Assembly: GCA_947184155.2 (NCBI GenBank)
Contig: CAMXCT020003646.1
Coordinates: forward strand, 437,028 to 501,027
Source: Cladocopium goreaui
Taxonomy: Eukaryota; Sar; Dinophyceae; Suessiales; Symbiodiniaceae
Length of the DNA stretch: 64,000 nucleotides
Direction: 5' to 3'
Shown piece after piece: positions 1 to 64,000 of this stretch. Positions within the stretch are counted from its first letter, which is position 1, and every line of letters begins with the position of its first letter. A program made the position numbers and the translations under genes. A model generated the notes under the pieces. The model was not told where the DNA came from, searched no databases, and worked only from the letters and a program-made list of their open reading frames with translations.

Positions 1-939
1 CTGGAGCAGAATCAGAGGGAGATCCAAGCGGCCTGCCCCAAAGGAAAGCGCGAGCCCTTGGCGGTCCACCACACATGAAACCAACGCTTGAGGATGCGAA
101 CGTGGCATGTTGAAAAGATATCCACAAGCATCACCCAAACAATGCTGTTTGCAAGTGGAATGCCATCAGTCGTCGTTCTCCACGAAAGGACTCCAGTGGT
201 GGCAACCTGGCCCGTCATGTCAAGGCCAAAGGGAGATCGGGCGATCGCTAGGAGTTGGTTGTTTCAACTCCCTGAAAATATGAGTCAACTTTCCAGATGA
301 GCTCCGGGATCGGCCATGAACGCTGCCAGCATGGCGTACTCCTATCATGAAATCTTTATACTCACAAGCGACCAAACGACCATGAAGTCAACCTCCAATA
401 TGAGTGAACTGGGGGTCATCATGCCAACTAAGGCGAAATGTTTGAAACCATCCGTAAGGCTGCCTAGGCACGATATCCCAGGCACTTTGGCCATTGGAAC
501 TGTAAGGAAGAGGCAACCGACCACGGCAACAGCACCCAACGCACAAGTGAAACGGACTGGCCCCAGCATGGCTTCGAAAGTTGGAGGCTTGCTTCAAAAC
601 TTCAAGCCTCTCGCTTTGAGCCCGTGATTGCGCACACAGTTTGTCCGCAATTGAGTTGCTAAGTAACCTCGCCACTCTCATGAATGCATATGCAAACTCT
701 CAGGATGTGCAGCCTGACAGCCTCAAGATGGGCACCGGCAACAAATGGCTGGATTTGAGCCTGAACTGCCTGCTGCGGAAATGGCAAGTTACAGCCGTTG
801 TGCTGACATAGTTGCCACAGGTTAGGTGAATCGGGTCAATCCGGTGAATAACTTATATATAGTATCTCAATCGTGTGATTTTTGCCGGAGCTTCTCGGGC
901 ATGTCTAGGCAAATACATAAGTGAACAAACACAATGTCA
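1..939. other. No recognised gene
   Basis: I recognise no gene here. Minus-strand frames at 345-569 and 12-218 contain hydrophobic stretches that could be exons of a membrane protein, but no family motif or convincing pair of splice sites was found. Confidence 0.4.
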
Positions 940-1189
940 TTACATCTATCGATCTCTCTCTATATATATACATAAGTGTGTGTGTGTCTGTCGTTGTTCT
1001 GTCGTTCATTAGTCGTTCATTTATTCATTTGTTTCTCTGTGTGTGTGAGTGCATGTGTACCTTGCGAGGGATCAATGGGCCAAGGAGAAGAAATCTTCCA
1101 AGCAACAAGATAGAGAGCTGGTCAGCGACTTCGTTGACTTCTCTGCTGCTGTTCCTAGCAACCGAAAAGGATGAAAGACAGATTAGAGT

Positions 1190-1335
1190 GGAGTAGAGTA
1201 GATCAGATTAGACCAGATCGGGTTAGATTAGATTCGATTAGATTATATAGCTTGGATTGGATTGGATTTCATGCAAATAGATAGATTGCAGACGGACAAA
1301 CAACCAACCAAACAAACAAACAAACAAATAGATAG
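1190..1335. repeat. Degenerate GATTA/AGATC-type simple sequence
   Basis: Irregular tandem of 5-6 bp units (gatta, gatca, gatcg) followed by an (aaac)n run and tagatagat. It is preceded at about 950-1060 by short TA and TG runs. No coding signal. Confidence 0.7.
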
Positions 1336-1345
1336 ATGTTATCCT

Positions 1346-3110
1346 CTAAGACCCAGGGATTGGTAAATTATCATGAATTGGGGTGTAACCCATTTGGCAG
1401 ATTAGTCAATAGCGCACAGTAGTTGGGGCCACCATGCATCCAACTTCTTTCATTTGGGGCCAACCGTATATTGCAACAACTTTGATTGCTGGATGATTCC
1501 TTTTACAAAAGTACCCATCCTGGAGAAAATGGACTTGGACCATTCCAAAAACGAAAATCGTCCAAACTAAAATCAAGAGAATATGGTTGCTGCATCTGCG
1601 TGATTCTAATTGTATATCGTATGCACGAATAACATGGCTTCATCTAGGGTATCCCCAAACCCAACAGATAGTTTATCATATGGCAATTTTGGGGCATATG
1701 GTACACCTCACGTCTGGACAAACCCATACGATATTATTGGCTGTATGTCCAATTACACCCGAAATTTGTTGCTTATTGGTTATATATGGTTCTTAGCTGT
1801 TTTTTCATCCCCAGTTTTTGTTTCTTCTATGCAGATTACTCGGTTAAGAAACGCTGCGAGTCCCCCAATCTTTGTTGGTTGCCGTCTCGGCTACGTCCAG
1901 TCCCGGGTGTGGGGCACCGGTCCTGTGAAGTTCGCGTCCCAAAATGCTGGGACGGGGTGTTGTGCTGTTCGACATGGGAGGACTCAGGGTGTCATCCGAC
2001 AAGGTGCTGTCCTTGTCACCAGGGTCACACCATGGAGGGGGCCGTGTAATGTCCCAAACATCATGAAATAATATGACACGCAATGATACATTATGAACTA
2101 TGAAATGGGGATCTGAATCAACACCAAATCGGGAGATGAAGTAATTAAAGCGGAGATGTCCTGAAGTTATCTGCATCAGTTTCTGTTTCGGAGGGTGCCT
2201 TGCAAAGTGGTCCAGAAGCCCAGCATTGTCCAACGAATATTCCTTCCAAGCATCGCTTAGGACACGGTGAATCGTATACCTCAAAAGGTCAAAAGGCTGC
2301 CCAAAACCCAACAATCAGACCACATTTGATCCACCCGTCTACCCGCGTTTGACTGTAAGGTAAGGTAAGTTTGATGAATAGCAGCTTAGCAAGCAAACAG
2401 TCTTTTGCTCCAAGGGTCGGCTCAGAACTTGAAGCTGGAAATGCCTTAGCAAAAGAAGCCACTAAAAAATATTGCCAAGACTACCGCATGAAGCTCACAG
2501 ACATTCTGGCTGAAGCCACCGAAGTCAAACATACCGCAAACATTCCAGATCCTATTCGAAATTGAGGGTTCCCTATCCCTCCAACGCTCCAGCCGGAGCT
2601 CCGAATGCAGGGTAGGCTGGGTCGGCCGTTCAACTTCAGCGGCAGCTGAGGCGCGCCCGGCATACGGCCTGGGAAGGACCACTCCGATTTTCGGGGCCAC
2701 TTTCGGACCAAAAAAACATTGGAACCTGCCGAAATTGATGAGATCTGAAAGCATGACTTCTGGCAGTCTGGCAGTATCCCATTGTATTGATCACTTGTAT
2801 CTTTACCTACAGTGATGATGTGTTTGGACACACTCCCTTCCGAGAGACACCAACAGGTCCAAGTTTCGCCAGTCGTCCAAGTTGCTTCGTAGGTGTGTGC
2901 TTTTCCCTCTCATCTTCTTCAGCCACGGACTGAAGAGTACCAGTGCCGCGCCTGTGTTGTCTCAAGACTTCCCAGAGAACGTGGGCATCTAATCCCTTTC
3001 TCTGGTGTGAAATACCCCCAACATGAGATGCCAAAATGAACAAATCCAGTACTAAACCAGACGCTCGAAAAAGGGGTCGGGTATTTTGATATGAAGTGGA
3101 TTTGATTGCA
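1346..3110. other. No recognised gene
   Basis: Mixed-composition sequence. The longest frames (1610-2071 plus and 1844-2314 minus) overlap each other and show no recognisable domain. I see no repeat or RNA gene. Confidence 0.4.
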
Positions 3111-3127
3111 TTTATAGTTCTATATTA

Positions 3128-3200
3128 AATATACATATACATATACATATACATATAAAAATACATATACATATACATATAGATACACATACATATATAT

Positions 3201-3234
<34 letters not shown>

Positions 3235-3262
3235 GCTTACACATACATATATATATATAATT
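3128..3262. repeat. ACATAT hexanucleotide microsatellite
   Basis: Roughly 20 units of acatat with small variants, seen directly. Confidence 0.9.
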
Positions 3263-3359
3263 ATTATCTTCAATCCGGGACCACAAAGTGATGATTGCAC
3301 AAGCACATGATACTCGGCCCCTTCTCCAAGCTGCATGGATTAACATCAAAAGCGGACTG

Positions 3360-3404
3360 CACCACTGTACCACTGTACCACTGTACCACTGTACCACTGT
3401 ACTG
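3360..3404. repeat. 8-bp tandem repeat (ccactgta)
   Basis: Five consecutive copies of the 8-mer ccactgta plus a partial one. Confidence 0.9.
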
Positions 3405-5650
3405 CTGTCGTGCAAGTCCCTGCCTGGGTGATCGTTTTCGTGTCAAAGCACGGAGCAGAATATCTTGACTCTTCACCTGAGGCTTCACATCGTGAAGCTG
3501 ACTTTTTTCAAGCAGGAAATCCCAAAGAATCTGTAGCTGTGGGCTCCATATTCCCTCCCAGTTGATGCCAAGCATCGATCAAAGAGAGCTCTTTCACATT
3601 TCTCTTCAATGGAGAATGGACTGACCTCGTCCAGCAAAACATAGAAACCATTGCCAAACATGACAGAACTCAGCAGCACAACAAATAGTGTAACTGCGAT
3701 GTGCCACGAGCATCACCTGACGTTCCCCTCATCAACGGTAAAGCCATCTGTCCCGAATTCCAGTGACTCAGGGCCACCATCCCATTCTGATCCAGATTTG
3801 TACCGCACTTTTGCCTCCAAGACCCCTCTTTTTTCTGGGGTCAACAGTTGTTGAACCACGAGTTCCCCACCCTGTCTTTGGGTGAAATGTCACCAACCCC
3901 TTTTTTCGCCCATGTTTAATCCATCTTTTTGGATGTCTTCGCACCCCCAAACATCCTTCCTCGATCAAGTCAAGTTGATTAAGTCAAATCAACCCTTCAT
4001 TATTATCAATTTAGACTTAAACTCTAAAACCCTCATTGTTACTTCATCGTTCTCCATCTTAGTTGTCCGTTCCCACCCCAATCCGGCGAAACCCGGAACC
4101 ACGGGTCACGGCACCGGTGCTCCGCCCTCAGCTCCGCGATCTGATGCGCGGCGCGGTGCAGGGCCTCGTAGACCTTGCCTCCCTCAGCCTGCGGAGAAAC
4201 CAAAAAGGAGGAAAACTGGAGACATTTTGGGGGATACGCTGGAACCTATGCTAGAATACGCTAGGATTTGGTGAAGCCATACGAAACCATCCAGTTTCTT
4301 GTTTTTTTGGACATGTTGGTCCACACCGGTGGTTTTTAAACAAGAAGATGGGGGAATCAAGCCAGCAGATGGAGAGGTTGAGCAACCTAGAGAAACGCAG
4401 AATCTTAAAGATGCATAACGATTATATTCATCCGACACATATGCCTAAACAGCAAGAATCCAAGACTGACGCACCCAAACGTACAAATGAATGAGGCAAA
4501 ACAAGTGGGCATGTATACTATCAACAACCCACATCGCGTGTGATTCAACAACAAAGTATTGGGGGGCATTTTTCGACAGTAAAGCATAGGGGGAGGTGAC
4601 CAACGAAATTGGGTTGTGCTTACCAGGTTTTGACATTGACCAGGAACACGTCCATTCACCCAAACAAAAATGTGCATTTGATCCCAAACAAGAATCAAAG
4701 AATCCGGATATTGCCAGTATGAATGGGTGGTCTGAACCGTCAGGAACTTGTGGGCTTCGGGTGAGCCCCAGGGTTTGTTCGAACGAAAGCCAAATCAACA
4801 ATCACAGCCCAACTGTTCCGCATTGCCAGCCCAGCACGCCTTCAAAGCACCAAGGCCCGAAAGTTCTGCTGACGGATGAATTCGAAGCCGCCTCGCAGCA
4901 CCAAACGCCACAGCTGTGATCTGCAAGGCACGACTAAGGATGCGGCAACGTAGCAATTTTGCGCAAGGGCCAGCAAGCATAGACCAAGTGCACCATTGCC
5001 TGAACAACTATGGACATCCATCATGTAGAACATGTAAATAAAACATGTGAAACATGTGAAACATGACACTTTTTGAAGGCGTTCACTTCCAAGAGACGCT
5101 GGCCTCCACGAAGCAGCTAGTCTTCGGTTCCAATGCACTCTGCCGCCAGCCGCAGCGCAACTCTTCCAGCGCAGCCTGAAAGTCCTTCATCTCCTCCCAC
5201 CAAGGGTAAAAGCTTAAGGGCTAAGTGTTCATCCAAAAGCAAAGTTTTCAAGCCATGGTTCTTATCAACTCTCAGGGTTTCTTTTTTTCCCAAGTCACAT
5301 CCTTTTCCCTCTGGAAGTGAAAAGGAAAAAGTGCACACTCAAGGCCCCAAATCCAGCAGGCGGGCCAACACTTTTGACTGACAGGTTTTTCTCTTAGCGC
5401 CGAGATGGTGCGACAGATTTGTCACTTTGACCATCGGCCACCATCGAAAACGCTGTTCTTGTCCTTGGACTTCCAGCAGGCACAATCTCAAACAAAGCGC
5501 GGTTCCAACACATTGCTGACAGTCAAGACCCACCCTGTTGCTTTAGGATTCTTCACCCACCTATTTGGCAATTCCATATATTTGATTTGTAACAAGCACC
5601 ATCGCAGACTTAAATAGCAAGTATACAAATACATACTACATTGCAAATAG
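3405..5650. other. No recognised gene
   Basis: Only short, overlapping frames on both strands, none with a motif I can place. There is a small aaacatgtg triplication near 5040-5065. Confidence 0.4.
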
Positions 5651-5656
5651 ATCTAG

Positions 5657-6151
5657 ATAGATAGATAGATAGATAGGTAGGTAGGTAGATAGATAGATAG
5701 ATAGATTAGATAGATTAGATAGATTAGATAGATTAGATAGATTAGATAGATTAGATAGATTAGATAGATTAGATAGCTTAGATAGATTAGATAGATTAGA
5801 TAGATTAGATAGATTAGATAGATTAGATAGATTAGATAGATTAGATAGATTAGATAGATTAGATAGATTAGATAGATTAGATAGATTAGAAGATTAGATA
5901 GATTAGATAGATTAGATAGATTAGATAGATTAGATAGATTAGATAGATTAGATAGATTAGATAGATTAGATAGATTAGATAGATTAGATAGATAAGATAG
6001 ATAAGATAGATAAGATAGATAAGATAGATTAGATAGATTAGATAGATTAGATAGATAAGATAGATAAGATAGATAAGATAGATAAGATAGATAAGATAGA
6101 TAGATAGATAGATAGTTAGGTAGATAGATAGATAGATAGATAAATCGCTGG
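5657..6151. repeat. 9-bp tandem array (tagatagat) with GATA ends
   Basis: About 35 near-perfect copies of the 9-mer tagatagat, bounded on both sides by plain (GATA)n and with blocks of agataagat at the right. The long minus-strand frame across it is a by-product of the period being divisible by three. Confidence 0.95.
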
Positions 6152-6171
6152 ATGGGTGGATGGGTGGATAG

Positions 6172-7418
6172 ATATGTATACATACCATACCATACCATAC
6201 CTTACCCTACCATACCATACCATACCATACCACAACATTGCATTACATTACATTACATAGCATTTACATTTACGTTTGCATTTACATTTCCATTTCCATT
6301 ACCATTCCATACATGCATACATACATTACATTACATTACATACATTACATTGCATTGCATTACATTACGTTACATTACATTACAGTACGGTACAGTACAT
6401 TACATACATACATATCTATGTATGTAGGTATGTACGCATGTACGTATGTACGTATGTACGTATGTACGTATGTACGTTTGTACGTATGTACGTATGTCCG
6501 TATGTCCGTATGCACGTATGCACGTATGTACGTATGTACGTATGTACGTATGTACGTATGTACGTACGTATGTACGTATGTCCGTATGTCTGTATGCACG
6601 TATGCACGTATGTACGTATATGTACGTATGTACGTATGTACGTATGTACGTATGTAGGTACGTACGTACGTACGTATGCATGTATGCATGTATGCATGTA
6701 TGCATGTATGCATGCATGCATGCATGTATGCATGTATGCATGTATGCATGCATGGATGTATGTATGTATGCATGCATGTATGCATCTATGCATCTATGCA
6801 TCTATGCATCTATGCATCTATGCATCTATGCATCTATGCATGCATGCATGCATGCATGTATGCATGTATGTGTATCTGTATACATATATGTGTATCTGTA
6901 TGTGTATCTGTACGTATGCATGCATGTATGCATGTATGTGTCTCTGTATGTGTATGCATGTATGTGTATCTGTATGCATGTATGTATGTATGTATTTATG
7001 TATGTATGTATGTATGTACGTATGTATGTACCTATGTATGCACGTATGTACGTAGGTACGTACGTACGTACGTATGTACGTAGTACGTATGTACGTACGT
7101 ACGTACGTATGTACGTACGTACGTACGTACGTACGTATGTACGTATGTACGTATGTACGTATGTACCGTACATACGTACATACGCATGTACGTAGTACGT
7201 ATGTACGTACGTATGTACGTACGTATGTACGTATACGTACGTATGTACGTATGCACGTATGTACGTATGTACGTATGTACGTATGTACGTATGTACGTAT
7301 GTACGTACGTAACGTATGTACGTATACGTACGTATGTACGTATGTACGTATGTACGTATGTACGTATGTACGTATGTACGTATGTACGTATGTACGTACG
7401 TATGTACGTATGTACGTA
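6172..7418. repeat. Compound CATAC / CATTA / TATG-TACG array, 1.2 kb
   Basis: It starts as a 5-bp (catac) run, passes through (cattaca) and then becomes a long (tatg/tacg/tgca) tetranucleotide array in which GTAC and GTAT blocks alternate. Frames are open on both strands (Met/Tyr/Val/Cys repeats) and are not genes. The same array resumes at 8059, so 7419-8058 is an insertion. Confidence 0.95.
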
Positions 7419-8058
7419 CTTGGAGGCTCGGGGGCGGTCGGCGGTTATATAGGGGACATACTAGGTACATACGGCACTTACTATTTGGATACAGCGCTTA
7501 CAGTATGTCACTTTGTGGACTTACTGGGACAGCACTTAGCGCACTTACATAAGTGGCTTACAGCACTTACCTAAGTCTGCGAGGGCTTTTGTGTTTCCGC
7601 AACACGCAATTTGGATTTTTGCGCTTCCACGAAAACTTGCAACGGAATTTTGCGTTTCCACCAAAACCACATTCAGAATTTTGTGTTTCCACCAAATATG
7701 AAACGGGATTTTGTGTTTCCGCAAATTTTTGTAAGTGCACTTAGCCTAGATACGTAAGTAGCGTAAGTCCTTTGCAAGACTTAGGCCACTTAGGGCCTAA
7801 GCTGCCTATCTCACTTAGCCCACATACGCTAAGTGGTTAGTCAAGTGCCATAAACTGCGTAATCATTTATGGAACATAATATATAGTAAGCCGAAAACTG
7901 TAACTACTTACGTAAGTGACTTAGAGACAGCAGACCGCTTAGCACCACTTCTAAGGTAACTTAGCACCACTTATAAGGTAGGTTACAGCACTTAGTAAGT
8001 AGGTTATAAAAGTGCTCTAACCTTGCTATGTACTTATAACCGCCCCCGGCCCTCCAAG
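7419..8058. mobile_element. MITE-like element inserted in a microsatellite
   Basis: A 640-bp block unlike its surroundings splits one continuous TACG/TATG array. Its ends are inverted repeats: cttggaggctcgggggcgg at the left, and the reverse complement of ccgcccccggccctccaag at the right, with one or two indels, followed by ttata. A TA dinucleotide lies immediately outside both ends, as expected for a Tc1/mariner-like TA target duplication (inference). The interior has no transposase. It carries many short acttag/taagt motifs and three imperfect copies of a unit around ttttgygtttccac at about 7616-7725. A non-autonomous DNA transposon is the best reading; the superfamily is not proven. Confidence 0.75.
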
Positions 8059-8185
8059 TATGTACGTATGTACGTATGTACGTACGTATGTACGTACGTA
8101 TGTACGTACATGCGTGCATGCGTACGTATGTATGTATGTATGTATGTATGTATGTATGTATGTATGTATGTATGTATGTATGTAT
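8059..8185. repeat. Continuation of TACG/TATG array
   Basis: The same tetranucleotide array as 6172-7418, continuing after the inserted element and ending as pure (TATG)n. Confidence 0.95.
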
Positions 8186-8548
8186 TCATCTACAGTATTT
8201 TAATCTATGTGCAAATACTATATACATTATATATCAGTTGTGGATCACAAAGTTCCACCCTTCATATCTCAACAGCTTTGGACCTCAGCCAGGTGACATC
8301 GCCTGCCACGGCCGCGGCCACGCGGCTGTGGGGCCGCCTTCCCACACGGCGGTGCAGCGTGACTGGGCTCCTGGTGGCCCAATGGGGTGTCACAGACTGA
8401 TGGTGTCGATGGAGGTGTCTCCTTTTGCTCGCTCTGCTCGCCTGCTCGCTCTGTATCACTGTACATTTCAGCAGTTCGCTGTGCATAGTCTTTACACTGT
8501 ACAAGTTCATTCATGCAACGGATGCGCTGGACGCAGCCAGCATGCAGC

Positions 8549-9913
8549 TTACCTATACCTGCACAATCTATCTAGTCCATAACAATCAAATGCCAGCTGC
8601 TTCAAGACTTGAAGCTTGGTTTGCTTTGATGGCAATTGTTGTTGTCCTTGAAGTATATTTTTAACCTGAAAACCACGGTATGACGGCGGCAATTTGCGAG
8701 CCATCCTTGAAGATCGAGACACGCCGCCAGAAGATGACGCGAATCTTGCGAGTCTGCTGCGGCGCACATTGCCTTTGGAAGCCTCCCATTTCTTGTTTTG
8801 GCCTTTGCGCAGCTGATAGCAGGTCACAAATGAATCTGTCTCAAGTGGAGAATCATTGAGGGATGGGCAGCACAATGGACACCAGCAGTCTTGTGTGTAG
8901 ACCCTCTCTTCATCAAAGCATCTTTGATCGTAGCGAAGAATTTGGCGTCTTGCTGCCAAGAAGTCCTTGTCCCAGGCATGACCAACCTTTGGAATCTGCC
9001 GGGAGAAGGTGAAAAAGGCTGTTGGCCAACCTGCCCAAAGATCCCCTCCAAAAGCTTCAGTCAAGGCTGGATCCATCCCGGACTTCTCCAAGATCCTCTT
9101 CTGACACAAGGACGCACCTGCACGCGCCAACAATGCCAGCTCGATCGCCGCCTGCGACAACTTCAGTCGTGCTTCTTCCAAGGGAAGAAGGCCTGTAGCA
9201 CTTTGGATGTTGGTATCTCGAAATATGCAACAGGTCCGGCCAAGATCTAAGTCTTCCTGAAGTGGACGAGCATTCACGTCATTCACTTTGGAGCAAGCGT
9301 GGAAAAAGTTCAAGGCCGAGACGAGAGCATCGTCCCCGTTGGGCAATTGTTGTTGTGGGTTTGCTCCGAGCTGTAGCAAGTGTTTTATCTGCTTGCTCAG
9401 ACCACGCCTACAGGCAGTGAGCAGGGGAGTGTAGCCATCATTGGAGGGGCTGTTAACGCAAGCACCACCTGCAAGCAGCGAATCCATGAATATTTCAATG
9501 ACAAAAGAACACGGATTCTTGAGCAACAATTCCAACATGTTGTCGCCATCATAGTCGAAGTCCACCTCTCCATTCAGAACGGCATGCTTGTCATCACGGT
9601 TGATTTTGCTGAAACCAGGAAAAGTTTGGCTTTTGAAAACCGACCACAGTTTCTTGCTGCGCTCTTTCACGTCAGTGGCTTCAACCGCCAGCGCAATGAG
9701 TTCCACCGTTTCGGCCTCTGCTCCAACCAACTCCTTGATCAAACCTCCATTGTTGACAACCATGCCACCATGAATCAGCCGCAACTGCCACTTTCGAATG
9801 CCCAGAGCTTCACCCACCTTTTGCCTCAGCAGCGCTATGGGTTCCTCAGCACCAAGCAGCAAATCCACCTGGCGCCCGGACATGGTTGTGGCTCGGACCT
9901 GAAGTTCTGCCAT
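8549..9913 (-). CDS. Ubiquitin-like domain / ankyrin-repeat protein, intronless
   Basis: A single open frame of 454 codons. I chose the ATG at 9913 because an in-frame TAG lies 36 bases upstream and the context gccgccATGg is an ideal start context. Residues about 3-78 form a ubiquitin-like fold by pattern (LIHGG near residue 47). Residues about 110-200 contain ankyrin-type repeats, the clearest being DGYTPLLTACRRG followed by HLLQLGAN. The rest is basic and unrecognised, with two Cys pairs (CWCPLCC) near residue 340. Proteins with an N-terminal ubiquitin-like domain and ankyrin repeats are common in dinoflagellate predictions; the substrate is unknown. The stop TAA sits in AGGTAAG, which could also be a splice donor, so a downstream exon is possible. 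The lack of introns beside intron-rich neighbours, plus the leader relic at 9959-9968, suggests a retrogene. Confidence 0.75.
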   Translation of the reverse strand: MAELQVRATTMSGRQVDLLLGAEEPIALLRQKVGEALGIRKWQLRLIHGGMVVNNGGLIKELVGAEAETVELIALAVEATDVKERSKKLWSVFKSQTFPGFSKINRDDKHAVLNGEVDFDYDGDNMLELLLKNPCSFVIEIFMDSLLAGGACVNSPSNDGYTPLLTACRRGLSKQIKHLLQLGANPQQQLPNGDDALVSALNFFHACSKVNDVNARPLQEDLDLGRTCCIFRDTNIQSATGLLPLEEARLKLSQAAIELALLARAGASLCQKRILEKSGMDPALTEAFGGDLWAGWPTAFFTFSRQIPKVGHAWDKDFLAARRQILRYDQRCFDEERVYTQDCWCPLCCPSLNDSPLETDSFVTCYQLRKGQNKKWEASKGNVRRSRLARFASSSGGVSRSSRMARKLPPSYRGFQVKNILQGQQQLPSKQTKLQVLKQLAFDCYGLDRLCRYR

Positions 9914-9958
9914 GGCGGCACTGCCAGTGTCTTCCACTGTCTAAGGCCTTCTGTGCAG

Positions 9959-9968
9959 CTTGAGCCAA
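9959..9968 (-). other. Candidate spliced-leader relic upstream of ATG
   Basis: On the minus strand TTGGCTCAAG, the last ten bases of the dinoflagellate spliced leader, ends 45 bases before the ATG at 9913. Such relics arise when a trans-spliced mRNA is reverse transcribed and reinserted. Only ten bases match, so chance is not excluded. Confidence 0.45.
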
Positions 9969-10075
9969 TTTTTATGATAAAGCGATACTACAGCAACAAC
10001 GCGATAGGGAACCAAAGAAACCCTTGAAAAATAGATATAGAAATCCTTCCTTGGAAAACCTTCCCCTCGGAATAC

Positions 10076-11683
10076 CTCAGAGTCATAGCACCGCTTTCGC
10101 GCTGGCCGGTCCTTGCGGTCCACCCTCGTGACCCGGGGCTCTTCGGGCAGGTCCTCCGGCATTTGCTGCGGCACATCCTTCAGGATGGAATCCAGATCTG
10201 GCGTCAGCACCATCCTGGCTTCATTTTGTCACCGACTGTGGCAGAAAAAGACATGTTCCCCCTTGTTCCCCCCCAGAATCCGTGTGGAATTTGGGGGTGT
10301 GGGCGTCCCCGGGGAATTTTTTTCAGATTTCCCGGGGATTTTTTTTCAGGATACGGGGTCTATATAGCAAAACAGACAACACCAGAAGCAGCAACCATGC
10401 GGAAAGGGTTCGCGCCCCTACCTTTTTCCAAGGCAAAGCATTCATCTGCGCATCCTACATTTCACTCATCTGCGCACCCTAACTCATCTGCGCACCCATG
10501 CACGAAATTTGACTCATCTGCGCACCCCATCATCATATCGCACAACATTCCAGCCTAGTTAGCAGTGGCAGTGGCTGTGGCAGTGGCAGTAGCAGTAGCA
10601 GTAGCAGTAGGAGTAGGAGTAGGAGTAGTAGTAGTAGTAGTAGGAGTAGTAGTAGTAGGAGTAGTAGTAGTAGTAGAGTAGCAGTAGCAGTAGCAGTAGC
10701 AGTAGCAGTAGTAGTAGCAGTAGCAGTAGTAGTAGTATACTAGTAGTAGTACTAGTGCTAGTACTAGTATAATAGTAGTACTAGTAGTACTAGTAGTACT
10801 AGTAGTACTACACTACAATACACTGAATGACACTGCACCACAGATAGACAGGTAGACAGATAGACAGACAGATAGATAGATAGATAGACAGGTAGACAGC
10901 TAGACAGATAGACAGATGAAAGAGAGAGAGTGAGAGAGAGAGAGATAGATAGATAGATAGGTAGATAGGTAGATAGGTAATTAGATGAAAGAGAGAAAGA
11001 GAGAGATAGATAGCTAGATAGATAGATAGATACATAGAAGATAGATAGGTAGGTAGATAGTCAGAGAGAGAGAGACAGAGAGGAGACCTCAAGCACCTTT
11101 CGGTCCATCAGTGGATTCGCTTTGCCATCCCTGATTCACAACAACCAACCTCTCCTATAGGTTTCCTATTTTTGAAACTTCCGCCACCGCCTTGTGCGGT
11201 ACTACTGATATTTACAATGTCTTTTGCTTATGCACATGGATACGGGGGGTGGTATTGCAATCGCGCGCCATACTTATACAATGCTTGATTGGATACCTTC
11301 CTTGCTTGCTGTCTGGCTGGCTGTCTTGCTGGCTCCCTGCATGGCTTGCTCACCTTCTCGCTTCGCTGACTGCCGTGCTTCCTCCCTTGCTTGCTTGCTC
11401 GCTCGCTCGCTTGCTCGCTTGCTCGCTCGCTTGCTTGCTTGCTTGCTGGCTTGCTTGCTTGCTGCCTTGCTGCTGGCTTGCTTGCTTGCTGCCTGCTGCC
11501 TTGCTTGCTGCCTTGCTGCCTTGCTGCCTTGCTGCCTTGCTTGCTTGCTTGCTGCCTTGCTTGCTTGCTTGCTGCCTTGCTTGCTTGCTTGCTGCCTTGC
11601 TTGCTTGCTTGCTGCCTTGCTGCCTTGCTTGCTTGCTTGCTGCCTTGCTTGCTTGCTTGCTGCCTTGCTTGCTTGCTTGCTGC

Positions 11684-11747
<64 letters not shown>

Positions 11748-14487
11748 GCTGCTTGCTTGCTTGCTTGCTGCCTTGCTTGCTTGCTTGCTGCCTTGCTTGC
11801 TTGCTTGCTGCCTTGCTTGCTTGCTTGCTGCCTTGCTTGCTTGCTTGCTGCCTTGCTTGCTTGCTTGCTGCCTTGCTTGCTTGCTTGCTGCCTTGCTTGG
11901 CTTGCTTGCTTGCTTGCTTGCTGCTGCCTTGCTTGCTTGCTTGCTGCCTTGCTTGCTTGCTTGCTGCCTTGCTTGCTTGCTTGCTGCCTTGCTTGCTTGC
12001 TTGCTGCCTTGCTTGCTTGCTTGCTGGCTGGCTGGCTGGCTGGCTTGCTTGCTTGCTTGCTTGCTCACTGGCTTGCTTGCTTGCTTGCTTGCTGGCTGGC
12101 TGCCTTGCTTGCTTGCTGGCTGGCTTGCTTGCTTGCTCGCTGGCTTGCTTGCTGGCTGGCTGGCTGGCTTGCTTGCTTGCTGGCTGGCTTGCTTGCTTGC
12201 TTGCCTGTTCCCTGCGTGGCCTGTGAATAGATTTCTGAAAAAAAATCCCCGGGAAATCTGAAAAAAAATCCCCGGAAAAATACGTACCCGGAATTTGGCC
12301 TGGTGTTGATGTTGCCCAGGTTGAAGATTTCACCCGCCAGGGGGCACACAAGAGCTAAATCCTGGAAGCTACGGAGCGAGTTCTGAAGTTGGATCAAACA
12401 CATCGCCCCTCTTAGAGAGATGGATCACTGCCATGTTTGAAATGAATGAAACAGGATTCTCAACCCAGTGTTTTTTTTTGCATGACAATTGGAAAGCCAC
12501 CCATCCCCCGAAGTTACCCCCGTCCTGCTGGAAGAAGGTGTCACATCCCTGATCGACGCAAAAGGAGACGCCCGCAATCTCCATCCGGACCTTTCCAGAC
12601 CTGGCGGCCAGCTGCAGCGGCCAGCTGCAGTCATCTTCCTACTGCAGGATCTCCACTGGCACGATCTATGCGACAGGATGATCCCTCTTGCAGCAGAGGT
12701 CTAGGAAACAAGTTTATCAAACTGGAATTGGGAACAGTTGCTCAGAGCGCCCAAAAAAAACAAATGATCAATCATTTTGTGGGCCAAGTCTATCCAAGCG
12801 TCTTGTAGATGCGGAGCTTTCCAAGCTTCCCATCTGGGAGTCGGGTGATCGTGGAGCCTCAAGTTGACACCAGGGACGACGCATCACCGCATCGTACCAC
12901 AGTGCTCAAGTAAAGCTTGGCTAATAAAAAATGTGAAAATCGGTTTAAGATGATCTATCGCCATCCGGACTCACCTGCGCCCGCAGACAGGGCATCCTCC
13001 TGTTCTCGGAAGACCTCATCTTCCTTGGTTGCCAGGCTGGGATTCAATCAATAAGATCCTGGTTTGTAGCTTGGTAATTTATACCCCACATTTGTGACAA
13101 GAACTTTGAATTTGAGGACTTCCAGGACTTCCTTACCCTTATCTAGCCTCCTGTGCTTGAAACAGCTGTTGAACCACAAGCAAAACGAACCGTTTTTGTG
13201 CGGCTGGGTGTCTGGATTGCGCATCTCTGGCAAAACACAGGGCATCTGCATCAAGAAGTAGGTGTCTTCCAACAGCTCCTTCAGGTTTCACAGCTAAGGA
13301 TCTCCAGAGATCTATTGGTACTGTGCATGGGTATGGATGGTCTCAGCTTTTAGTACCAACAATGATCAATGTGTCTCAAAATTATTGACCCTCAAAATGA
13401 CGGTTTCAGGTTTCAAGTTTGTTGAAGAGACAAAGTAATATAGTTGAACCCAAGAAATTGTAGTTGAACCAGAAATACCTTGAACCTGGTATTGACACCT
13501 AGAAAAACATACCAAGCCCCCATCGCTGTCGTGCCTGCTGGGCTCCCAGCAGCTTGGCCGCTGCCCGGGAATTGGCCTCGTCGATGTGCATCAACTTCGG
13601 CCTCCAGAAAGCTCAACCCATCTGACGTGAAGCCACTAATATAGATATTGGTTATCAGATGTTATAAGTATAATCTGGTTAGAACTGGTTTTAAGTTGCT
13701 AGTATAACATCATTACGCCTGAAACATGGATGGTATGCCATCTCGGAGTGTCCAGAAAGTGCGGCAAAGTCTTGCAGAAACCCAGGCTTGGGTGCAATTA
13801 TGGGGCCTGGTCTGTGCTTGAGTTGGCGCATCGGTTGAAGCCTCACCTTCCTCTTGGATGTCGAAATATGGCAGGGAGATCCTCAACTGGAAAGAATCGC
13901 AAGCCAAAGCCACAAAAATCCAAGCAAACGAACACCTTTCCGAATCAAATATCTGCAAAAAATATCAAAAATTCTGGGAAACTGCGTGACTCAGGGATCT
14001 TCATCTTTCCCAAAACCCCCAGTCTTCAGCCACGGCGCGGGGTGTACTGCTGCACGTACTGTCCATCTGGACCCAGTTGCATCTTATTGGAGAACGCCAG
14101 GTCCATGAGCTCCATCGACCTGCAAACATAGACAAGCATATAAACATATACACGTATGTATTTCTATGTATATCTATATAGCTATACATAGCTATACTAA
14201 TATGTGTTAATGTGTGTGTATCTATCTATCTAGCTATCTATCTAGCAAATTCTTTACCATATATATATATTATATTTATTTATTTATTTATCTATTCATT
14301 TGTGTGTTTGCATTTTTTACACCCAAAAAACAAAAGAGACAGATCGAATATATCGAATTGTAGCTACACATATACCATCAGATACCTGCACTTAACTGAT
14401 GGTCCCAGGCTCTGCTCCCGTCCTCACCTGCCATCCTTTCGTTCCTTGGCCTTTCGTGGCGCCGCCGTGCCCGACACAGTGGCAGAC
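10076..14487 (-). CDS. RPC4: RNA polymerase III subunit RPC4 (POLR3D/RPC53), C-terminal nine exons
   Basis: RPC4 is the Pol III subunit that pairs with RPC37 in initiation and termination. Nine exons join in phase: 14487-14428, 14119-14031, 13611-13535, 13278-13191, 13019-12975, 12833-12800, 12600-12518, 12354-12300, 10214-10076. All acceptors are AG. Donors are GT after exons 1, 4, 5 and 7 and GC after exons 2, 3, 6 and 8. The joined product carries the family's C-terminal features in order: FLMQMPCVLPEM (the FQLP-type segment), an acidic linker, GKLGKLRIYKTSGKVRMEI (the GKL...KSGKV core) and FNLGNINTRMVLTPDLDSIL (family ending with PD). A basic extension of about 30 residues follows. N-terminal exons right of 14487 were not found. 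After exon 9 the sequence GAG/GTATTC could be another donor, or the frame may run to the TAG at 9941. The last intron is 2,085 bp and full of repeats. Confidence 0.85.
10439..10532. repeat. Short repeat ctcatctgcgcaccc, four copies
   Basis: Four near-identical 15-mers (tcatctgcgca core) with irregular spacing. Confidence 0.85.
10564..10808. repeat. AGT/CAG trinucleotide microsatellite
   Basis: Interrupted (cagtgg), (agtagc), (agtagg), (agt) and (tagtac) runs. Confidence 0.95.
10843..11080. repeat. GATA/GAGA/GACA tetranucleotide array
   Basis: Compound (gata), (gaca) and (gaga) runs in two similar blocks of about 100 bp. Confidence 0.95.
11286..12208. repeat. CTTG array with 20-bp higher-order unit
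   Basis: About 920 bp of (cttg)n. Much of it is organised as a 20-bp unit gccttgcttgcttgcttgct. It is open in several frames on both strands (Leu/Ala/Cys or Ser/Lys/Gln/Ala repeats), which is why it mimics long proteins. It lies inside the last RPC4 intron. Confidence 0.95.
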
Positions 14488-14928
14488 CTGGGCCATGGCT
14501 GGTTTCAAGGGATTGGATCAAGGGATTTTCTCATCAAATCGAGGGATTTCCTGTAGATGTTCGCTTCTGAACGAATTCGAGATGGTTGGTGGTTGAGCCA
14601 CCCTGAGAAAAACTCAATTGACTTGGTTAAAGGCGTCCTATTTGGCCGAGTCGCATGCCAAAGCTTTTCAATGACATCCCGGAGAAGCGTTCCTGCAGTC
14701 GAAAATTGGAAGGCCGGCCCCACAGATTGATCGCATGACATGTCACAAGGGCACTGCGGTGTTCGATGCTTGTCATGGTAAATCAAAATCGCAGCTGGGC
14801 TACTGGTGGTGCATTTGACCTGCCAGTTGCGAAGTCAGCACTTTGCCGTCGCATCGCTGCATGCAGCACATTGCCCACAGACTCCTGCAGTGACACAGCA
14901 AAATGAGCCCCTTATACCGATACCTTTC

Positions 14929-15036
14929 AGCAATTGAACATGGCAATAGGAAATCCCCTATAAATGGATTAATGGGAAAAGAAACTAAATAATGTTTGAT
15001 TAATTGGTATTTTCCATTGCCATGTTCGATTACCTG
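14929..15036. repeat. 108-bp palindromic (foldback) repeat
   Basis: Arms of about 28 bp (around tgaacatggcaatagga at the left, and the reverse complement of tccattgccatgttcga at the right) separated by about 55 bp. It could be a small foldback MITE. Confidence 0.7.
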
Positions 15037-15385
15037 AGGTAATGGCAATGACCGCAGTTCACGGCCCAACTGGGCCGTTGGGCAGCTGGCAGATCTGTCC
15101 TCGGGACCTTGGGAAGAAAGGCTTGCCTTTTCGACCTCAGTGCAGTGTTTGAATTTTGCAGCAGCCAAATAGTGCTATTCAGAGGGATGTTTTGCTGGCA
15201 CCAAAACGACGACAAAGGGAAGCTTGCGTGCAACAATCGGGGAGTTCACCAGCAGGAATAGGAGTGAACCAAGAAAAAAAATAAGAATGGTTGGCTTACC
15301 AACATAAATTTAAACAGATTCCAGCCAGCCAGAGTACTTTTGGCTGACGTTTACACATTAGCCAGAATATTTTTAACTGACAACA

Positions 15386-15612
15386 CTACTAATAATAGTA
15401 ATAACTAAGAATCATCATCAACAACAGTCATAGTAACAATATCGATAATAAGTAGTACAATAACGATACTACTAACACAAAGAATCATGATAATAATAAT
15501 AATAGTCAATAATAGTAGTAATAACAAAAATAATGATCATAAAAATAGTAATGGCAATATAAAAATAATAACAGCAATAGTAATATAACAATAAGAAGAA
15601 GAAGAAGAAGAC
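15386..15612. repeat. AAT/ATA trinucleotide-rich tract
   Basis: Irregular (taa)/(aat) repeats ending in (gaa)n. Confidence 0.85.
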
Positions 15613-15831
15613 TCTGAGCCCTGGACTGCCCTGCTCTGCGCAGGCCGCTGTGGCTTGAAGATCTTTGGCCGCTTTGGGGTCTGCGAGGAAGCACTCCTTA
15701 GGCGTTCTGAACAAAACCCCACGGAAACGTCGATTTAGTAATGCCACCTATCTGAACCTATCTAAAAATACAATAGATCTCAGATATGAATCTGGATGTG
15801 CACTATACATATATATATATATATATACATA

Positions 15832-16355
15832 GGGGAGAGGCTTGAGGTTCCCCGGGGCACGGAGGAACCTTGAGCCTCTCTCTGATAGATATAAGCATAT
15901 AAATGGGGGGATGTTAACGTTCATTGCATTGCGTCATCAGAAGATGTTGTTACGTTGGAGATGTTGTTACGTTGAAGATGTTGTTGCAAATGCTTTCAAA
16001 ACGGCTTTGTGGATGTGAAGAGAAAAAAGCCTCATGTGCATTTTGCCCATCCTCTGGTGGATTATGACATGTTTATGTCAATCAAAGGAAACCTGAAATT
16101 CCGAAAAACACGCAATTCCCATGAGATCTACGAAAATGACACAAAATGAATAACTTTAAAAAGATTTAAAAGAAAAAAGAAACAAACAGCAAACAACATA
16201 TCCCAGATATGTTGTCCGCATGTTGAACTGATTCCTTGTGTTCTCAAGTTGTGGGAAGAACACAAAACACTGTAAAATACAGTGAATAATTACATTTTTC
16301 AAAGTTGAAAACAATGAACTTAAATTGCCTTCCGGGGAACCTCAAGCCTCTACCC
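15832..16355. mobile_element. MITE-like element with gaggcttgaggttccccgg termini
   Basis: A 524-bp block interrupts a TA-rich microsatellite (tatatacata at the left, atatatatat at the right). Its termini are inverted copies of agaggcttgaggttccccgg. The left end is followed by a second inverted copy (ggaaccttgagcctc), so that end alone can fold into a hairpin. The interior has tandem gttgttacgttg motifs and no coding capacity. It is probably non-autonomous; an ATA target duplication is possible but cannot be proven in repetitive flanks. Confidence 0.7.
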
Positions 16356-16507
16356 ATATATATATATACATACATATATATATATTGTATGGATGTGTGT
16401 TGATTTCAGTATGGATCTTCCATTTCCTGGCTCGTTGGCATGAATCATATCACCTCACCCCAATCACAAGCTGGGACCTGTTAGGATCATCTCCAACCAT
16501 CCAATGG

Positions 16508-17341
16508 TCAAAGCTTGCTGTCCAGGCGGCTCTGAGTAGGGCCGATATGCCACATAGGGCGAGCTTCTGTCATCCATGGCGTCTGGAGTTCACAGCCCAG
16601 TGGCTGAAAAGCGCGACTAATCTGAGCCAGATCAAGCGGTCGATCCAAAAACGCCAAGAATGGTGGCAGTGAAGCAATGGGATGATTATGTGCGGATCAA
16701 TTCTGATGGTTCTCGGGTTATGTCCCACTCTAGCTAAGTTTCGTTTGGGGTTCGATCCCAGCCAGCTACTACTCATGGATCCAAATTCATCCAAATTCAA
16801 GATCATCCGCAGCAACCCAAAGCGCAGCTAGAGTCCTTGAGACTTCCTTGTGCACGTTGCTCAAGTAGCTGGCGCACCTTGTTATATAAATATGAGACCA
16901 GTCCAAACACACCCGGAGTCAAACCCCTGTCTGGGTTTCATAGGTCTGGTGAGTCTGGTGGCAACATTTGGGCAGGGTCCTTGTCACAGGTGTTGCAGTT
17001 GCATACCAATCCCCCGCGGGGACTGAAAATGTGTTGTTTCAGGACCTCATGGCTCCATCTTTACATTCCAATCTTAATTATTAAAGTCACTTAAACCCCA
17101 TGCAGAGACGACATATCATCTTGCATACACCTACCCTTTGCTCCTCAGCCCCACCCCAAAAGCTCTTGGACTGAGGCACCAGAGAAGAGCGTTCCCCCAC
17201 GCTGGCTAAGCGAATTCCCAGCAATGAATCAGCGGCCTCAAGGCGACAACTCATGTCTGGAAACCGAAATCTCGGATCGACCGCCCTGCCGTCTGGTGCC
17301 TCGCTCAGCGATCCGTTGAGATCCGTCTGAGCCAATATGTC
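16508..17341 (-). CDS. Unrecognised gene, last two exons (candidate)
   Basis: Exon 17341-17135 is 69 codons long, bounded by TTAGCCAG/GAC and AGG/GTAGGTG. It reads as a plausible soluble segment (GSLSEAPDGRAVDPRFRF near the start). Exon 16621-16508 follows a CTCAG acceptor, starts in the matching phase and ends in TGA after 37 codons (ISRAFQPLGCELQ at its start). I do not recognise a family and cannot place upstream exons between 17.4 and 19.4 kb. Support comes from splice consensus, phase agreement and the strand shared with neighbours, not from homology. A plus-strand frame at 16325-16672 overlaps and is less convincing. Confidence 0.45.
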
Positions 17342-19419
17342 CTGGCTAAAACGGCTTCAGATTCCCAAGTCGAGGAACTCAAGCTACAAGTATGACGGCC
17401 ACATGTCTGTGTTTAACAATCCTTGTGCTGACCACCGTCAACATCAGCAACTCATCTGCTAGTTGGGTCCTGGATCTCCCTGACATGTTTCAGCTCCAAG
17501 CTCTTCACCCGCTCGCACACGGCACAAAAGAGAAAGAAGAACATGGATATCCTTGGCTCTCCGTTTCAGCTGGCAGCAATCACCTTCAGTCATTGACAAG
17601 GATTTCTGTCTCTGGTGCCCTCCATCAAGTCCGGCATAGCCTATGGTCCGAGCAACCTTTCAAAAATGCGTCGATGCATCCTTGCGGCTGAGAGGCAGGA
17701 ATGCCCAGCAGACTATCAACAATGCGCCTTGGTGACGTTGATGGAAGTAGCGGAAGATCTTTCATCAGTTGAAACCATCACAATCCCAGACACATCTCGA
17801 AAATATGCCGGATTTGTGGCCCCATACCAGAGTACAAATGGTAAGACATGTTTTGAATTGAAACCACCGACCCCGGGTCGGGCCCTGCTGAACCCACCAA
17901 GAAACCCCAAAGCTGCATCTCTAGCTGTCCGAGAAGTGTATGTTCATCTGAGCAAAACTCAGCCTGGAACGCAGCTTGCTGGACAAAAACTAGGCAAAAA
18001 CTTGGGGGGAACAAAAGGAGTTGACCAGTTTCAATTTCACGGGCAGATTACCCAGGCTAACAATCATGCTGAGCTTGCGCACCTCGGCTCCACGGAGTGT
18101 GCCGGCCTCAATCTCCGGTGTGAGTGGCTTGCAAATTTAAATTCCAAGGCACTTCAATGGCTCTGCAGAAGCCGAAACTCTGCACATGGTTGCAGCTCTT
18201 GGAACAAAGTCATGCGTATGAAGTGGCTCACAGCTCCTTTTTTGGCTTCCAATATCTGTCTTGAAAAAGGAGCATGACGCCAAATGTAAACGTGTCACGG
18301 CCTGTCGACCTGCGTCATTCGACGCGAGCGCTTGTTCACATTCAGAGCGCCAAACCCACAGTGCGCTCTGAGGAATGCCCTTTTTGAGCAACCTCACCAT
18401 AGTGTTGCAGCGGAAGCACCACAAAACAAACTAGTCCCACGAGCTTGAAATGTGATGTTTCTAAATTTGATCTTACTTCTCCTTTTGATGCCTGTTGATC
18501 CCCATTGCAATCTTCACCACCCTGGCCCAAGGGCCCACGAGTGCCATAGCCAGCTGCTTGCCATTGCTATCAAACCAGCAGCACATCGGCTATATATGAG
18601 AGCCAAAAGTTCATGAAACTGCTCTCTGCCGATCACTGCTGCCTGCAGGAAATTCGGAAGCTGTCAGGTCCCGTGAGCTCAAATCGTTTCTGCCTCAGCT
18701 CTGATCCTTGACATGATTTTTCTTCTTAACAATGAATAGGTATGGTATATGTCAGTCATCCAGTAGCTGTTGTTAGGAGCCTTGGTAATCAATATATACA
18801 GATATTACAGCAGTTAGATGCAATCATTGTATATGGATGTATATGTACATGGTAGTGGTCCAAGTTCAACCAGCGTTTGGTTCGTGGGATCAGGCAACAG
18901 TTGCGATTCACAACTCCAGTTCCCCGCTTCATTCGGAGCCACTCTTGCCTCTGGCAAGTTGGCCGACCTACTATGCACAACCAGGCGCCAGAGGCCCCTG
19001 GACTCCGGTTGCTGGAAGCTGTTCGTATAATGGTTGGATTTATATAGCACATGTAATAACATGGAGAGTATTCATAAGTACTTATAATACTATTATTAGA
19101 ATGATGCGTGCTTGTTAAGTAGCATTCTGATTTATGATGCTAATGCACTTGTTTTCCAAAATTGATCTTTGCGAGAATCCTGTTGCACTAGTCCAGACTC
19201 AAGGGGCCTACTGAGAGTCCTGCAGATTGCGCCCAGATCTTGACACTCCAAGTCTTGCCGGAGCCTGTGCAGTTTATTCGCATTACATACCGAGACAAAC
19301 TGCATAGACAAACTGCTGCAGTCAAACTGCTTTTCTCGTATCACCATGTATCACCAAGGCAGTGAATACTGGGGCAGGTGGAAGATCGGTTGATCCCGGA
19401 GGATCACCAGGGCACCGCA
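17342..19419. other. Unassigned; possible upstream exons
   Basis: The longest frame is plus-strand 17615-18277 (220 codons), with no recognised motif and against the local transcription direction. No repeats or RNA genes are recognised. Confidence 0.35.
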
Positions 19420-21309
19420 TCACAGCACCGTGAAATTGGAACGGCAAGTGGGGCAGGTCCGAGAAGCTTTCCTCTTTGCAGCTGACCATGCCAGGATGCA
19501 GTCCTGCATCAGTGTGAACGAGGCTGGGGCAAGACTTGCGAACATCGTAAATCATTCTAGAATCCATTTAAGGTTGGCCTTGGCAACCAGATGCAACCAG
19601 GAAGTCAGCCATGGATTGGTGGATTTGGATCTAGTACGATCTACTTTTGATATCCTTTTTTCGGCAAAAACATGCATTGAAGGCATCCAGTATGGCGTTT
19701 GGTGCCAAACCCACCGGATCCCCAGACTGTCATTGGACGCCAAGGCAGCACCGTCCTCGTCGAAGATGTGCCCACAAGGCAGCACCGCTACTTGCGACGA
19801 CGGTTGGAAATCTTCCAGGCAACAAAGGCAAGTCTTCTGAGTCGCTGACGATAAACCTGACTCCAAAACTGACCTCGGCTGAAGGACGTGCATAATAGTG
19901 CTGGGCATGGATCCTACATGTTTTCTTTATTGTTTCATGTGTCAGCATAACACCCGCCAGCTGCTTGACCCACTTCAGTGATATATGACATCACAGATTG
20001 CCAGATTACCATGTACATCATCTACCCGGAATGTACCAACGTTTGAAGTCCCGTTCTGTCATGCCACGCTTTCTCCACGACATCCACGTGTGCGGTTTTT
20101 CCTCCTACTTCCACTCCTTCCGGCATGACTTGGATATGCATACAGCGGAACTCCAAGGCTGAAGTCTCCAGCTCTTCCTAGGCTGCCGGGCTGAATATCC
20201 AGGGGGACCAAAAAATATATATTGTATTATATATATGTGTGTGTGTGTGAACTTCCAAGAGAAAATTTACCCCTTCAAGCATGCAGTGGCTTCATTAGCT
20301 CTTCAAAACGAAGAAAAGAAACCACCTCATTGCAAAGTCAAGGCTCAAAGAGGACAGATGCCCATAAGCGCCTCTTCACTTCACGCTTCCTGAGACAGCC
20401 AAACACAGCCCAAATAAAGACAAGGGAGAAGATCCAAAGCCGAAGATTTATTGGTTCATGGGAGGTAAAAATATCCGGTCATGAATCTACCTGAACTACA
20501 AATCAGCTTTATTGGTTCTGCGTGCCCACCAGAAAATTGCTCCACCATTCCCTAGCACCATTTTGCTCTTCCAACAGACCAACCCAACCAAACTCCGATT
20601 TCAGGTAGCGTGGCATTTTAAATGTTGTGTTGTGCGTGTATGCATGTTTGAGTGACGTGATACTACAAACCTGCGTTGAACACGCAGTGCAAGTCACATT
20701 GAACATCTCCCTGAAAAAGATTGAAAAAGCATTCATTGAAAAACATGCCTCTGAGCCTATGCATGATCGCACGGGGTGTGGTGCAACAACCACTACGCAT
20801 CTAGCGCATTCCTGCTTTCCAATCATGGACTGCCCTCAGTAATGGCCACCGGAGGAAAAGACTTGCACATCCCCTTGATCATGCCCCTCTGGAAGCAGAT
20901 CCAAAAAAATAACAAAGAGAACAAATCCACCAGGGTTTCTAGCTACTAGTTTCTGGGCTTCTTACCCAACCTGTCCAAGGGGAATCCACTTCGTATCATG
21001 TTAAGTGATGTTAAGTGTCTTGGAGCTGGTTTGCAGGAGCTCCATTCTACATCGTTCCAGTCTCATCCTGGCCAGCGTTCCAACGAAGAGCATCACGCAG
21101 GACAGGCCGATGATCTCCTTGCGGATGGGTTTCACTTCTGGGACGGCCACCAGCAATGGCAGCAGCAGCCCGACGGAAATCAAGGAGCAGGTGATCCATC
21201 GCAAGGGTTTCAGCTTTCCAGGCGGACTCAGAAATGAATCCTCCATGGGCTCCATGGGCACGGAGCTGGGACTGAAGAGTGACACTTGGAGCGGCCGGAG
21301 TCGAGTCAT
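19420..21309 (-). CDS. Membrane-anchored RING-finger protein (probable E3 ligase)
   Basis: The first exon starts at ATG 21309, downstream of an in-frame TGA. It encodes a Ser/Pro-rich head and two hydrophobic segments (about residues 37-55 and 65-82), then a basic stretch. RING exons lie downstream. The exon ending near 19756 carries CLCCLEDF and LPCGHIF. The last exon, 19503-19420, carries DCILAW and CPTCR and ends in TGA. Joining them with a GA donor (GAG/GACGG) and a GCAG acceptor restores a RING spacing with LPCGHIFDEDCILAW. The fifth zinc ligand, normally His in RING-H2, is Asp here. RING proteins transfer ubiquitin from E2 to substrate. Linking the membrane exon to the RING exons is inference from strand, order and spacing; the RING half alone is more certain. 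Confidence 0.65.
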
Positions 21310-21476
21310 AGACAAATGTCCCAGATGCAGAAATGCCGTTGATGCCGTTGATCAATTATAATTCATCAAGGGGGGGGTTACCCCCATGCGCCCCCCAATT
21401 AGTAAATTGGTGTTTTGTTCATCCTGGGTTGACAGTGCAATGTCGCAACAGCCGGCTGGTCTACAACAGAAACACC

Positions 21477-24400
21477 CTAAGCCAGAGAAACACCTTGGCC
21501 CCTGGCCATTTTCAGCTTTTCACAGGGAGGTGTGCAAAAGGCCGTAGCCACCACCCCTTGGAACAGTGCACCATGGCCTCAAGGATTGATAAATCTTATG
21601 ACTTTGCCAAGTAACCGAAGAAGCCAGACCTCAGTACCGCACAAAAGGCTCAGCCCTTCACATGCTCTGCAACTTGAATGTAGAACTGATCCCTCTATTC
21701 ATCCAGAGTTCGTACCTGAACACTGAAGACCCTACCCAAGCATTATATTCTCATGGTACATTGGGGGGGGGCCACAACCTGCAAATCCTAAGGGATCATC
21801 CCAGTACTCAAAGATCCAAGGTTGGTGCCCTGCATGCACCGCGACAGCATCCACCGGGTCGTCTATACGTGCCCACTGCATGAGTCTTGAGCAAGCAGGA
21901 TACACCTGCACGAGCAATGCGCTGGCACAACAATGTTTGAGCAGTTGCCACCGGTAGCTATGCTTGTCAGATACAACTTGCAAGAAAATGAGTGCATTGC
22001 AAACCAGCAGTGGAGATATAAAGAATAAGTTGCCAGTTTCAGCTCCCTTAATCATCACTTAGCGTATGTTCATCCAACTCCGCCAGGCAGTGACCAAAGC
22101 TGCCCCTTGCCATGTCTGGATCCCTGTCTCAGTTGCCCACCACTAAGCCACTCAGCAAGCCGATGACAATGGATGATGTTGGGGTTGCCACGTCACACAA
22201 GGCTGTACACGCCACGAGACCGCTCAACACCTCGGCCATGTTCCCGGACCTACCGTTTTGTTTGGTCCAAAGCCCGCGGCCTTCCCCACTCAGGGCCCCC
22301 AGCTCCATTGCACAAAAAGCCTGTGCTGTGCACGTGCAAACACAGGAAATCAGAGGAAACAAAACTTGCCGACACTGCGTTCACTGCGTTGAACATGTGA
22401 CAAGCAAAAACGTTGATGTTGGGCCCCGGAGCCTACGTCCAAATTCCTCGGGTCTCATTGTGTGTTCTCAAGGCGGTTGAACAGGGTCAGAATCACATCG
22501 CATGTCACAAGAAATCCCAACAGCACAAGTTTGCCACCAAAACGGGAAGAGCACCGTTTAGACCCCAGTTGCAGCCGAAATTCAAATGAAAGCCATAAAG
22601 GTAGAGACAAGCTCCGAGACCAGCTGCAGATCCAGCGGCTGTCGTATTCCAAGACACTAGGCCCGCCTGGGCATGGCAAGACTTGGCGTTTGGGAATGGA
22701 ACCCGGAAAGCCAAATGAGGGAAATGAGGAATGGGGGATATTAGCCAATGGAAGGAGTATTCAACCAACAACTGTCACGATCATCATAGTATGTCGCAGC
22801 ATTAAGGAGAACGGACATTTGTGCCGAGATACCAATCTCCCGGATGGATCAGCTGATAGCACAGACCTTCACATGGAACTTTGACCAGCGAATCGTACTT
22901 TGTTGCCATCCCTTTTCAAGCCAGTGATTGCCCTGCATTCATTGGCAACTTTCAAATTTCCACAACAAGACCTTATGCATGCAAGGTGCCCAGCGTTGAA
23001 TCCGTACCAGCCAACCCACAATGTAAACATGCCTCGTCCGCGGTCCACAATAGAGACCGTCAGAATGGCAGAATTTGGCACAAGCCTGGTGTTTTTCCAC
23101 AAAACTCCACCCTTTGGCCAAGCAACCCATAACCTGCAAGTAGCTGCACGTCTGGAATTCCAGCTTGTCCCGAGCCTACCAGTAGAGCTGGAGGGGGCAG
23201 AACCTTTTCCATCTCTGTTCTGCTTCAATCAACAAACCTCCAAATGTAAAGTATTGTAAAGTATTGTAAAGTCCTAGCATGTAGATTCAATGTCGATGCT
23301 TACATCTCGCTCCGGCAGCTTTCGGTCTTGTATCTCTCAATCCGATTCCCTGCCTCATCATCAAATCTTCGCTGCCAATCCTCATCGCCTAGCCCCAACT
23401 CCTCAGCCTTTCCAGCTTCGGCATCCATCCAGTTGCGGCCTGCGGGAAAGCTCGGGAAAGCTGCAATGGAAAGTCCCCAGAAAGTGCGTCACTGTTCCAG
23501 GCCACATATGCTGAACGTCTGAAGTTATCTCCACACTTCCGCAGCAAGGCAAAACTGCCAAGGGCAAATGCTTTGGTGCTGGCAGGCCACCTTCGTCATC
23601 CCTCAGCTGCAACGGACGCAGCGGAATATCTTTCATGTTCCTGTGTGGAAATGGCCTAACAACTCTTCAAACTTGTCAAATCGGCCACGGAACTAACTAA
23701 CTGACATTTATTAAACATTTAGGATTTTACCATTTCTGCATCAGTTGTATTTTCATCAACTTCTCGATCATCGATCATCTGTTGGCTGTTTAATGTTCAA
23801 AAGTCAGCCATCAAAATCCATGTGCCAATCATTGCCTGAAAATAGCGTGCCCCCAAACCCAATGGATTATCATCATGTTTCCTACGTTTCCCGCATTCAT
23901 AGGGCCATAATGGGCCATATATTATTCCTGGACCATTCATAGGGCCATATGTTTCCCCCATTACGGGACCATTTCTCCAATGGATCATCATTTTCCCATG
24001 GATTTTCAACGCCAAACTTGTCAAGTCCACGGCACTGCTCCAGCTCACGGCACATGATCCGCCGGCCCAGCAGCAGGCAACCGGCCAAGGCGGCGCAGCC
24101 TCCGGTCAGATGGACCTTGCAACCAAAAGAGCTGGGCATCGCTGCCTTCATGTGATTTAATGATATTTAATGATATTTAATGATATTTAATGATATTTAA
24201 TGATATTTAATGATATTTAATGTGTCTCTAAAAATCTAGAATGGGTGACTCTGATTTAACTTTCGCTTCCACTGAAACCACTGGTGCTGAGGTCTGGGGG
24301 ACAGAGTCCCCAAACTGTTCCTACCCTTTTTTGAATCGCAGCTGTTTCGCTTTCACCGACATCCATGAGGCAAGCGTTTTAGCTCGCACCATCAGAGTTT

Positions 24401-25191
24401 CGCATTGTCAATGCCATGAATGGCATAGATGGCCTGACCAACACACAGCAGCAAACAACACTGCTCAGCCGTCCGCCCAACAAAAACTACGACAGCAGCC
24501 TGCACCATGATGAGGCTTGAAATCATGGTGGGGAAACCGCCCATGAAGATCAGCATGGCCTTGGAACGGGACTTCAAGATACTTCACCCCTGTTCGCTGT
24601 GGGCGCCACACAAGACTATCAAGACTTAGAAATACTTCAGATTTATGGCAAACTTGTTTTGGGGGGCAGGTCGTGCAGCACAAGTTGCTGACACGGCTGC
24701 CACAACTGCAGCGCCACGTTGCAACGTTGGTGCAACAAATGGCTGGAAGGGAGCTGCATAATCTCCACCTGAGGAAGGCTTCAAACCCCGGGCCCCATAT
24801 CCCTGTGCAGCACTTCATCCCAAGCTCCCTGGCCTAGCACGAGGCCTATCAAAGGCGCCGAGACAGATGCCAGAGAGAGGAGCTTCCCCGGCCGCCTGCA
24901 AACTCATTAAAACTGCTGCATGCCAGGGGCGCGAAACTGTCTCATCACCAACACCATCATCATCATCATCATCAGCAGCATCATCATCATCCTCATCATC
25001 ATCATAATCATCATCATCATCATCAGCATCATCATCATCATCATCATCATCACCATCACCATCACCATCACCATCACCACCATCATCATCATCATCACCA
25101 TCATCATCATAATCATCAGCATCATCATCATCAGCATCAGCATCAGCATCATTATCACCATCACTATCACCATCATCATCATCACCATCAC

Positions 25192-25233
<42 letters not shown>

Positions 25234-25403
25234 CACCAGCATCAGCATCATCATCATCATCAGCATCACCATCATCATCATCATCATCATCACCATCATC
25301 ACCATCATCATCATCACCATCACCATCACATCATCACCATCACCATCATCATCAGCATCATCATCACCATCATCATCAGCATCATCATCATCAGCATCAT
25401 CAG

Positions 25404-25470
<67 letters not shown>

Positions 25471-25660
25471 ATCATCATCATCATCCTCGGCATCACCGTC
25501 ACCGTCACCGTCACCATCACCATCACCATCACCGTCACCATCACCACCACCACCACCACCACCATCATCATCATCAGCATCATCAGCATCATCAGCATCA
25601 GCATCATCATCATCATCATCATCATCACCAGCATCATCATCATCATCATCTTCTTCTTCT

Positions 25661-25691
<31 letters not shown>

Positions 25692-28600
25692 CAGCATCAC
25701 CGTCACCGTCACCGTCACCATCACCGTCACCATCACAACCGCCATCACAACCGCATTGAGCGGGCGGCAAATGAGGCACCAAATGAGGCAGCAAATGAGG
25801 CGGCAGAGGCAGCAAGGGCAAGAGCAGTGGCAAGAGCAGTAGCAAGAGCAGTAGCAAGAACAGCAGGAACACCCAGAGTCGGTCCAGAAAGTACCCACCA
25901 CTGCGCCACTGTGTCAATGCTCCAGGTGCCGGTGAGTGGGGTGAGTCTGAGTCAGTTCCCTTCCAAGTGAGCAACCGTGCCTTACGAGGCACAGCGTCAG
26001 CACGACGACGCACCTGCCACGAGCAGCGGGATCTGAGCTACTGGCCAAGCCTTTGCCAAGTTCCATGCCAGGAAAACAGCGAACAGAGGGCTGCCCGTTC
26101 GGCAGTAAGGACTTTCAGAGCCCCATTTCTTGACCAATGTCACATAACCATCCCAAATCCAACATTTTCGAGTGGAGAGTTTGGGGCGTTGCTTTTCTAG
26201 ACTTGAAGAGACTGGGCCCCCAGCCACACTTCTAGGCCAAGTCCAGCTAGCAAAGGCAGCTCAGGGAGCTTCGCTCCCGCCAGCCACGTCAATGGTGCCA
26301 GCTGCTCATACATCACCAGCCTCTGCCATAGTGGAACGACATCGCCCCAAACAAGAACTGGAGGTAGAGAAGATCAATGAAGATGAGTCTGATCATGTCA
26401 CACTTTTCTGTCCGACTGTTGGGGGGTCAACAACCAAAATCATTTCACCACACCAGGCATACCAGGTGAAATGAGGGTGCGGTGCGCCTGCATATTCGCG
26501 CGACGGAAGCGATGCAATTCAGCAAGGCCCAGCTTGAGATGGGCCCAGCATCGGCAGGGCCTGACCATGCAACAGCCAATGTCCGAGCTGTGGCAGAGCC
26601 CCACTGTGGGATCCTGGCCTGTGACTCCTGCCACGAAGCAGACGGACCGCATCATGATATCGAAGTTTCGGAGGGCACTTGCGACCTAAGTCATACACAT
26701 GCGGCACATGCGGACAGCGTGCAGTAGGAATATTTACCAAAAACTGCTCCAACCTCCCAAACCACCAGCAGTCCGCGGATCATATCAAATCACCACGATC
26801 GAGGTGATACAAATTCCCATCGCATTGTCGTAGCATTTCTTAGCCTCCCCACTTGCGGTTTGCGCGCGAGCTTCGCGAGCTCGGTCCTCAAACGTCGCAT
26901 GGACATACAGCCGAAGCCAGAAGAAGTTGCAGGGGTTATGTATGCACTTATTTGTTCATCGTGGATAGACTGATAGTAGGCTCTCTCTTTGATTGAAGCT
27001 GAGCTGCCAGTTTCCAGTTGTGAAGAGCCCTGCCAAGACTAGAAGCATCCACACCCGCGGAGCCCAAATGGTGCGAAGTGCAGCCACCAATGGCGCTGTC
27101 ATGCTGCTCCCAGCCTGGATTGAAGCTGATGGATGAAGTGTTGCCCCCAAACAACTGCCTATCTTGACCATTCCAACAGTTTGAAACGATGGGTCATGCC
27201 CCGACAAGACAAGTAGCTTTGCCAGAAGTCTCCACGGTGGCAATGCAAACTGTTCCAGTGAGACCACCAATCATGGCCACGGACCGAGTGAGTTCCTGAG
27301 CAGTTTATCCTTCCAGCTCCAAGACTTACTCTCATCTCCAAGCCCTCAAAAGCCAGTGAAAAATTCGGCCAAGTCTCATAAACATCCCGCTTTTCAAGCA
27401 GTTTGATCATCCCAGTCACCGTCTCCTGGAAGCCTGTTCCAGCCTCAGGCCATCACCAATGGCACTCCATGGCACTCCATCCCAGCGCTGAGTGCTGCTG
27501 AGCGCCTGAGCTCCTGACGCCGCGCTGTGCCCGGATCACTTCGCCGATGGCGCGCCGGGCCGACTTGTCGCTGGGATCGAAAAAGGCAGCAGAGGAGGCC
27601 ACCTCTGTGACCTGTGAAGAGGTGCTGGGGTGAGGTGTGGCCAGCCATGGCATCATGGGCATACCATGGGTAGTATACAACGGGCAGTCTACAATGGGTA
27701 GCATACCATGGGTGATGCATGATGACCGGTTTTTGATGCACCAACTAGACATGAAACCAAAAGCGAAGTCGTGCAGAAGAGGGGCCAGCAATAGAAGCAG
27801 CACCCAGAAGGCGGGCATATGCCTTTCGTCATTGGAACCACCTCAGCGCCGTTTCTTCTGAAGGCCTACAACTGTGCCAAACTAGTTGTGCCATCACTGG
27901 TGTAGAAGGTGTCCAAACAAATTGTCAGATTGGATTGCTGCACCCAATGCAGTCACGACACGCTTTTGGCGCAAAAGCGATCCGAACTTTGCCTAGAGCA
28001 GAAGAATTAACTGAATGCCCAAAAGTAGTAGCACGGCAAGCACTGTGAACCCGGCCTCTGCAAGTAGCGGCAACAGTGAGAGCAAGCTTGCCTTTAGGCA
28101 TCGGGAACAGCAGCATCTGCCCCTTTGTGCACTATGTTTCCGGGGCATAGCACATCTGCAAGCGAAACACGAAATCAAAGGAAGAAATGTCTGCCAGGTG
28201 GCCACATCACCAACAATCCCAAAGAGCTGCAACAGCTCTTGCAGCGCAGCGGACACCATGGCACAGGTGGCACAGGTGGCACAATGTATTGGGTTAAGAC
28301 CCCGGATCCGTATCACCCAATCCTCTACTTAAGTGCTAATGGAAAGCTCCAGGAGTCGCCCCAAGTGGGGCGAGTCTGAGGCTTGTTCCGCCCTGAGGCT
28401 CAAGACTTCACTTATTTTGGCATTTCCAGCTCATCTTGATCACAGCAAAATGAAGCGGAGAGGCATGCAGAAAAAACTGGACAAAACCCCCAGTGCATCC
28501 CAGTGCATCCCAGTGCATCCCAGTGCTATCCCACTATCTCCCTTGGTCCAATATGTGCACAATGTGTCAAATTTGGGGATCATGAAGTTGAAATCCGTGC

Positions 28601-30466
28601 AGCCAAAGGACGACACCACTTCCTGCACAATCATGATAGCTGATGCCCTCCCTGAAACGTCCATGCCTTGGAGCGAGTCTCTGGAGTCACTACTTGGATC
28701 TACTCGATGAATCAGGATCTTGATCCATTTTGAGGAACTTACTATAGGTACCTGATGCAAAAATATATATTTTTTCGCAGGCTTCCCAGATTTTCGCTGT
28801 CGATGTATTAAATGTATTATTGTGTATTGCTGCCAAGCTGCAATTGGTCGTACATAAAAAAAACACCACGACCCCAAACACCTTCGGCTAAAGGCGGATA
28901 AACCACGCAGCCCATGACCTGCAGCCACTGGGATGATCTGCGGCAGTGGCGCTGGTGGCTTCACTGGATAGCCAAGGAACAGCTGCGTACGCTAAATATG
29001 CCTCAGCTTGAGAGATGCAGTGGGAGCAATGCATGATTTGTTTGAAGGCTCAGAATCTGACAATGGAGAACCGGGAATAGATTGCAAATAACTCACGTCA
29101 AATAACGAACAAACCAAAACATGCACTGCAAAAAGTCTACAAATCTCTCTTGCAGCTTCAATGCCAGCATGTGCGCTCGCTCTGCCATAGCTCCCGAGCA
29201 AATCCTCAGCCCAAATACACGATTTGATCTTCCTCGCACCGCATTCGTTGGAAACATGATTGGGACTGATCCGGTAGTGAAGCAGGAACAAACGAGTTAG
29301 GACAGTTAGGATTTGACATTTGAGAGGGAACTGCATTTGAATGGATGCTTTTGGAATACAACTCCTGGCCGCTTCTCACTCGCACTCGCCAGTCAGACTT
29401 CCAAGGCCCAAGGTGCTGCCAAGTTTCGTGGCACATGTGGCACAAAAAGCCCAGTTGGAGAGCAAACTCTCATACCTCAGATGGCCGGCTCAAGAGGTGG
29501 AGATCAAATCTGATGTAAATGATGTAGATCAATGACAATCACTCTTAATCACCAGTGGTAATCAAGGGACGACTCTGCCCCATGGGCATCTTGCACAAGG
29601 GTCAGGTTCCAGAATCTCGTCGCCAATGCAAATGCCAGACACGTGACTACAGAATCCATAACGTTCCTTGGTCAAACAAGTTCCCTCCAAAAAAAAAAAT
29701 GGAATCATAGGAATCATAGGAATCATAGAAATCCGGATAAAACATGATAAAACATGATAAAGCTGGTGAAAGTTGAAGATGTTGAAGGAACTGCAGCAGT
29801 ATTCTCCCAGGAGGCCAGGCCCAAAGGCTTCCCGAAGGCTTCACCAAGGTTCTTGGCCAGAACAGTCATTCGATGTGCCTCGCGGACTCCTCCAACTTCC
29901 AACATGGCAAAGCCCAGCTGCATAGACACAACCAGGAACCTTACAACGTGGCCGGAAAATGATATGGATATGTATGATTTTCCATTGATTTCCTCCATCA
30001 AAATATATCGAAATGCAAATTTCTGATCCCATTTCTAGATGATTCATGATCACTATCACGATTGTTGATCACTAGTTGGGTCATGATTATTCATGATGAT
30101 AGGGATAGAAGGAGGCAATATCATTGCCTTCATCACCAGAATGCCCGGGCTCGATGTTGCTGGTCTTTTGCTGCCCTGTTATGAACCGATACAGTGAAAT
30201 ACCTGTTACAATCTGTGGGATAATAATTGCCAAATTCTGGGGAATACCTATGGAGGTACCTACACAAGTGATGTACGGTTATGCGTTAGATCCTGGTACC
30301 CTGGTAAAACCCCAAAATAGCTGGTAAAAGCTGATTCACCCCCCCAACCATATGGTATAATAGGGTTTGACATACAGTATCCCCTGTCTGTCTGAAACTT
30401 TCTGATGATTCGCTCAGGCTCAATCTGCCAAGTAACGTGCAGAGAAGCAGCCATAACGACTGCAAA
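21477..30466 (-). CDS. AMT: Ammonium transporter (Amt/Mep/Rh family), multi-exon
   Basis: Moves ammonium/ammonia across a membrane through an eleven-helix Amt fold. Exons recognised in the right order: 30466-30437 and 29939-29845 (join in phase to SLWLLLCTFLVVSMQLGFAM and LEVGGVRE, helix 1), 24115-24049 (VHLTGGCAALAG), 23629-23540 (HLPLAVL), 23032-22990 and 22866-22833 (LWVGWYGFNAGS), 22666 to about 22590 (NTTAAGSAAG), 22249-22141 (LSGLVAC), 21885 to about 21830 (RIDDPVDAVAVHAG) and 21577-21477 (GALFQGVVATAF, ending TAG). Most neighbouring exon ends agree in phase. Donors include GT, GC and GA. Helices 2-4 (29.8-24.1 kb) and small linkers were not found. The apparent end comes soon after the VHG/GALF segment, so the last one or two helices of a normal Amt seem absent: either a truncated paralogue or a missed exon. 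An 800-bp CAT array lies in the long intron. Confidence 0.85.
24161..24224. repeat. 10-bp tandem repeat (tgatatttaa), six copies
   Basis: Six perfect copies plus partials, inside an AMT intron just upstream of the VHLTGG exon. Confidence 0.95.
24946..25745. repeat. CAT/CAC/CAG trinucleotide array, 800 bp
   Basis: (atc)n with interspersed cac and cag, and short accgtc blocks. It mimics poly-Asp/poly-Met frames on the minus strand and poly-Ile/poly-Ser on the plus strand. It lies in the large AMT intron. Confidence 0.95.
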
Positions 30467-30739
30467 CTTCCCACCTCAACCTCTCCATCTTCTGGGCATG
30501 CCGTAGCATTTCCACTACAGCCTGTCAACAGGAAGTAGGCTTGTCTGAAAATGGAGTTGTACCCCTAGTTTTTCCCTAAATCCACTGATTCATCACCATT
30601 TTCGTGGATATACCGTGCTTTTTCAGACACGCCCAACGCCCATAACATGCAACGACAGTGGAAAATAATGTGGTGAAACAACAGCTCCAAGCCTGGCATT
30701 GGCTAGGCCAGGACCTCACAGGTGCCCATGACCATATGC

Positions 30740-31075
30740 AGATATATTGTGTATATATATATATATCAAAGTTCCATAAATTCATAGACTTTGCAAATGT
30801 AGAATTGCATGTGTATTATTTCTATATATACATTCATTCATTTTTACATATATATATATATATGCATTTGTATATATATATATGTATATTTATTTATTTG
30901 TTTACTTGTTTATTTATTCATTTATTTTTTATTTTTTATTTATATTCATATTTATATTTATGTTACATGTTTATATCTATATTTATGTTACATGTTTATG
31001 TTTATGTTCATATTTATATTTATATTTATATGATTTTATATGCGTATTTTTATTTTTTCTGTATGTGCATCTATG
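30740..31075. repeat. AT-rich TATATT/TTTA simple sequence
   Basis: Tandem tatat, atttatatt and tttatgtta motifs; open frames here are artefacts of composition. Confidence 0.85.
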
Positions 31076-31281
31076 TATATGACATATCTGTGTGCCATAG
31101 ATAAAGCAACTCACATTCGAATGCACCACACGCAGCGAAGCTCCTTGGCCTGGCAGCAAGGAGCTTCTGCCACCCTTAGGCAACGGCAGGGAAGGCGCAA
31201 AGCCAGGGACCCAAAAAAAACGACAAAGAAAAATGAGGATATTCACCACATATCTGCACAATATCTGCACAATATCTGCAC

Positions 31282-31387
31282 GTATTCACCAACAAACAGG
31301 GCAATCTAACTAATGCGATCTACATATTGACATTCACCAACAAACAGATCAAACAGGGGAATCTAACTGCGATCTACATATTGACAT
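31282..31387. repeat. Two ~53-bp direct repeats (attcaccaacaaacag...)
   Basis: The block attcaccaacaaacagg ... gatctacatattgacat occurs twice in tandem with one small insertion. It is preceded by three copies of aatatctgcac. Confidence 0.85.
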
Positions 31388-32254
31388 GCGTTTGTGATAT
31401 TTCTATATATTTCTGCTGTTTGTTTTAAAAAAGGCTGATAGTTTCCAACACTATTGGAAACAATGGGGCCACGAAGCCCAGATGAGAAAGACACGGATCC
31501 TAGCTGGCTAGAACATCTTGCAACCAAAGCACATCTACCAACAGGAGGCCCCCCCCCCCTCGTTTGCTACTTCCCAAAAGATTGAGCCAGAAAGCTGCAG
31601 TGCGAAGCAGGAGGGACACCAAGGATACACCCAACCATTTATGTTTTTTGCCCTTCAATTTTCTTGATGTTTTGGGGCACCTTTTAAATGAAAAGGATCA
31701 TTAAGACGTTGCAAACGGCTCTGGACGGTCTGTAGCTTGGCAGGAGCCAAAACTAGTCCAGTGAAGGGGGTCCAGTGCCTTGAAGTACTCTCCTCGAGTC
31801 AGAAAGAGGGAGGAAAGCCAGAGGTTGAAGCCGGTCTGCATGAACATTTGACCTGCATTGATAGTTCCCGCAGCTGGAAAAAAATGGTGCTGTAATTTTC
31901 ACCCATCAACCCCTAGGCAAACCCCCAGTTCTTGGGAATCATAACCCAATTTAGTTGGTAGCAACCATCGCCACGATCCGCTGTGGATGGCATGCAGAAG
32001 GCTGCCTATTGTCATGACAAAGTGCTGCAGGTAGGGAGCAAATAGCTGAGTTACCTTAGAGACCCCATGGCTTCACAAAATGGCAAAACCTTGTAGATCC
32101 TTGTAGTGTAATCTTTAGGTGCTCTGGCGAAGTGTATGATATGCATGGGCATGCCAAAACATTACATGTGCTGCTTAGAGTGCAAATAGGTGGACACTCA
32201 CATACCTGCAAAATAATGTGATTTTCTATATTACACGTGTATATACATATATAC

Positions 32255-32286
<32 letters not shown>

Positions 32287-32847
32287 GTGTGTGTGTATTG
32301 TACATAATCTTGTATCTGTGCGTACGTCTGGTCACGTCTATTATAGTGCATCAGTTACATGGTGGACTTTCTGGTAATGCAGGGCTTCAAAGTGTCGCAT
32401 GCTCTTATTGGCTGCGGCTGAAGTTTGAGAATCGCACGAGAAAGATGCCCTCAGACCATGGGGAGGGCAAGAAGCAAAAAAAAACTTTGAATGCTTGCAC
32501 GCAGACATACGCAGACGGCTATCTCGGGTTCAGACTGGGAAAGCCAAGAAATACAACCTCGGAGGTCGGTGACAAGTTTGTACAAATCTGAACCATTTCT
32601 GCAAATGCTTCGTCGAGCAGCGACCCCGCAATACGGAATTGCTGCAGGAAGTTTGCAATCTTGAAGCCACCCTCCCAGGTTCGCAATGTGGCTTTGTGTG
32701 AGAATAAAGTACCCCTAAATCCACTGGTCAGCCATCATTCTCTCCATTAAGACTGCCATTTTGGGTCTGCTCCTTTTTTGGATAGACCCGTTTCAGAATC
32801 AAGGACGCAATTCCAAAAACATCCAAAAACTGTCAGCTCTTGACCCC
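31388..32847. other. No recognised gene
   Basis: Mixed sequence with a TA/CA microsatellite at about 32235-32297. I see no supported coding sequence. Confidence 0.4.
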
Positions 32848-33256
32848 TCAGAAACAAAGAATCCTCGCCCAGCCTCTCGCGCAGAGGACTGAACAGCCCA
32901 CAAGAACCAGCCATAAAGACCCAACCTGCTCAACATCTGGTGACAGCCTCACATCCTTGAAGCCTATACCTTGATATACCTTGCTCAAATGTCTTCGTGG
33001 TTTCAGAGTGTCGAAAAGTTGCCGGCCCAGGACCATGCCTAAGCACCAGCAAGATCCAGCCAATGACTCCTTCATTTTCGTGATATTTGTAGGACGCGTC
33101 ATCCTGCCACACCAGGGAGTTCCGACTCAAGGTTGACTGCAGAACAGCACAGCACCAGTGCCCAACCACCATCCATTGCCTTGATCTTGCCAAAGCCGAC
33201 CAACATGATGTGTATAACCCCAATCCTGGGCAATTCTCAGCTAACTGTAACTGCTT

Positions 33257-33718
33257 TCATCTAACATGGTAGCACACAGGACCAAACTCAACATTCCACT
33301 GCCACCAAGGGGCATGAAGCACATTGGGATCCTCAGTTGCAGCCGGGGAGCATGCATCATGCAAACACGAATCCACAGGAAAGCACTCGAGTCTCATTTG
33401 TATCTCTGTCTGAATATTGGAGCGCAGTGATTCAAACCGAGTCGCATCAAGTCTAGCTCCCCAATCTTGGACTGCAGGAGTGTATAGCCCAGAGCTATCA
33501 ATATGAGCAGGGATGTCTGAATCACCTGACCCGTAGCCACTTGTGGCCACCGGTGGCATCGAGCTCAAATCATCCAACGGGCATTGCCCCAGAAGGTATC
33601 GCAAGTGTCTCCCAGTCCCCACCTGCGCTAGCATGAAAAGGATCTCGGAGAGGACCTCACAGGCCTTCAGCCCATCTCCATCATACTTGTAGGCCAACAA
33701 GTGGATGGTGTGCATCAC
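33257..33718 (-). CDS. Candidate exon of an unrecognised gene
   Basis: A 153-codon open stretch with balanced composition and a TAG acceptor-like end at the right (GGTAG/GTG). A further candidate exon of the same strand is at about 33040-32985 (LGRQLFDTLKPRRHLSK before AAG/GTATAT). No family recognised. The strand agrees with the downstream gene cluster. Confidence 0.35.
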   Translation of the reverse strand: MMHTIHLLAYKYDGDGLKACEVLSEILFMLAQVGTGRHLRYLLGQCPLDDLSSMPPVATSGYGSGDSDIPAHIDSSGLYTPAVQDWGARLDATRFESLRSNIQTEIQMRLECFPVDSCLHDACSPAATEDPNVLHAPWWQWNVEFGPVCYHVR

Positions 33719-33722
33719 CTAC

Positions 33723-36700
33723 CGTGTGCCCCATCCCAGCAATCAGCTCAGGTGATCAATGAATCAAATATAAAATGGTCCTTCTACCATGCAGTACCCA
33801 TGCACTAAGTGCTTGCAATGACCACCACGCATGCCGCCTGAGCAATGAACTGCGTGATCATTCCTCAAATTGGCCGAGCCGGAAAACACACCAAATCACT
33901 CAGCAAAAAAGCAAGCCCCACCCATTGACAATAATTGACAATATACACATGAAAGGTAGCGCACCATATGCGTTTCGAGAATCCGGACGCTAGAGTCCAA
34001 ATCACTGGATGGACATAGCCTGCACTTTTTGCAAAAGCCAATGTCCTGACATCAGCTGACCCTCAAGCCGCGGCTGCAACACTAATCAGTCACTAATCCT
34101 ACCACCACAACTGAATCAACTGAAGCAGGGCTCCTCTTTATGAACCAATGCATCAGCACAATGAAAGATCCAAGAAATAGTGCCTCGGACGTGCACTTGG
34201 CTGGACTAAGACCTTTTCCAAGCTGACACTTTTCTGTCACAACCTGCTGCCGCGTGACGTTGGCAAGAAGCATTCCTTTCCTGAGGGGACTTCATAAAAG
34301 AAACTGCAACTCGACATCATGGCATTTGGAGAGAATGGCGGAAAAATGTCAAAGAACACAAATCCAATAACTTACAATAACATTTGGTTTCAACAGCGAC
34401 AAGTCGCCAGTTATGCTTCCACAGCAAGCCAAGTCTCATCTCCACGCTAAACTCAGACCCGTTTGCCTGCTTGGCGTGGAATTCGAATTTTAGCCTGTGC
34501 CTCGGAAACAAGTGGCACAGTGGGTGCATCTCTCCCCTGATGACCCGCTTGAAATGTTGCCTCCTGAGGTAAACAACCAGTTCTCACCAAATGTTCTCTT
34601 CAAATTTCGCATCGCTTTCCTAAAATCCACCGAGCCACGTGAAGTTTGCCAGCGTGTGCCGACAATCAGACACAACAAAGTACCTCAAAGCACCGAAGAA
34701 TCATTTGCAACAGCCTCTGATACAGCGCAGATAATCAGAATCACAATGGCAACATGATCAACATGCGTTCAAACCAATTACATATCGAGTATCAACATAA
34801 GATTGAAAACATCCAAGTTGTTCTTCTAAAGTTCTACAGTCAATAGACATGTAAAACCGTCCTGGTTATGATGTGGTCCAGGCACCATATGTGAGGCCGG
34901 ACACTTTGGCTCAAGGTGCCTTCGGGACGGGAAAAAAAAATATCAAAATCACGACCTGCAAAGTTCTGTTCTGCAGAGGCGTTGTGTGACAAAAGGCCTG
35001 TGGACCAATCAGTCCAATTCGCGCCAGGGCCAATAGAAATATTCCGAACCTGCAAGGACACAAGCCACATATGAGCACCACACAAACGAAAAAATCAAGG
35101 GTGAAGTTCGCTACAGCACGTTTTGAAATTGCTGCATCACCTGTCACCCACGGCATACAACAAACCCTCTGCCTGCTTAGCATATCTCTGCCGATCGCAC
35201 ATCACAGGTTCAGACTCTACTTCAGCCCACTGTTCATCCTTGGAGTCGGGCAAGTCATGAGAGAAAGACCATTTTACTTGACATGCCACCTATTGAGTTT
35301 ATTAACAAAACATCCACAGGCATCCATAAACATCCACAAACAATTTAGTACAAGGAACATTGCGCTCCTGTTGATGACAAACCATCAAATGCATAAGAGC
35401 TGGTGGCCAAGTGGCGAGGTAAACCTCCAGCTGAATCACCGCAGGTTCTGGGATACTTTTTGGCGCTGACAACTGGAAACGGAAGTCGAAACTCCCAGTG
35501 CCTGAGTTCCCATGACGGAACTTGTGAGGCAATGTGTTTTTCCATCACGAACCCCATCCTTTGAGAAAAGAAACCATTCCAGTCCATTGCGGAAATGAGC
35601 ACGCAAAACACACAATCCATGCAAGTTGCCGATGTCGTAGCCAAATTTGCTCAAGTACCTGGGTTGTGGCTAACACGTTGAAGCAGTTCAATCCTCCATC
35701 GGAATCAAAACACTCAAATGACACGTCCCAAGTTGCCTCCATTTGTTCTCCTTCTTGGGGCCAGCTAAGCGAACTGGTCCACCCTGACATGCATGCAGTG
35801 CCCCCAAACAACTCAAGACACGCGCCAGACCAGCCATGTGCCACTACACAATGATCCTACATGCCCGTTGCCGAAGCCAAGACACAATTTTCTTCGCTGA
35901 AGCAGAGGTCACAACACGGTCAGGAAAGGAATCCTCAAAGCCGCTGTTCGTTGTGGCTGAACCCCGCACCATTCTGCACCAACATGTTTGATGTGTTTGC
36001 CATCACCTTTGGCCCAAATTTGGTCAAGATTCCGGAAATGTTGCTAGCACCAACCATGCGAGCGGCAATCTCCGGAGAAAACCACTGATAGGCGTCACCA
36101 TCGCAATGCTGTCACAAAATTCATGTGTCACACTGGGATGACACCCGAGCCAAACGTCTTGATTGTCCATGAATATGCTGCTACAATCACCAAGGGCAAA
36201 ACCGGAAACAAACCCTACACTATCACAATCCAATTACCAAATAATTTGCCCCTTATCATGCCGACGACAACCGTTAAACCGACACGTTTTTTGATACTGT
36301 ACCCTTATGTACCCTTAAACGACACACATGGCATTGCTTACCCTGAAACATGTTTGCCAATCAAATTGCAAAATCGTAGGCAGCAACGCAGCACTGCTAG
36401 GTATGGACATGAGAGACAACAAAAACAGTCTCCGCAACACGTTGCCACAAACCCAATTGCCATTGTTGAGAAAACTGAAGCCCTGGATAGGCTCCAATAA
36501 TTTTGGACTGACGAAAGCAATGGAACTAACGGCAAAACTCGGCTGAATGCTGCTAAATGGTCACATGGCAACATTTCAAAGCGACCCTGTCGATATTCGA
36601 AATTGAGTCATGCTGGGATGGGAAGGGGGCCGTCCAAGATTCAGTCAATACAGCCAAGCATTCACATCATTCATCCGTGTTTTGGGCCAAACACTTGGCC

Positions 36701-37120
36701 TCAACAATCACAACTCCAAAGCCCCACTCCCACCGTGTCAACTGTTTAGAAATTGATGCGTTCAAGTTTCCCCCACAGGAAAAATTTGATACGTATATGA
36801 TTTTAAGTTTCGAAATCTACCCTGTTTTGGCAAACGGGGCCTGAGGAGACCGCCGACCCCGAAGAATTTAATGGCCTTGTGCCAACCGTTGACAACTTAT
36901 GACGCATGACAACCCCCCGGACCAGACCAGGCAACCTTTTCATGGTCAGAATATTTGTTTAACTTCAAACCTTGGAACCTCTTCAACAGGGAAAAGATGT
37001 AACTTTTCACAAACAAGTAAAACTTAGAGAGAGAAAGAGAGAGCGCAAGGCTGTTGCAGCAACCGTGCCGCAACGGGGCTGGAACGGCGTTTGCCTTGTG
37101 TTGTGCCAGCAGGCGGAGGA
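33723..37120. other. Unassigned; possible minus-strand exons
   Basis: Minus-strand stretches at 35844-35660 and 35654-35436, and near 36233-36070, have protein-like composition, but I could not join them or name a family. The plus strand here is conspicuously rich in C and A. No repeats of note. Confidence 0.3.
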
Positions 37121-37122
37121 AC

Positions 37123-38100
37123 TCAACGGTTTCCATGTTCCAAGCGGCCCCGAACCTCTAGTCCCAAGACGACCAGCCGGCATCGGTTGGAAGCTGGGTA
37201 TGTTTTTTCCTTGGTTTGCCGGGCTGTGTGCAATGCTGCGGCCGCGTATTCACCCCCACTGCGGCGTGGCTGGCCAGCACTGGTTAATGGTGAGACGAGG
37301 GTTGTGTCGATTGCAAATTGGGAACCATGCCAAAGCGGAAGTCCATGGGCGATGACTTCTATGGTTCGGTCGTCGACCCGCTGGATTGCTGGGATGTTGA
37401 GGTTGGCCAGCCGCGTGTGCATTGTGACCCGGTCGCCAGCTTCTCGGCACACCCGAGCGGTGGCATGTTCCAATGGCACTGCTCAGCCTCGCCGCACCCC
37501 TGCCCGAGCGCAGGCTGAACGGTGGTCGCCATATGGGTCCTCAAGAATGCGACGGCACCGACAGGATCGTTCGGTGAAGGGCAGTGGAAGCCGGAGTCTG
37601 CGAAGCAGGAGGATGCGAAAGAGGTGGTCTGGGTAGGTGGTCTCTGCGTTATATAGGATTGTTGTGAAGGCTCTGCTGGCGAAGGGCCCGGCGTGTGAGT
37701 CAAGCATGGCTTGGCTTGCTGGGTCCAGGATGTTGTACAGCCCTGTGCGTGCTGCGTTGTTGAAAGTGTAGCTGCCTGTTGTTGCCATTCAGGTTGTATC
37801 GGCCCTGCGAACAAACTGCCGTGTTGGGTTGGTGGTCAGAGTCCGAGCAGCTGGTGCCAAGTGGGGGCGTCCCACCCATGCTCTTGAATTGTTTGGCGGG
37901 CCGAGTGTGCTGCCTGTATGTTCGGTGGGGCTTGGGCAGGATTGGCCAGCATGTGTAGCATGGCGGCAGCTGCTGCTGGAACTTGGCGGCGCATGACTTT
38001 GCGGTTCCTCTTCAAGCGTCCCGCGCCTGCCATCGTTTTTTGAAATGCTACAAAATCTACAAAACGTCCACGTTTTCTTGTCTTTGTGACACGGTGCACA
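37123..38100 (-). pseudogene. LINE retrotransposon remnant, C-terminal end
   Basis: The frame 37788-37123 is continuous except for one TGA at about 37483. It encodes a segment recognisable as the tail of a LINE polyprotein common in dinoflagellate genomes: FRILLLRRLRLPLP, a Cys/His-like YGDHRSACARAG, then ARVCREAGDRV and DTTLVSPL. A second frame upstream (about 38099-37836) carries the preceding GWDAPTWHQLL piece, out of frame. The reverse-transcriptase core is not present, so this is a 3'-end fragment disabled by a nonsense change and a frameshift. Confidence 0.7.
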
Positions 38101-38149
38101 ATCCTTCGCGCCTCCCACGCGAAACAAGTCGTGTTTTTCTCATTTTTAC

Positions 38150-38520
38150 TTGGAACTGCGTTTCACACCACAACGGCGTGCACTTTTTCGACATCTCAAC
38201 CTCCAAAAGTGGTCCGAGCCAGGTGTTTTGCACACTTTGCCTTCCAAATGTGTTTCGTGCCACAACGGGGTACATTTTTTCGATATGTCAACTTCCAAAA
38301 GTGGTTCGACACTGACGACATCTCAACGTCCAGAAGTGGTCCGAACATTATGTGTTTTCTATATTTTGGCAAAGACATACGCTTCGCGCCACAACGGCGT
38401 GCAGTTTTTCGACATCACAACTTCCAAAAGTGGTCCGACGTTGGTGCGCTTTGTACATTTTGACTTGGAAGTGTGTTTCGCGCCACAACCGCACGCAACT
38501 TTTCATCTTTCACCCTACCA
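38150..38520 (+). repeat. ~92-bp dinoflagellate tandem repeat, four units
   Basis: The landmark ccacaac recurs at 38168, 38260, 38389 and 38483 (spacings 92, 129, 94). Each unit contains gtgc(a)ctttttcgacatctcaac and tccaaaagtggtccga. One unit has an extra 36-bp partial copy. I recognise this family from translated dinoflagellate sequences (frames reading FAPQRRA and FSTSQLPK). It is normally non-coding repeat DNA despite the open frames. Confidence 0.75.
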
Positions 38521-38599
38521 CATGGCTCCGCACCTACCGCTTAAGCGAGCCTCCTTTTCGACCCCCCGGAGCCACAAATCATTCGAAACACATGTTTTG

Positions 38600-40500
38600 A
38601 TTTTTTACCTTTTTGCGCGCCTAATTGTTTTTTCTTAATTTGTGTTATTTTTTTTTTATTTTCTCTGACTCTTCCCTTCTCTGCTTGCCATCTGTTCCAC
38701 ATTGTCGAATGTTTGACTTCATGAGTGGACCATTTGACACGGAGAATGCAGATCATATATGTTTTACCTGGAAGCGCATGAGCACTCAAATTTTTTACCT
38801 CTCCGCTTGCTATTTTTGGTCTGATTGCTACTTCATGTGCATATGGCATCCTTGAAGGTTTCTCCGGGCCGGCGTGTTGCCCGTCCCACTACGTAAGGTG
38901 GGTGAGGTGGGTTGTGTGGAAAAATCTTCGGAGGATGTTTCATCTGCGGGTTTATCCGTCCAAAGCGACAAAAATTTAACGGGGTGGTTCTCCTTCCGAG
39001 GCAAACAAACCACCAAGAAAAATTGGTTGTTGAATCAAAAACCAGATGATTGAACATTTGGAACTGGGCTGCCTGGAATCCGGAAAGATTGTTGCTGTCA
39101 AACCTTGGTAGGAAAAGGCCTCCGAAGAGGTGGTTGTTCGTCCCACGGTCGTGGTCCGGTAAATTTGGTACAGATTTGCTGTGGTTGATTCGCCAACACA
39201 CTCAGGGGCGAAGCGCTGCTACAACGAACGTTAAGAAAGACCTTGAAAAAAACAATTCACGCACGTGCATGCACCTGAACCAATGTTAAACAAACCCGGC
39301 ACCAGCACGAAACGAATCCCATGATAATAAGCTGACGCCAAATAGAGCACCTTTACCGGACCCGACGTGAGCCTTAAATCAACGTTGCCCCCCAACCAGT
39401 TGCTAAACCACCCCGGTTTGCTTACCCCACACTGATCGTACATGCAGTCAAACCAATTTTGAACAAATTTTGCGCGAATTTCAACACACCCAAACTTTGC
39501 TACACCGTAGCGTAAGCCTAGACCATTCTTAATCATGAACGACTTTGACAAAATCCGGCACAAACTGTAAACAAACACTCCAAATACGGATCTCGCCCCA
39601 GCACCGCGGCATTGCCTCCAAACGTGCCACCTCAAACTACACAAAACTATTAAATGTTTTACCTCGGTGACGGAACAACACCTTGCAAGAAAAAACGGAT
39701 GTTTCCGCACAACTAGTTGTTCAAATTTTGCCATTTCTTTTTACAAATTCATTGACAAATGTGTTTTCGTAGGGGCAACGAAATGCGAGCAGCCGTGAGG
39801 AAACTATTTTTCTTGGTTCGCTTTTGGTTCCGGCACGAATGAATTGTTGGGCGAAATGATTTTCGTAATTACATCATGATTTTGCTCAATGCACCAACAG
39901 AAGGACAATAGCAACCTTTTTTTTTTGGTTTTACCCTTCATCAGTTTCCGGCCAAATTTTGCATTTTATTTGCCAGGGCGCATAGCCTTGCATATGTGTT
40001 GTCGTATGCTGCACCCCATTTCAAAACCATCACGTCTTGTTTTGTGGAAATGTTCGTTTTTTTTTTGTACGAGTTATGAAACAGTGTTTCGTTTAGGCTC
40101 TTCCTTCTACAGTTTTGTAACCCCTGTTCCTCTGTATGTGTCCCTACATTTCGGACCACTCCCCTCCAAATTTGGGCAATAAGTGTGTCAATTCGATCAC
40201 TTACTCGGTCCCACAGTGGCAATGCTCTGCCATTTTCCACTCTTATTGTTCGACTGGCGTGGGATTTTGAATTCGTGTAATTTGTGTTTGCTTCATTTTT
40301 TGCAACGTGTGCTTCTCAAACTTCGACCTCGGTTTTGCATGCCAGTCAGCTAGCCCGTCTTAAGTGCTGAAAACTACGTGGGGGAGGTACGAAAGCCAGG
40401 AGTACGCTGCTAGTGTTGTACCGGAAACAATTCACTTGCAAGAATGAACTGATGAACTGATGATAATGGTGGGTACGAATGAATTTGACGATAATGAATA
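38600..40500. other. No supported gene
   Basis: T-rich stretches (38620-38660, 40045-40065). Frames such as 39231-39734 minus lack motifs. Confidence 0.4.
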
Positions 40501-40501
40501 A

Positions 40502-40668
40502 TGCTGATGATGATGATGATGACGATGATGATGACAACGACAATGATGATGACAACGCGCGAAAAAAAAATGAAGAAAACGAAGATAGACCGAGAAATCC
40601 GTACCTGCCCCAAAGCTACCTGATGAAGATGATGATGTTGATTCGATGATGATGATGATGATGATGCA
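40502..40668. repeat. GAT trinucleotide repeats, two blocks
   Basis: (gatgat/gacgat) at 40502-40555 and 40622-40668. Confidence 0.9.
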
Positions 40669-40979
40669 AATGTTGACGATAAATTCTGAAAATGAATTAT
40701 TGAGATGATGACCCTTTACTTGAACGCAACCAATGGTCCAGGGCAGTTGCCGGGAGCGTGTAGGAAGGGTCGAGGGCGTCCAAGGGACCGACGATTGAAC
40801 CCGGGCCGGCCAGAGTAGTGGGGAGGGGGTGTCTTAAGGGAAAAATGCAGGGTTTCCAATGGTCCTGGTGCCTGCTTATTCCTTGCTAAAGCAAGAGCAA
40901 TTTCAGCCAGCGCAAGCTGGCTTTCGTAGCAACAACACTACTCACCACACCAATGCCGACCGCGACAAAACTTAAAAGT

Positions 40980-42230
40980 ACAAAAATGGTTAAGCAAGTG
41001 TAGCCGCCAATATGCATCGGTTACAAAAAGGGTTGTCGATATCACAGGTATGCTGCAAACGCAGTCGGCTAAATATGTCGCAGATAGCCAAACCAGCGAT
41101 GGCCGTGAAGAAACCAATTTTCCCAAGAACGCGCCCGCTCATTCCAAGAATGCAAAACGTCATGCGACGGACACGTCCAGGTAGGCCCACAACAAGCCGC
41201 AGCAACTTCTGGCGAACAACGTCTATTTGATCCAAATTTGCCTGGTGAACACAACCATGACCCAGACCAAAAGAGTCACACGGGTGACGACGGCATCAAA
41301 AAAATTGTAATCGGTCTTTCAATGGCAAATTGCGTTCACGTATTGTTTGATGGTGGGCATCCAACTCTGTCCTGCCATCATGTCCCAGGCAAAATATGCG
41401 GCCAAACCATGTCTTGATAACCTGGTTTTGATGTGTGTTTTTGTTGGCCCTGTGTGAGTAGAAAGGATGGTGGCTGAGCCTCGTTCGTTAAAAAAATAAT
41501 TTGTCGGTGCTCAACTGCGTAACAACATTACCACATGTTCAATTCAAAATAATCAACAATCCCGGCTGTAGGGGCAAAAAAAAATGTCATCGGCAAACCT
41601 GAGGTCTAATAATCGTAGCATAAACGACGAATGCTGAGGATACGTTGTCTCACGCCAGCGTTACGTACTCTCAAAATTTTGACTGACATCTGAAAAACAA
41701 TGCGCAAATCCACATTGTTCGGAATCGAGGCAGCGAAAGACACGCCAAGATCACAAAGGGATATTCGTTGTGTGTTCCGATTTACGCCCGCAAATTCAAT
41801 GATATATAACAATACATCGACAACAAGATTTGTTTTGATCAAGTGTTCCTTCAATATTTTTAATACATAATATGACCGAAACCCCTACTGCTCTTCAAGT
41901 TGAAAGGCTTCCAACGGACGTTCGATACGTGCATTTAAGTAATTTACACAATATATATATAAACGCAAACCGAATGGCCTAAAATCAGCGGCGTCAAGGG
42001 CACGCGTTTGACTTGGGGAGCATGAGGAAACGTGTGATGGTCCATGCGGCTGCCACATCGTGAGAAAACACGTAATTGTACAACAATGACAATACCGATC
42101 CAAAATCGACCAGCGCAAAATTCGCCCGTTCTGCCACCACCCCAACGTCGTCACTACCTTTGTTGTCCTTGAACTTATGCAATGCCTGTTTAATGTTTTC
42201 GAGCGTCAACGTTTGTTTTGATAACAGTGC
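40980..42230 (-). pseudogene. LINE reverse transcriptase remnant
   Basis: Pieces in LINE order on the minus strand. 42209-41994 resembles the RT fingers (FKDNKGSDDVGVVAE, then LYNYVFS and a W...LPKSNACP stretch). The following DAADFRPFGL is in another frame (41994-41885). 41760-41615 resembles the palm (LCDLGVSFAASIPNNV and NAGVRQRILSIRRL) with the catalytic Asp region degraded. 41235-41170 resembles the late LDQIDVVRQKLLRLVVG segment. Frameshifts separate the pieces, so this is an old, inactive copy. It ends just before the split-direct-repeat element at 42721. Confidence 0.6.
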
Positions 42231-42720
42231 AAGTTGAGAAGGTGGTTCTGGATTGCCAAAAAATCATCACACCAAGAGTTCAATTGTTCCCAGTGCATTT
42301 TCCACGCCTGTAGTCATTTGGAACACATGCGTCCCAGCCTCGGAACCAGGGAAAAAAATTAGCATACCTTCCTATTCCATTCGTGTGGACTTGCTGTTTC
42401 CCCGCCTTGGAACCAGCGGTTTCCATTTGCAAGTGTTGGAAAAATGTATGAAATTGCAATTTCCTGGGAACCCTTGCGTATCCATTGTTGCAACACTTGT
42501 AACCGCAATTTTTTTTGTCTCCAAAGCTCTGCGTTGGCAGGGATTGAAAAATCACGTGGTTTTCCGGGAACCTTCGGTTTTCCACTCGTTCATTGATACT
42601 GATACTTAAGATTTGGTGGCTGCGTGTTTTACCTAGTGGCGAAACGATTTTTGTGTGGAACAGATTCCTTTTGATTTGTTTCATGGATCCAAACGAAAGG
42701 ATTGTTAAAAAATGCGCCCA

Positions 42721-42862
42721 TTATGCTTTGTGAGTTCATCATGCTGCGGTGTGTACCCAATGACCAACACTCATGGCCAATCTTGACCATGCGAGCTGCA
42801 GACTCATTCTTTTCTCCAATGGGGTTTCGGACGTTGCGTCTGCCAACTTCGGCGCGCTTTCA
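42721..42862 (-). repeat. Split direct repeat B2 (outer 3' end)
   Basis: 142 bp, matching 43588-43729. It begins ttatgctttg and ends gcgcgctttca on the plus strand. Confidence 0.9.
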
Positions 42863-43294
42863 GGCTCAGGGTACGGCCTAAAGCGATTGAAAAAGAGACT
42901 GAACGTTGGACCTGTTACATGTCCAGGTGTGGCAGTCGGCCATAGAGCTGAACATGTAGCTGAAGAAGACGAGCCGCCTGAAGAAGTTTGATGGAGGACA
43001 GCCAGTCCAAATGAAAACGGACTTGGCGAACCTCAGCTCTCATTTGGGTGAGCAGTGGTTGAACATGTGGCACGGCTTCGTCTTCGAACAGGTCCATCAG
43101 GTCGATGATACTCTCTTCGATCACATTGAGTTGTTGCACGTAGTGCTGGATGATGATGAATCGAACGAAGAAGGATTGAAGCGACCGTTGTGCAGGCATC
43201 TCCATTTCTGAGAGCGGAGTGATCACAAAATGTGAAAATTTTGGATGTAAGAATCCATTTTGAGAAGTTACAGGGTGGGAGAGGAAAAACTGGG
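42863..43294 (-). other. Spacer between A2 and B2
   Basis: 432 bp found only here. A minus-strand frame running out of A2 stays open to 42915 (about 95 codons in the spacer, rich in Leu/Gln). It has no R..HxxR..Y pattern, so it is not a tyrosine recombinase by eye. Confidence 0.5.
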
Positions 43295-43587
43295 GCGAAA
43301 AATTTTGAATGAGATGAACTTCAAACTGATGAAGGTTGACAATGAAGTTGTTCCTGATGACATACATGTTGAAAATGTCATGCATACATGTCAACCTCAT
43401 GAAGTTCATGTGGTGGCACTTGCCACTGTCACACTTGTGACTGGAACCGAAAAACCACATTGCCGAACGAATGAATTGACAAGCTCACAAAACCAAAAGG
43501 ACACACCGCATCACTCAAATGGAAGTTTCGTTTCAAGATGAGCTCAGTCTCATAAAAATCTATCATGACTTCTTCATGAGAGCATTC
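43295..43587 (-). repeat. Split direct repeat A2 (internal)
   Basis: 293 bp, no difference seen from 48621-48913. It directly abuts B1. Confidence 0.9.
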
Positions 43588-43729
43588 TTATGCTTTGTGA
43601 GTTCATCATGCTGCGGTGTGTACCCAATGACCAACACTCATGGCCAATCTTGACCATGCGAGCTGCAGACTCATTCTTTTCTCCAATGGGGTTTCGGACG
43701 TTGCGTCTGCCAACTTCGGCGCGCTTTCA
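43588..43729 (-). repeat. Split direct repeat B1 (internal)
   Basis: 142 bp copy of B2. The Pol stop codon (TGA, 43729-43727) overlaps its first bases. Confidence 0.9.
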
Positions 43730-46700
43730 CCCCATGCAGGTGGCCGATTGCTCCCACAACTTCGTGGTATCGACTCTGATCCTCTCGTGTCCAAACCAAT
43801 GAGCCACTTGGCTTCGAGAGAGGACATCCGAAGGGTTGGATTGGCTGGGAACCCTTTCTAGCCACACATGACAAGAATGGGTTTCTTCAAGAAGAAAGAT
43901 CTGCCTAAGCAACTTGCTGCTAGGATCATTCCCTGACCAAGTTTTGAGGAAACTGCCCCGCACAGACTCACTATCTGTGAAGGCTACTATACGCTTCCCA
44001 ATATGGCCTGGGCACCACACTGAGACAGCGATTAACAAGGCTAACATCTCCAGTTCCTGGATCATGGTGTGTTGATCTGCGCTCATTGCAGCAAGAATGA
44101 AAGTTTTTGAAATTTCTTCACTGAAGTATCCCAATATCGTCCCATCACTCGAAAATGCCACTCCCCCTACTCCCGAGTAATTTTCAAGGTCAAAGGAGGC
44201 GTCAACATAGATATGTATATGGTCGGACATTGGTCCCCTGATGGTTCTCGGGAGATTGGACCTCAACTCATGCCTGAGGCTGTCCAAGGCTGTGACGGTG
44301 TCGTTGCACAACTGAAGACGATTGCTGGAGATGTGCTTGGACAACACTCGGAGGTTGTTTCTGGCGCTCCTACCGAACAGTTGGCCACTGGCGAATTGCA
44401 GCCGGCCTCTGAGCCTCTCACCGTCACCTTTATTGAGTTTACCCAACTCCAGGATGGAATCAAGTTGTTCACACAGCTCCCTGACACGGTCGGCAGTGTT
44501 GTTTACTGTCGTCAACCCTGCTCCGGACATCCTGAAATCGAACTCCACACCAAGTACCTTGCAAATGGTGTTATAGTCCACCAGCTTGTCCACCGATAAC
44601 TTCCAGCCCAAGAGATCAAACATCGCTGCGATCACCAGGTCGGTGTGTTTTGCGATGGCAGCATTAGTAATGGAAAAGAAGTCATCGAAGTACGATGTCC
44701 ACATCAACTTGAGAAGTTTGTTCCCTAACTTCCATATTCCGTGGGCCACACGAAGAAAGGCCGTCACCGATGCAACGGACCCAAATGGAAGGACCTTCTG
44801 TTGAAACACCTCAGCTTTGTTGGTGGCCGGGCAAAAGACAACCAGGTACGCATCTTGGGAGAAGGCCTGGTCACTAAGAGGGATCTGTTTATATGCGTCT
44901 GCCAGATCCCAGGTCTTTGCCACTAAATCAGGTTTCAAGGATCTGGTCTCGGTTTGCCTCAAGATGCATGCGATCATGGACGCAACATGATCCACGGTGT
45001 GCACTGTCGCGGTTTCAGTTTGCGACACGCTCGAGTTTACAAATGAGGCCTTATAGTCATCTATGGGTCGTGTCTTATTTTTCTGGAAAACCCCGAATCT
45101 TCGGGTTAGAGTTGACCCAGAGGGCAGATCCTCGGGACTGATGGGGCCTATCAGGAAACCTTTGGATACTTCTTTCATGGTGGCAGAGTACAGTTGCACG
45201 TCCAGGTCTGTGTCGCCTGAGGACTTGACCATTTGCAGCATACCCTCACGACTCATGTCAGCTATCCGTCTGAGGTCTTCGCAGGACATCGCTGCAGGTC
45301 TCACTTTTCGAGAAAAGACGTTCGACTCAGGAAGGCTGCCTGTGAGGTCGAAACCTTCAGCCAGTTGTTTGACCAAGTCAACATCCCCATGCCCTGCGTC
45401 TTTGAGGAGGCGATCAAACAAGGTCAAGTTTTTGCTTCCCAAGATGTCTCTTCTTCGGTCGGACATCAGTTCCTTATAGGAGGTTTCTTCAGAGGCAAGC
45501 GATTGTTTCAAGTGGATCCATCTTTTTATCTCCTCCGTACGATCCTGTGATAGTCTCGCAGGGGTTTGGTTGAGGCAGTGTCTAACCACTTCCTCCATTT
45601 CATCCGGAAAGAAAGAGTGCAGCCTAGTTGGATGACCTACTTCCAAAGCTTTTTGCACAAATTCTTCGGGGCTGAAATGAAGTCCTATGGTCACTTTATT
45701 TTCTGAATCCATCTTGTTGTTCACACTCGCGCTTGAACCCCCGGGATGAGTGGAGAGCTTTCTGGCGCCCGGTGGTAACGGCTGGGCTGTAGGATGCGAC
45801 AGAATGGCCTTGAATTCTGGCACCATTGGGGGGAGGCCACGTCTCGGTTGCAGGTCCGTGGCTGCACGCATGGTGTTCAAGGAAGCTTCTTGCAAAGCAA
45901 AAACTGGCGGTGTGCAGTTGATTCCATCTTGCTCTAACTGCGTGGCCAGTTTTGCGGCTATTGCTCGGCAGAGCTCCCATGGATACGTTGTTTCTTCTGA
46001 GGTCCTCCAGTGACCGGCGGGGTCTTGCCCCCAAGGTTCATGTAGATGTTGGTTATCACACATCAACTCTAGTTGTTGAAAGGTTGGGATGTTATGAAGA
46101 AATTTGGTGAGTTTTCTTCTGGAACTCCCATACCTGCAGTGGTGAAAAAGAACTTCATATAATGGAAACTTGTTTAGCAGTTGAACAAACGGCTTGGTCG
46201 CCCACATGAACGATCTGCCGGGATTTTCCACTGAGAAATACTTTTTGTGTTGCAAGCAAAATTCAACAAGGAAGCAAGTGACTTGATAGAGTTCATTTGC
46301 CGCTTGGACGCGGGCTTTGAGACTGCCGGTCAAGCCGGGTATGCCATCTGGATGTCTTTCTGTGCGAACAATTGGTGGGTTCCATCGGCCTTTCCTTTGG
46401 ATGAGGCGAGCTCGTGAGCTGGTGCCACACGGCGGAGCAAAATGCACGTAAATGCAAAATTCTGAAGCGATCAAATCCTGTACAAGCTTAACATGGTCTG
46501 GCTTCAAAAGATCATACTTAATTATGGGACTTCGGAGATGATCAGGCAATTTTAAATCGACGCCAAAGCTGTCTCGAAGGCCTAATGATCTCAAGGCGGC
46601 TGTTAGCTTCCCCGAACCTGCGAAAACTTCGATGCAAAAGTATTGGCCTAGTGAGCGGTCCTGATGACGATCCTGGTGAGGTGACCCTGCACTACTTCGA

Positions 46701-46777
46701 GTGTCAGGGATATCTTTAGCCCTCTGAGATTGCTGCAAAACTGGATCGGGCAAAACTGGGCCGCTCACTGGAGTTTG
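43727..46777 (-). CDS. Pol: DNA methyltransferase-like, reverse transcriptase, RNase H
   Basis: An open frame of about 1,013 codons counted from GTG 46768; the frame continues from the Gag stop, so no separate ATG start is evident. Residues 45-190 form a SAM-dependent, C5-cytosine-type methyltransferase-like domain: EVFAGSGKLTAALRSLG (47-63), APPCGTSS (111-118, with the PC of motif IV) and ENPGRSF (181-187, in place of ENV). After a linker comes the reverse transcriptase: DLADAYKQIP (621-630), PFGSVASVTAFLR (661-673) and YFDDFF (693-698, YxDD). RNase H: YVDAS (854), ELEML (905), TDSES (931) and NPSDVLSR (978). All catalytic acidic residues expected by pattern are present and the frame is intact, so the copy is young. 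No protease, integrase or tyrosine recombinase is visible. Confidence 0.85.
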   Translation of the reverse strand, partial: QTPVSGPVLPDPVLQQSQRAKDIPDTRSSAGSPHQDRHQDRSLGQYFCIEVFAGSGKLTAALRSLGLRDSFGVDLKLPDHLRSPIIKYDLLKPDHVKLVQDLIASEFCIYVHFAPPCGTSSRARLIQRKGRWNPPIVRTERHPDGIPGLTGSLKARVQAANELYQVTCFLVEFCLQHKKYFSVENPGRSFMWATKPFVQLLNKFPLYEVLFHHCRYGSSRRKLTKFLHNIPTFQQLELMCDNQHLHEPWGQDPAGHWRTSEETTYPWELCRAIAAKLATQLEQDGINCTPPVFALQEASLNTMRAATDLQPRRGLPPMVPEFKAILSHPTAQPLPPGARKLSTHPGGSSASVNNKMDSENKVTIGLHFSPEEFVQKALEVGHPTRLHSFFPDEMEEVVRHCLNQTPARLSQDRTEEIKRWIHLKQSLASEETSYKELMSDRRRDILGSKNLTLFDRLLKDAGHGDVDLVKQLAEGFDLTGSLPESNVFSRKVRPAAMSCEDLRRIADMSREGMLQMVKSSGDTDLDVQLYSATMKEVSKGFLIGPISPEDLPSGSTLTRRFGVFQKNKTRPIDDYKASFVNSSVSQTETATVHTVDHVASMIACILRQTETRSLKPDLVAKTWDLADAYKQIPLSDQAFSQDAYLVVFCPATNKAEVFQQKVLPFGSVASVTAFLRVAHGIWKLGNKLLKLMWTSYFDDFFSITNAAIAKHTDLVIAAMFDLLGWKLSVDKLVDYNTICKVLGVEFDFRMSGAGLTTVNNTADRVRELCEQLDSILELGKLNKGDGERLRGRLQFASGQLFGRSARNNLRVLSKHISSNRLQLCNDTVTALDSLRHELRSNLPRTIRGPMSDHIHIYVDASFDLENYSGVGGVAFSSDGTILGYFSEEISKTFILAAMSADQHTMIQELEMLALLIAVSVWCPGHIGKRIVAFTDSESVRGSFLKTWSGNDPSSKLLRQIFLLEETHSCHVWLERVPSQSNPSDVLSRSQVAHWFGHERIRVDTTKLWEQSATCMG

Positions 46778-47998
46778 TCACTGGTGATTCTGGAGGCTAT
46801 GTGGTTGCTCACAGTTTGGCTCTGCACATAAATGCAAACCGCGAGCACACTTGCCTCCTGGTTTTGCGTCCTGGCACCCCTGCGGGAGATTGTATGCCCA
46901 ACAAAGGCGCTCATTCGACTTGGTGGTCAGGCTCTTGCCTATGAGTCCGCGTGGAATGTTAGGGCCACGACCCCTTTTGGATTTGCCCCCTTTGCCTTTG
47001 CCTTTGCCTTTCGATGGGGCTGCTGGATTCCCTTTTGGTGGAGTGCGTGACCTTGTTCTCTTGGGAGTTGCAGCTGCTTTGGGTTGAGCTGGCTTGTCAC
47101 TGCTGTTCTTCAGCGGAAGCGGCAGTAGATGAAACGTCACTGATGGATGTGCGAGCACTTTGGCAATCTCTGTTTCCAACGGCAGAGTGCCTTGCTGATC
47201 TCTTTTAAGCGTGCTCAATTTCTCTGCCATGTGGAGCCAGGCTGCACGATCTGCTCGCAAAATTTGGGCCAACGAGACCGATGAGTAACCTGGTGGTGGT
47301 GCTACATGGAGGTGGTCGAAGAGCTCCGCATGATAAGAATTCATGATATGATAGTTGCAACCCTGAACCAAATCGAAGGCTAAAGCTCTTCGTCTCATCG
47401 CATTCGCCGTTTCCAATTCAGTGGATGTTGAGCAGCTCAAGTCCTGTGCCTTGTCTCGCACTACAAGAGAGCTTTGATCAATTGAGATCTCCTTGGTGGT
47501 CTTCTTGTGTGACAACTCGGACCTCCTGGTAGCGAATTTGTCTGGCGACAAATACACGAGTGAATCCTTTTCAAGCATCCCCAAAACAAGATCGTAATTT
47601 TGAAACGCACACTCTTCCTCCCCTTTGAGCCTGAGGCCCTCAAGCCTGGTCTTCTGTTCCTTGACCCTGTTGTCCCGCTCAGCGGGGGCCAATTTGGCTT
47701 TTGTTTGGTCTTCTGTTTTGTGGACTTTATTTTGCAATTCTGCCGACAAAAGAGTTTGCGCCTCAAAGATAAGTCTTTTCATGGATGCATAGGTGCCAGG
47801 ATTGGCAACGACTAATCCGTTAAAGAGACCATCAATTTGACTATTGCTTGGGGCTTCTCCAGGTGGGCATGCTGCAAATGCTAGCCTGGCCAACGAATCA
47901 ACACGATTGGTGATGAGCGCCTCGACTTCCTCCGATGTCAGGCTGACTTCAAGCCCCCTGGATCTCAGAGCCTCCTTCGACTCCAAAAGAGTACTCAT
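46778..47998 (-). CDS. Gag-like protein with CCCH zinc knuckle
   Basis: 406 codons from ATG 47998, the first ATG of the frame, which stays open a little further upstream. The middle is helical and charged. A Lys/Gly/Pro-rich basic tract (residues about 325-360) precedes a Cys/His cluster (CWAYNLPQGC, then C-x8-C and CARGLH) at the C-terminus. This is the layout of nucleic-acid-binding capsid proteins of dinoflagellate retroelements. The ORF ends in TGA followed by CAA, and the next codons continue in the same frame into Pol, so readthrough would give a Gag-Pol fusion. Confidence 0.75.
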   Translation of the reverse strand: MSTLLESKEALRSRGLEVSLTSEEVEALITNRVDSLARLAFAACPPGEAPSNSQIDGLFNGLVVANPGTYASMKRLIFEAQTLLSAELQNKVHKTEDQTKAKLAPAERDNRVKEQKTRLEGLRLKGEEECAFQNYDLVLGMLEKDSLVYLSPDKFATRRSELSHKKTTKEISIDQSSLVVRDKAQDLSCSTSTELETANAMRRRALAFDLVQGCNYHIMNSYHAELFDHLHVAPPPGYSSVSLAQILRADRAAWLHMAEKLSTLKRDQQGTLPLETEIAKVLAHPSVTFHLLPLPLKNSSDKPAQPKAAATPKRTRSRTPPKGNPAAPSKGKGKGKGGKSKRGRGPNIPRGLIGKSLTTKSNERLCWAYNLPQGCQDAKPGGKCARGLHLCAEPNCEQPHSLQNHQ

Positions 47999-48620
47999 GC
48001 CGATGAAACGCAGGAGAAATGAGTGCAAAAGTAGAATTGTATTGCAAACGATATGTCCTGTTTAAGACTTGGATATGCACCTGTTATTGTTTTGTGTATG
48101 TTAATGCAAAACCTGTCAATAGATTGGATTCTTGGCCCGAGTAACTTCGACCCACTTTCACCGTCCAAATTTGAAAGTTTTTCACATGCATGGTAAATCT
48201 CACATGTCGCACTTGCGAAGTGACAACTCTCATTCACCGAAATGGTGTATGACCAGAAAAAGGCACTTGCCTTTATAATCTGTCGTTCTGACGACCATGT
48301 ATGGTTGCATGATCATTCATTTCATGTTTATTACACTGCTGGCACGTGCCAGTTCTGATGTGACTTTCTCAACACATCGACGGAGCAGCCTTTTTCTCTC
48401 TCTCAGTTCGCCACTTCTTCAATCCTGCTGCCATCTGACCTACCGTTCTAATTGGTTTGGATGCTGCGCACCGCTTACATTTCCGAAATTCCAAAAATGG
48501 AGATTCATCTACCTGCTCAAAATCAGAAGTAATTCGAACCCCGCAACTGAAAACTTCCGAACCTCCGACAGCGGACACATGAACTACCTGCGTACGGATG
48601 TTCCTGTACATGACCACATA

Positions 48621-48913
48621 GCGAAAAATTTTGAATGAGATGAACTTCAAACTGATGAAGGTTGACAATGAAGTTGTTCCTGATGACATACATGTTGAAA
48701 ATGTCATGCATACATGTCAACCTCATGAAGTTCATGTGGTGGCACTTGCCACTGTCACACTTGTGACTGGAACCGAAAAACCACATTGCCGAACGAATGA
48801 ATTGACAAGCTCACAAAACCAAAAGGACACACCGCATCACTCAAATGGAAGTTTCGTTTCAAGATGAGCTCAGTCTCATAAAAATCTATCATGACTTCTT
48901 CATGAGAGCATTC
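48621..48913 (-). repeat. Split direct repeat A1 (outer 5' end)
   Basis: 293 bp, no difference seen from A2. Its outer end (48913) meets a T-run in flanking DNA. Confidence 0.9.
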
Positions 48914-49125
48914 TTTTTGCCTAACGCACTGACGCAAGAATGTTAGCAACTGTTTCACCACCTGTTTTTTCAATTCAAATTTTCAATTTTAATTGCGCAA
49001 GTCCTCATGAACACACTATTTTTCGGGAAACCGTCTGTTGTTTAAGCTATCGGCTGACTCGCCGCCCCACAAAGGGTGTCATTTTTTGCGATTGCATACT
49101 TCCATGTCGTGCAAGGTATGCTGGT

Positions 49126-49180
49126 ACGGTGGGGTGGGGTGGGTTGGGGTGGGGTGGGGTGGGGTAGGGTGGGTGGGGCT
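49126..49180 (+). repeat. GGGGT-type G-rich tract
   Basis: About eleven gggt/ggggt units in tandem. It could form a G-quadruplex. It is not the TTTAGGG telomere repeat. Confidence 0.9.
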
Positions 49181-49265
49181 AATAACGTTCCTTGGCACTT
49201 GCACACCTACATGATGCTGGGGTGGGTATGGCTAATAACGTTTTTGGCACCTGCGCGAAAATAAA

Positions 49266-49645
49266 TATGTTGCTACGCTTGCACATGTTGTTAACGTACG
49301 CGAACATAGGTTTAATGTTACGCTGCTAGAATATGTTGCTACGCTTGCGCATGTTGTTAGCGTAGGCGAACATAGGTTGGATGTTACGCTGATAAAATAT
49401 GTTGCTACGTTTGCGCTGTTATAACGTACGCGAACATAGGTTTCGGGTCGCGCTGAGAGAATATATTGCTACGTTTGCGTATGTTGTTAACGTACGCAAA
49501 CATAGGTTTTGTGTCGCGCTAATAAAATATGTTGCTACCTTTGCGCATGTTGTTATCATGCGCGAACATAGGTTTCAGGTCGCGCTGATAGAATATGAGG
49601 CTACGATTGCACATGTTGTTAACGTACGCGAACATAGGTTTCAGG
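49266..49645 (+). repeat. 66-bp tandem minisatellite, about six units
   Basis: Each unit contains atatgttgctacg, gttgttaacgtacgcgaaca and taggtt. The last units are in one open frame (22-residue period, REHRFQVAL motif). Whether it is translated cannot be told. Confidence 0.9.
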
Positions 49646-49649
49646 TCAT

Positions 49650-51320
49650 TTGCTCTGATGGTGCGAAAGCTTTGAAAGCCGTCACGGGCAAAAACTCTTG
49701 TTCTAAGCAGTTCAAATGCACAGAGGTCTCGCACAAAAAACAACAATTTGTCATAAAAAACGAGTCAAGTTCAACAACCGTTTTGTGGTCGCAGGCGCCC
49801 AGCACCTTGACTTCGCATGGAAAATTTTGAAAAAATGAAAACCGATGGTTTTTGCCCAAAAACACAAATCTCATGGGGAACCAGCGAAAATCGTGGGACA
49901 TCGGCGCGAAGCTTCCAATCGAGGCAAAAGGTTTCCATCACTAGTTCCATCTTGGAAGAACTTTCCGCATGAGTGCGTCAGAATTGTAAAAAGATGCGCC
50001 CAAGCTGTAAGGACATGGGATTTTTTGATCAAGAAACATTTCCAATTTTTTCCCAACGTGATAAAATGAAACGATCGTTTCGCCTGCACAAAATACCATG
50101 TTCTCAATTTTGAATTGGCCCTCTCATTACAAAATGATACTTTCAAAATGCCTCCCCAAAATGAAAAACGTAAGAAACACTTGGCTTCAGCATGTCACCT
50201 TGAGAATAAAAAAAAATGTCGACAGCTCCAGGCGAGTCAGCGGATCCCTTTGTTTAAATAGCGTTTGGTTGATCCGTGAAGCAAAACCACGGAGCAGATC
50301 CGCAGCTGCAAGTTGTCAAATATCCACATTCGCATTCGGAATTCTCATTTAGAACCAACAATCTACTCAAGGTTGGGTGAAGTTTGGTTGCGTTCACTCG
50401 TTTCTAAATTGTGTGTTTCTTGTGCTTGGGTCACAAACACCTCACGATAAAAACTGATACTACACTTGCCAAATTTAAGCGACATGGGATGCAACACATG
50501 AAACTACAGCTACACAATGATGCATGTGTCAACAAGGCATCACTACCATGAGAACTACGCAACCAGGCAAAGCTTGGAAATCATCAAATGGCCAAAGGGA
50601 AATGCCGCTGGGACAAACATTGCTGTGCAACTACTTGCAACTGTCCATTTTCACCATTCGAGCTGAAGCTCAAATGTCCTTTCAAGACTTCATTTGGTTT
50701 CACTTCTTCAAGATTTTGTAATCATTTGAATTTGGATGACCTCCACTTCACAAGTCGGACCCAGTACCTTCGGACTCACTGGAATGACCACGTCCACTCC
50801 TCTGGATCGTTCACTTGACACATCTAGCTATTCATGTATGTTCGGCCTCGCTCGCCTTGCGTCTCCATCTCAACATCACTTTCAGATTGTTCCTCCTCTT
50901 CCATGGTTTCTAGTCCATCAGATGAGAGCATGCTATAACCTTTTAATGCCACTGCATTGCCATGCGCATTTGAAGCTGGAGCAGATCTGGAAATTGCACC
51001 AAGCGTTGTAACAAGTTGCGAACCAACCTCCACTGCACGCTCTGCAACATCCAACACTGAACACGTCACGTCTCGACCACTGACAAGTCACGGGAGAGCT
51101 CTCATCTTCTGCAATGTCCAACTCATCCCCACTGCGGCACTCATCACAACGTGCAGAAATTCGCCTGGCATCTGTAGTTGCAGCTCGAAGCATCGCAGTG
51201 GAAATGACATGTTCCCATCACCATCTGCAGAGTTCATTCCATCGCATCCCTGAAACTTCAACGAACATTGCATCCCTTGATGAAAACTTTTCCAGGGTCA
51301 TCGCTGCCCTCCAAGGCGCC
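49650..51320. other. No recognised gene; possible copia flank
   Basis: Mixed sequence. 50824-51193 (minus) has protein-like frames next to the copia remnant and may belong to it. Confidence 0.35.
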
Positions 51321-51323
51321 CAC

Positions 51324-51712
51324 TCATCTGTAGTAAAGTCCAAGCGCTGCCATCAATGACCGAAGCCGTCCTGCAGAGAAGACGCTTTGTGCCAATGTCA
51401 GCTGGATTCATGTTGCCGCTGATGACACTGCACAACTTGATTGCTCAATGTGCCACCAATTCTTGGAGCCACAAAATCCTGCAGCCAAGATGGCGTAGGC
51501 GACCAACTCCTTGGCGTTGAACGAAACCTTTTGCACCACTGCTGTTGGTGTAGACAAAGATCAAGGTCCTACGATCGGTCAGCCATGCAAGCAATCTAGA
51601 CAGCAAGATTGCGTCTGATGAGCCACTGCTGCACGCATACACTTCTGCCTCTAGACTTGACTTCTGACTTCTACAAGACAAGCTGACAACTTTCTGACTT
51701 CTAGAAGCAGAG
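51324..51712 (-). pseudogene. Ty1/copia retrotransposon RNase H and C-terminus, broken
   Basis: On the minus strand the product resembles the end of copia Pol: SSLEAEVYACSSG, SDAILLSRLLAWL, then GVGRLRHLGCRILWLQ and NMNPADIGTKRL, with the typical tail GRLRSLMAALGLYYR before a stop at 51324. Three lesions are visible: an internal duplication (SRSQK...CRSQK), an in-frame TGA after VAH, and a frameshift after TKRL. The RNase H TDSS-type site reads TNSS, so the catalytic Asp is lost. Nothing of RT or integrase is seen; upstream is the AT-only block. Confidence 0.8.
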
Positions 51713-51799
51713 AAAGGCATGCAACTTCTGTTGAACACACGTAGACAAGAACTGGATCATTGGAGTGATCCCTCGGGAACTGAATCCCGCAAAACCAAA

Positions 51800-52255
51800 C
51801 CAGATTTTATACTATATTACATTATTTATTAAATTACATTATATATTAAAGTATAATATATTATAGTTTAATATATAATAATAAATTAAACAATACTTCG
51901 TTTTAATATATTTAAGATTATTATATTATAATAAATTAAAAAAATAAACTATTTTATACTTTACTATTTAAGATTATATTATATTATATTATTAATAAAT
52001 TTAATATATTTAAGATTATATTTTATTATATTATAATAAATTAAACTATTTTATACTTTACTATATTATCTTATATTATATTGTATTGTATTATAATCCA
52101 TTTTTTTGTATTTTATTTTTTGATTATTTTTATTATACGATATCTTATATTATATTATATAAATTATTTTTTATGTTATTTTATGATATTTTATTACGTT
52201 ATGTTGTTTTTTACTACATTATATTTTCTACTTTATTATATTTATATATATATAT
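51800..52255. repeat. AT-only block, about 450 bp
   Basis: Nearly pure A and T with recurring ttatattatatt, taagattatatt and aataaattaa motifs. It ends at (ta)n followed by GC-rich DNA. No coding or RNA feature. Confidence 0.9.
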
Positions 52256-53610
52256 AGGATCCCGGTGGCCACTGAAATGCGCCCAGGTGCATCACCGAAG
52301 TCCTGCGGGTACGTTTACACGGGCCGCGGGGAGGTGTCTTCGTTGGTCACCGACCCCCCCTGCAACCCCCCGCTATATGTAAAAAAGAAAAGATACCAGA
52401 AGTTTTACATCTGTTCAGATGCCCCCGGCCAAAGCCGGGTCAACCCTGAAAGGCAAGAGGAAGAAAAAAGCGGACACAAACGACGGGTCAACGGACAAAA
52501 CAGCGCAGGGGGGGAACAAACGGACCTCCAGAACCCCACGACACACTACAGAAGGGCACGGGGGATTAAGGGAATAATTAGGAACCAATGGGGTTAAGTT
52601 GGTCGATTGGGATCAGTCCCAAAAAAGCAAGGTCGTCGTGCGTTACTCCCTCGAAGGGACGGTAGTCAGTCAACCCACGAATGGGCATTGGACGGCTTTC
52701 AATTCTTCACGAATTAGGTGCACAACTTGTCAACCTCACCAGATACCAGAAAAGACCACACCTGCAGGAAAAAGCCATGGACTTGAAGCCTTTCTTGAAG
52801 CATGCATGTCATGTAGGCAGTATCTCTGTCCGTGGTAAAAACCTGGTTTCTGACTGTTCCGTCCGTCTCTCTTGGGCAAAAGTTGGAAGATTTCTGACCG
52901 TTCACATAGACGACTTGAGCAGCGGGACGTCGCAAAAAAGGTGAGAAACGGTCAGACCCACTGTTTCACCATACTTTAGCAAATTACCAGATTCGAATGT
53001 GTAAATTCGGAGGTCAGTTCGTCTGCATTCTCTCAAATGGGTTCCCTCAAATGGGTCTATGTGAAAAATCATCGTATGTATAGCTAGCGTAGCGATCTTG
53101 TGCTTGAACTTAGGTAGTTGTTAGGTGTTTCGCAGTTGTAGTTTGTTGGACTTTGTCAGTTTGGACTTTCTTTTGTAGTTTGCAGGTGATTGTGATGTAG
53201 TAAGCAGCCTCATCTCATTACGTCACAAAGAGTTGTGACGTAGTTGCCATTTTTCGTTTGTAGTTAACTGTTTTTGAGTTTTGTGCACGAGAAAAACTTG
53301 CACGAAACCAATCGAAGAATTTTTAGGAACCGAGAAACCTGTTTTGCACGTTTCTAGATTCGTAGAGTCCTTTTTGCATGACTAGATTTGTAGAGTTTAT
53401 GGAATTTCCTTAACTGGACTGGAATTCAGTTTGCTCATCCCACAAAAACTCACTCAGTTTCTGTATTCTGAACTGGCGAAAAGTGGGTGAGTGTGTCACC
53501 GTGAGACGGCCTGGGAGAGCTGAGACTGCAGAAACGCGAAACTCTCACTGTTTGTTTTTCTCGAGAACACCTGCGAAGGCTTCTTCGTAAAAAAGCAGCC
53601 GTTGTAAAAC
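52256..53610. other. No recognised gene
   Basis: Short open frames without motifs. Between about 53080 and 53480 the sequence is T/G-rich with recurring tttgtagttt words. Confidence 0.4.
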
Positions 53611-54370
53611 ATCTGCAGATCTACGTCTTCACACTTTCACATCTGCAGATCTACATCTTCACACCTTCACATCTGCAGATCTACATCTTCACACCTTCAC
53701 ATCTGCAGATCTACATCTTCACACTTTCACATCTGCAGATCTACATCGTCACACCTTCACATCTGCAGATCTACATCTTCACACCTTCACATCTGCAGAT
53801 CTACAACTTATCACCTTCACATCTGCAGATCTACATCTTCTCAGCTTCACATCTGCAGATCTACATCTTCGCACCTTCACATCTGCTGATCTACATCTTC
53901 ACACCTTCACATCTGCAGATCTACATCTTCACACCTTCACATCTGCCGATCTACTTCCTCGCCCCTTCACATCTCACACCTGCAGATCTAAGATCTTCAC
54001 ACCCTCACAGCTGCAGATCTACATCTTCACACCCTCACCTCTGCAGATCTACATCTTCACACCCTCACATCTGCAGATCTACATCTTCACACCCTCACAT
54101 CTGCAGATCTACATCTTTACACCCTCACACCTGCAGATCTACATCTTCACACCCTCACATCTGCAGATCTACATCTTCACACCCTCACAGCTGCAGATCT
54201 ACATCTTCACACCCTCACAGCTGCAGATCTACATCTTCACACCCTCACATCTGCAGATCTACATCTTCACACCTTCACATCTGCTGATCTACATCTTCAC
54301 ACCCTCACCTCTGCAGATCTACATCTTCACACCTTCACATCTGCCGATCTACTTCCTCGCCCCTTCACAT
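53611..54370 (+). repeat. 30-bp minisatellite, about 25 units
   Basis: The unit is atctgcagatctacatcttc + acaccttcac. The variant ending cttcctcgccccttcac occurs twice (about 53940 and 54340), each time at the end of a block, so the array looks like two rounds of amplification of a larger segment. Register shifts once at about 53985. Confidence 0.95.
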
Positions 54371-54721
54371 CTCTCCTCCTTTCTTTCTCTCGCTCTTCTT
54401 TCTATCTCTCTCTTACAGAGGAGGCCCTGTCCCCTTAGACTCCTGACAGGTCTCATATGAATCACATTGCGGATCGCGGATCAGCTGGTTTGCTTTAAAA
54501 GAATTTTACTTTATTCCGACTTGAAATACGATCCGCCACGCAGGCCACGCGAAATGAGGATGCTTATAAGACGCTAAACGGGAAAAAGCTTTCTTCCTCC
54601 TGATGTATACACCAATCCTTCGCTACTCCGCGCTATTCCGCTACTCCGTGCTATGTTGCAATTCAATTGCCCAATGTAATTGACACGATATCGAAACGAT
54701 GACGGAGTAAGAAAGCCTTCA

Positions 54722-55108
54722 ATACTTCACCTTCCCACATCTTACCAGATTCTTCTCCATCCCGTTTTAAATTTATGCTATTAATTCACAACGGGATTTA
54801 CTGAAAGATGATGATTCATCTTCTGTCTGGGCTGAAAACTTTGGTAGGAATCAAGGGGGCCAACAAGGGGCAGTAAAGTGTTCAATGCAATCATCCAAAT
54901 GGAAGCTGGCCACCTGCGCAAAAACCCATCTTCCCACATCTTAGCAAATTCTGAATCCGTCCCGTTTTAAATTGATACTATGAATTAATAACTTCTGTCC
55001 GGACTGAAAACTTGGTGGGAGTCTAGAAGGGGCCAAGGGGAGCCAACAAGGGACAGTAGAGATTCAATGCAATCATCCAACTGGAAGCCGGCCACCTGCG
55101 CGAAACCC
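54722..55108 (+). repeat. Two diverged ~190-bp tandem copies
   Basis: cttcccacatctta, cccgttttaaatt and attcaatgcaatcatccaa recur in the same order at about 54730-54925 and 54930-55108. Confidence 0.8.
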
Positions 55109-55143
55109 CGCAAACTCCGCAACAACAAGAAACACCTCAAGCA

Positions 55144-55735
55144 TTTTTTCCTTCCAACGCCTTCATGGCTTTCGCCAGGTCGTTACACACGTTCAACCGC
55201 AGCAAAAGAGCTGAATTGTAAATTGGCATGCAAGGCCGTCAAATAGGTCGGCAGCCTCAAAAGAGCTGGTAATGGACCAATACAAAGTCCAGTGAGCAAT
55301 CCCATCAAAAACAAAAAACCACAAAACAACAACCAAAACAAATCAAACAGAAACAGAAGAGTGGGAGTGGAACCAGCAATGGAACCTACATGCATGATGA
55401 CAACTTGTGTGTCATTGAGACTGGCCACCGATGATAAGCAAAACAGAGAAAACAAAGAAACACAAAACAGGGCCAGGTAAGAGGGCGAAAAGCAACACAG
55501 CTCAAAGCGGAAACCAGGGATCCCCCCAGCCAGGATCCCCGAGATCACAGAGAGCAGCCGTTCAGGCATAACATACGCCCTGGCATCGAAGCAAACACCG
55601 ACAACGCCGGGTCGCAACGGTGAAAAACGAAGAACGGTGAAACAGGAGGTGAAACATGATCTATTGTGAGAAGAGACAGCTGTGGCTATGGCAGTCAGGG
55701 CGCACTCGAGTCCGCTCAGTAATTCTTTTCCAAGC
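55144..55735 (+). repeat. Dispersed retroposon family, copy 1
   Basis: Begins ttttttccttccaacgcc and contains gccaggtcgtt, then a ccaatacaaagtcc motif followed by an A/C-rich tract. It matches 59228-59612 in inverted orientation and the 5' parts of copies 2 and 3. Confidence 0.7.
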
Positions 55736-56001
55736 ATTATTATCATTGGGAGCTGTAGAGCACCCTTGCAGTGCATGCAGCTTTCAAAACTGTATCCAAT
55801 GCGATCGAGTTAGCGATGATTGCCAGCTCAACAGCATTGATGCAGGCTTGCAAGCGTGGAGCTCCTTCAGCGGTCAACAACTGTATGTGCTGCAGTCAAT
55901 TGTCTTCGGTACGGTCGGTTGACCATAGTTGCTGGCTGAGTCGCATTGATACAGGGATGCGAGCGTTTTCCTCTGGACAGGGACCAGGTCTGTCAACGAA
56001 G

Positions 56002-56022
56002 TGTTCAGCTGAAGTCCTGGAC
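56002..56022. repeat. SINE target-site duplication, left copy (21 bp)
   Basis: Starts tgttcagctgaagtcctgga. The identical 21 bp recur at 56166-56186. Confidence 0.95.
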
Positions 56023-56165
56023 TTTTTTTTTTTGGTCGGCGCCCTTTGCCTTTCGGCGGGTCGCACTTGAGACTCCCAAGTGGACCAGCAGAGATTCGAA
56101 CCACCACCGGCAGTCTGTCAGCGCTGGCAAGACCAACGCCATACCAACTGAGCCATCGGGTCGCC
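56023..56165 (-). mobile_element. tRNA-derived SINE with poly(A) tail
   Basis: A 143-bp insertion between perfect 21-bp target duplications. Read on the minus strand it starts ggcgacccgatggctcag, has a Pol III A box (TGGCTCAGTTGG, 56155-56144) and B box (GGTTCGAATC, 56102-56093) at tRNA spacing, a tRNA-like anticodon arm (loop GTCTTGC; a CTT anticodon is possible), a short GC-rich tail region and ends in eleven A. The T and acceptor stems do not pair fully, so it is tRNA-derived rather than a tRNA gene. The intact duplications point to a recent insertion, into a sequence that was open on the minus strand (56427-56166). Confidence 0.9.
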
Positions 56166-56186
56166 TGTTCAGCTGAAGTCCTGGAC
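56166..56186. repeat. SINE target-site duplication, right copy (21 bp)
   Basis: Identical to 56002-56022. Confidence 0.95.
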
Positions 56187-56634
56187 GGGCAACTTGTGTC
56201 AGTTGTGTTAAAGTCCTCTGTCGGGTGTGTTGCACGCTCGCTTGCATGAGCTGTAGCTGTCGGCTAAAAACTTCACGTTCTGTTGCATTGGCTCGGATCT
56301 CTATACGGATGCGCAGACTCTTTAGGAAACAGCAAGCCGTGCGTATGGCTCTGCAATCTTGCTCGTTGATCACGTCTGCAAGGAATTCCTGTTTGTTGCA
56401 AGAAGGCACAGGTGTCTTCCAGTGCAAAGGTGTGAGTCAGTTTGCAAACATATTCTTGCAAGTAGAAGATCTTGTGCCTCATTTCGGCATGCCAACACTC
56501 GATTGGGCTGTATTCATATGGTCAGATGGCATTTGAGTAGTGAAAGCAGTGGGTTGAGCTGAGCAAAACAGCGACGGGCGCCATGGCTTGATGTACTTTG
56601 ACATCGTCCTACGCTACCTTAACTAGATACTATT

Positions 56635-56877
56635 TTTTCTGTCCAACGCCATGTGGCTTCCGCCAGGTCGTTCAACAGCAATCCTAGACTGTTGCAAATG
56701 AGATTAATTATTTAATTCGCACAGGGGCCGTTGCTGTAGTGGCCGCAAAAGTAAACTGGAAGAGGACCGATACATAGTCCAAGGGCTAGTCACGTTCCAG
56801 GTTCAAAAACGGAGAACCAAACACGGAAACCAAAGAACCACAGCAAAACAAAAACACCAAAACAAACCCAAGCAACA
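56635..56877 (+). mobile_element. Dispersed retroposon family, copy 2, with 19-bp TSD
   Basis: A 243-bp unit flanked by perfect 19-bp duplications accttaactagatactatt (56616-56634 and 56878-56896). It starts tttttctgtccaacgcc, contains caggggccgttgctgtag and gaccgatacatagtcc, and ends in an A/C-rich tail (caaaacaaaaacacc). No A/B boxes were recognised, so it is a non-tRNA retroposon or a short processed sequence. Confidence 0.8.
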
Positions 56878-56896
56878 ACCTTAACTAGATACTATT

Positions 56897-58522
56897 AGTG
56901 ATCACTATTGCCTCCCTCTCCCCCCCATAACACCTGTGTACTGTGATCAGCGTCATTTGTGGCAACCGTGGGTACCCCACGTTAACCATTTTGAGACTAC
57001 TGGAACTGCACGGGCGTCCGGCGCTGGGGCGTTAGTGGGTGGCAGCACTGTCTGAGGGGGTCACTACATCCTGCTGGCTTGATTATTTACGCAATAATTA
57101 CTTTTCGAGCAGAATCATCTTGGTTATTTGAAAGCTGCAGGGTCGTCTACTAATGCCTTAGCGTCTGCAAGTGGCCTGTCGAGAACAATGGCAATGAGCA
57201 TTTCGCCGCCATCGGGCCGGTCGGCCAGCTTGCATCTGTGTAAGGATCGCAACTGCCTTGTTTTCGTGCAGGGTGCGTTTCCATTCCTCAGGGCTCTTTG
57301 TGCCAATGTGCCAGTTTGTGGTGGGTCATTTTGGGCTGTTGGCGTATCCAATGCGAGGATGAAGGAACTGTCAGGCAGCGTGGAAGACGGCAGGTCTGCG
57401 ACAGCGGCTACTGCACGGCAGATGTCACTCTCTTTGACTTTGCAAGAAGGGAATATTTCTGTCTATGGTCGCTTGGAATCCGCCCACAGTTGCCGCAGCG
57501 TGTATCCTGGCTTCGGTTCCATGTATTTCCGGTTCTACACTGCGTTGTGAGACCATTGGGTTTTTTTTTCCTCCGGTTTGGCCGATTCGCACTAGGCACG
57601 GTCCTTACAATTGCGTAAGCAGTGAAAAGCAGTGGTGTACAGGACTCGTGTGGTCCAAAAATCTCAGGCAAATCATCATGAGAAACCAACCAAACAACAA
57701 AAACCACATCCAAAAAACGACCCGCAAATCCCTGCGTTTCGCCTCAAAGCAAGACAGCGAAGCAACACAGAAAGGGGCAGGGCCCAACAAGAACCAACAC
57801 AAAAAATTCTCAGATTTGTCTTGGATACAGCGACCTTAGCCACTGTATCATCCTCAAAAGCGTTGTGAGACCATTGGGATGCGTTGTGATTTATTTCTAC
57901 CGAGTCTCTTTACGTCGTATTCTTTTAACATGTCGTCGAGTTGCTGGAGTGTTGCAGATCGATGAATACAACATTGCCGAACGGCACCATCGATGTGTAG
58001 TGGCCATCCCACTGACATGTAGGAATCTTCCAGAAGCCCATCACCATTTTGTTCGATGATTGTGCCCAGCATTGGGACGTCAATTGTTGCCTTGAGGCTG
58101 ACTTGTGCTCGCTTGCATTTCCATGCATCAGGCGCAAAGTAGGGCAAGAAACACCTCAAGCAATCACCAAACGCTGCAAAAGGCTGAGAGCCTTGATTTT
58201 AGCAGCAGACAATCAAGCCACCATGGGATGTTGTCAAACTCCAAGTAAAATTGATTTTTGAGTTGTTTCTGGTAGCGTAGGACGATGTCAAAGTACATCA
58301 AGCCATGGAACCTGTTACCGTTTGACATTACTCCAACCAACATACTGACCGGCCATACTTTGATTTCCAAGCGTACTTCCTCATATCTTGGCTCGAGTTC
58401 ACAACACTGCGATTGATAGATGGACCGCTCAACTGCTCCACGCCTGCAGCACATCCTGCATGCAGTATGACCTGGCCGACTCCAATGAAAGATGCTGCTG
58501 TCAACTCAACTGACTCTGTGTC
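56897..58522. other. Decayed coding-like sequence, no recognised family
   Basis: Minus-strand 58154-57890 and 58454-58164 and plus-strand 57128-57550 have protein-like composition but no known motif. 58271-58308 is a perfect inverted copy of 56581-56618 (frame HGLMYFDIVLRY in both). Another A/C-rich segment at about 57640-57800 may be a fifth copy of the retroposon family. Confidence 0.35.
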
Positions 58523-58878
58523 TGTCATCTGCATGCGTCGAGCTGATACCAAGCTATCACCTCTTCTCTCAACTGATCTTTTTCACCCAACTGGTACCTG
58601 TCACGTCACTGCTTTGGGGTTGTGTGGTTTTCTGTGTTTTGTGTGGGTTGTTTTTGTTTGTGTTTTTGTTTTGTGTTGTTTTTGCTTCTGGTTCTTTGTG
58701 TTTCGTTTCTTGTTTCTGATGACGTGACAAGGGAATAGGACTATGTATCGGTCTTCTACCAGTTTGCGGCCATTACAGCTTCGGCCCCTGCGTGAATTAA
58801 TTAATTAATCCAACATGCAACATGCTTGGAAACATGTTGAACGACCTGACGGAAGCCATACGGCGTTGGACGGAAAAA
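58523..58878 (-). mobile_element. Dispersed retroposon family, copy 3
   Basis: On the minus strand it starts ttttttccgtccaacgcc and contains caggggccgaagctgtaatg and gaccgatacatagtcc before the A/C-rich part. The flanks aactcaactgactctgtgtc (58503-58522) and aactcaactgaccctgtgtc (58879-58898) differ at one base and look like an older target duplication. Confidence 0.7.
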
Positions 58879-59227
58879 AACTCAACTGACCCTGTGTCAA
58901 GTCACTACCAGTGATGTAGATGCTGCCACCAAACTGCTCGACAAGGTATCTAAAATATCCCATGACCTTGAAGCCTCCATACGCCAACTCCGCTAAATCA
59001 GCTTAGATAGTTGCACAATCTCTGCCAGCTACGAAGTGAGCCAAGCGCAGAAAGCCATACTACTACTGCCACATACAGCTAAAGGGGCAAGCACGTCATC
59101 GGAAGAGCTTAACGCACAGATATCACCACGCACGATGATGAGCATAATCTTCCATGCCATGAAGACGACTTGCAAGAGGAGTAGTGTACTGGTACTCTGT
59201 AAACTACAGCTTCCATGATGCTGATGC

Positions 59228-59612
59228 TAGGAAAAGAACCACTGAGCGGACTGAGTGTGCCTTGAATGTCGTAGCTTTTGCTGTCTTTTTCACAAGCTTT
59301 GTTGGTTCTTACACCCTCTGATTTGGCCCCTGGTGTTTTGTCGTGTTTTTCTGTTTTGCTTCTTGTTTGGGGTCATTTTCGTCATGACACATAAGATGTC
59401 ATCATGCATGAATCCTTATTGCTGGTTGCAATCCCTCTTCCTGGTGTGTTTTTGGTTGGTTTGCTTTTGGTTGGTTTGCTGTTGTTTTTTGGTTTTGTTT
59501 TGTGTTTTTGGTTTTCTTGCTGTGATTGCATATTGGACTGCGTACAGGTCCATCACCAGTACTTTTGTGGCTATCGACATTTGACAGCCTTGCACGCGTA
59601 TCTCAATTCATC
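59228..59612 (-). repeat. Dispersed retroposon family, copy 4, interrupted
   Basis: The reverse complement parallels copy 1 from gaattg...gcaaggcc to ctgagcggact. It stops exactly where the spliced-leader sequence at 59613 begins, so the leader-headed sequence appears to have inserted here. Confidence 0.65.
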
Positions 59613-59658
59613 TCCGTAGCCATTTGGCTCAAGCCCCTTGGCTCAAGGCCGTATCGGC
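59613..59658 (+). other. Spliced leader (DinoSL) plus tandem relics
   Basis: CCGTAGCCATTTGGCTCAAG (one T short of the canonical leader) is followed at once by ccccttggctcaag and then gccgtatcggctcaaa, two degraded leader copies. Tandem relics are the known mark of repeated trans-splicing and retroposition of mRNAs in dinoflagellates. Confidence 0.85.
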
Positions 59659-60124
59659 TCAAACCCCGTGGGACTGGGTAACCCAATTTTAACTCAAGGG
59701 GCAAACATCCATCTTGGGTGATTTGCGTGAGTTAATTTTGGGGGCACCAGTATAAAGGGGCTAGGGTAGTACTGCCGTAGGAAGAGCACAAAGGTGCCCG
59801 TCAACCTGTTTTTGTTGATAAGAGAATAAGGGAGGGGGGGTTTATCTTAGTTTTGTTTGTTTAAGATCTACCTTCTCGTTTTTGACTTACTTGCTTTCAT
59901 CCGTTGAACACACTTGTTTTGAACCCCACTTGTTTAAGGACTCCTGGGGTACCCAGTGTAGTTCTTTTACTTGTGATCTTGTTGGTTTTATTCACAAGGC
60001 TCACTGGGGTACTCAGTGTAGTCTTTTTTGTTCTTGTTATCGTCTTGCTCCGCCCAGGTTGCCCCTCTGGCCTGCCTCTGTGTAGTCACTGTACCCAGGG
60101 GTACTCTGGGTTATAGTCGACGAC
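59659..60124 (+). other. Leader region of retroposed transcript
   Basis: A 5'-UTR-like stretch with three related words (ggggtacccagtgtagt near 59946, ggggtactcagtgtagtc near 60006, cccaggggtactctgggtta near 60094) and T-rich blocks. No ORF. Confidence 0.5.
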
Positions 60125-63100
60125 ATGAACTGCAACCCTCATGACACTATTGAACAGCATGCCATTGAGCTGGTGTCGAGTCTTGGGAAAGAACATCTTT
60201 TTGTTGCGAACTGTCCCAGTGATATTGATCCGAACAGATATTCAGGCACGGTGATCACTTATGAAGAAGCCTTTGATCACAGTGATACAGGAGTCGGCCT
60301 CTGCCTATTGCTCCCCAAAGCTTATGTCCTTCAGAAATTCATAGACATATGCCTTAACAAAGATATCTCTGTTCATTTTGTTTTCACTTGTTCAAGCAGT
60401 ACCAGCGAATTTGAAGCTTCTGCATAGCTATACAACCTTCTCAATGATAAAGTTCAACATGTCGGCTTTATGCAAAATCTTGGTGTTACCTTTTGCCCCG
60501 CAAATAACCAAGAGAAATATCTCATTGCATGCCAGGTTGAACCGTATACCGAACACTGCCATGTTTCTTGGTCTCGACCCTGCAGAACGCTGGAGTATGT
60601 CTTTCCCAGAACTGTTGTTGAACGACATCAGACGATCAGTGAACTTCAGAACCTGTCTGCAGTTAACTATATTGACTTCAGAAGACCCAATGGATGCCAT
60701 CGCATATCAGACAAGATTGATGTCACCTCACTTACTGTCCAAATTGCCAATGATTGCCTGGCAGACATCGAGCTTGTTGAGAAGATCCTTCAGCCAACTG
60801 TTGATGCCGCTTGGTTGCATGGACTTGCAGAGTGTCAGGTTAAGCATTTCTTTCCATGGAATGACTCAGAATTCCAAAAGCATTTTCCACATGGAATCAC
60901 TATGTCAGTACTGGATTTGAAGGCTTTTCCGAACACCGTGCTTAATGAGATTCTTGTCCAACTAGCCAACCTTAAAGTGAGGTACCATTTCATGAATTAC
61001 AGAAGACTTGCCATCTTTGGGCCGCCGTCACTGGTCATCAACCTTCACTTAGCCCTTCTTCCATTTGACGTTCATTTACTTATTGGGCCTAAACAGGGTG
61101 CTTTCACTGTCCACATGCTGCGATCAGAACCACATTGCACACAGACCGCCCATGATTATAATCATTTTCAAGTCAAATTTGGCAAGATTGGTTCCTTTCA
61201 GTATGCACCTGCACAAATTTTATGGGCTGAAATTCCCTCATCAATATGTAGGGAGGATCAACTCGACCAATCAGATCAATCATCTCTAGTACAATTACTA
61301 AAACAAAAGGTGGGAGCTGTTAATTTTTCCATTCGTTGGTGCCAGGTTGACAGGTCGCAGCAAAAGTGTCTTTGTTTTGACATCGAGATTAAACATGAAG
61401 ACTCTCTACCTCTTTCACTGGATTGTGACCCTTGCCAAGTTGTTATTCAGCACCAGTGCCCCTCTGCTGAAGATTTTCGTGCTGATGTCTCCCTTACTGA
61501 AGTCGAAACCAGACGGGATCACTGGAATAAAGTCATTGCCCAACAAATGATCCCTAAAGAAGGCAGAATCAGTCATCTTTCTTTCGAACCAAACAAGAAA
61601 CAGTCAGCCAAAAGATACTATGATTTGCGTACCACTGTCATTGATTCTATGCAGGACTTCACCAACATCATTGCCATTGCGTCCCAACCGCCTGCGTGGT
61701 TTTTCTCGCCTAAAGAGTTGCATATGCCCTTGATGGAATGCTTACAAAAAGTTAATTTTTGTGACAACTCTTTCATCCAGGAATCCTTTGTGACGAATCC
61801 TGACACTGTTAAGATTGATCTACTTCATCATGAATTTATCAAGCATAGGGACCACCAGAAGTGGCTTTTTTTATCATATCGTGCTTGGTCCAGAACAGTG
61901 TTTTCAGTTGAAATCCATCCACCTCGAGCGTGATGAATGGAAGGTACGATACTACGATGAAATGATCATACGTACTTTTGAACCTTCCTCAATTTTTGTC
62001 ACACTCCCACCTGGAATTTCAATATCGCAGGTTGTCGATAAAACGCAATGTTGTCACCTTCGAGAGGCATATGCCTGTACCGTACCATCACAAAAAACCC
62101 CTGATGTTGGCACTACCCATGCTGGATTGAAAGAGCAGTATACTAATGCCACACCGACTGCTCATTTTCCAAACGGTCATGGAATGAACAGCACTAAGAG
62201 TGTGCCCTCCCATGGACAGTCGAGTTCAACACCATCAGGGAGCAGACCTGCTTATCGCCCACCTTACAAACCCAGGCAGTGTAGAGGAACTCCCAACATA
62301 CCTCCTGCAGGCGATATTGAAATGCAGCCTGCGCCAACGAAGAACAGCAAACACCCAGAACCCCCGGAAACGCACCTTCAGGCAGATACCGGCGAACACT
62401 GTGAAGATGTGCCCATGGAATGTGTTGCAACAGCTCTTGATCCGGTTGACGACAACACTCATAGTTCTGACAAAGACTCAAAACAAGATAATGACACCCT
62501 CCATGGTCATAACTCCCTCCCCTCTGACAACAACCTTGCCGTGGCCAACCCCGATCAGAATCACCCTCACGAACCTGGACAACATGCCCAAAATGGCATC
62601 ACGAACAACCTCAGTTCCCCCAAGGTGAAACACTTGCATCACAACAGTACGCCCACTGATCACAAAGATGTCGCCAACGTGGGGTACCCACGGTTGTGTG
62701 ACACTTCCCAATCTACTGCCCAGGCCCATTTTGTACCCAAGACCACTGTACAACCCTTACTACTGGACTGCCCCACTCAGCGAAATGATGTCATCCACAG
62801 ACCCACTCAAACCCACTCCATGCCTCAGGCCACAGGACCACTCAACCCTCCTGCGGGTATCGTCAATGACTCAACGTCTAAACAACAAGACCATTCTGAC
62901 AATCCTGCCTTAAAAGTTGGCTTACCAACACAAAAAAGTCGTCAGACCAGCAGGCAGACGAGCCGCAGCAAAGATGAACACAGGAGTGTTCCTAATCAGC
63001 CACCCGAAACTGTCCTGGACCTTTTAGCACAAAATGCCGCCTATCAGCCACTAGATGACAATGCTAATGCACATGCTCCTGGCGATGATGTAATCTTTGT

Positions 63101-64000
63101 CAAAGCCTCACATAGCCCTATCGACAACATTCTATGTGGCAGTGAACAAAGCAGTAGTCTCCTTATTTCTAATAGAGAAATCATCACTGGATGGCCCAGC
63201 TCATTTTCCCATGCTGATTGCGACTACTTTGCCAAGCTTGCAACGTGTTATCTCATCAAATTCCCAAGCTACATGTGCTATGCGGTTACTGCACTTCGTG
63301 TCCTCACCCATGCACCTTGGAATGATAACATGTTTCATGGCCACATCAGAGAATTAGTCTTATGTGCTATCGGCAATGGATGGACATGGGCTGACCAGAC
63401 AGCTACTGTGCAAGGAAGACGAGTAAGCATTGGAGAAGTCTGCGCTGCTTTTGCTAGCTACCTGAACGTGAACGCCTTTCCGCCTGGACAGGTCTCTGAC
63501 CTTGACACCGCTATCATTGCAGCCTGTGATGACTTATTTCCAGACCATAGCGAACTCTTCTTTGCGCAATTTCATGTGAACTGCCTTTCATGTAGCGCAT
63601 CGGGCCAGGTTTCGGCCGCTCTGTTTGATACAATGTTGAGTATTAACCTGGAGAATGATACCATTGATCTCCCACAAATGATTGCAGATCGGGCTCCGCG
63701 CCTTGCACTTGACAGAGAGGATGTTGGTTTTTCTCACGTCAGTGACTGTTATAATCAGGACCAACAAAACAATGAAGAAATTGAAGGTTGTTTGATTTTC
63801 ACCCTCAAAATTACAAGCCCTATTGAGCAACTGCCAATTGCTACCAAGGCTTTAGACCTCCTTGGACAGCTCTTCAATGTTCCCACTCTGAGTGCCAATC
63901 CTGTTTCTCAATCTTTCATCGTCACTGGTATCATTATTGTTCAAGGAAAGTCGTCACACCATTTCCTTATCATTGAGCGGTGGAATGAGGGACAGGTTCT
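60125..64000 (+). CDS. Very long ORF of SL-headed element, USP-like C-terminal region, broken twice, runs off the window
   Basis: From ATG 60125 the frame is open for 100 codons, meets one TAG (60425-60427), continues in the same frame to the T7 run at 61866-61872, and then stays open in the +1 frame to the last base (about 1,290 codons in all). Protein-like sequence continues smoothly across both breaks, so both look like single lesions or recoding sites. The first 600 residues are unrecognised. About 62100-63080 is a Pro/Thr/Asn/His-rich linker. From about 63180 the product resembles a ubiquitin-specific protease: a Cys-box-like YMCYAVTALRVL (Cys at 63276), a CLSC pair with S...FDTMLSINL (63582 on), and SSHHFLIIERW (His near 63957). 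The leader and relics upstream mark it as retroposed RNA. Whether it is a host-gene retrocopy or part of a mobile element with RT beyond the edge is open. Confidence 0.65.

Follow-up and report, generated by a model that had tools for sequence, protein, structure and literature searches.

A recently inserted, recombinase-less copy of a split-repeat retrotransposon family in Cladocopium goreaui

The locus described here raises two questions: to what kind of retroelement do split direct repeats around gag- and pol-like genes belong, and how could a copy that encodes no tyrosine recombinase (YR) have been inserted? We analysed a 64,000-nt stretch of Cladocopium goreaui contig CAMXCT020003646.1 (the window), in which the coding orientation of the element is the minus strand, and sought further copies in the 1.17-Gb host assembly, which its protein relatives place among the dinoflagellates. 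Our main conclusion, to which we assign a probability of about 0.8, is that the element in the window belongs to a retrotransposon family of the tyrosine-recombinase type, that it inserted recently and that its YR has been deleted; it is best read as a member of a PAT/SymbioDIRS-like family in which a gene lies between repeats A2 and B2.

Repeat layout and age of the insertion

On the minus strand the element reads A1, gag, pol, B1, A2, a 432-bp spacer and B2 (Table 1), so that A1 is the right-hand copy and B2 the left-hand copy in window coordinates; these are split direct repeats (A1 - ORFs - B1A2 - B2) as in PAT/Ngaro-type members of the DIRS order. An earlier note on this DNA had proposed the layout A1-ORFs-B1A2-spacer-B2, which we found in the window and again in nine other elements, and its spacer length was exact. 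The two repeat pairs that it gave (293 and 142 bp) are both real and 100% identical, with the correction that A measures 295 bp; of its outer limits the left one (42721) holds, while the right one moves from 48913 to 48915, and no repeat extends further; on the contig the element occupies 479748-485942. B1 and A2, described there as fused without a gap, do adjoin and in fact share 2 nt (43588-43589), and the last two bases of B2 and the first two of A1 are those common to B1 and A2. Two full-length identical pairs with one common junction cannot be put down to chance, and nine other elements show the same arrangement.

Table 1. Features of the element, in window coordinates
Feature	Position	Strand	Evidence
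B2, 142-bp outer repeat, element 3' end	42721..42862	-	100% identity to B1
A2-B2 spacer, 432 bp	42863..43294	-	range 376-432 bp across ten elements read
spORF, 96-aa ORF in A2-B2 spacer	42915..43205	-	open in nine copies compared
A2, 295-bp repeat	43295..43589	-	100% identity to A1 over 295 nt
B1/A2 junction core CATAAGAAT	43584..43592	-	same core at B1/A2 junction in 10/10 elements
B1, 142-bp repeat	43588..43729	-	100% identity to B2 over 142 nt; first three bases are the pol stop codon
pol ORF, 1013 aa	43727..46768	-	PF00078 E=8.4e-8; 128 relatives
Reverse transcriptase + RNase H, pol residues ~441-987	43808..45448	-	PF00078 E=8.4e-8; fold match
C5-cytosine-methyltransferase-fold domain, pol residues 41-312	45833..46648	-	AF2 model of separate domain
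gag-like ORF, 406 aa, Cys/His-rich C-terminus	46778..47998	-	238 relatives
YR-like ORF remnant, codons 621-718 of the 736-aa ORF of the C6121 copy	48324..48617	-	tblastn 93.9% identity over 98 aa
Deletion junction	48619..48621	-	C6121 and eight further copies compared
A1, 295-bp outer repeat, 5' end in coding orientation	48621..48915	-	100% identity to A2; nine further elements have homologous A pairs

The search for other genomic copies that the earlier note had suggested returned at least nine elements besides the window copy that carry A as a pair; at four more places (C2101, C5577, C600, C5893), outside these ten elements, A matched once only. The A and B arrangement recurs in all nine, the B1/B2 match at C1557 extending over 40 bp only (97.5%). 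The spacer had been thought unusual; it is indeed present, yet it is no oddity of this copy, as 10 of the 10 elements read have one with a conserved small gene (its length at C1557 rests on an extrapolated B2). The proposed family layout is A1 - (ORF195) - YR - gag - C5-methyltransferase/RT/RNase H - B1A2 - 95-aa gene - B2. Within the window, no further copy of A, B, the spacer or the 5' region appeared below E 0.18, and tRNA and Rfam scans gave no matches; no relatives were found in the viral_contigs and genome_contigs sets.

The repeats differ at 0 of 437 positions (95% upper bound 0.7%), so the insertion is recent, which bears out the recent activity claimed earlier. A search for an empty site in the host assembly found none, the joined flanks matching solely the two flanks of the window copy. 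The flanks of the window copy carry no duplication beyond a common AA/TT dinucleotide. Taken alone, the A pair resembles LTRs around gag-pol, and one could picture an LTR retrotransposon with 295-bp LTRs (43295-48915) next to an unrelated local 142-bp duplication. However, the A repeats begin and end AAGAAT..TTTTTCGC rather than TG..CA and are not outermost at both ends, target duplication is lacking, Pfam finds neither a DDE integrase nor a protease in the window's pol and gag, and both the bases shared between the outer ends and the B1/A2 overlap and the arrangement in nine further elements would be left unaccounted for. We consider this explanation barely credible, in agreement with the earlier view that this is not an LTR layout.

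A recombinase-like gene missing from one copy

The repeats had been described as arranged exactly as a tyrosine-recombinase retroelement needs, but the window copy itself encodes no YR. Its gag, pol and spacer ORFs are intact, as claimed; its YR-like ORF is cut to codons 621-718, a remnant with no catalytic motif and the sole window match to the C6121 ORF (tblastn, E<=0.01). Codons 1-620, including all the catalytic motifs, are missing. C6121, the closest copy, is 92.4% identical outside A and has about 4.15 kb extra, a segment that holds most of the YR-like ORF. Such coding sequence lies between A1 and gag in 9/9 other elements, broken in some, and gag lies 623 bp from the A1 end in the window versus 4256-6368 bp in those nine. 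At the junction the natural A1 end (48621) is followed by one extra base (48620) and then, from 48619, by homology to YR codon ~620, so that the remnant is joined within 1 nt to A1. Since an encoded YR is absent, we file the window copy as a deletion derivative and not as an autonomous PAT/Ngaro-type member of the DIRS order.

The identity of the 736-aa ORF as a YR is not proved; it is suggested by motifs and a weak profile match. R, K, HxxK, LGH and Y fit the YR catalytic pattern in 17 of 17 aligned YR-like sequences (the C6121 ORF plus 16 selected as stop-free, out of 64 matches), and XerC, XerD and lambda Int fit the same pattern. Box II is HxxK in all 17, not HxxR. A regular expression for box II, box III and Y, written after the sequences had been seen, matched nowhere in 281,051 background residues and in 3 of 20,000 shuffles. 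Stop-free YR-like frames are present at other loci of the host genome. Pfam and PHROGs gave no match to the ORF and NCBIfam one unrelated chance match only (E 0.2), while PF00589 matched 2 of the 17 relatives, at E 0.11 for the better one; no place is common to the 64 YR-like places and the 150 listed for PF00589, the two lists being compared by reading. With hhalign, P was 0.16 for full profiles and, for the domain, 0.01 with seven references, 0.016 with four from the same genome (58 columns) and 0.14 with three prokaryotic ones; in the shuffled-column control one of 100 scored 23.73, against 23.74 for the real alignment. PDB sequence searches with the ORF and the alignment returned nothing useful.

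Circle closure of split-repeat YR retrotransposons is known mainly from models. For the present family, element RNA would be reverse transcribed by pol, the B1A2 block would bridge the two outer ends to give a circle with one B-A junction, and YR would cross over at the CATAAGAAT core, integrating the circle without target duplication. Because the window copy cannot make YR, it would have been integrated by YR supplied in trans by other copies, or in the very cycle that lost the YR segment; it was perhaps trans-mobilised. In our preferred view the segment was lost when a 5'-shortened RNA was reverse transcribed, as the missing part begins within 1 nt of the natural A1 end. An RNA body starting at YR codon ~620 may have been joined to a whole A rebuilt on A2, in the way that LTR elements regain U3, a guess that we would put at somewhat short of even odds.

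An ordinary chromosomal deletion after full-length insertion, leaving a copy that is now dead, would equally remove the segment, and its absence from one of the ten copies read is in keeping with such an accident. The tandem duplication across the A1 end of C6121 hints that the region may be prone to rearrangement. However, a breakpoint within 1 nt of the A1 end is an improbable spot for a random deletion, long microhomology is not visible at the breakpoints, and repeats that are still 100% identical leave little time; we regard a later deletion as possible but rather unlikely, and retain loss during reverse transcription as the preferred account of this single YR-less copy among ten. The idea of a splice product, in which the YR segment would be an intron or would follow a trans-splice acceptor, was rejected: AG precedes the junction in two of nine copies (C6121 and C2134) and not in the other seven, and the window retains the full A end plus one base. 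A short inverted repeat visible at the junction (AGCAT-AAGA-ATGCT) was judged too probable by chance to count.

Pol and the gene in the spacer

The predicted domain order of pol is C5-methyltransferase fold, reverse transcriptase (RT), RNase H. Whole-pol Foldseek and VIA lists gave RT alone, so the methyltransferase-fold domain was modelled separately, and the AF2 models show RT/RNase H and a C5-methyltransferase fold. PF00145 (DNMT) matched 0 of 33 pol proteins scanned at E<=1. The pol alignments have 33, 77, 25 and 51 rows; besides the window they contain 32, 76, 24 and 50 relatives, respectively, taken from the 120 listed out of 128. A PDB sequence search with pol gave nothing useful. Elsewhere in the window, one weak pol match (E 0.001) lies inside a repeat array. 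Against the C6121 copy, gag is identical at 401 of 406 aa (dN/dS 0.022) and dN/dS for pol is 0.085; such codon comparisons show purifying selection between the two copies on gag, pol and the spacer gene.

The spacer gene encodes a predicted protein of ~95 aa across the family. Its dN/dS is 0.015-0.185 in the 22 of 36 pairs with measurable dS, the other 14 being dS-saturated and giving no ratio (C1557, whose spacer gene matches in two pieces, was left out). Of its 41 matches in the host genome, 38 are without internal stop. One might suspect a regulatory spacer in which a frame is open by chance: an ATG-stop frame as long arose in 120 of 2000 spacer shuffles (6%), the codon usage is inconclusive by itself, with 10 of 123 unrelated frames scoring as high, and a search by shared 5-residue words in a 5.8-billion protein set gave one cluster of relatives (P0121, 98%). 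Nevertheless, the low substitution ratios, the nine open copies and the scarcity of stops make chance very improbable, and the codon substitutions show selection on this gene.

A YR-like match lies upstream in 24 of the 41 genome matches, in 23 of them at about 5 kb; these matches occur across deep divergence. This bears on the suggestion that the window copy, compact and with its remaining ORFs open, is the ancestral form to which other copies added YR and ORF195; as it also retains, between A1 and gag, some 98 codons from the 3' portion of the YR-like ORF, we hold that suggestion to be highly improbable.

Putting the parts together leads to a more speculative picture, doubtful as a whole. 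There may exist a widespread dinoflagellate superfamily of YR retrotransposons with an HxxK recombinase nearly invisible to standard profiles and with a fifth gene of ~95 aa between A2 and B2, beyond the bridging block, that would serve bridging and circle formation or the recombinase. A would be restored whole from A2 in each cycle, so that shortened RNAs could yield YR-less, complete-ended copies moving in trans.

Relation to known elements

Circle closure in Ngaro and PAT is described as known mainly from models, with annealing between repeats proposed (PMC6681497). The conserved A2-B2 gene would be a concrete protein candidate for the circle-closing step, and the place at which A is rebuilt may be recorded naturally in a copy that is cut at the A boundary. 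Among open-licence reports, searched by title or the start of the abstract, we found none that points to an A2-B2 gene in elements of dinoflagellates and none of a YR-less copy of this kind.

SIRE, a non-autonomous relative of VIPER, is likewise a truncated companion of a YR retroelement; however, SIRE corresponds to the A2-B2 region (PMC6681497), whereas the window copy still has gag, pol and the spacer gene, its only loss being a 5' segment with the YR. Ngaro of Cafeteria (PMC8547959) shares split direct repeats, RT-RNase H and a separate YR, but is given there as A1-[ORFs]-B1A2B2 with no stated spacer, and its YR is a PF00589 protein with HxxR, while the HxxK family described here is nearly missed by PF00589; Pfam-based counts of such elements in dinoflagellates would accordingly be too low. 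Ngaro is also listed without a methyltransferase domain (PMC4157794), in contrast to the C5 fold predicted here. PAT elements (nematode-form Pat1 and Kangaroo) resemble our family in combining RT with a methyltransferase, but their YR lies beyond the internal repeats (PMC4157794); in our family the YR-like ORF precedes gag, the A2-B2 interval holds the 95-aa gene, and the methyltransferase precedes RT and has a C5 fold.

KnitGypsy-Dnmt3 (PMC5890265) has repeats stated to be DIRS-structured and a DNMT in Pol, but is a charophyte element with a Gypsy-type domain set, whereas relatives of the window copy carry a YR-like ORF. SymbioDIRS-Dnmt3 elements of Symbiodinium (PMC5890265, de Mendoza et al. 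2018) have A-coding-B-A-B repeats and occur in two structures that differ in how the domains, and likewise the YR and Pol ORFs, are ordered. They share with our family the split repeats and a cytosine methyltransferase domain in one Pol ORF with RT; their separate YR ORF would have its counterpart in the YR-like ORF. The passages of that report consulted mention no A2-B2 spacer or gene, which are present here; its elements encode YR, while the window copy has none and YR-like sequence lies upstream of gag in 9 of 10 copies. Finally, the SymbioDIRS-Dnmt3 DNMTs are PF00145 proteins that cluster with Dnmt3, and the C5-methyltransferase-fold domain predicted in our Pol, unmatched by that profile, would add to the ties already known between retroelements and DNA methylation.

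Layout of the window copy and its relatives

Both repeat pairs proposed in the earlier note were borne out, at 295 nt for A and 142 nt for B with 100% identity within each pair, and B1 and A2 overlap by two bases. Since every gene of the element lies on the minus strand, it is read here in coding orientation (6195 nt). The insertion is recent, because the repeats are identical (0/437 differences; upper bound on divergence 0.7%). Directly outside the A1 end lie six imperfect tandem units of ~66 bp (49198-49676), adjoined by a GGGGT-rich stretch at ~49125-49180. Elsewhere in the window are long microsatellite-like arrays (5600-7500, 11300-12300, 24800-26100 and 53500-54500) and plus-strand long open frames of 501 and 735 codons (60345-63998), the latter running to the window end.

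Features of the window copy in coding orientation
Feature	Element position	Remark
A1	1-295	
gag	888-2138	406 aa counted from first ATG
pol	2148-5189	
B1	5187-5328	
A2	5327-5621	
Spacer	5622-6053	
B2	6054-6195	

The window occupies 437028-501027 of contig C3646 (G000:C3646) in a 1.17-Gb assembly; the names attached to protein relatives suggest a dinoflagellate, probably near Symbiodiniaceae. Searching this assembly with the A repeat returned at least ten elements with paired A repeats, the window copy included, and at least four single-match places; all ten paired elements were compared. The starts of A1 and A2 lie 5.3 kb apart in the window copy, 8.9-11 kb in eight other elements and 17 kb in the ninth, which contains a nested insertion. 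The pol frame runs uninterrupted to its end in the window copy and five others (contigs C6121, C6073, C1553, C125 and C445) and broken in four. On contig C590 (145000-167000; stretches L030-L032), pol is interrupted by another element that is only distantly related, with 26-28% identity in its YR-like and 30% in its gag-like sequence. It is flanked by a 310-bp direct duplication of pol, 99.7% identical, which would not be expected of integration by a tyrosine recombinase (YR). On contig C600 (196546-197178), one isolated A match precedes a match to the spacer gene; together they probably represent the 3' portion of a further element.

A recombinase-like gene missing from the window copy

The closest copy, on C6121, is 92.4% identical to the window copy from element position 297 onward and carries 4.15 kb extra between A1 and the point matching that position, holding most of a 736-aa YR-like ORF. 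A perfect 167-bp tandem duplication spans its A1 end (39686-40020; stretch L010). Between A1 and the YR-like ORF sits a 195-aa ORF (L010:1112-1696, minus strand), for which seven other elements contain matches at 30-39% identity, while C590 and the window contain none; its Pfam search gave no convincing family (best E 0.17).

All nine other copies have sequence matching the YR-like ORF between A1 and gag, in some with stops or frame breaks (three pieces in C2134, two in C885, one stop and a gap in C1557, four stops in C6073). From the A1 end to gag there are 4256-6368 bp in these copies but 623 bp in the window copy, which retains codons 621-718 of the ORF and was therefore filed as a deletion derivative.

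The 736-aa ORF is probably a tyrosine recombinase (roughly 85%, with the element class counted in favour). Every one of 17 host-genome sequences, picked from 64 matches for open frames, carries R, K, H-x-x-K, L-G-H and Y at YR-like intervals; at the HxxR position all 17 have lysine in place of arginine (L006:7442-9649, on an assembly stretch, and relatives). A box II/box III/tyrosine pattern allowing R or K, composed after inspection of these sequences, matches all 17 and also XerC, XerD and lambda Int. It has no match among 123,014 six-frame residues of the window or 158,037 from other proteins, and matches 3 of 20,000 shuffled sequences. No domain or profile library searched recognised the ORF itself, and PF00589 was matched by 2 of the 17 (best E 0.11). 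Profile comparison gave P 0.16 for full profiles and, for the YR domain, 0.01 with seven references, 0.016 with four PF00589-positive segments from the host genome and 0.14 with three prokaryotic references; among 100 column-shuffled controls, one essentially equalled the seven-reference score. PF00589 matches of Xer-like strength, far above others, occur on C1 and C2380 (E 3.7e-46 and 4.9e-41), possibly bacterial contigs inside the assembly.

A gene in the A2-B2 spacer

The spacer is present in all ten elements (376-432 bp). Judged alone, its 96-codon ORF in the window could be a chance frame: 120 of 2000 shuffles reach that length, codon use is not decisive, and a large protein set held one cluster only of relatives, 98% identical. 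Judged across copies it reads clearly as a gene, since it is open to the same stop in the nine copies compared and dN/dS is low (0.015-0.185 in the 22 of 36 copy pairs with measurable dS; 0.035 for window against C6121). In the genome 41 matches were counted, of which 38 contain no internal stop. At least 24 of the 41 are preceded on their own strand by a YR-like match, a lower bound because that search scored 61 of 2635 candidates; the distance is 4952-5371 bp in 23 and 13,082 bp, around a nested insertion, in one. The window copy is among the 17 without such a match.

Proposed cycle and comparison with known elements

We propose that pol would copy the element RNA, that the B1A2 block would bridge the outer ends to give a circle, and that the YR would integrate this circle at the core CATAAGAAT, which stands at the B1/A2 junction in all ten copies. 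Lacking the gene, the window copy would have used the YR of another copy or lost its own during its last cycle. On its left side the loss begins at most one base from the A1 end, which may mean that a whole A was restored from A2 and joined to a shortened RNA body; a later genomic deletion of the YR segment is also possible.

The family appears to work in like manner to PAT/SymbioDIRS elements. Compared with the published descriptions that we consulted, four features appear new: a gene located in the A2-B2 interval, a putative HxxK recombinase ORF that precedes gag, a divergent C5-MTase-fold domain ahead of RT, and a YR-less copy whose repeats are complete and identical.
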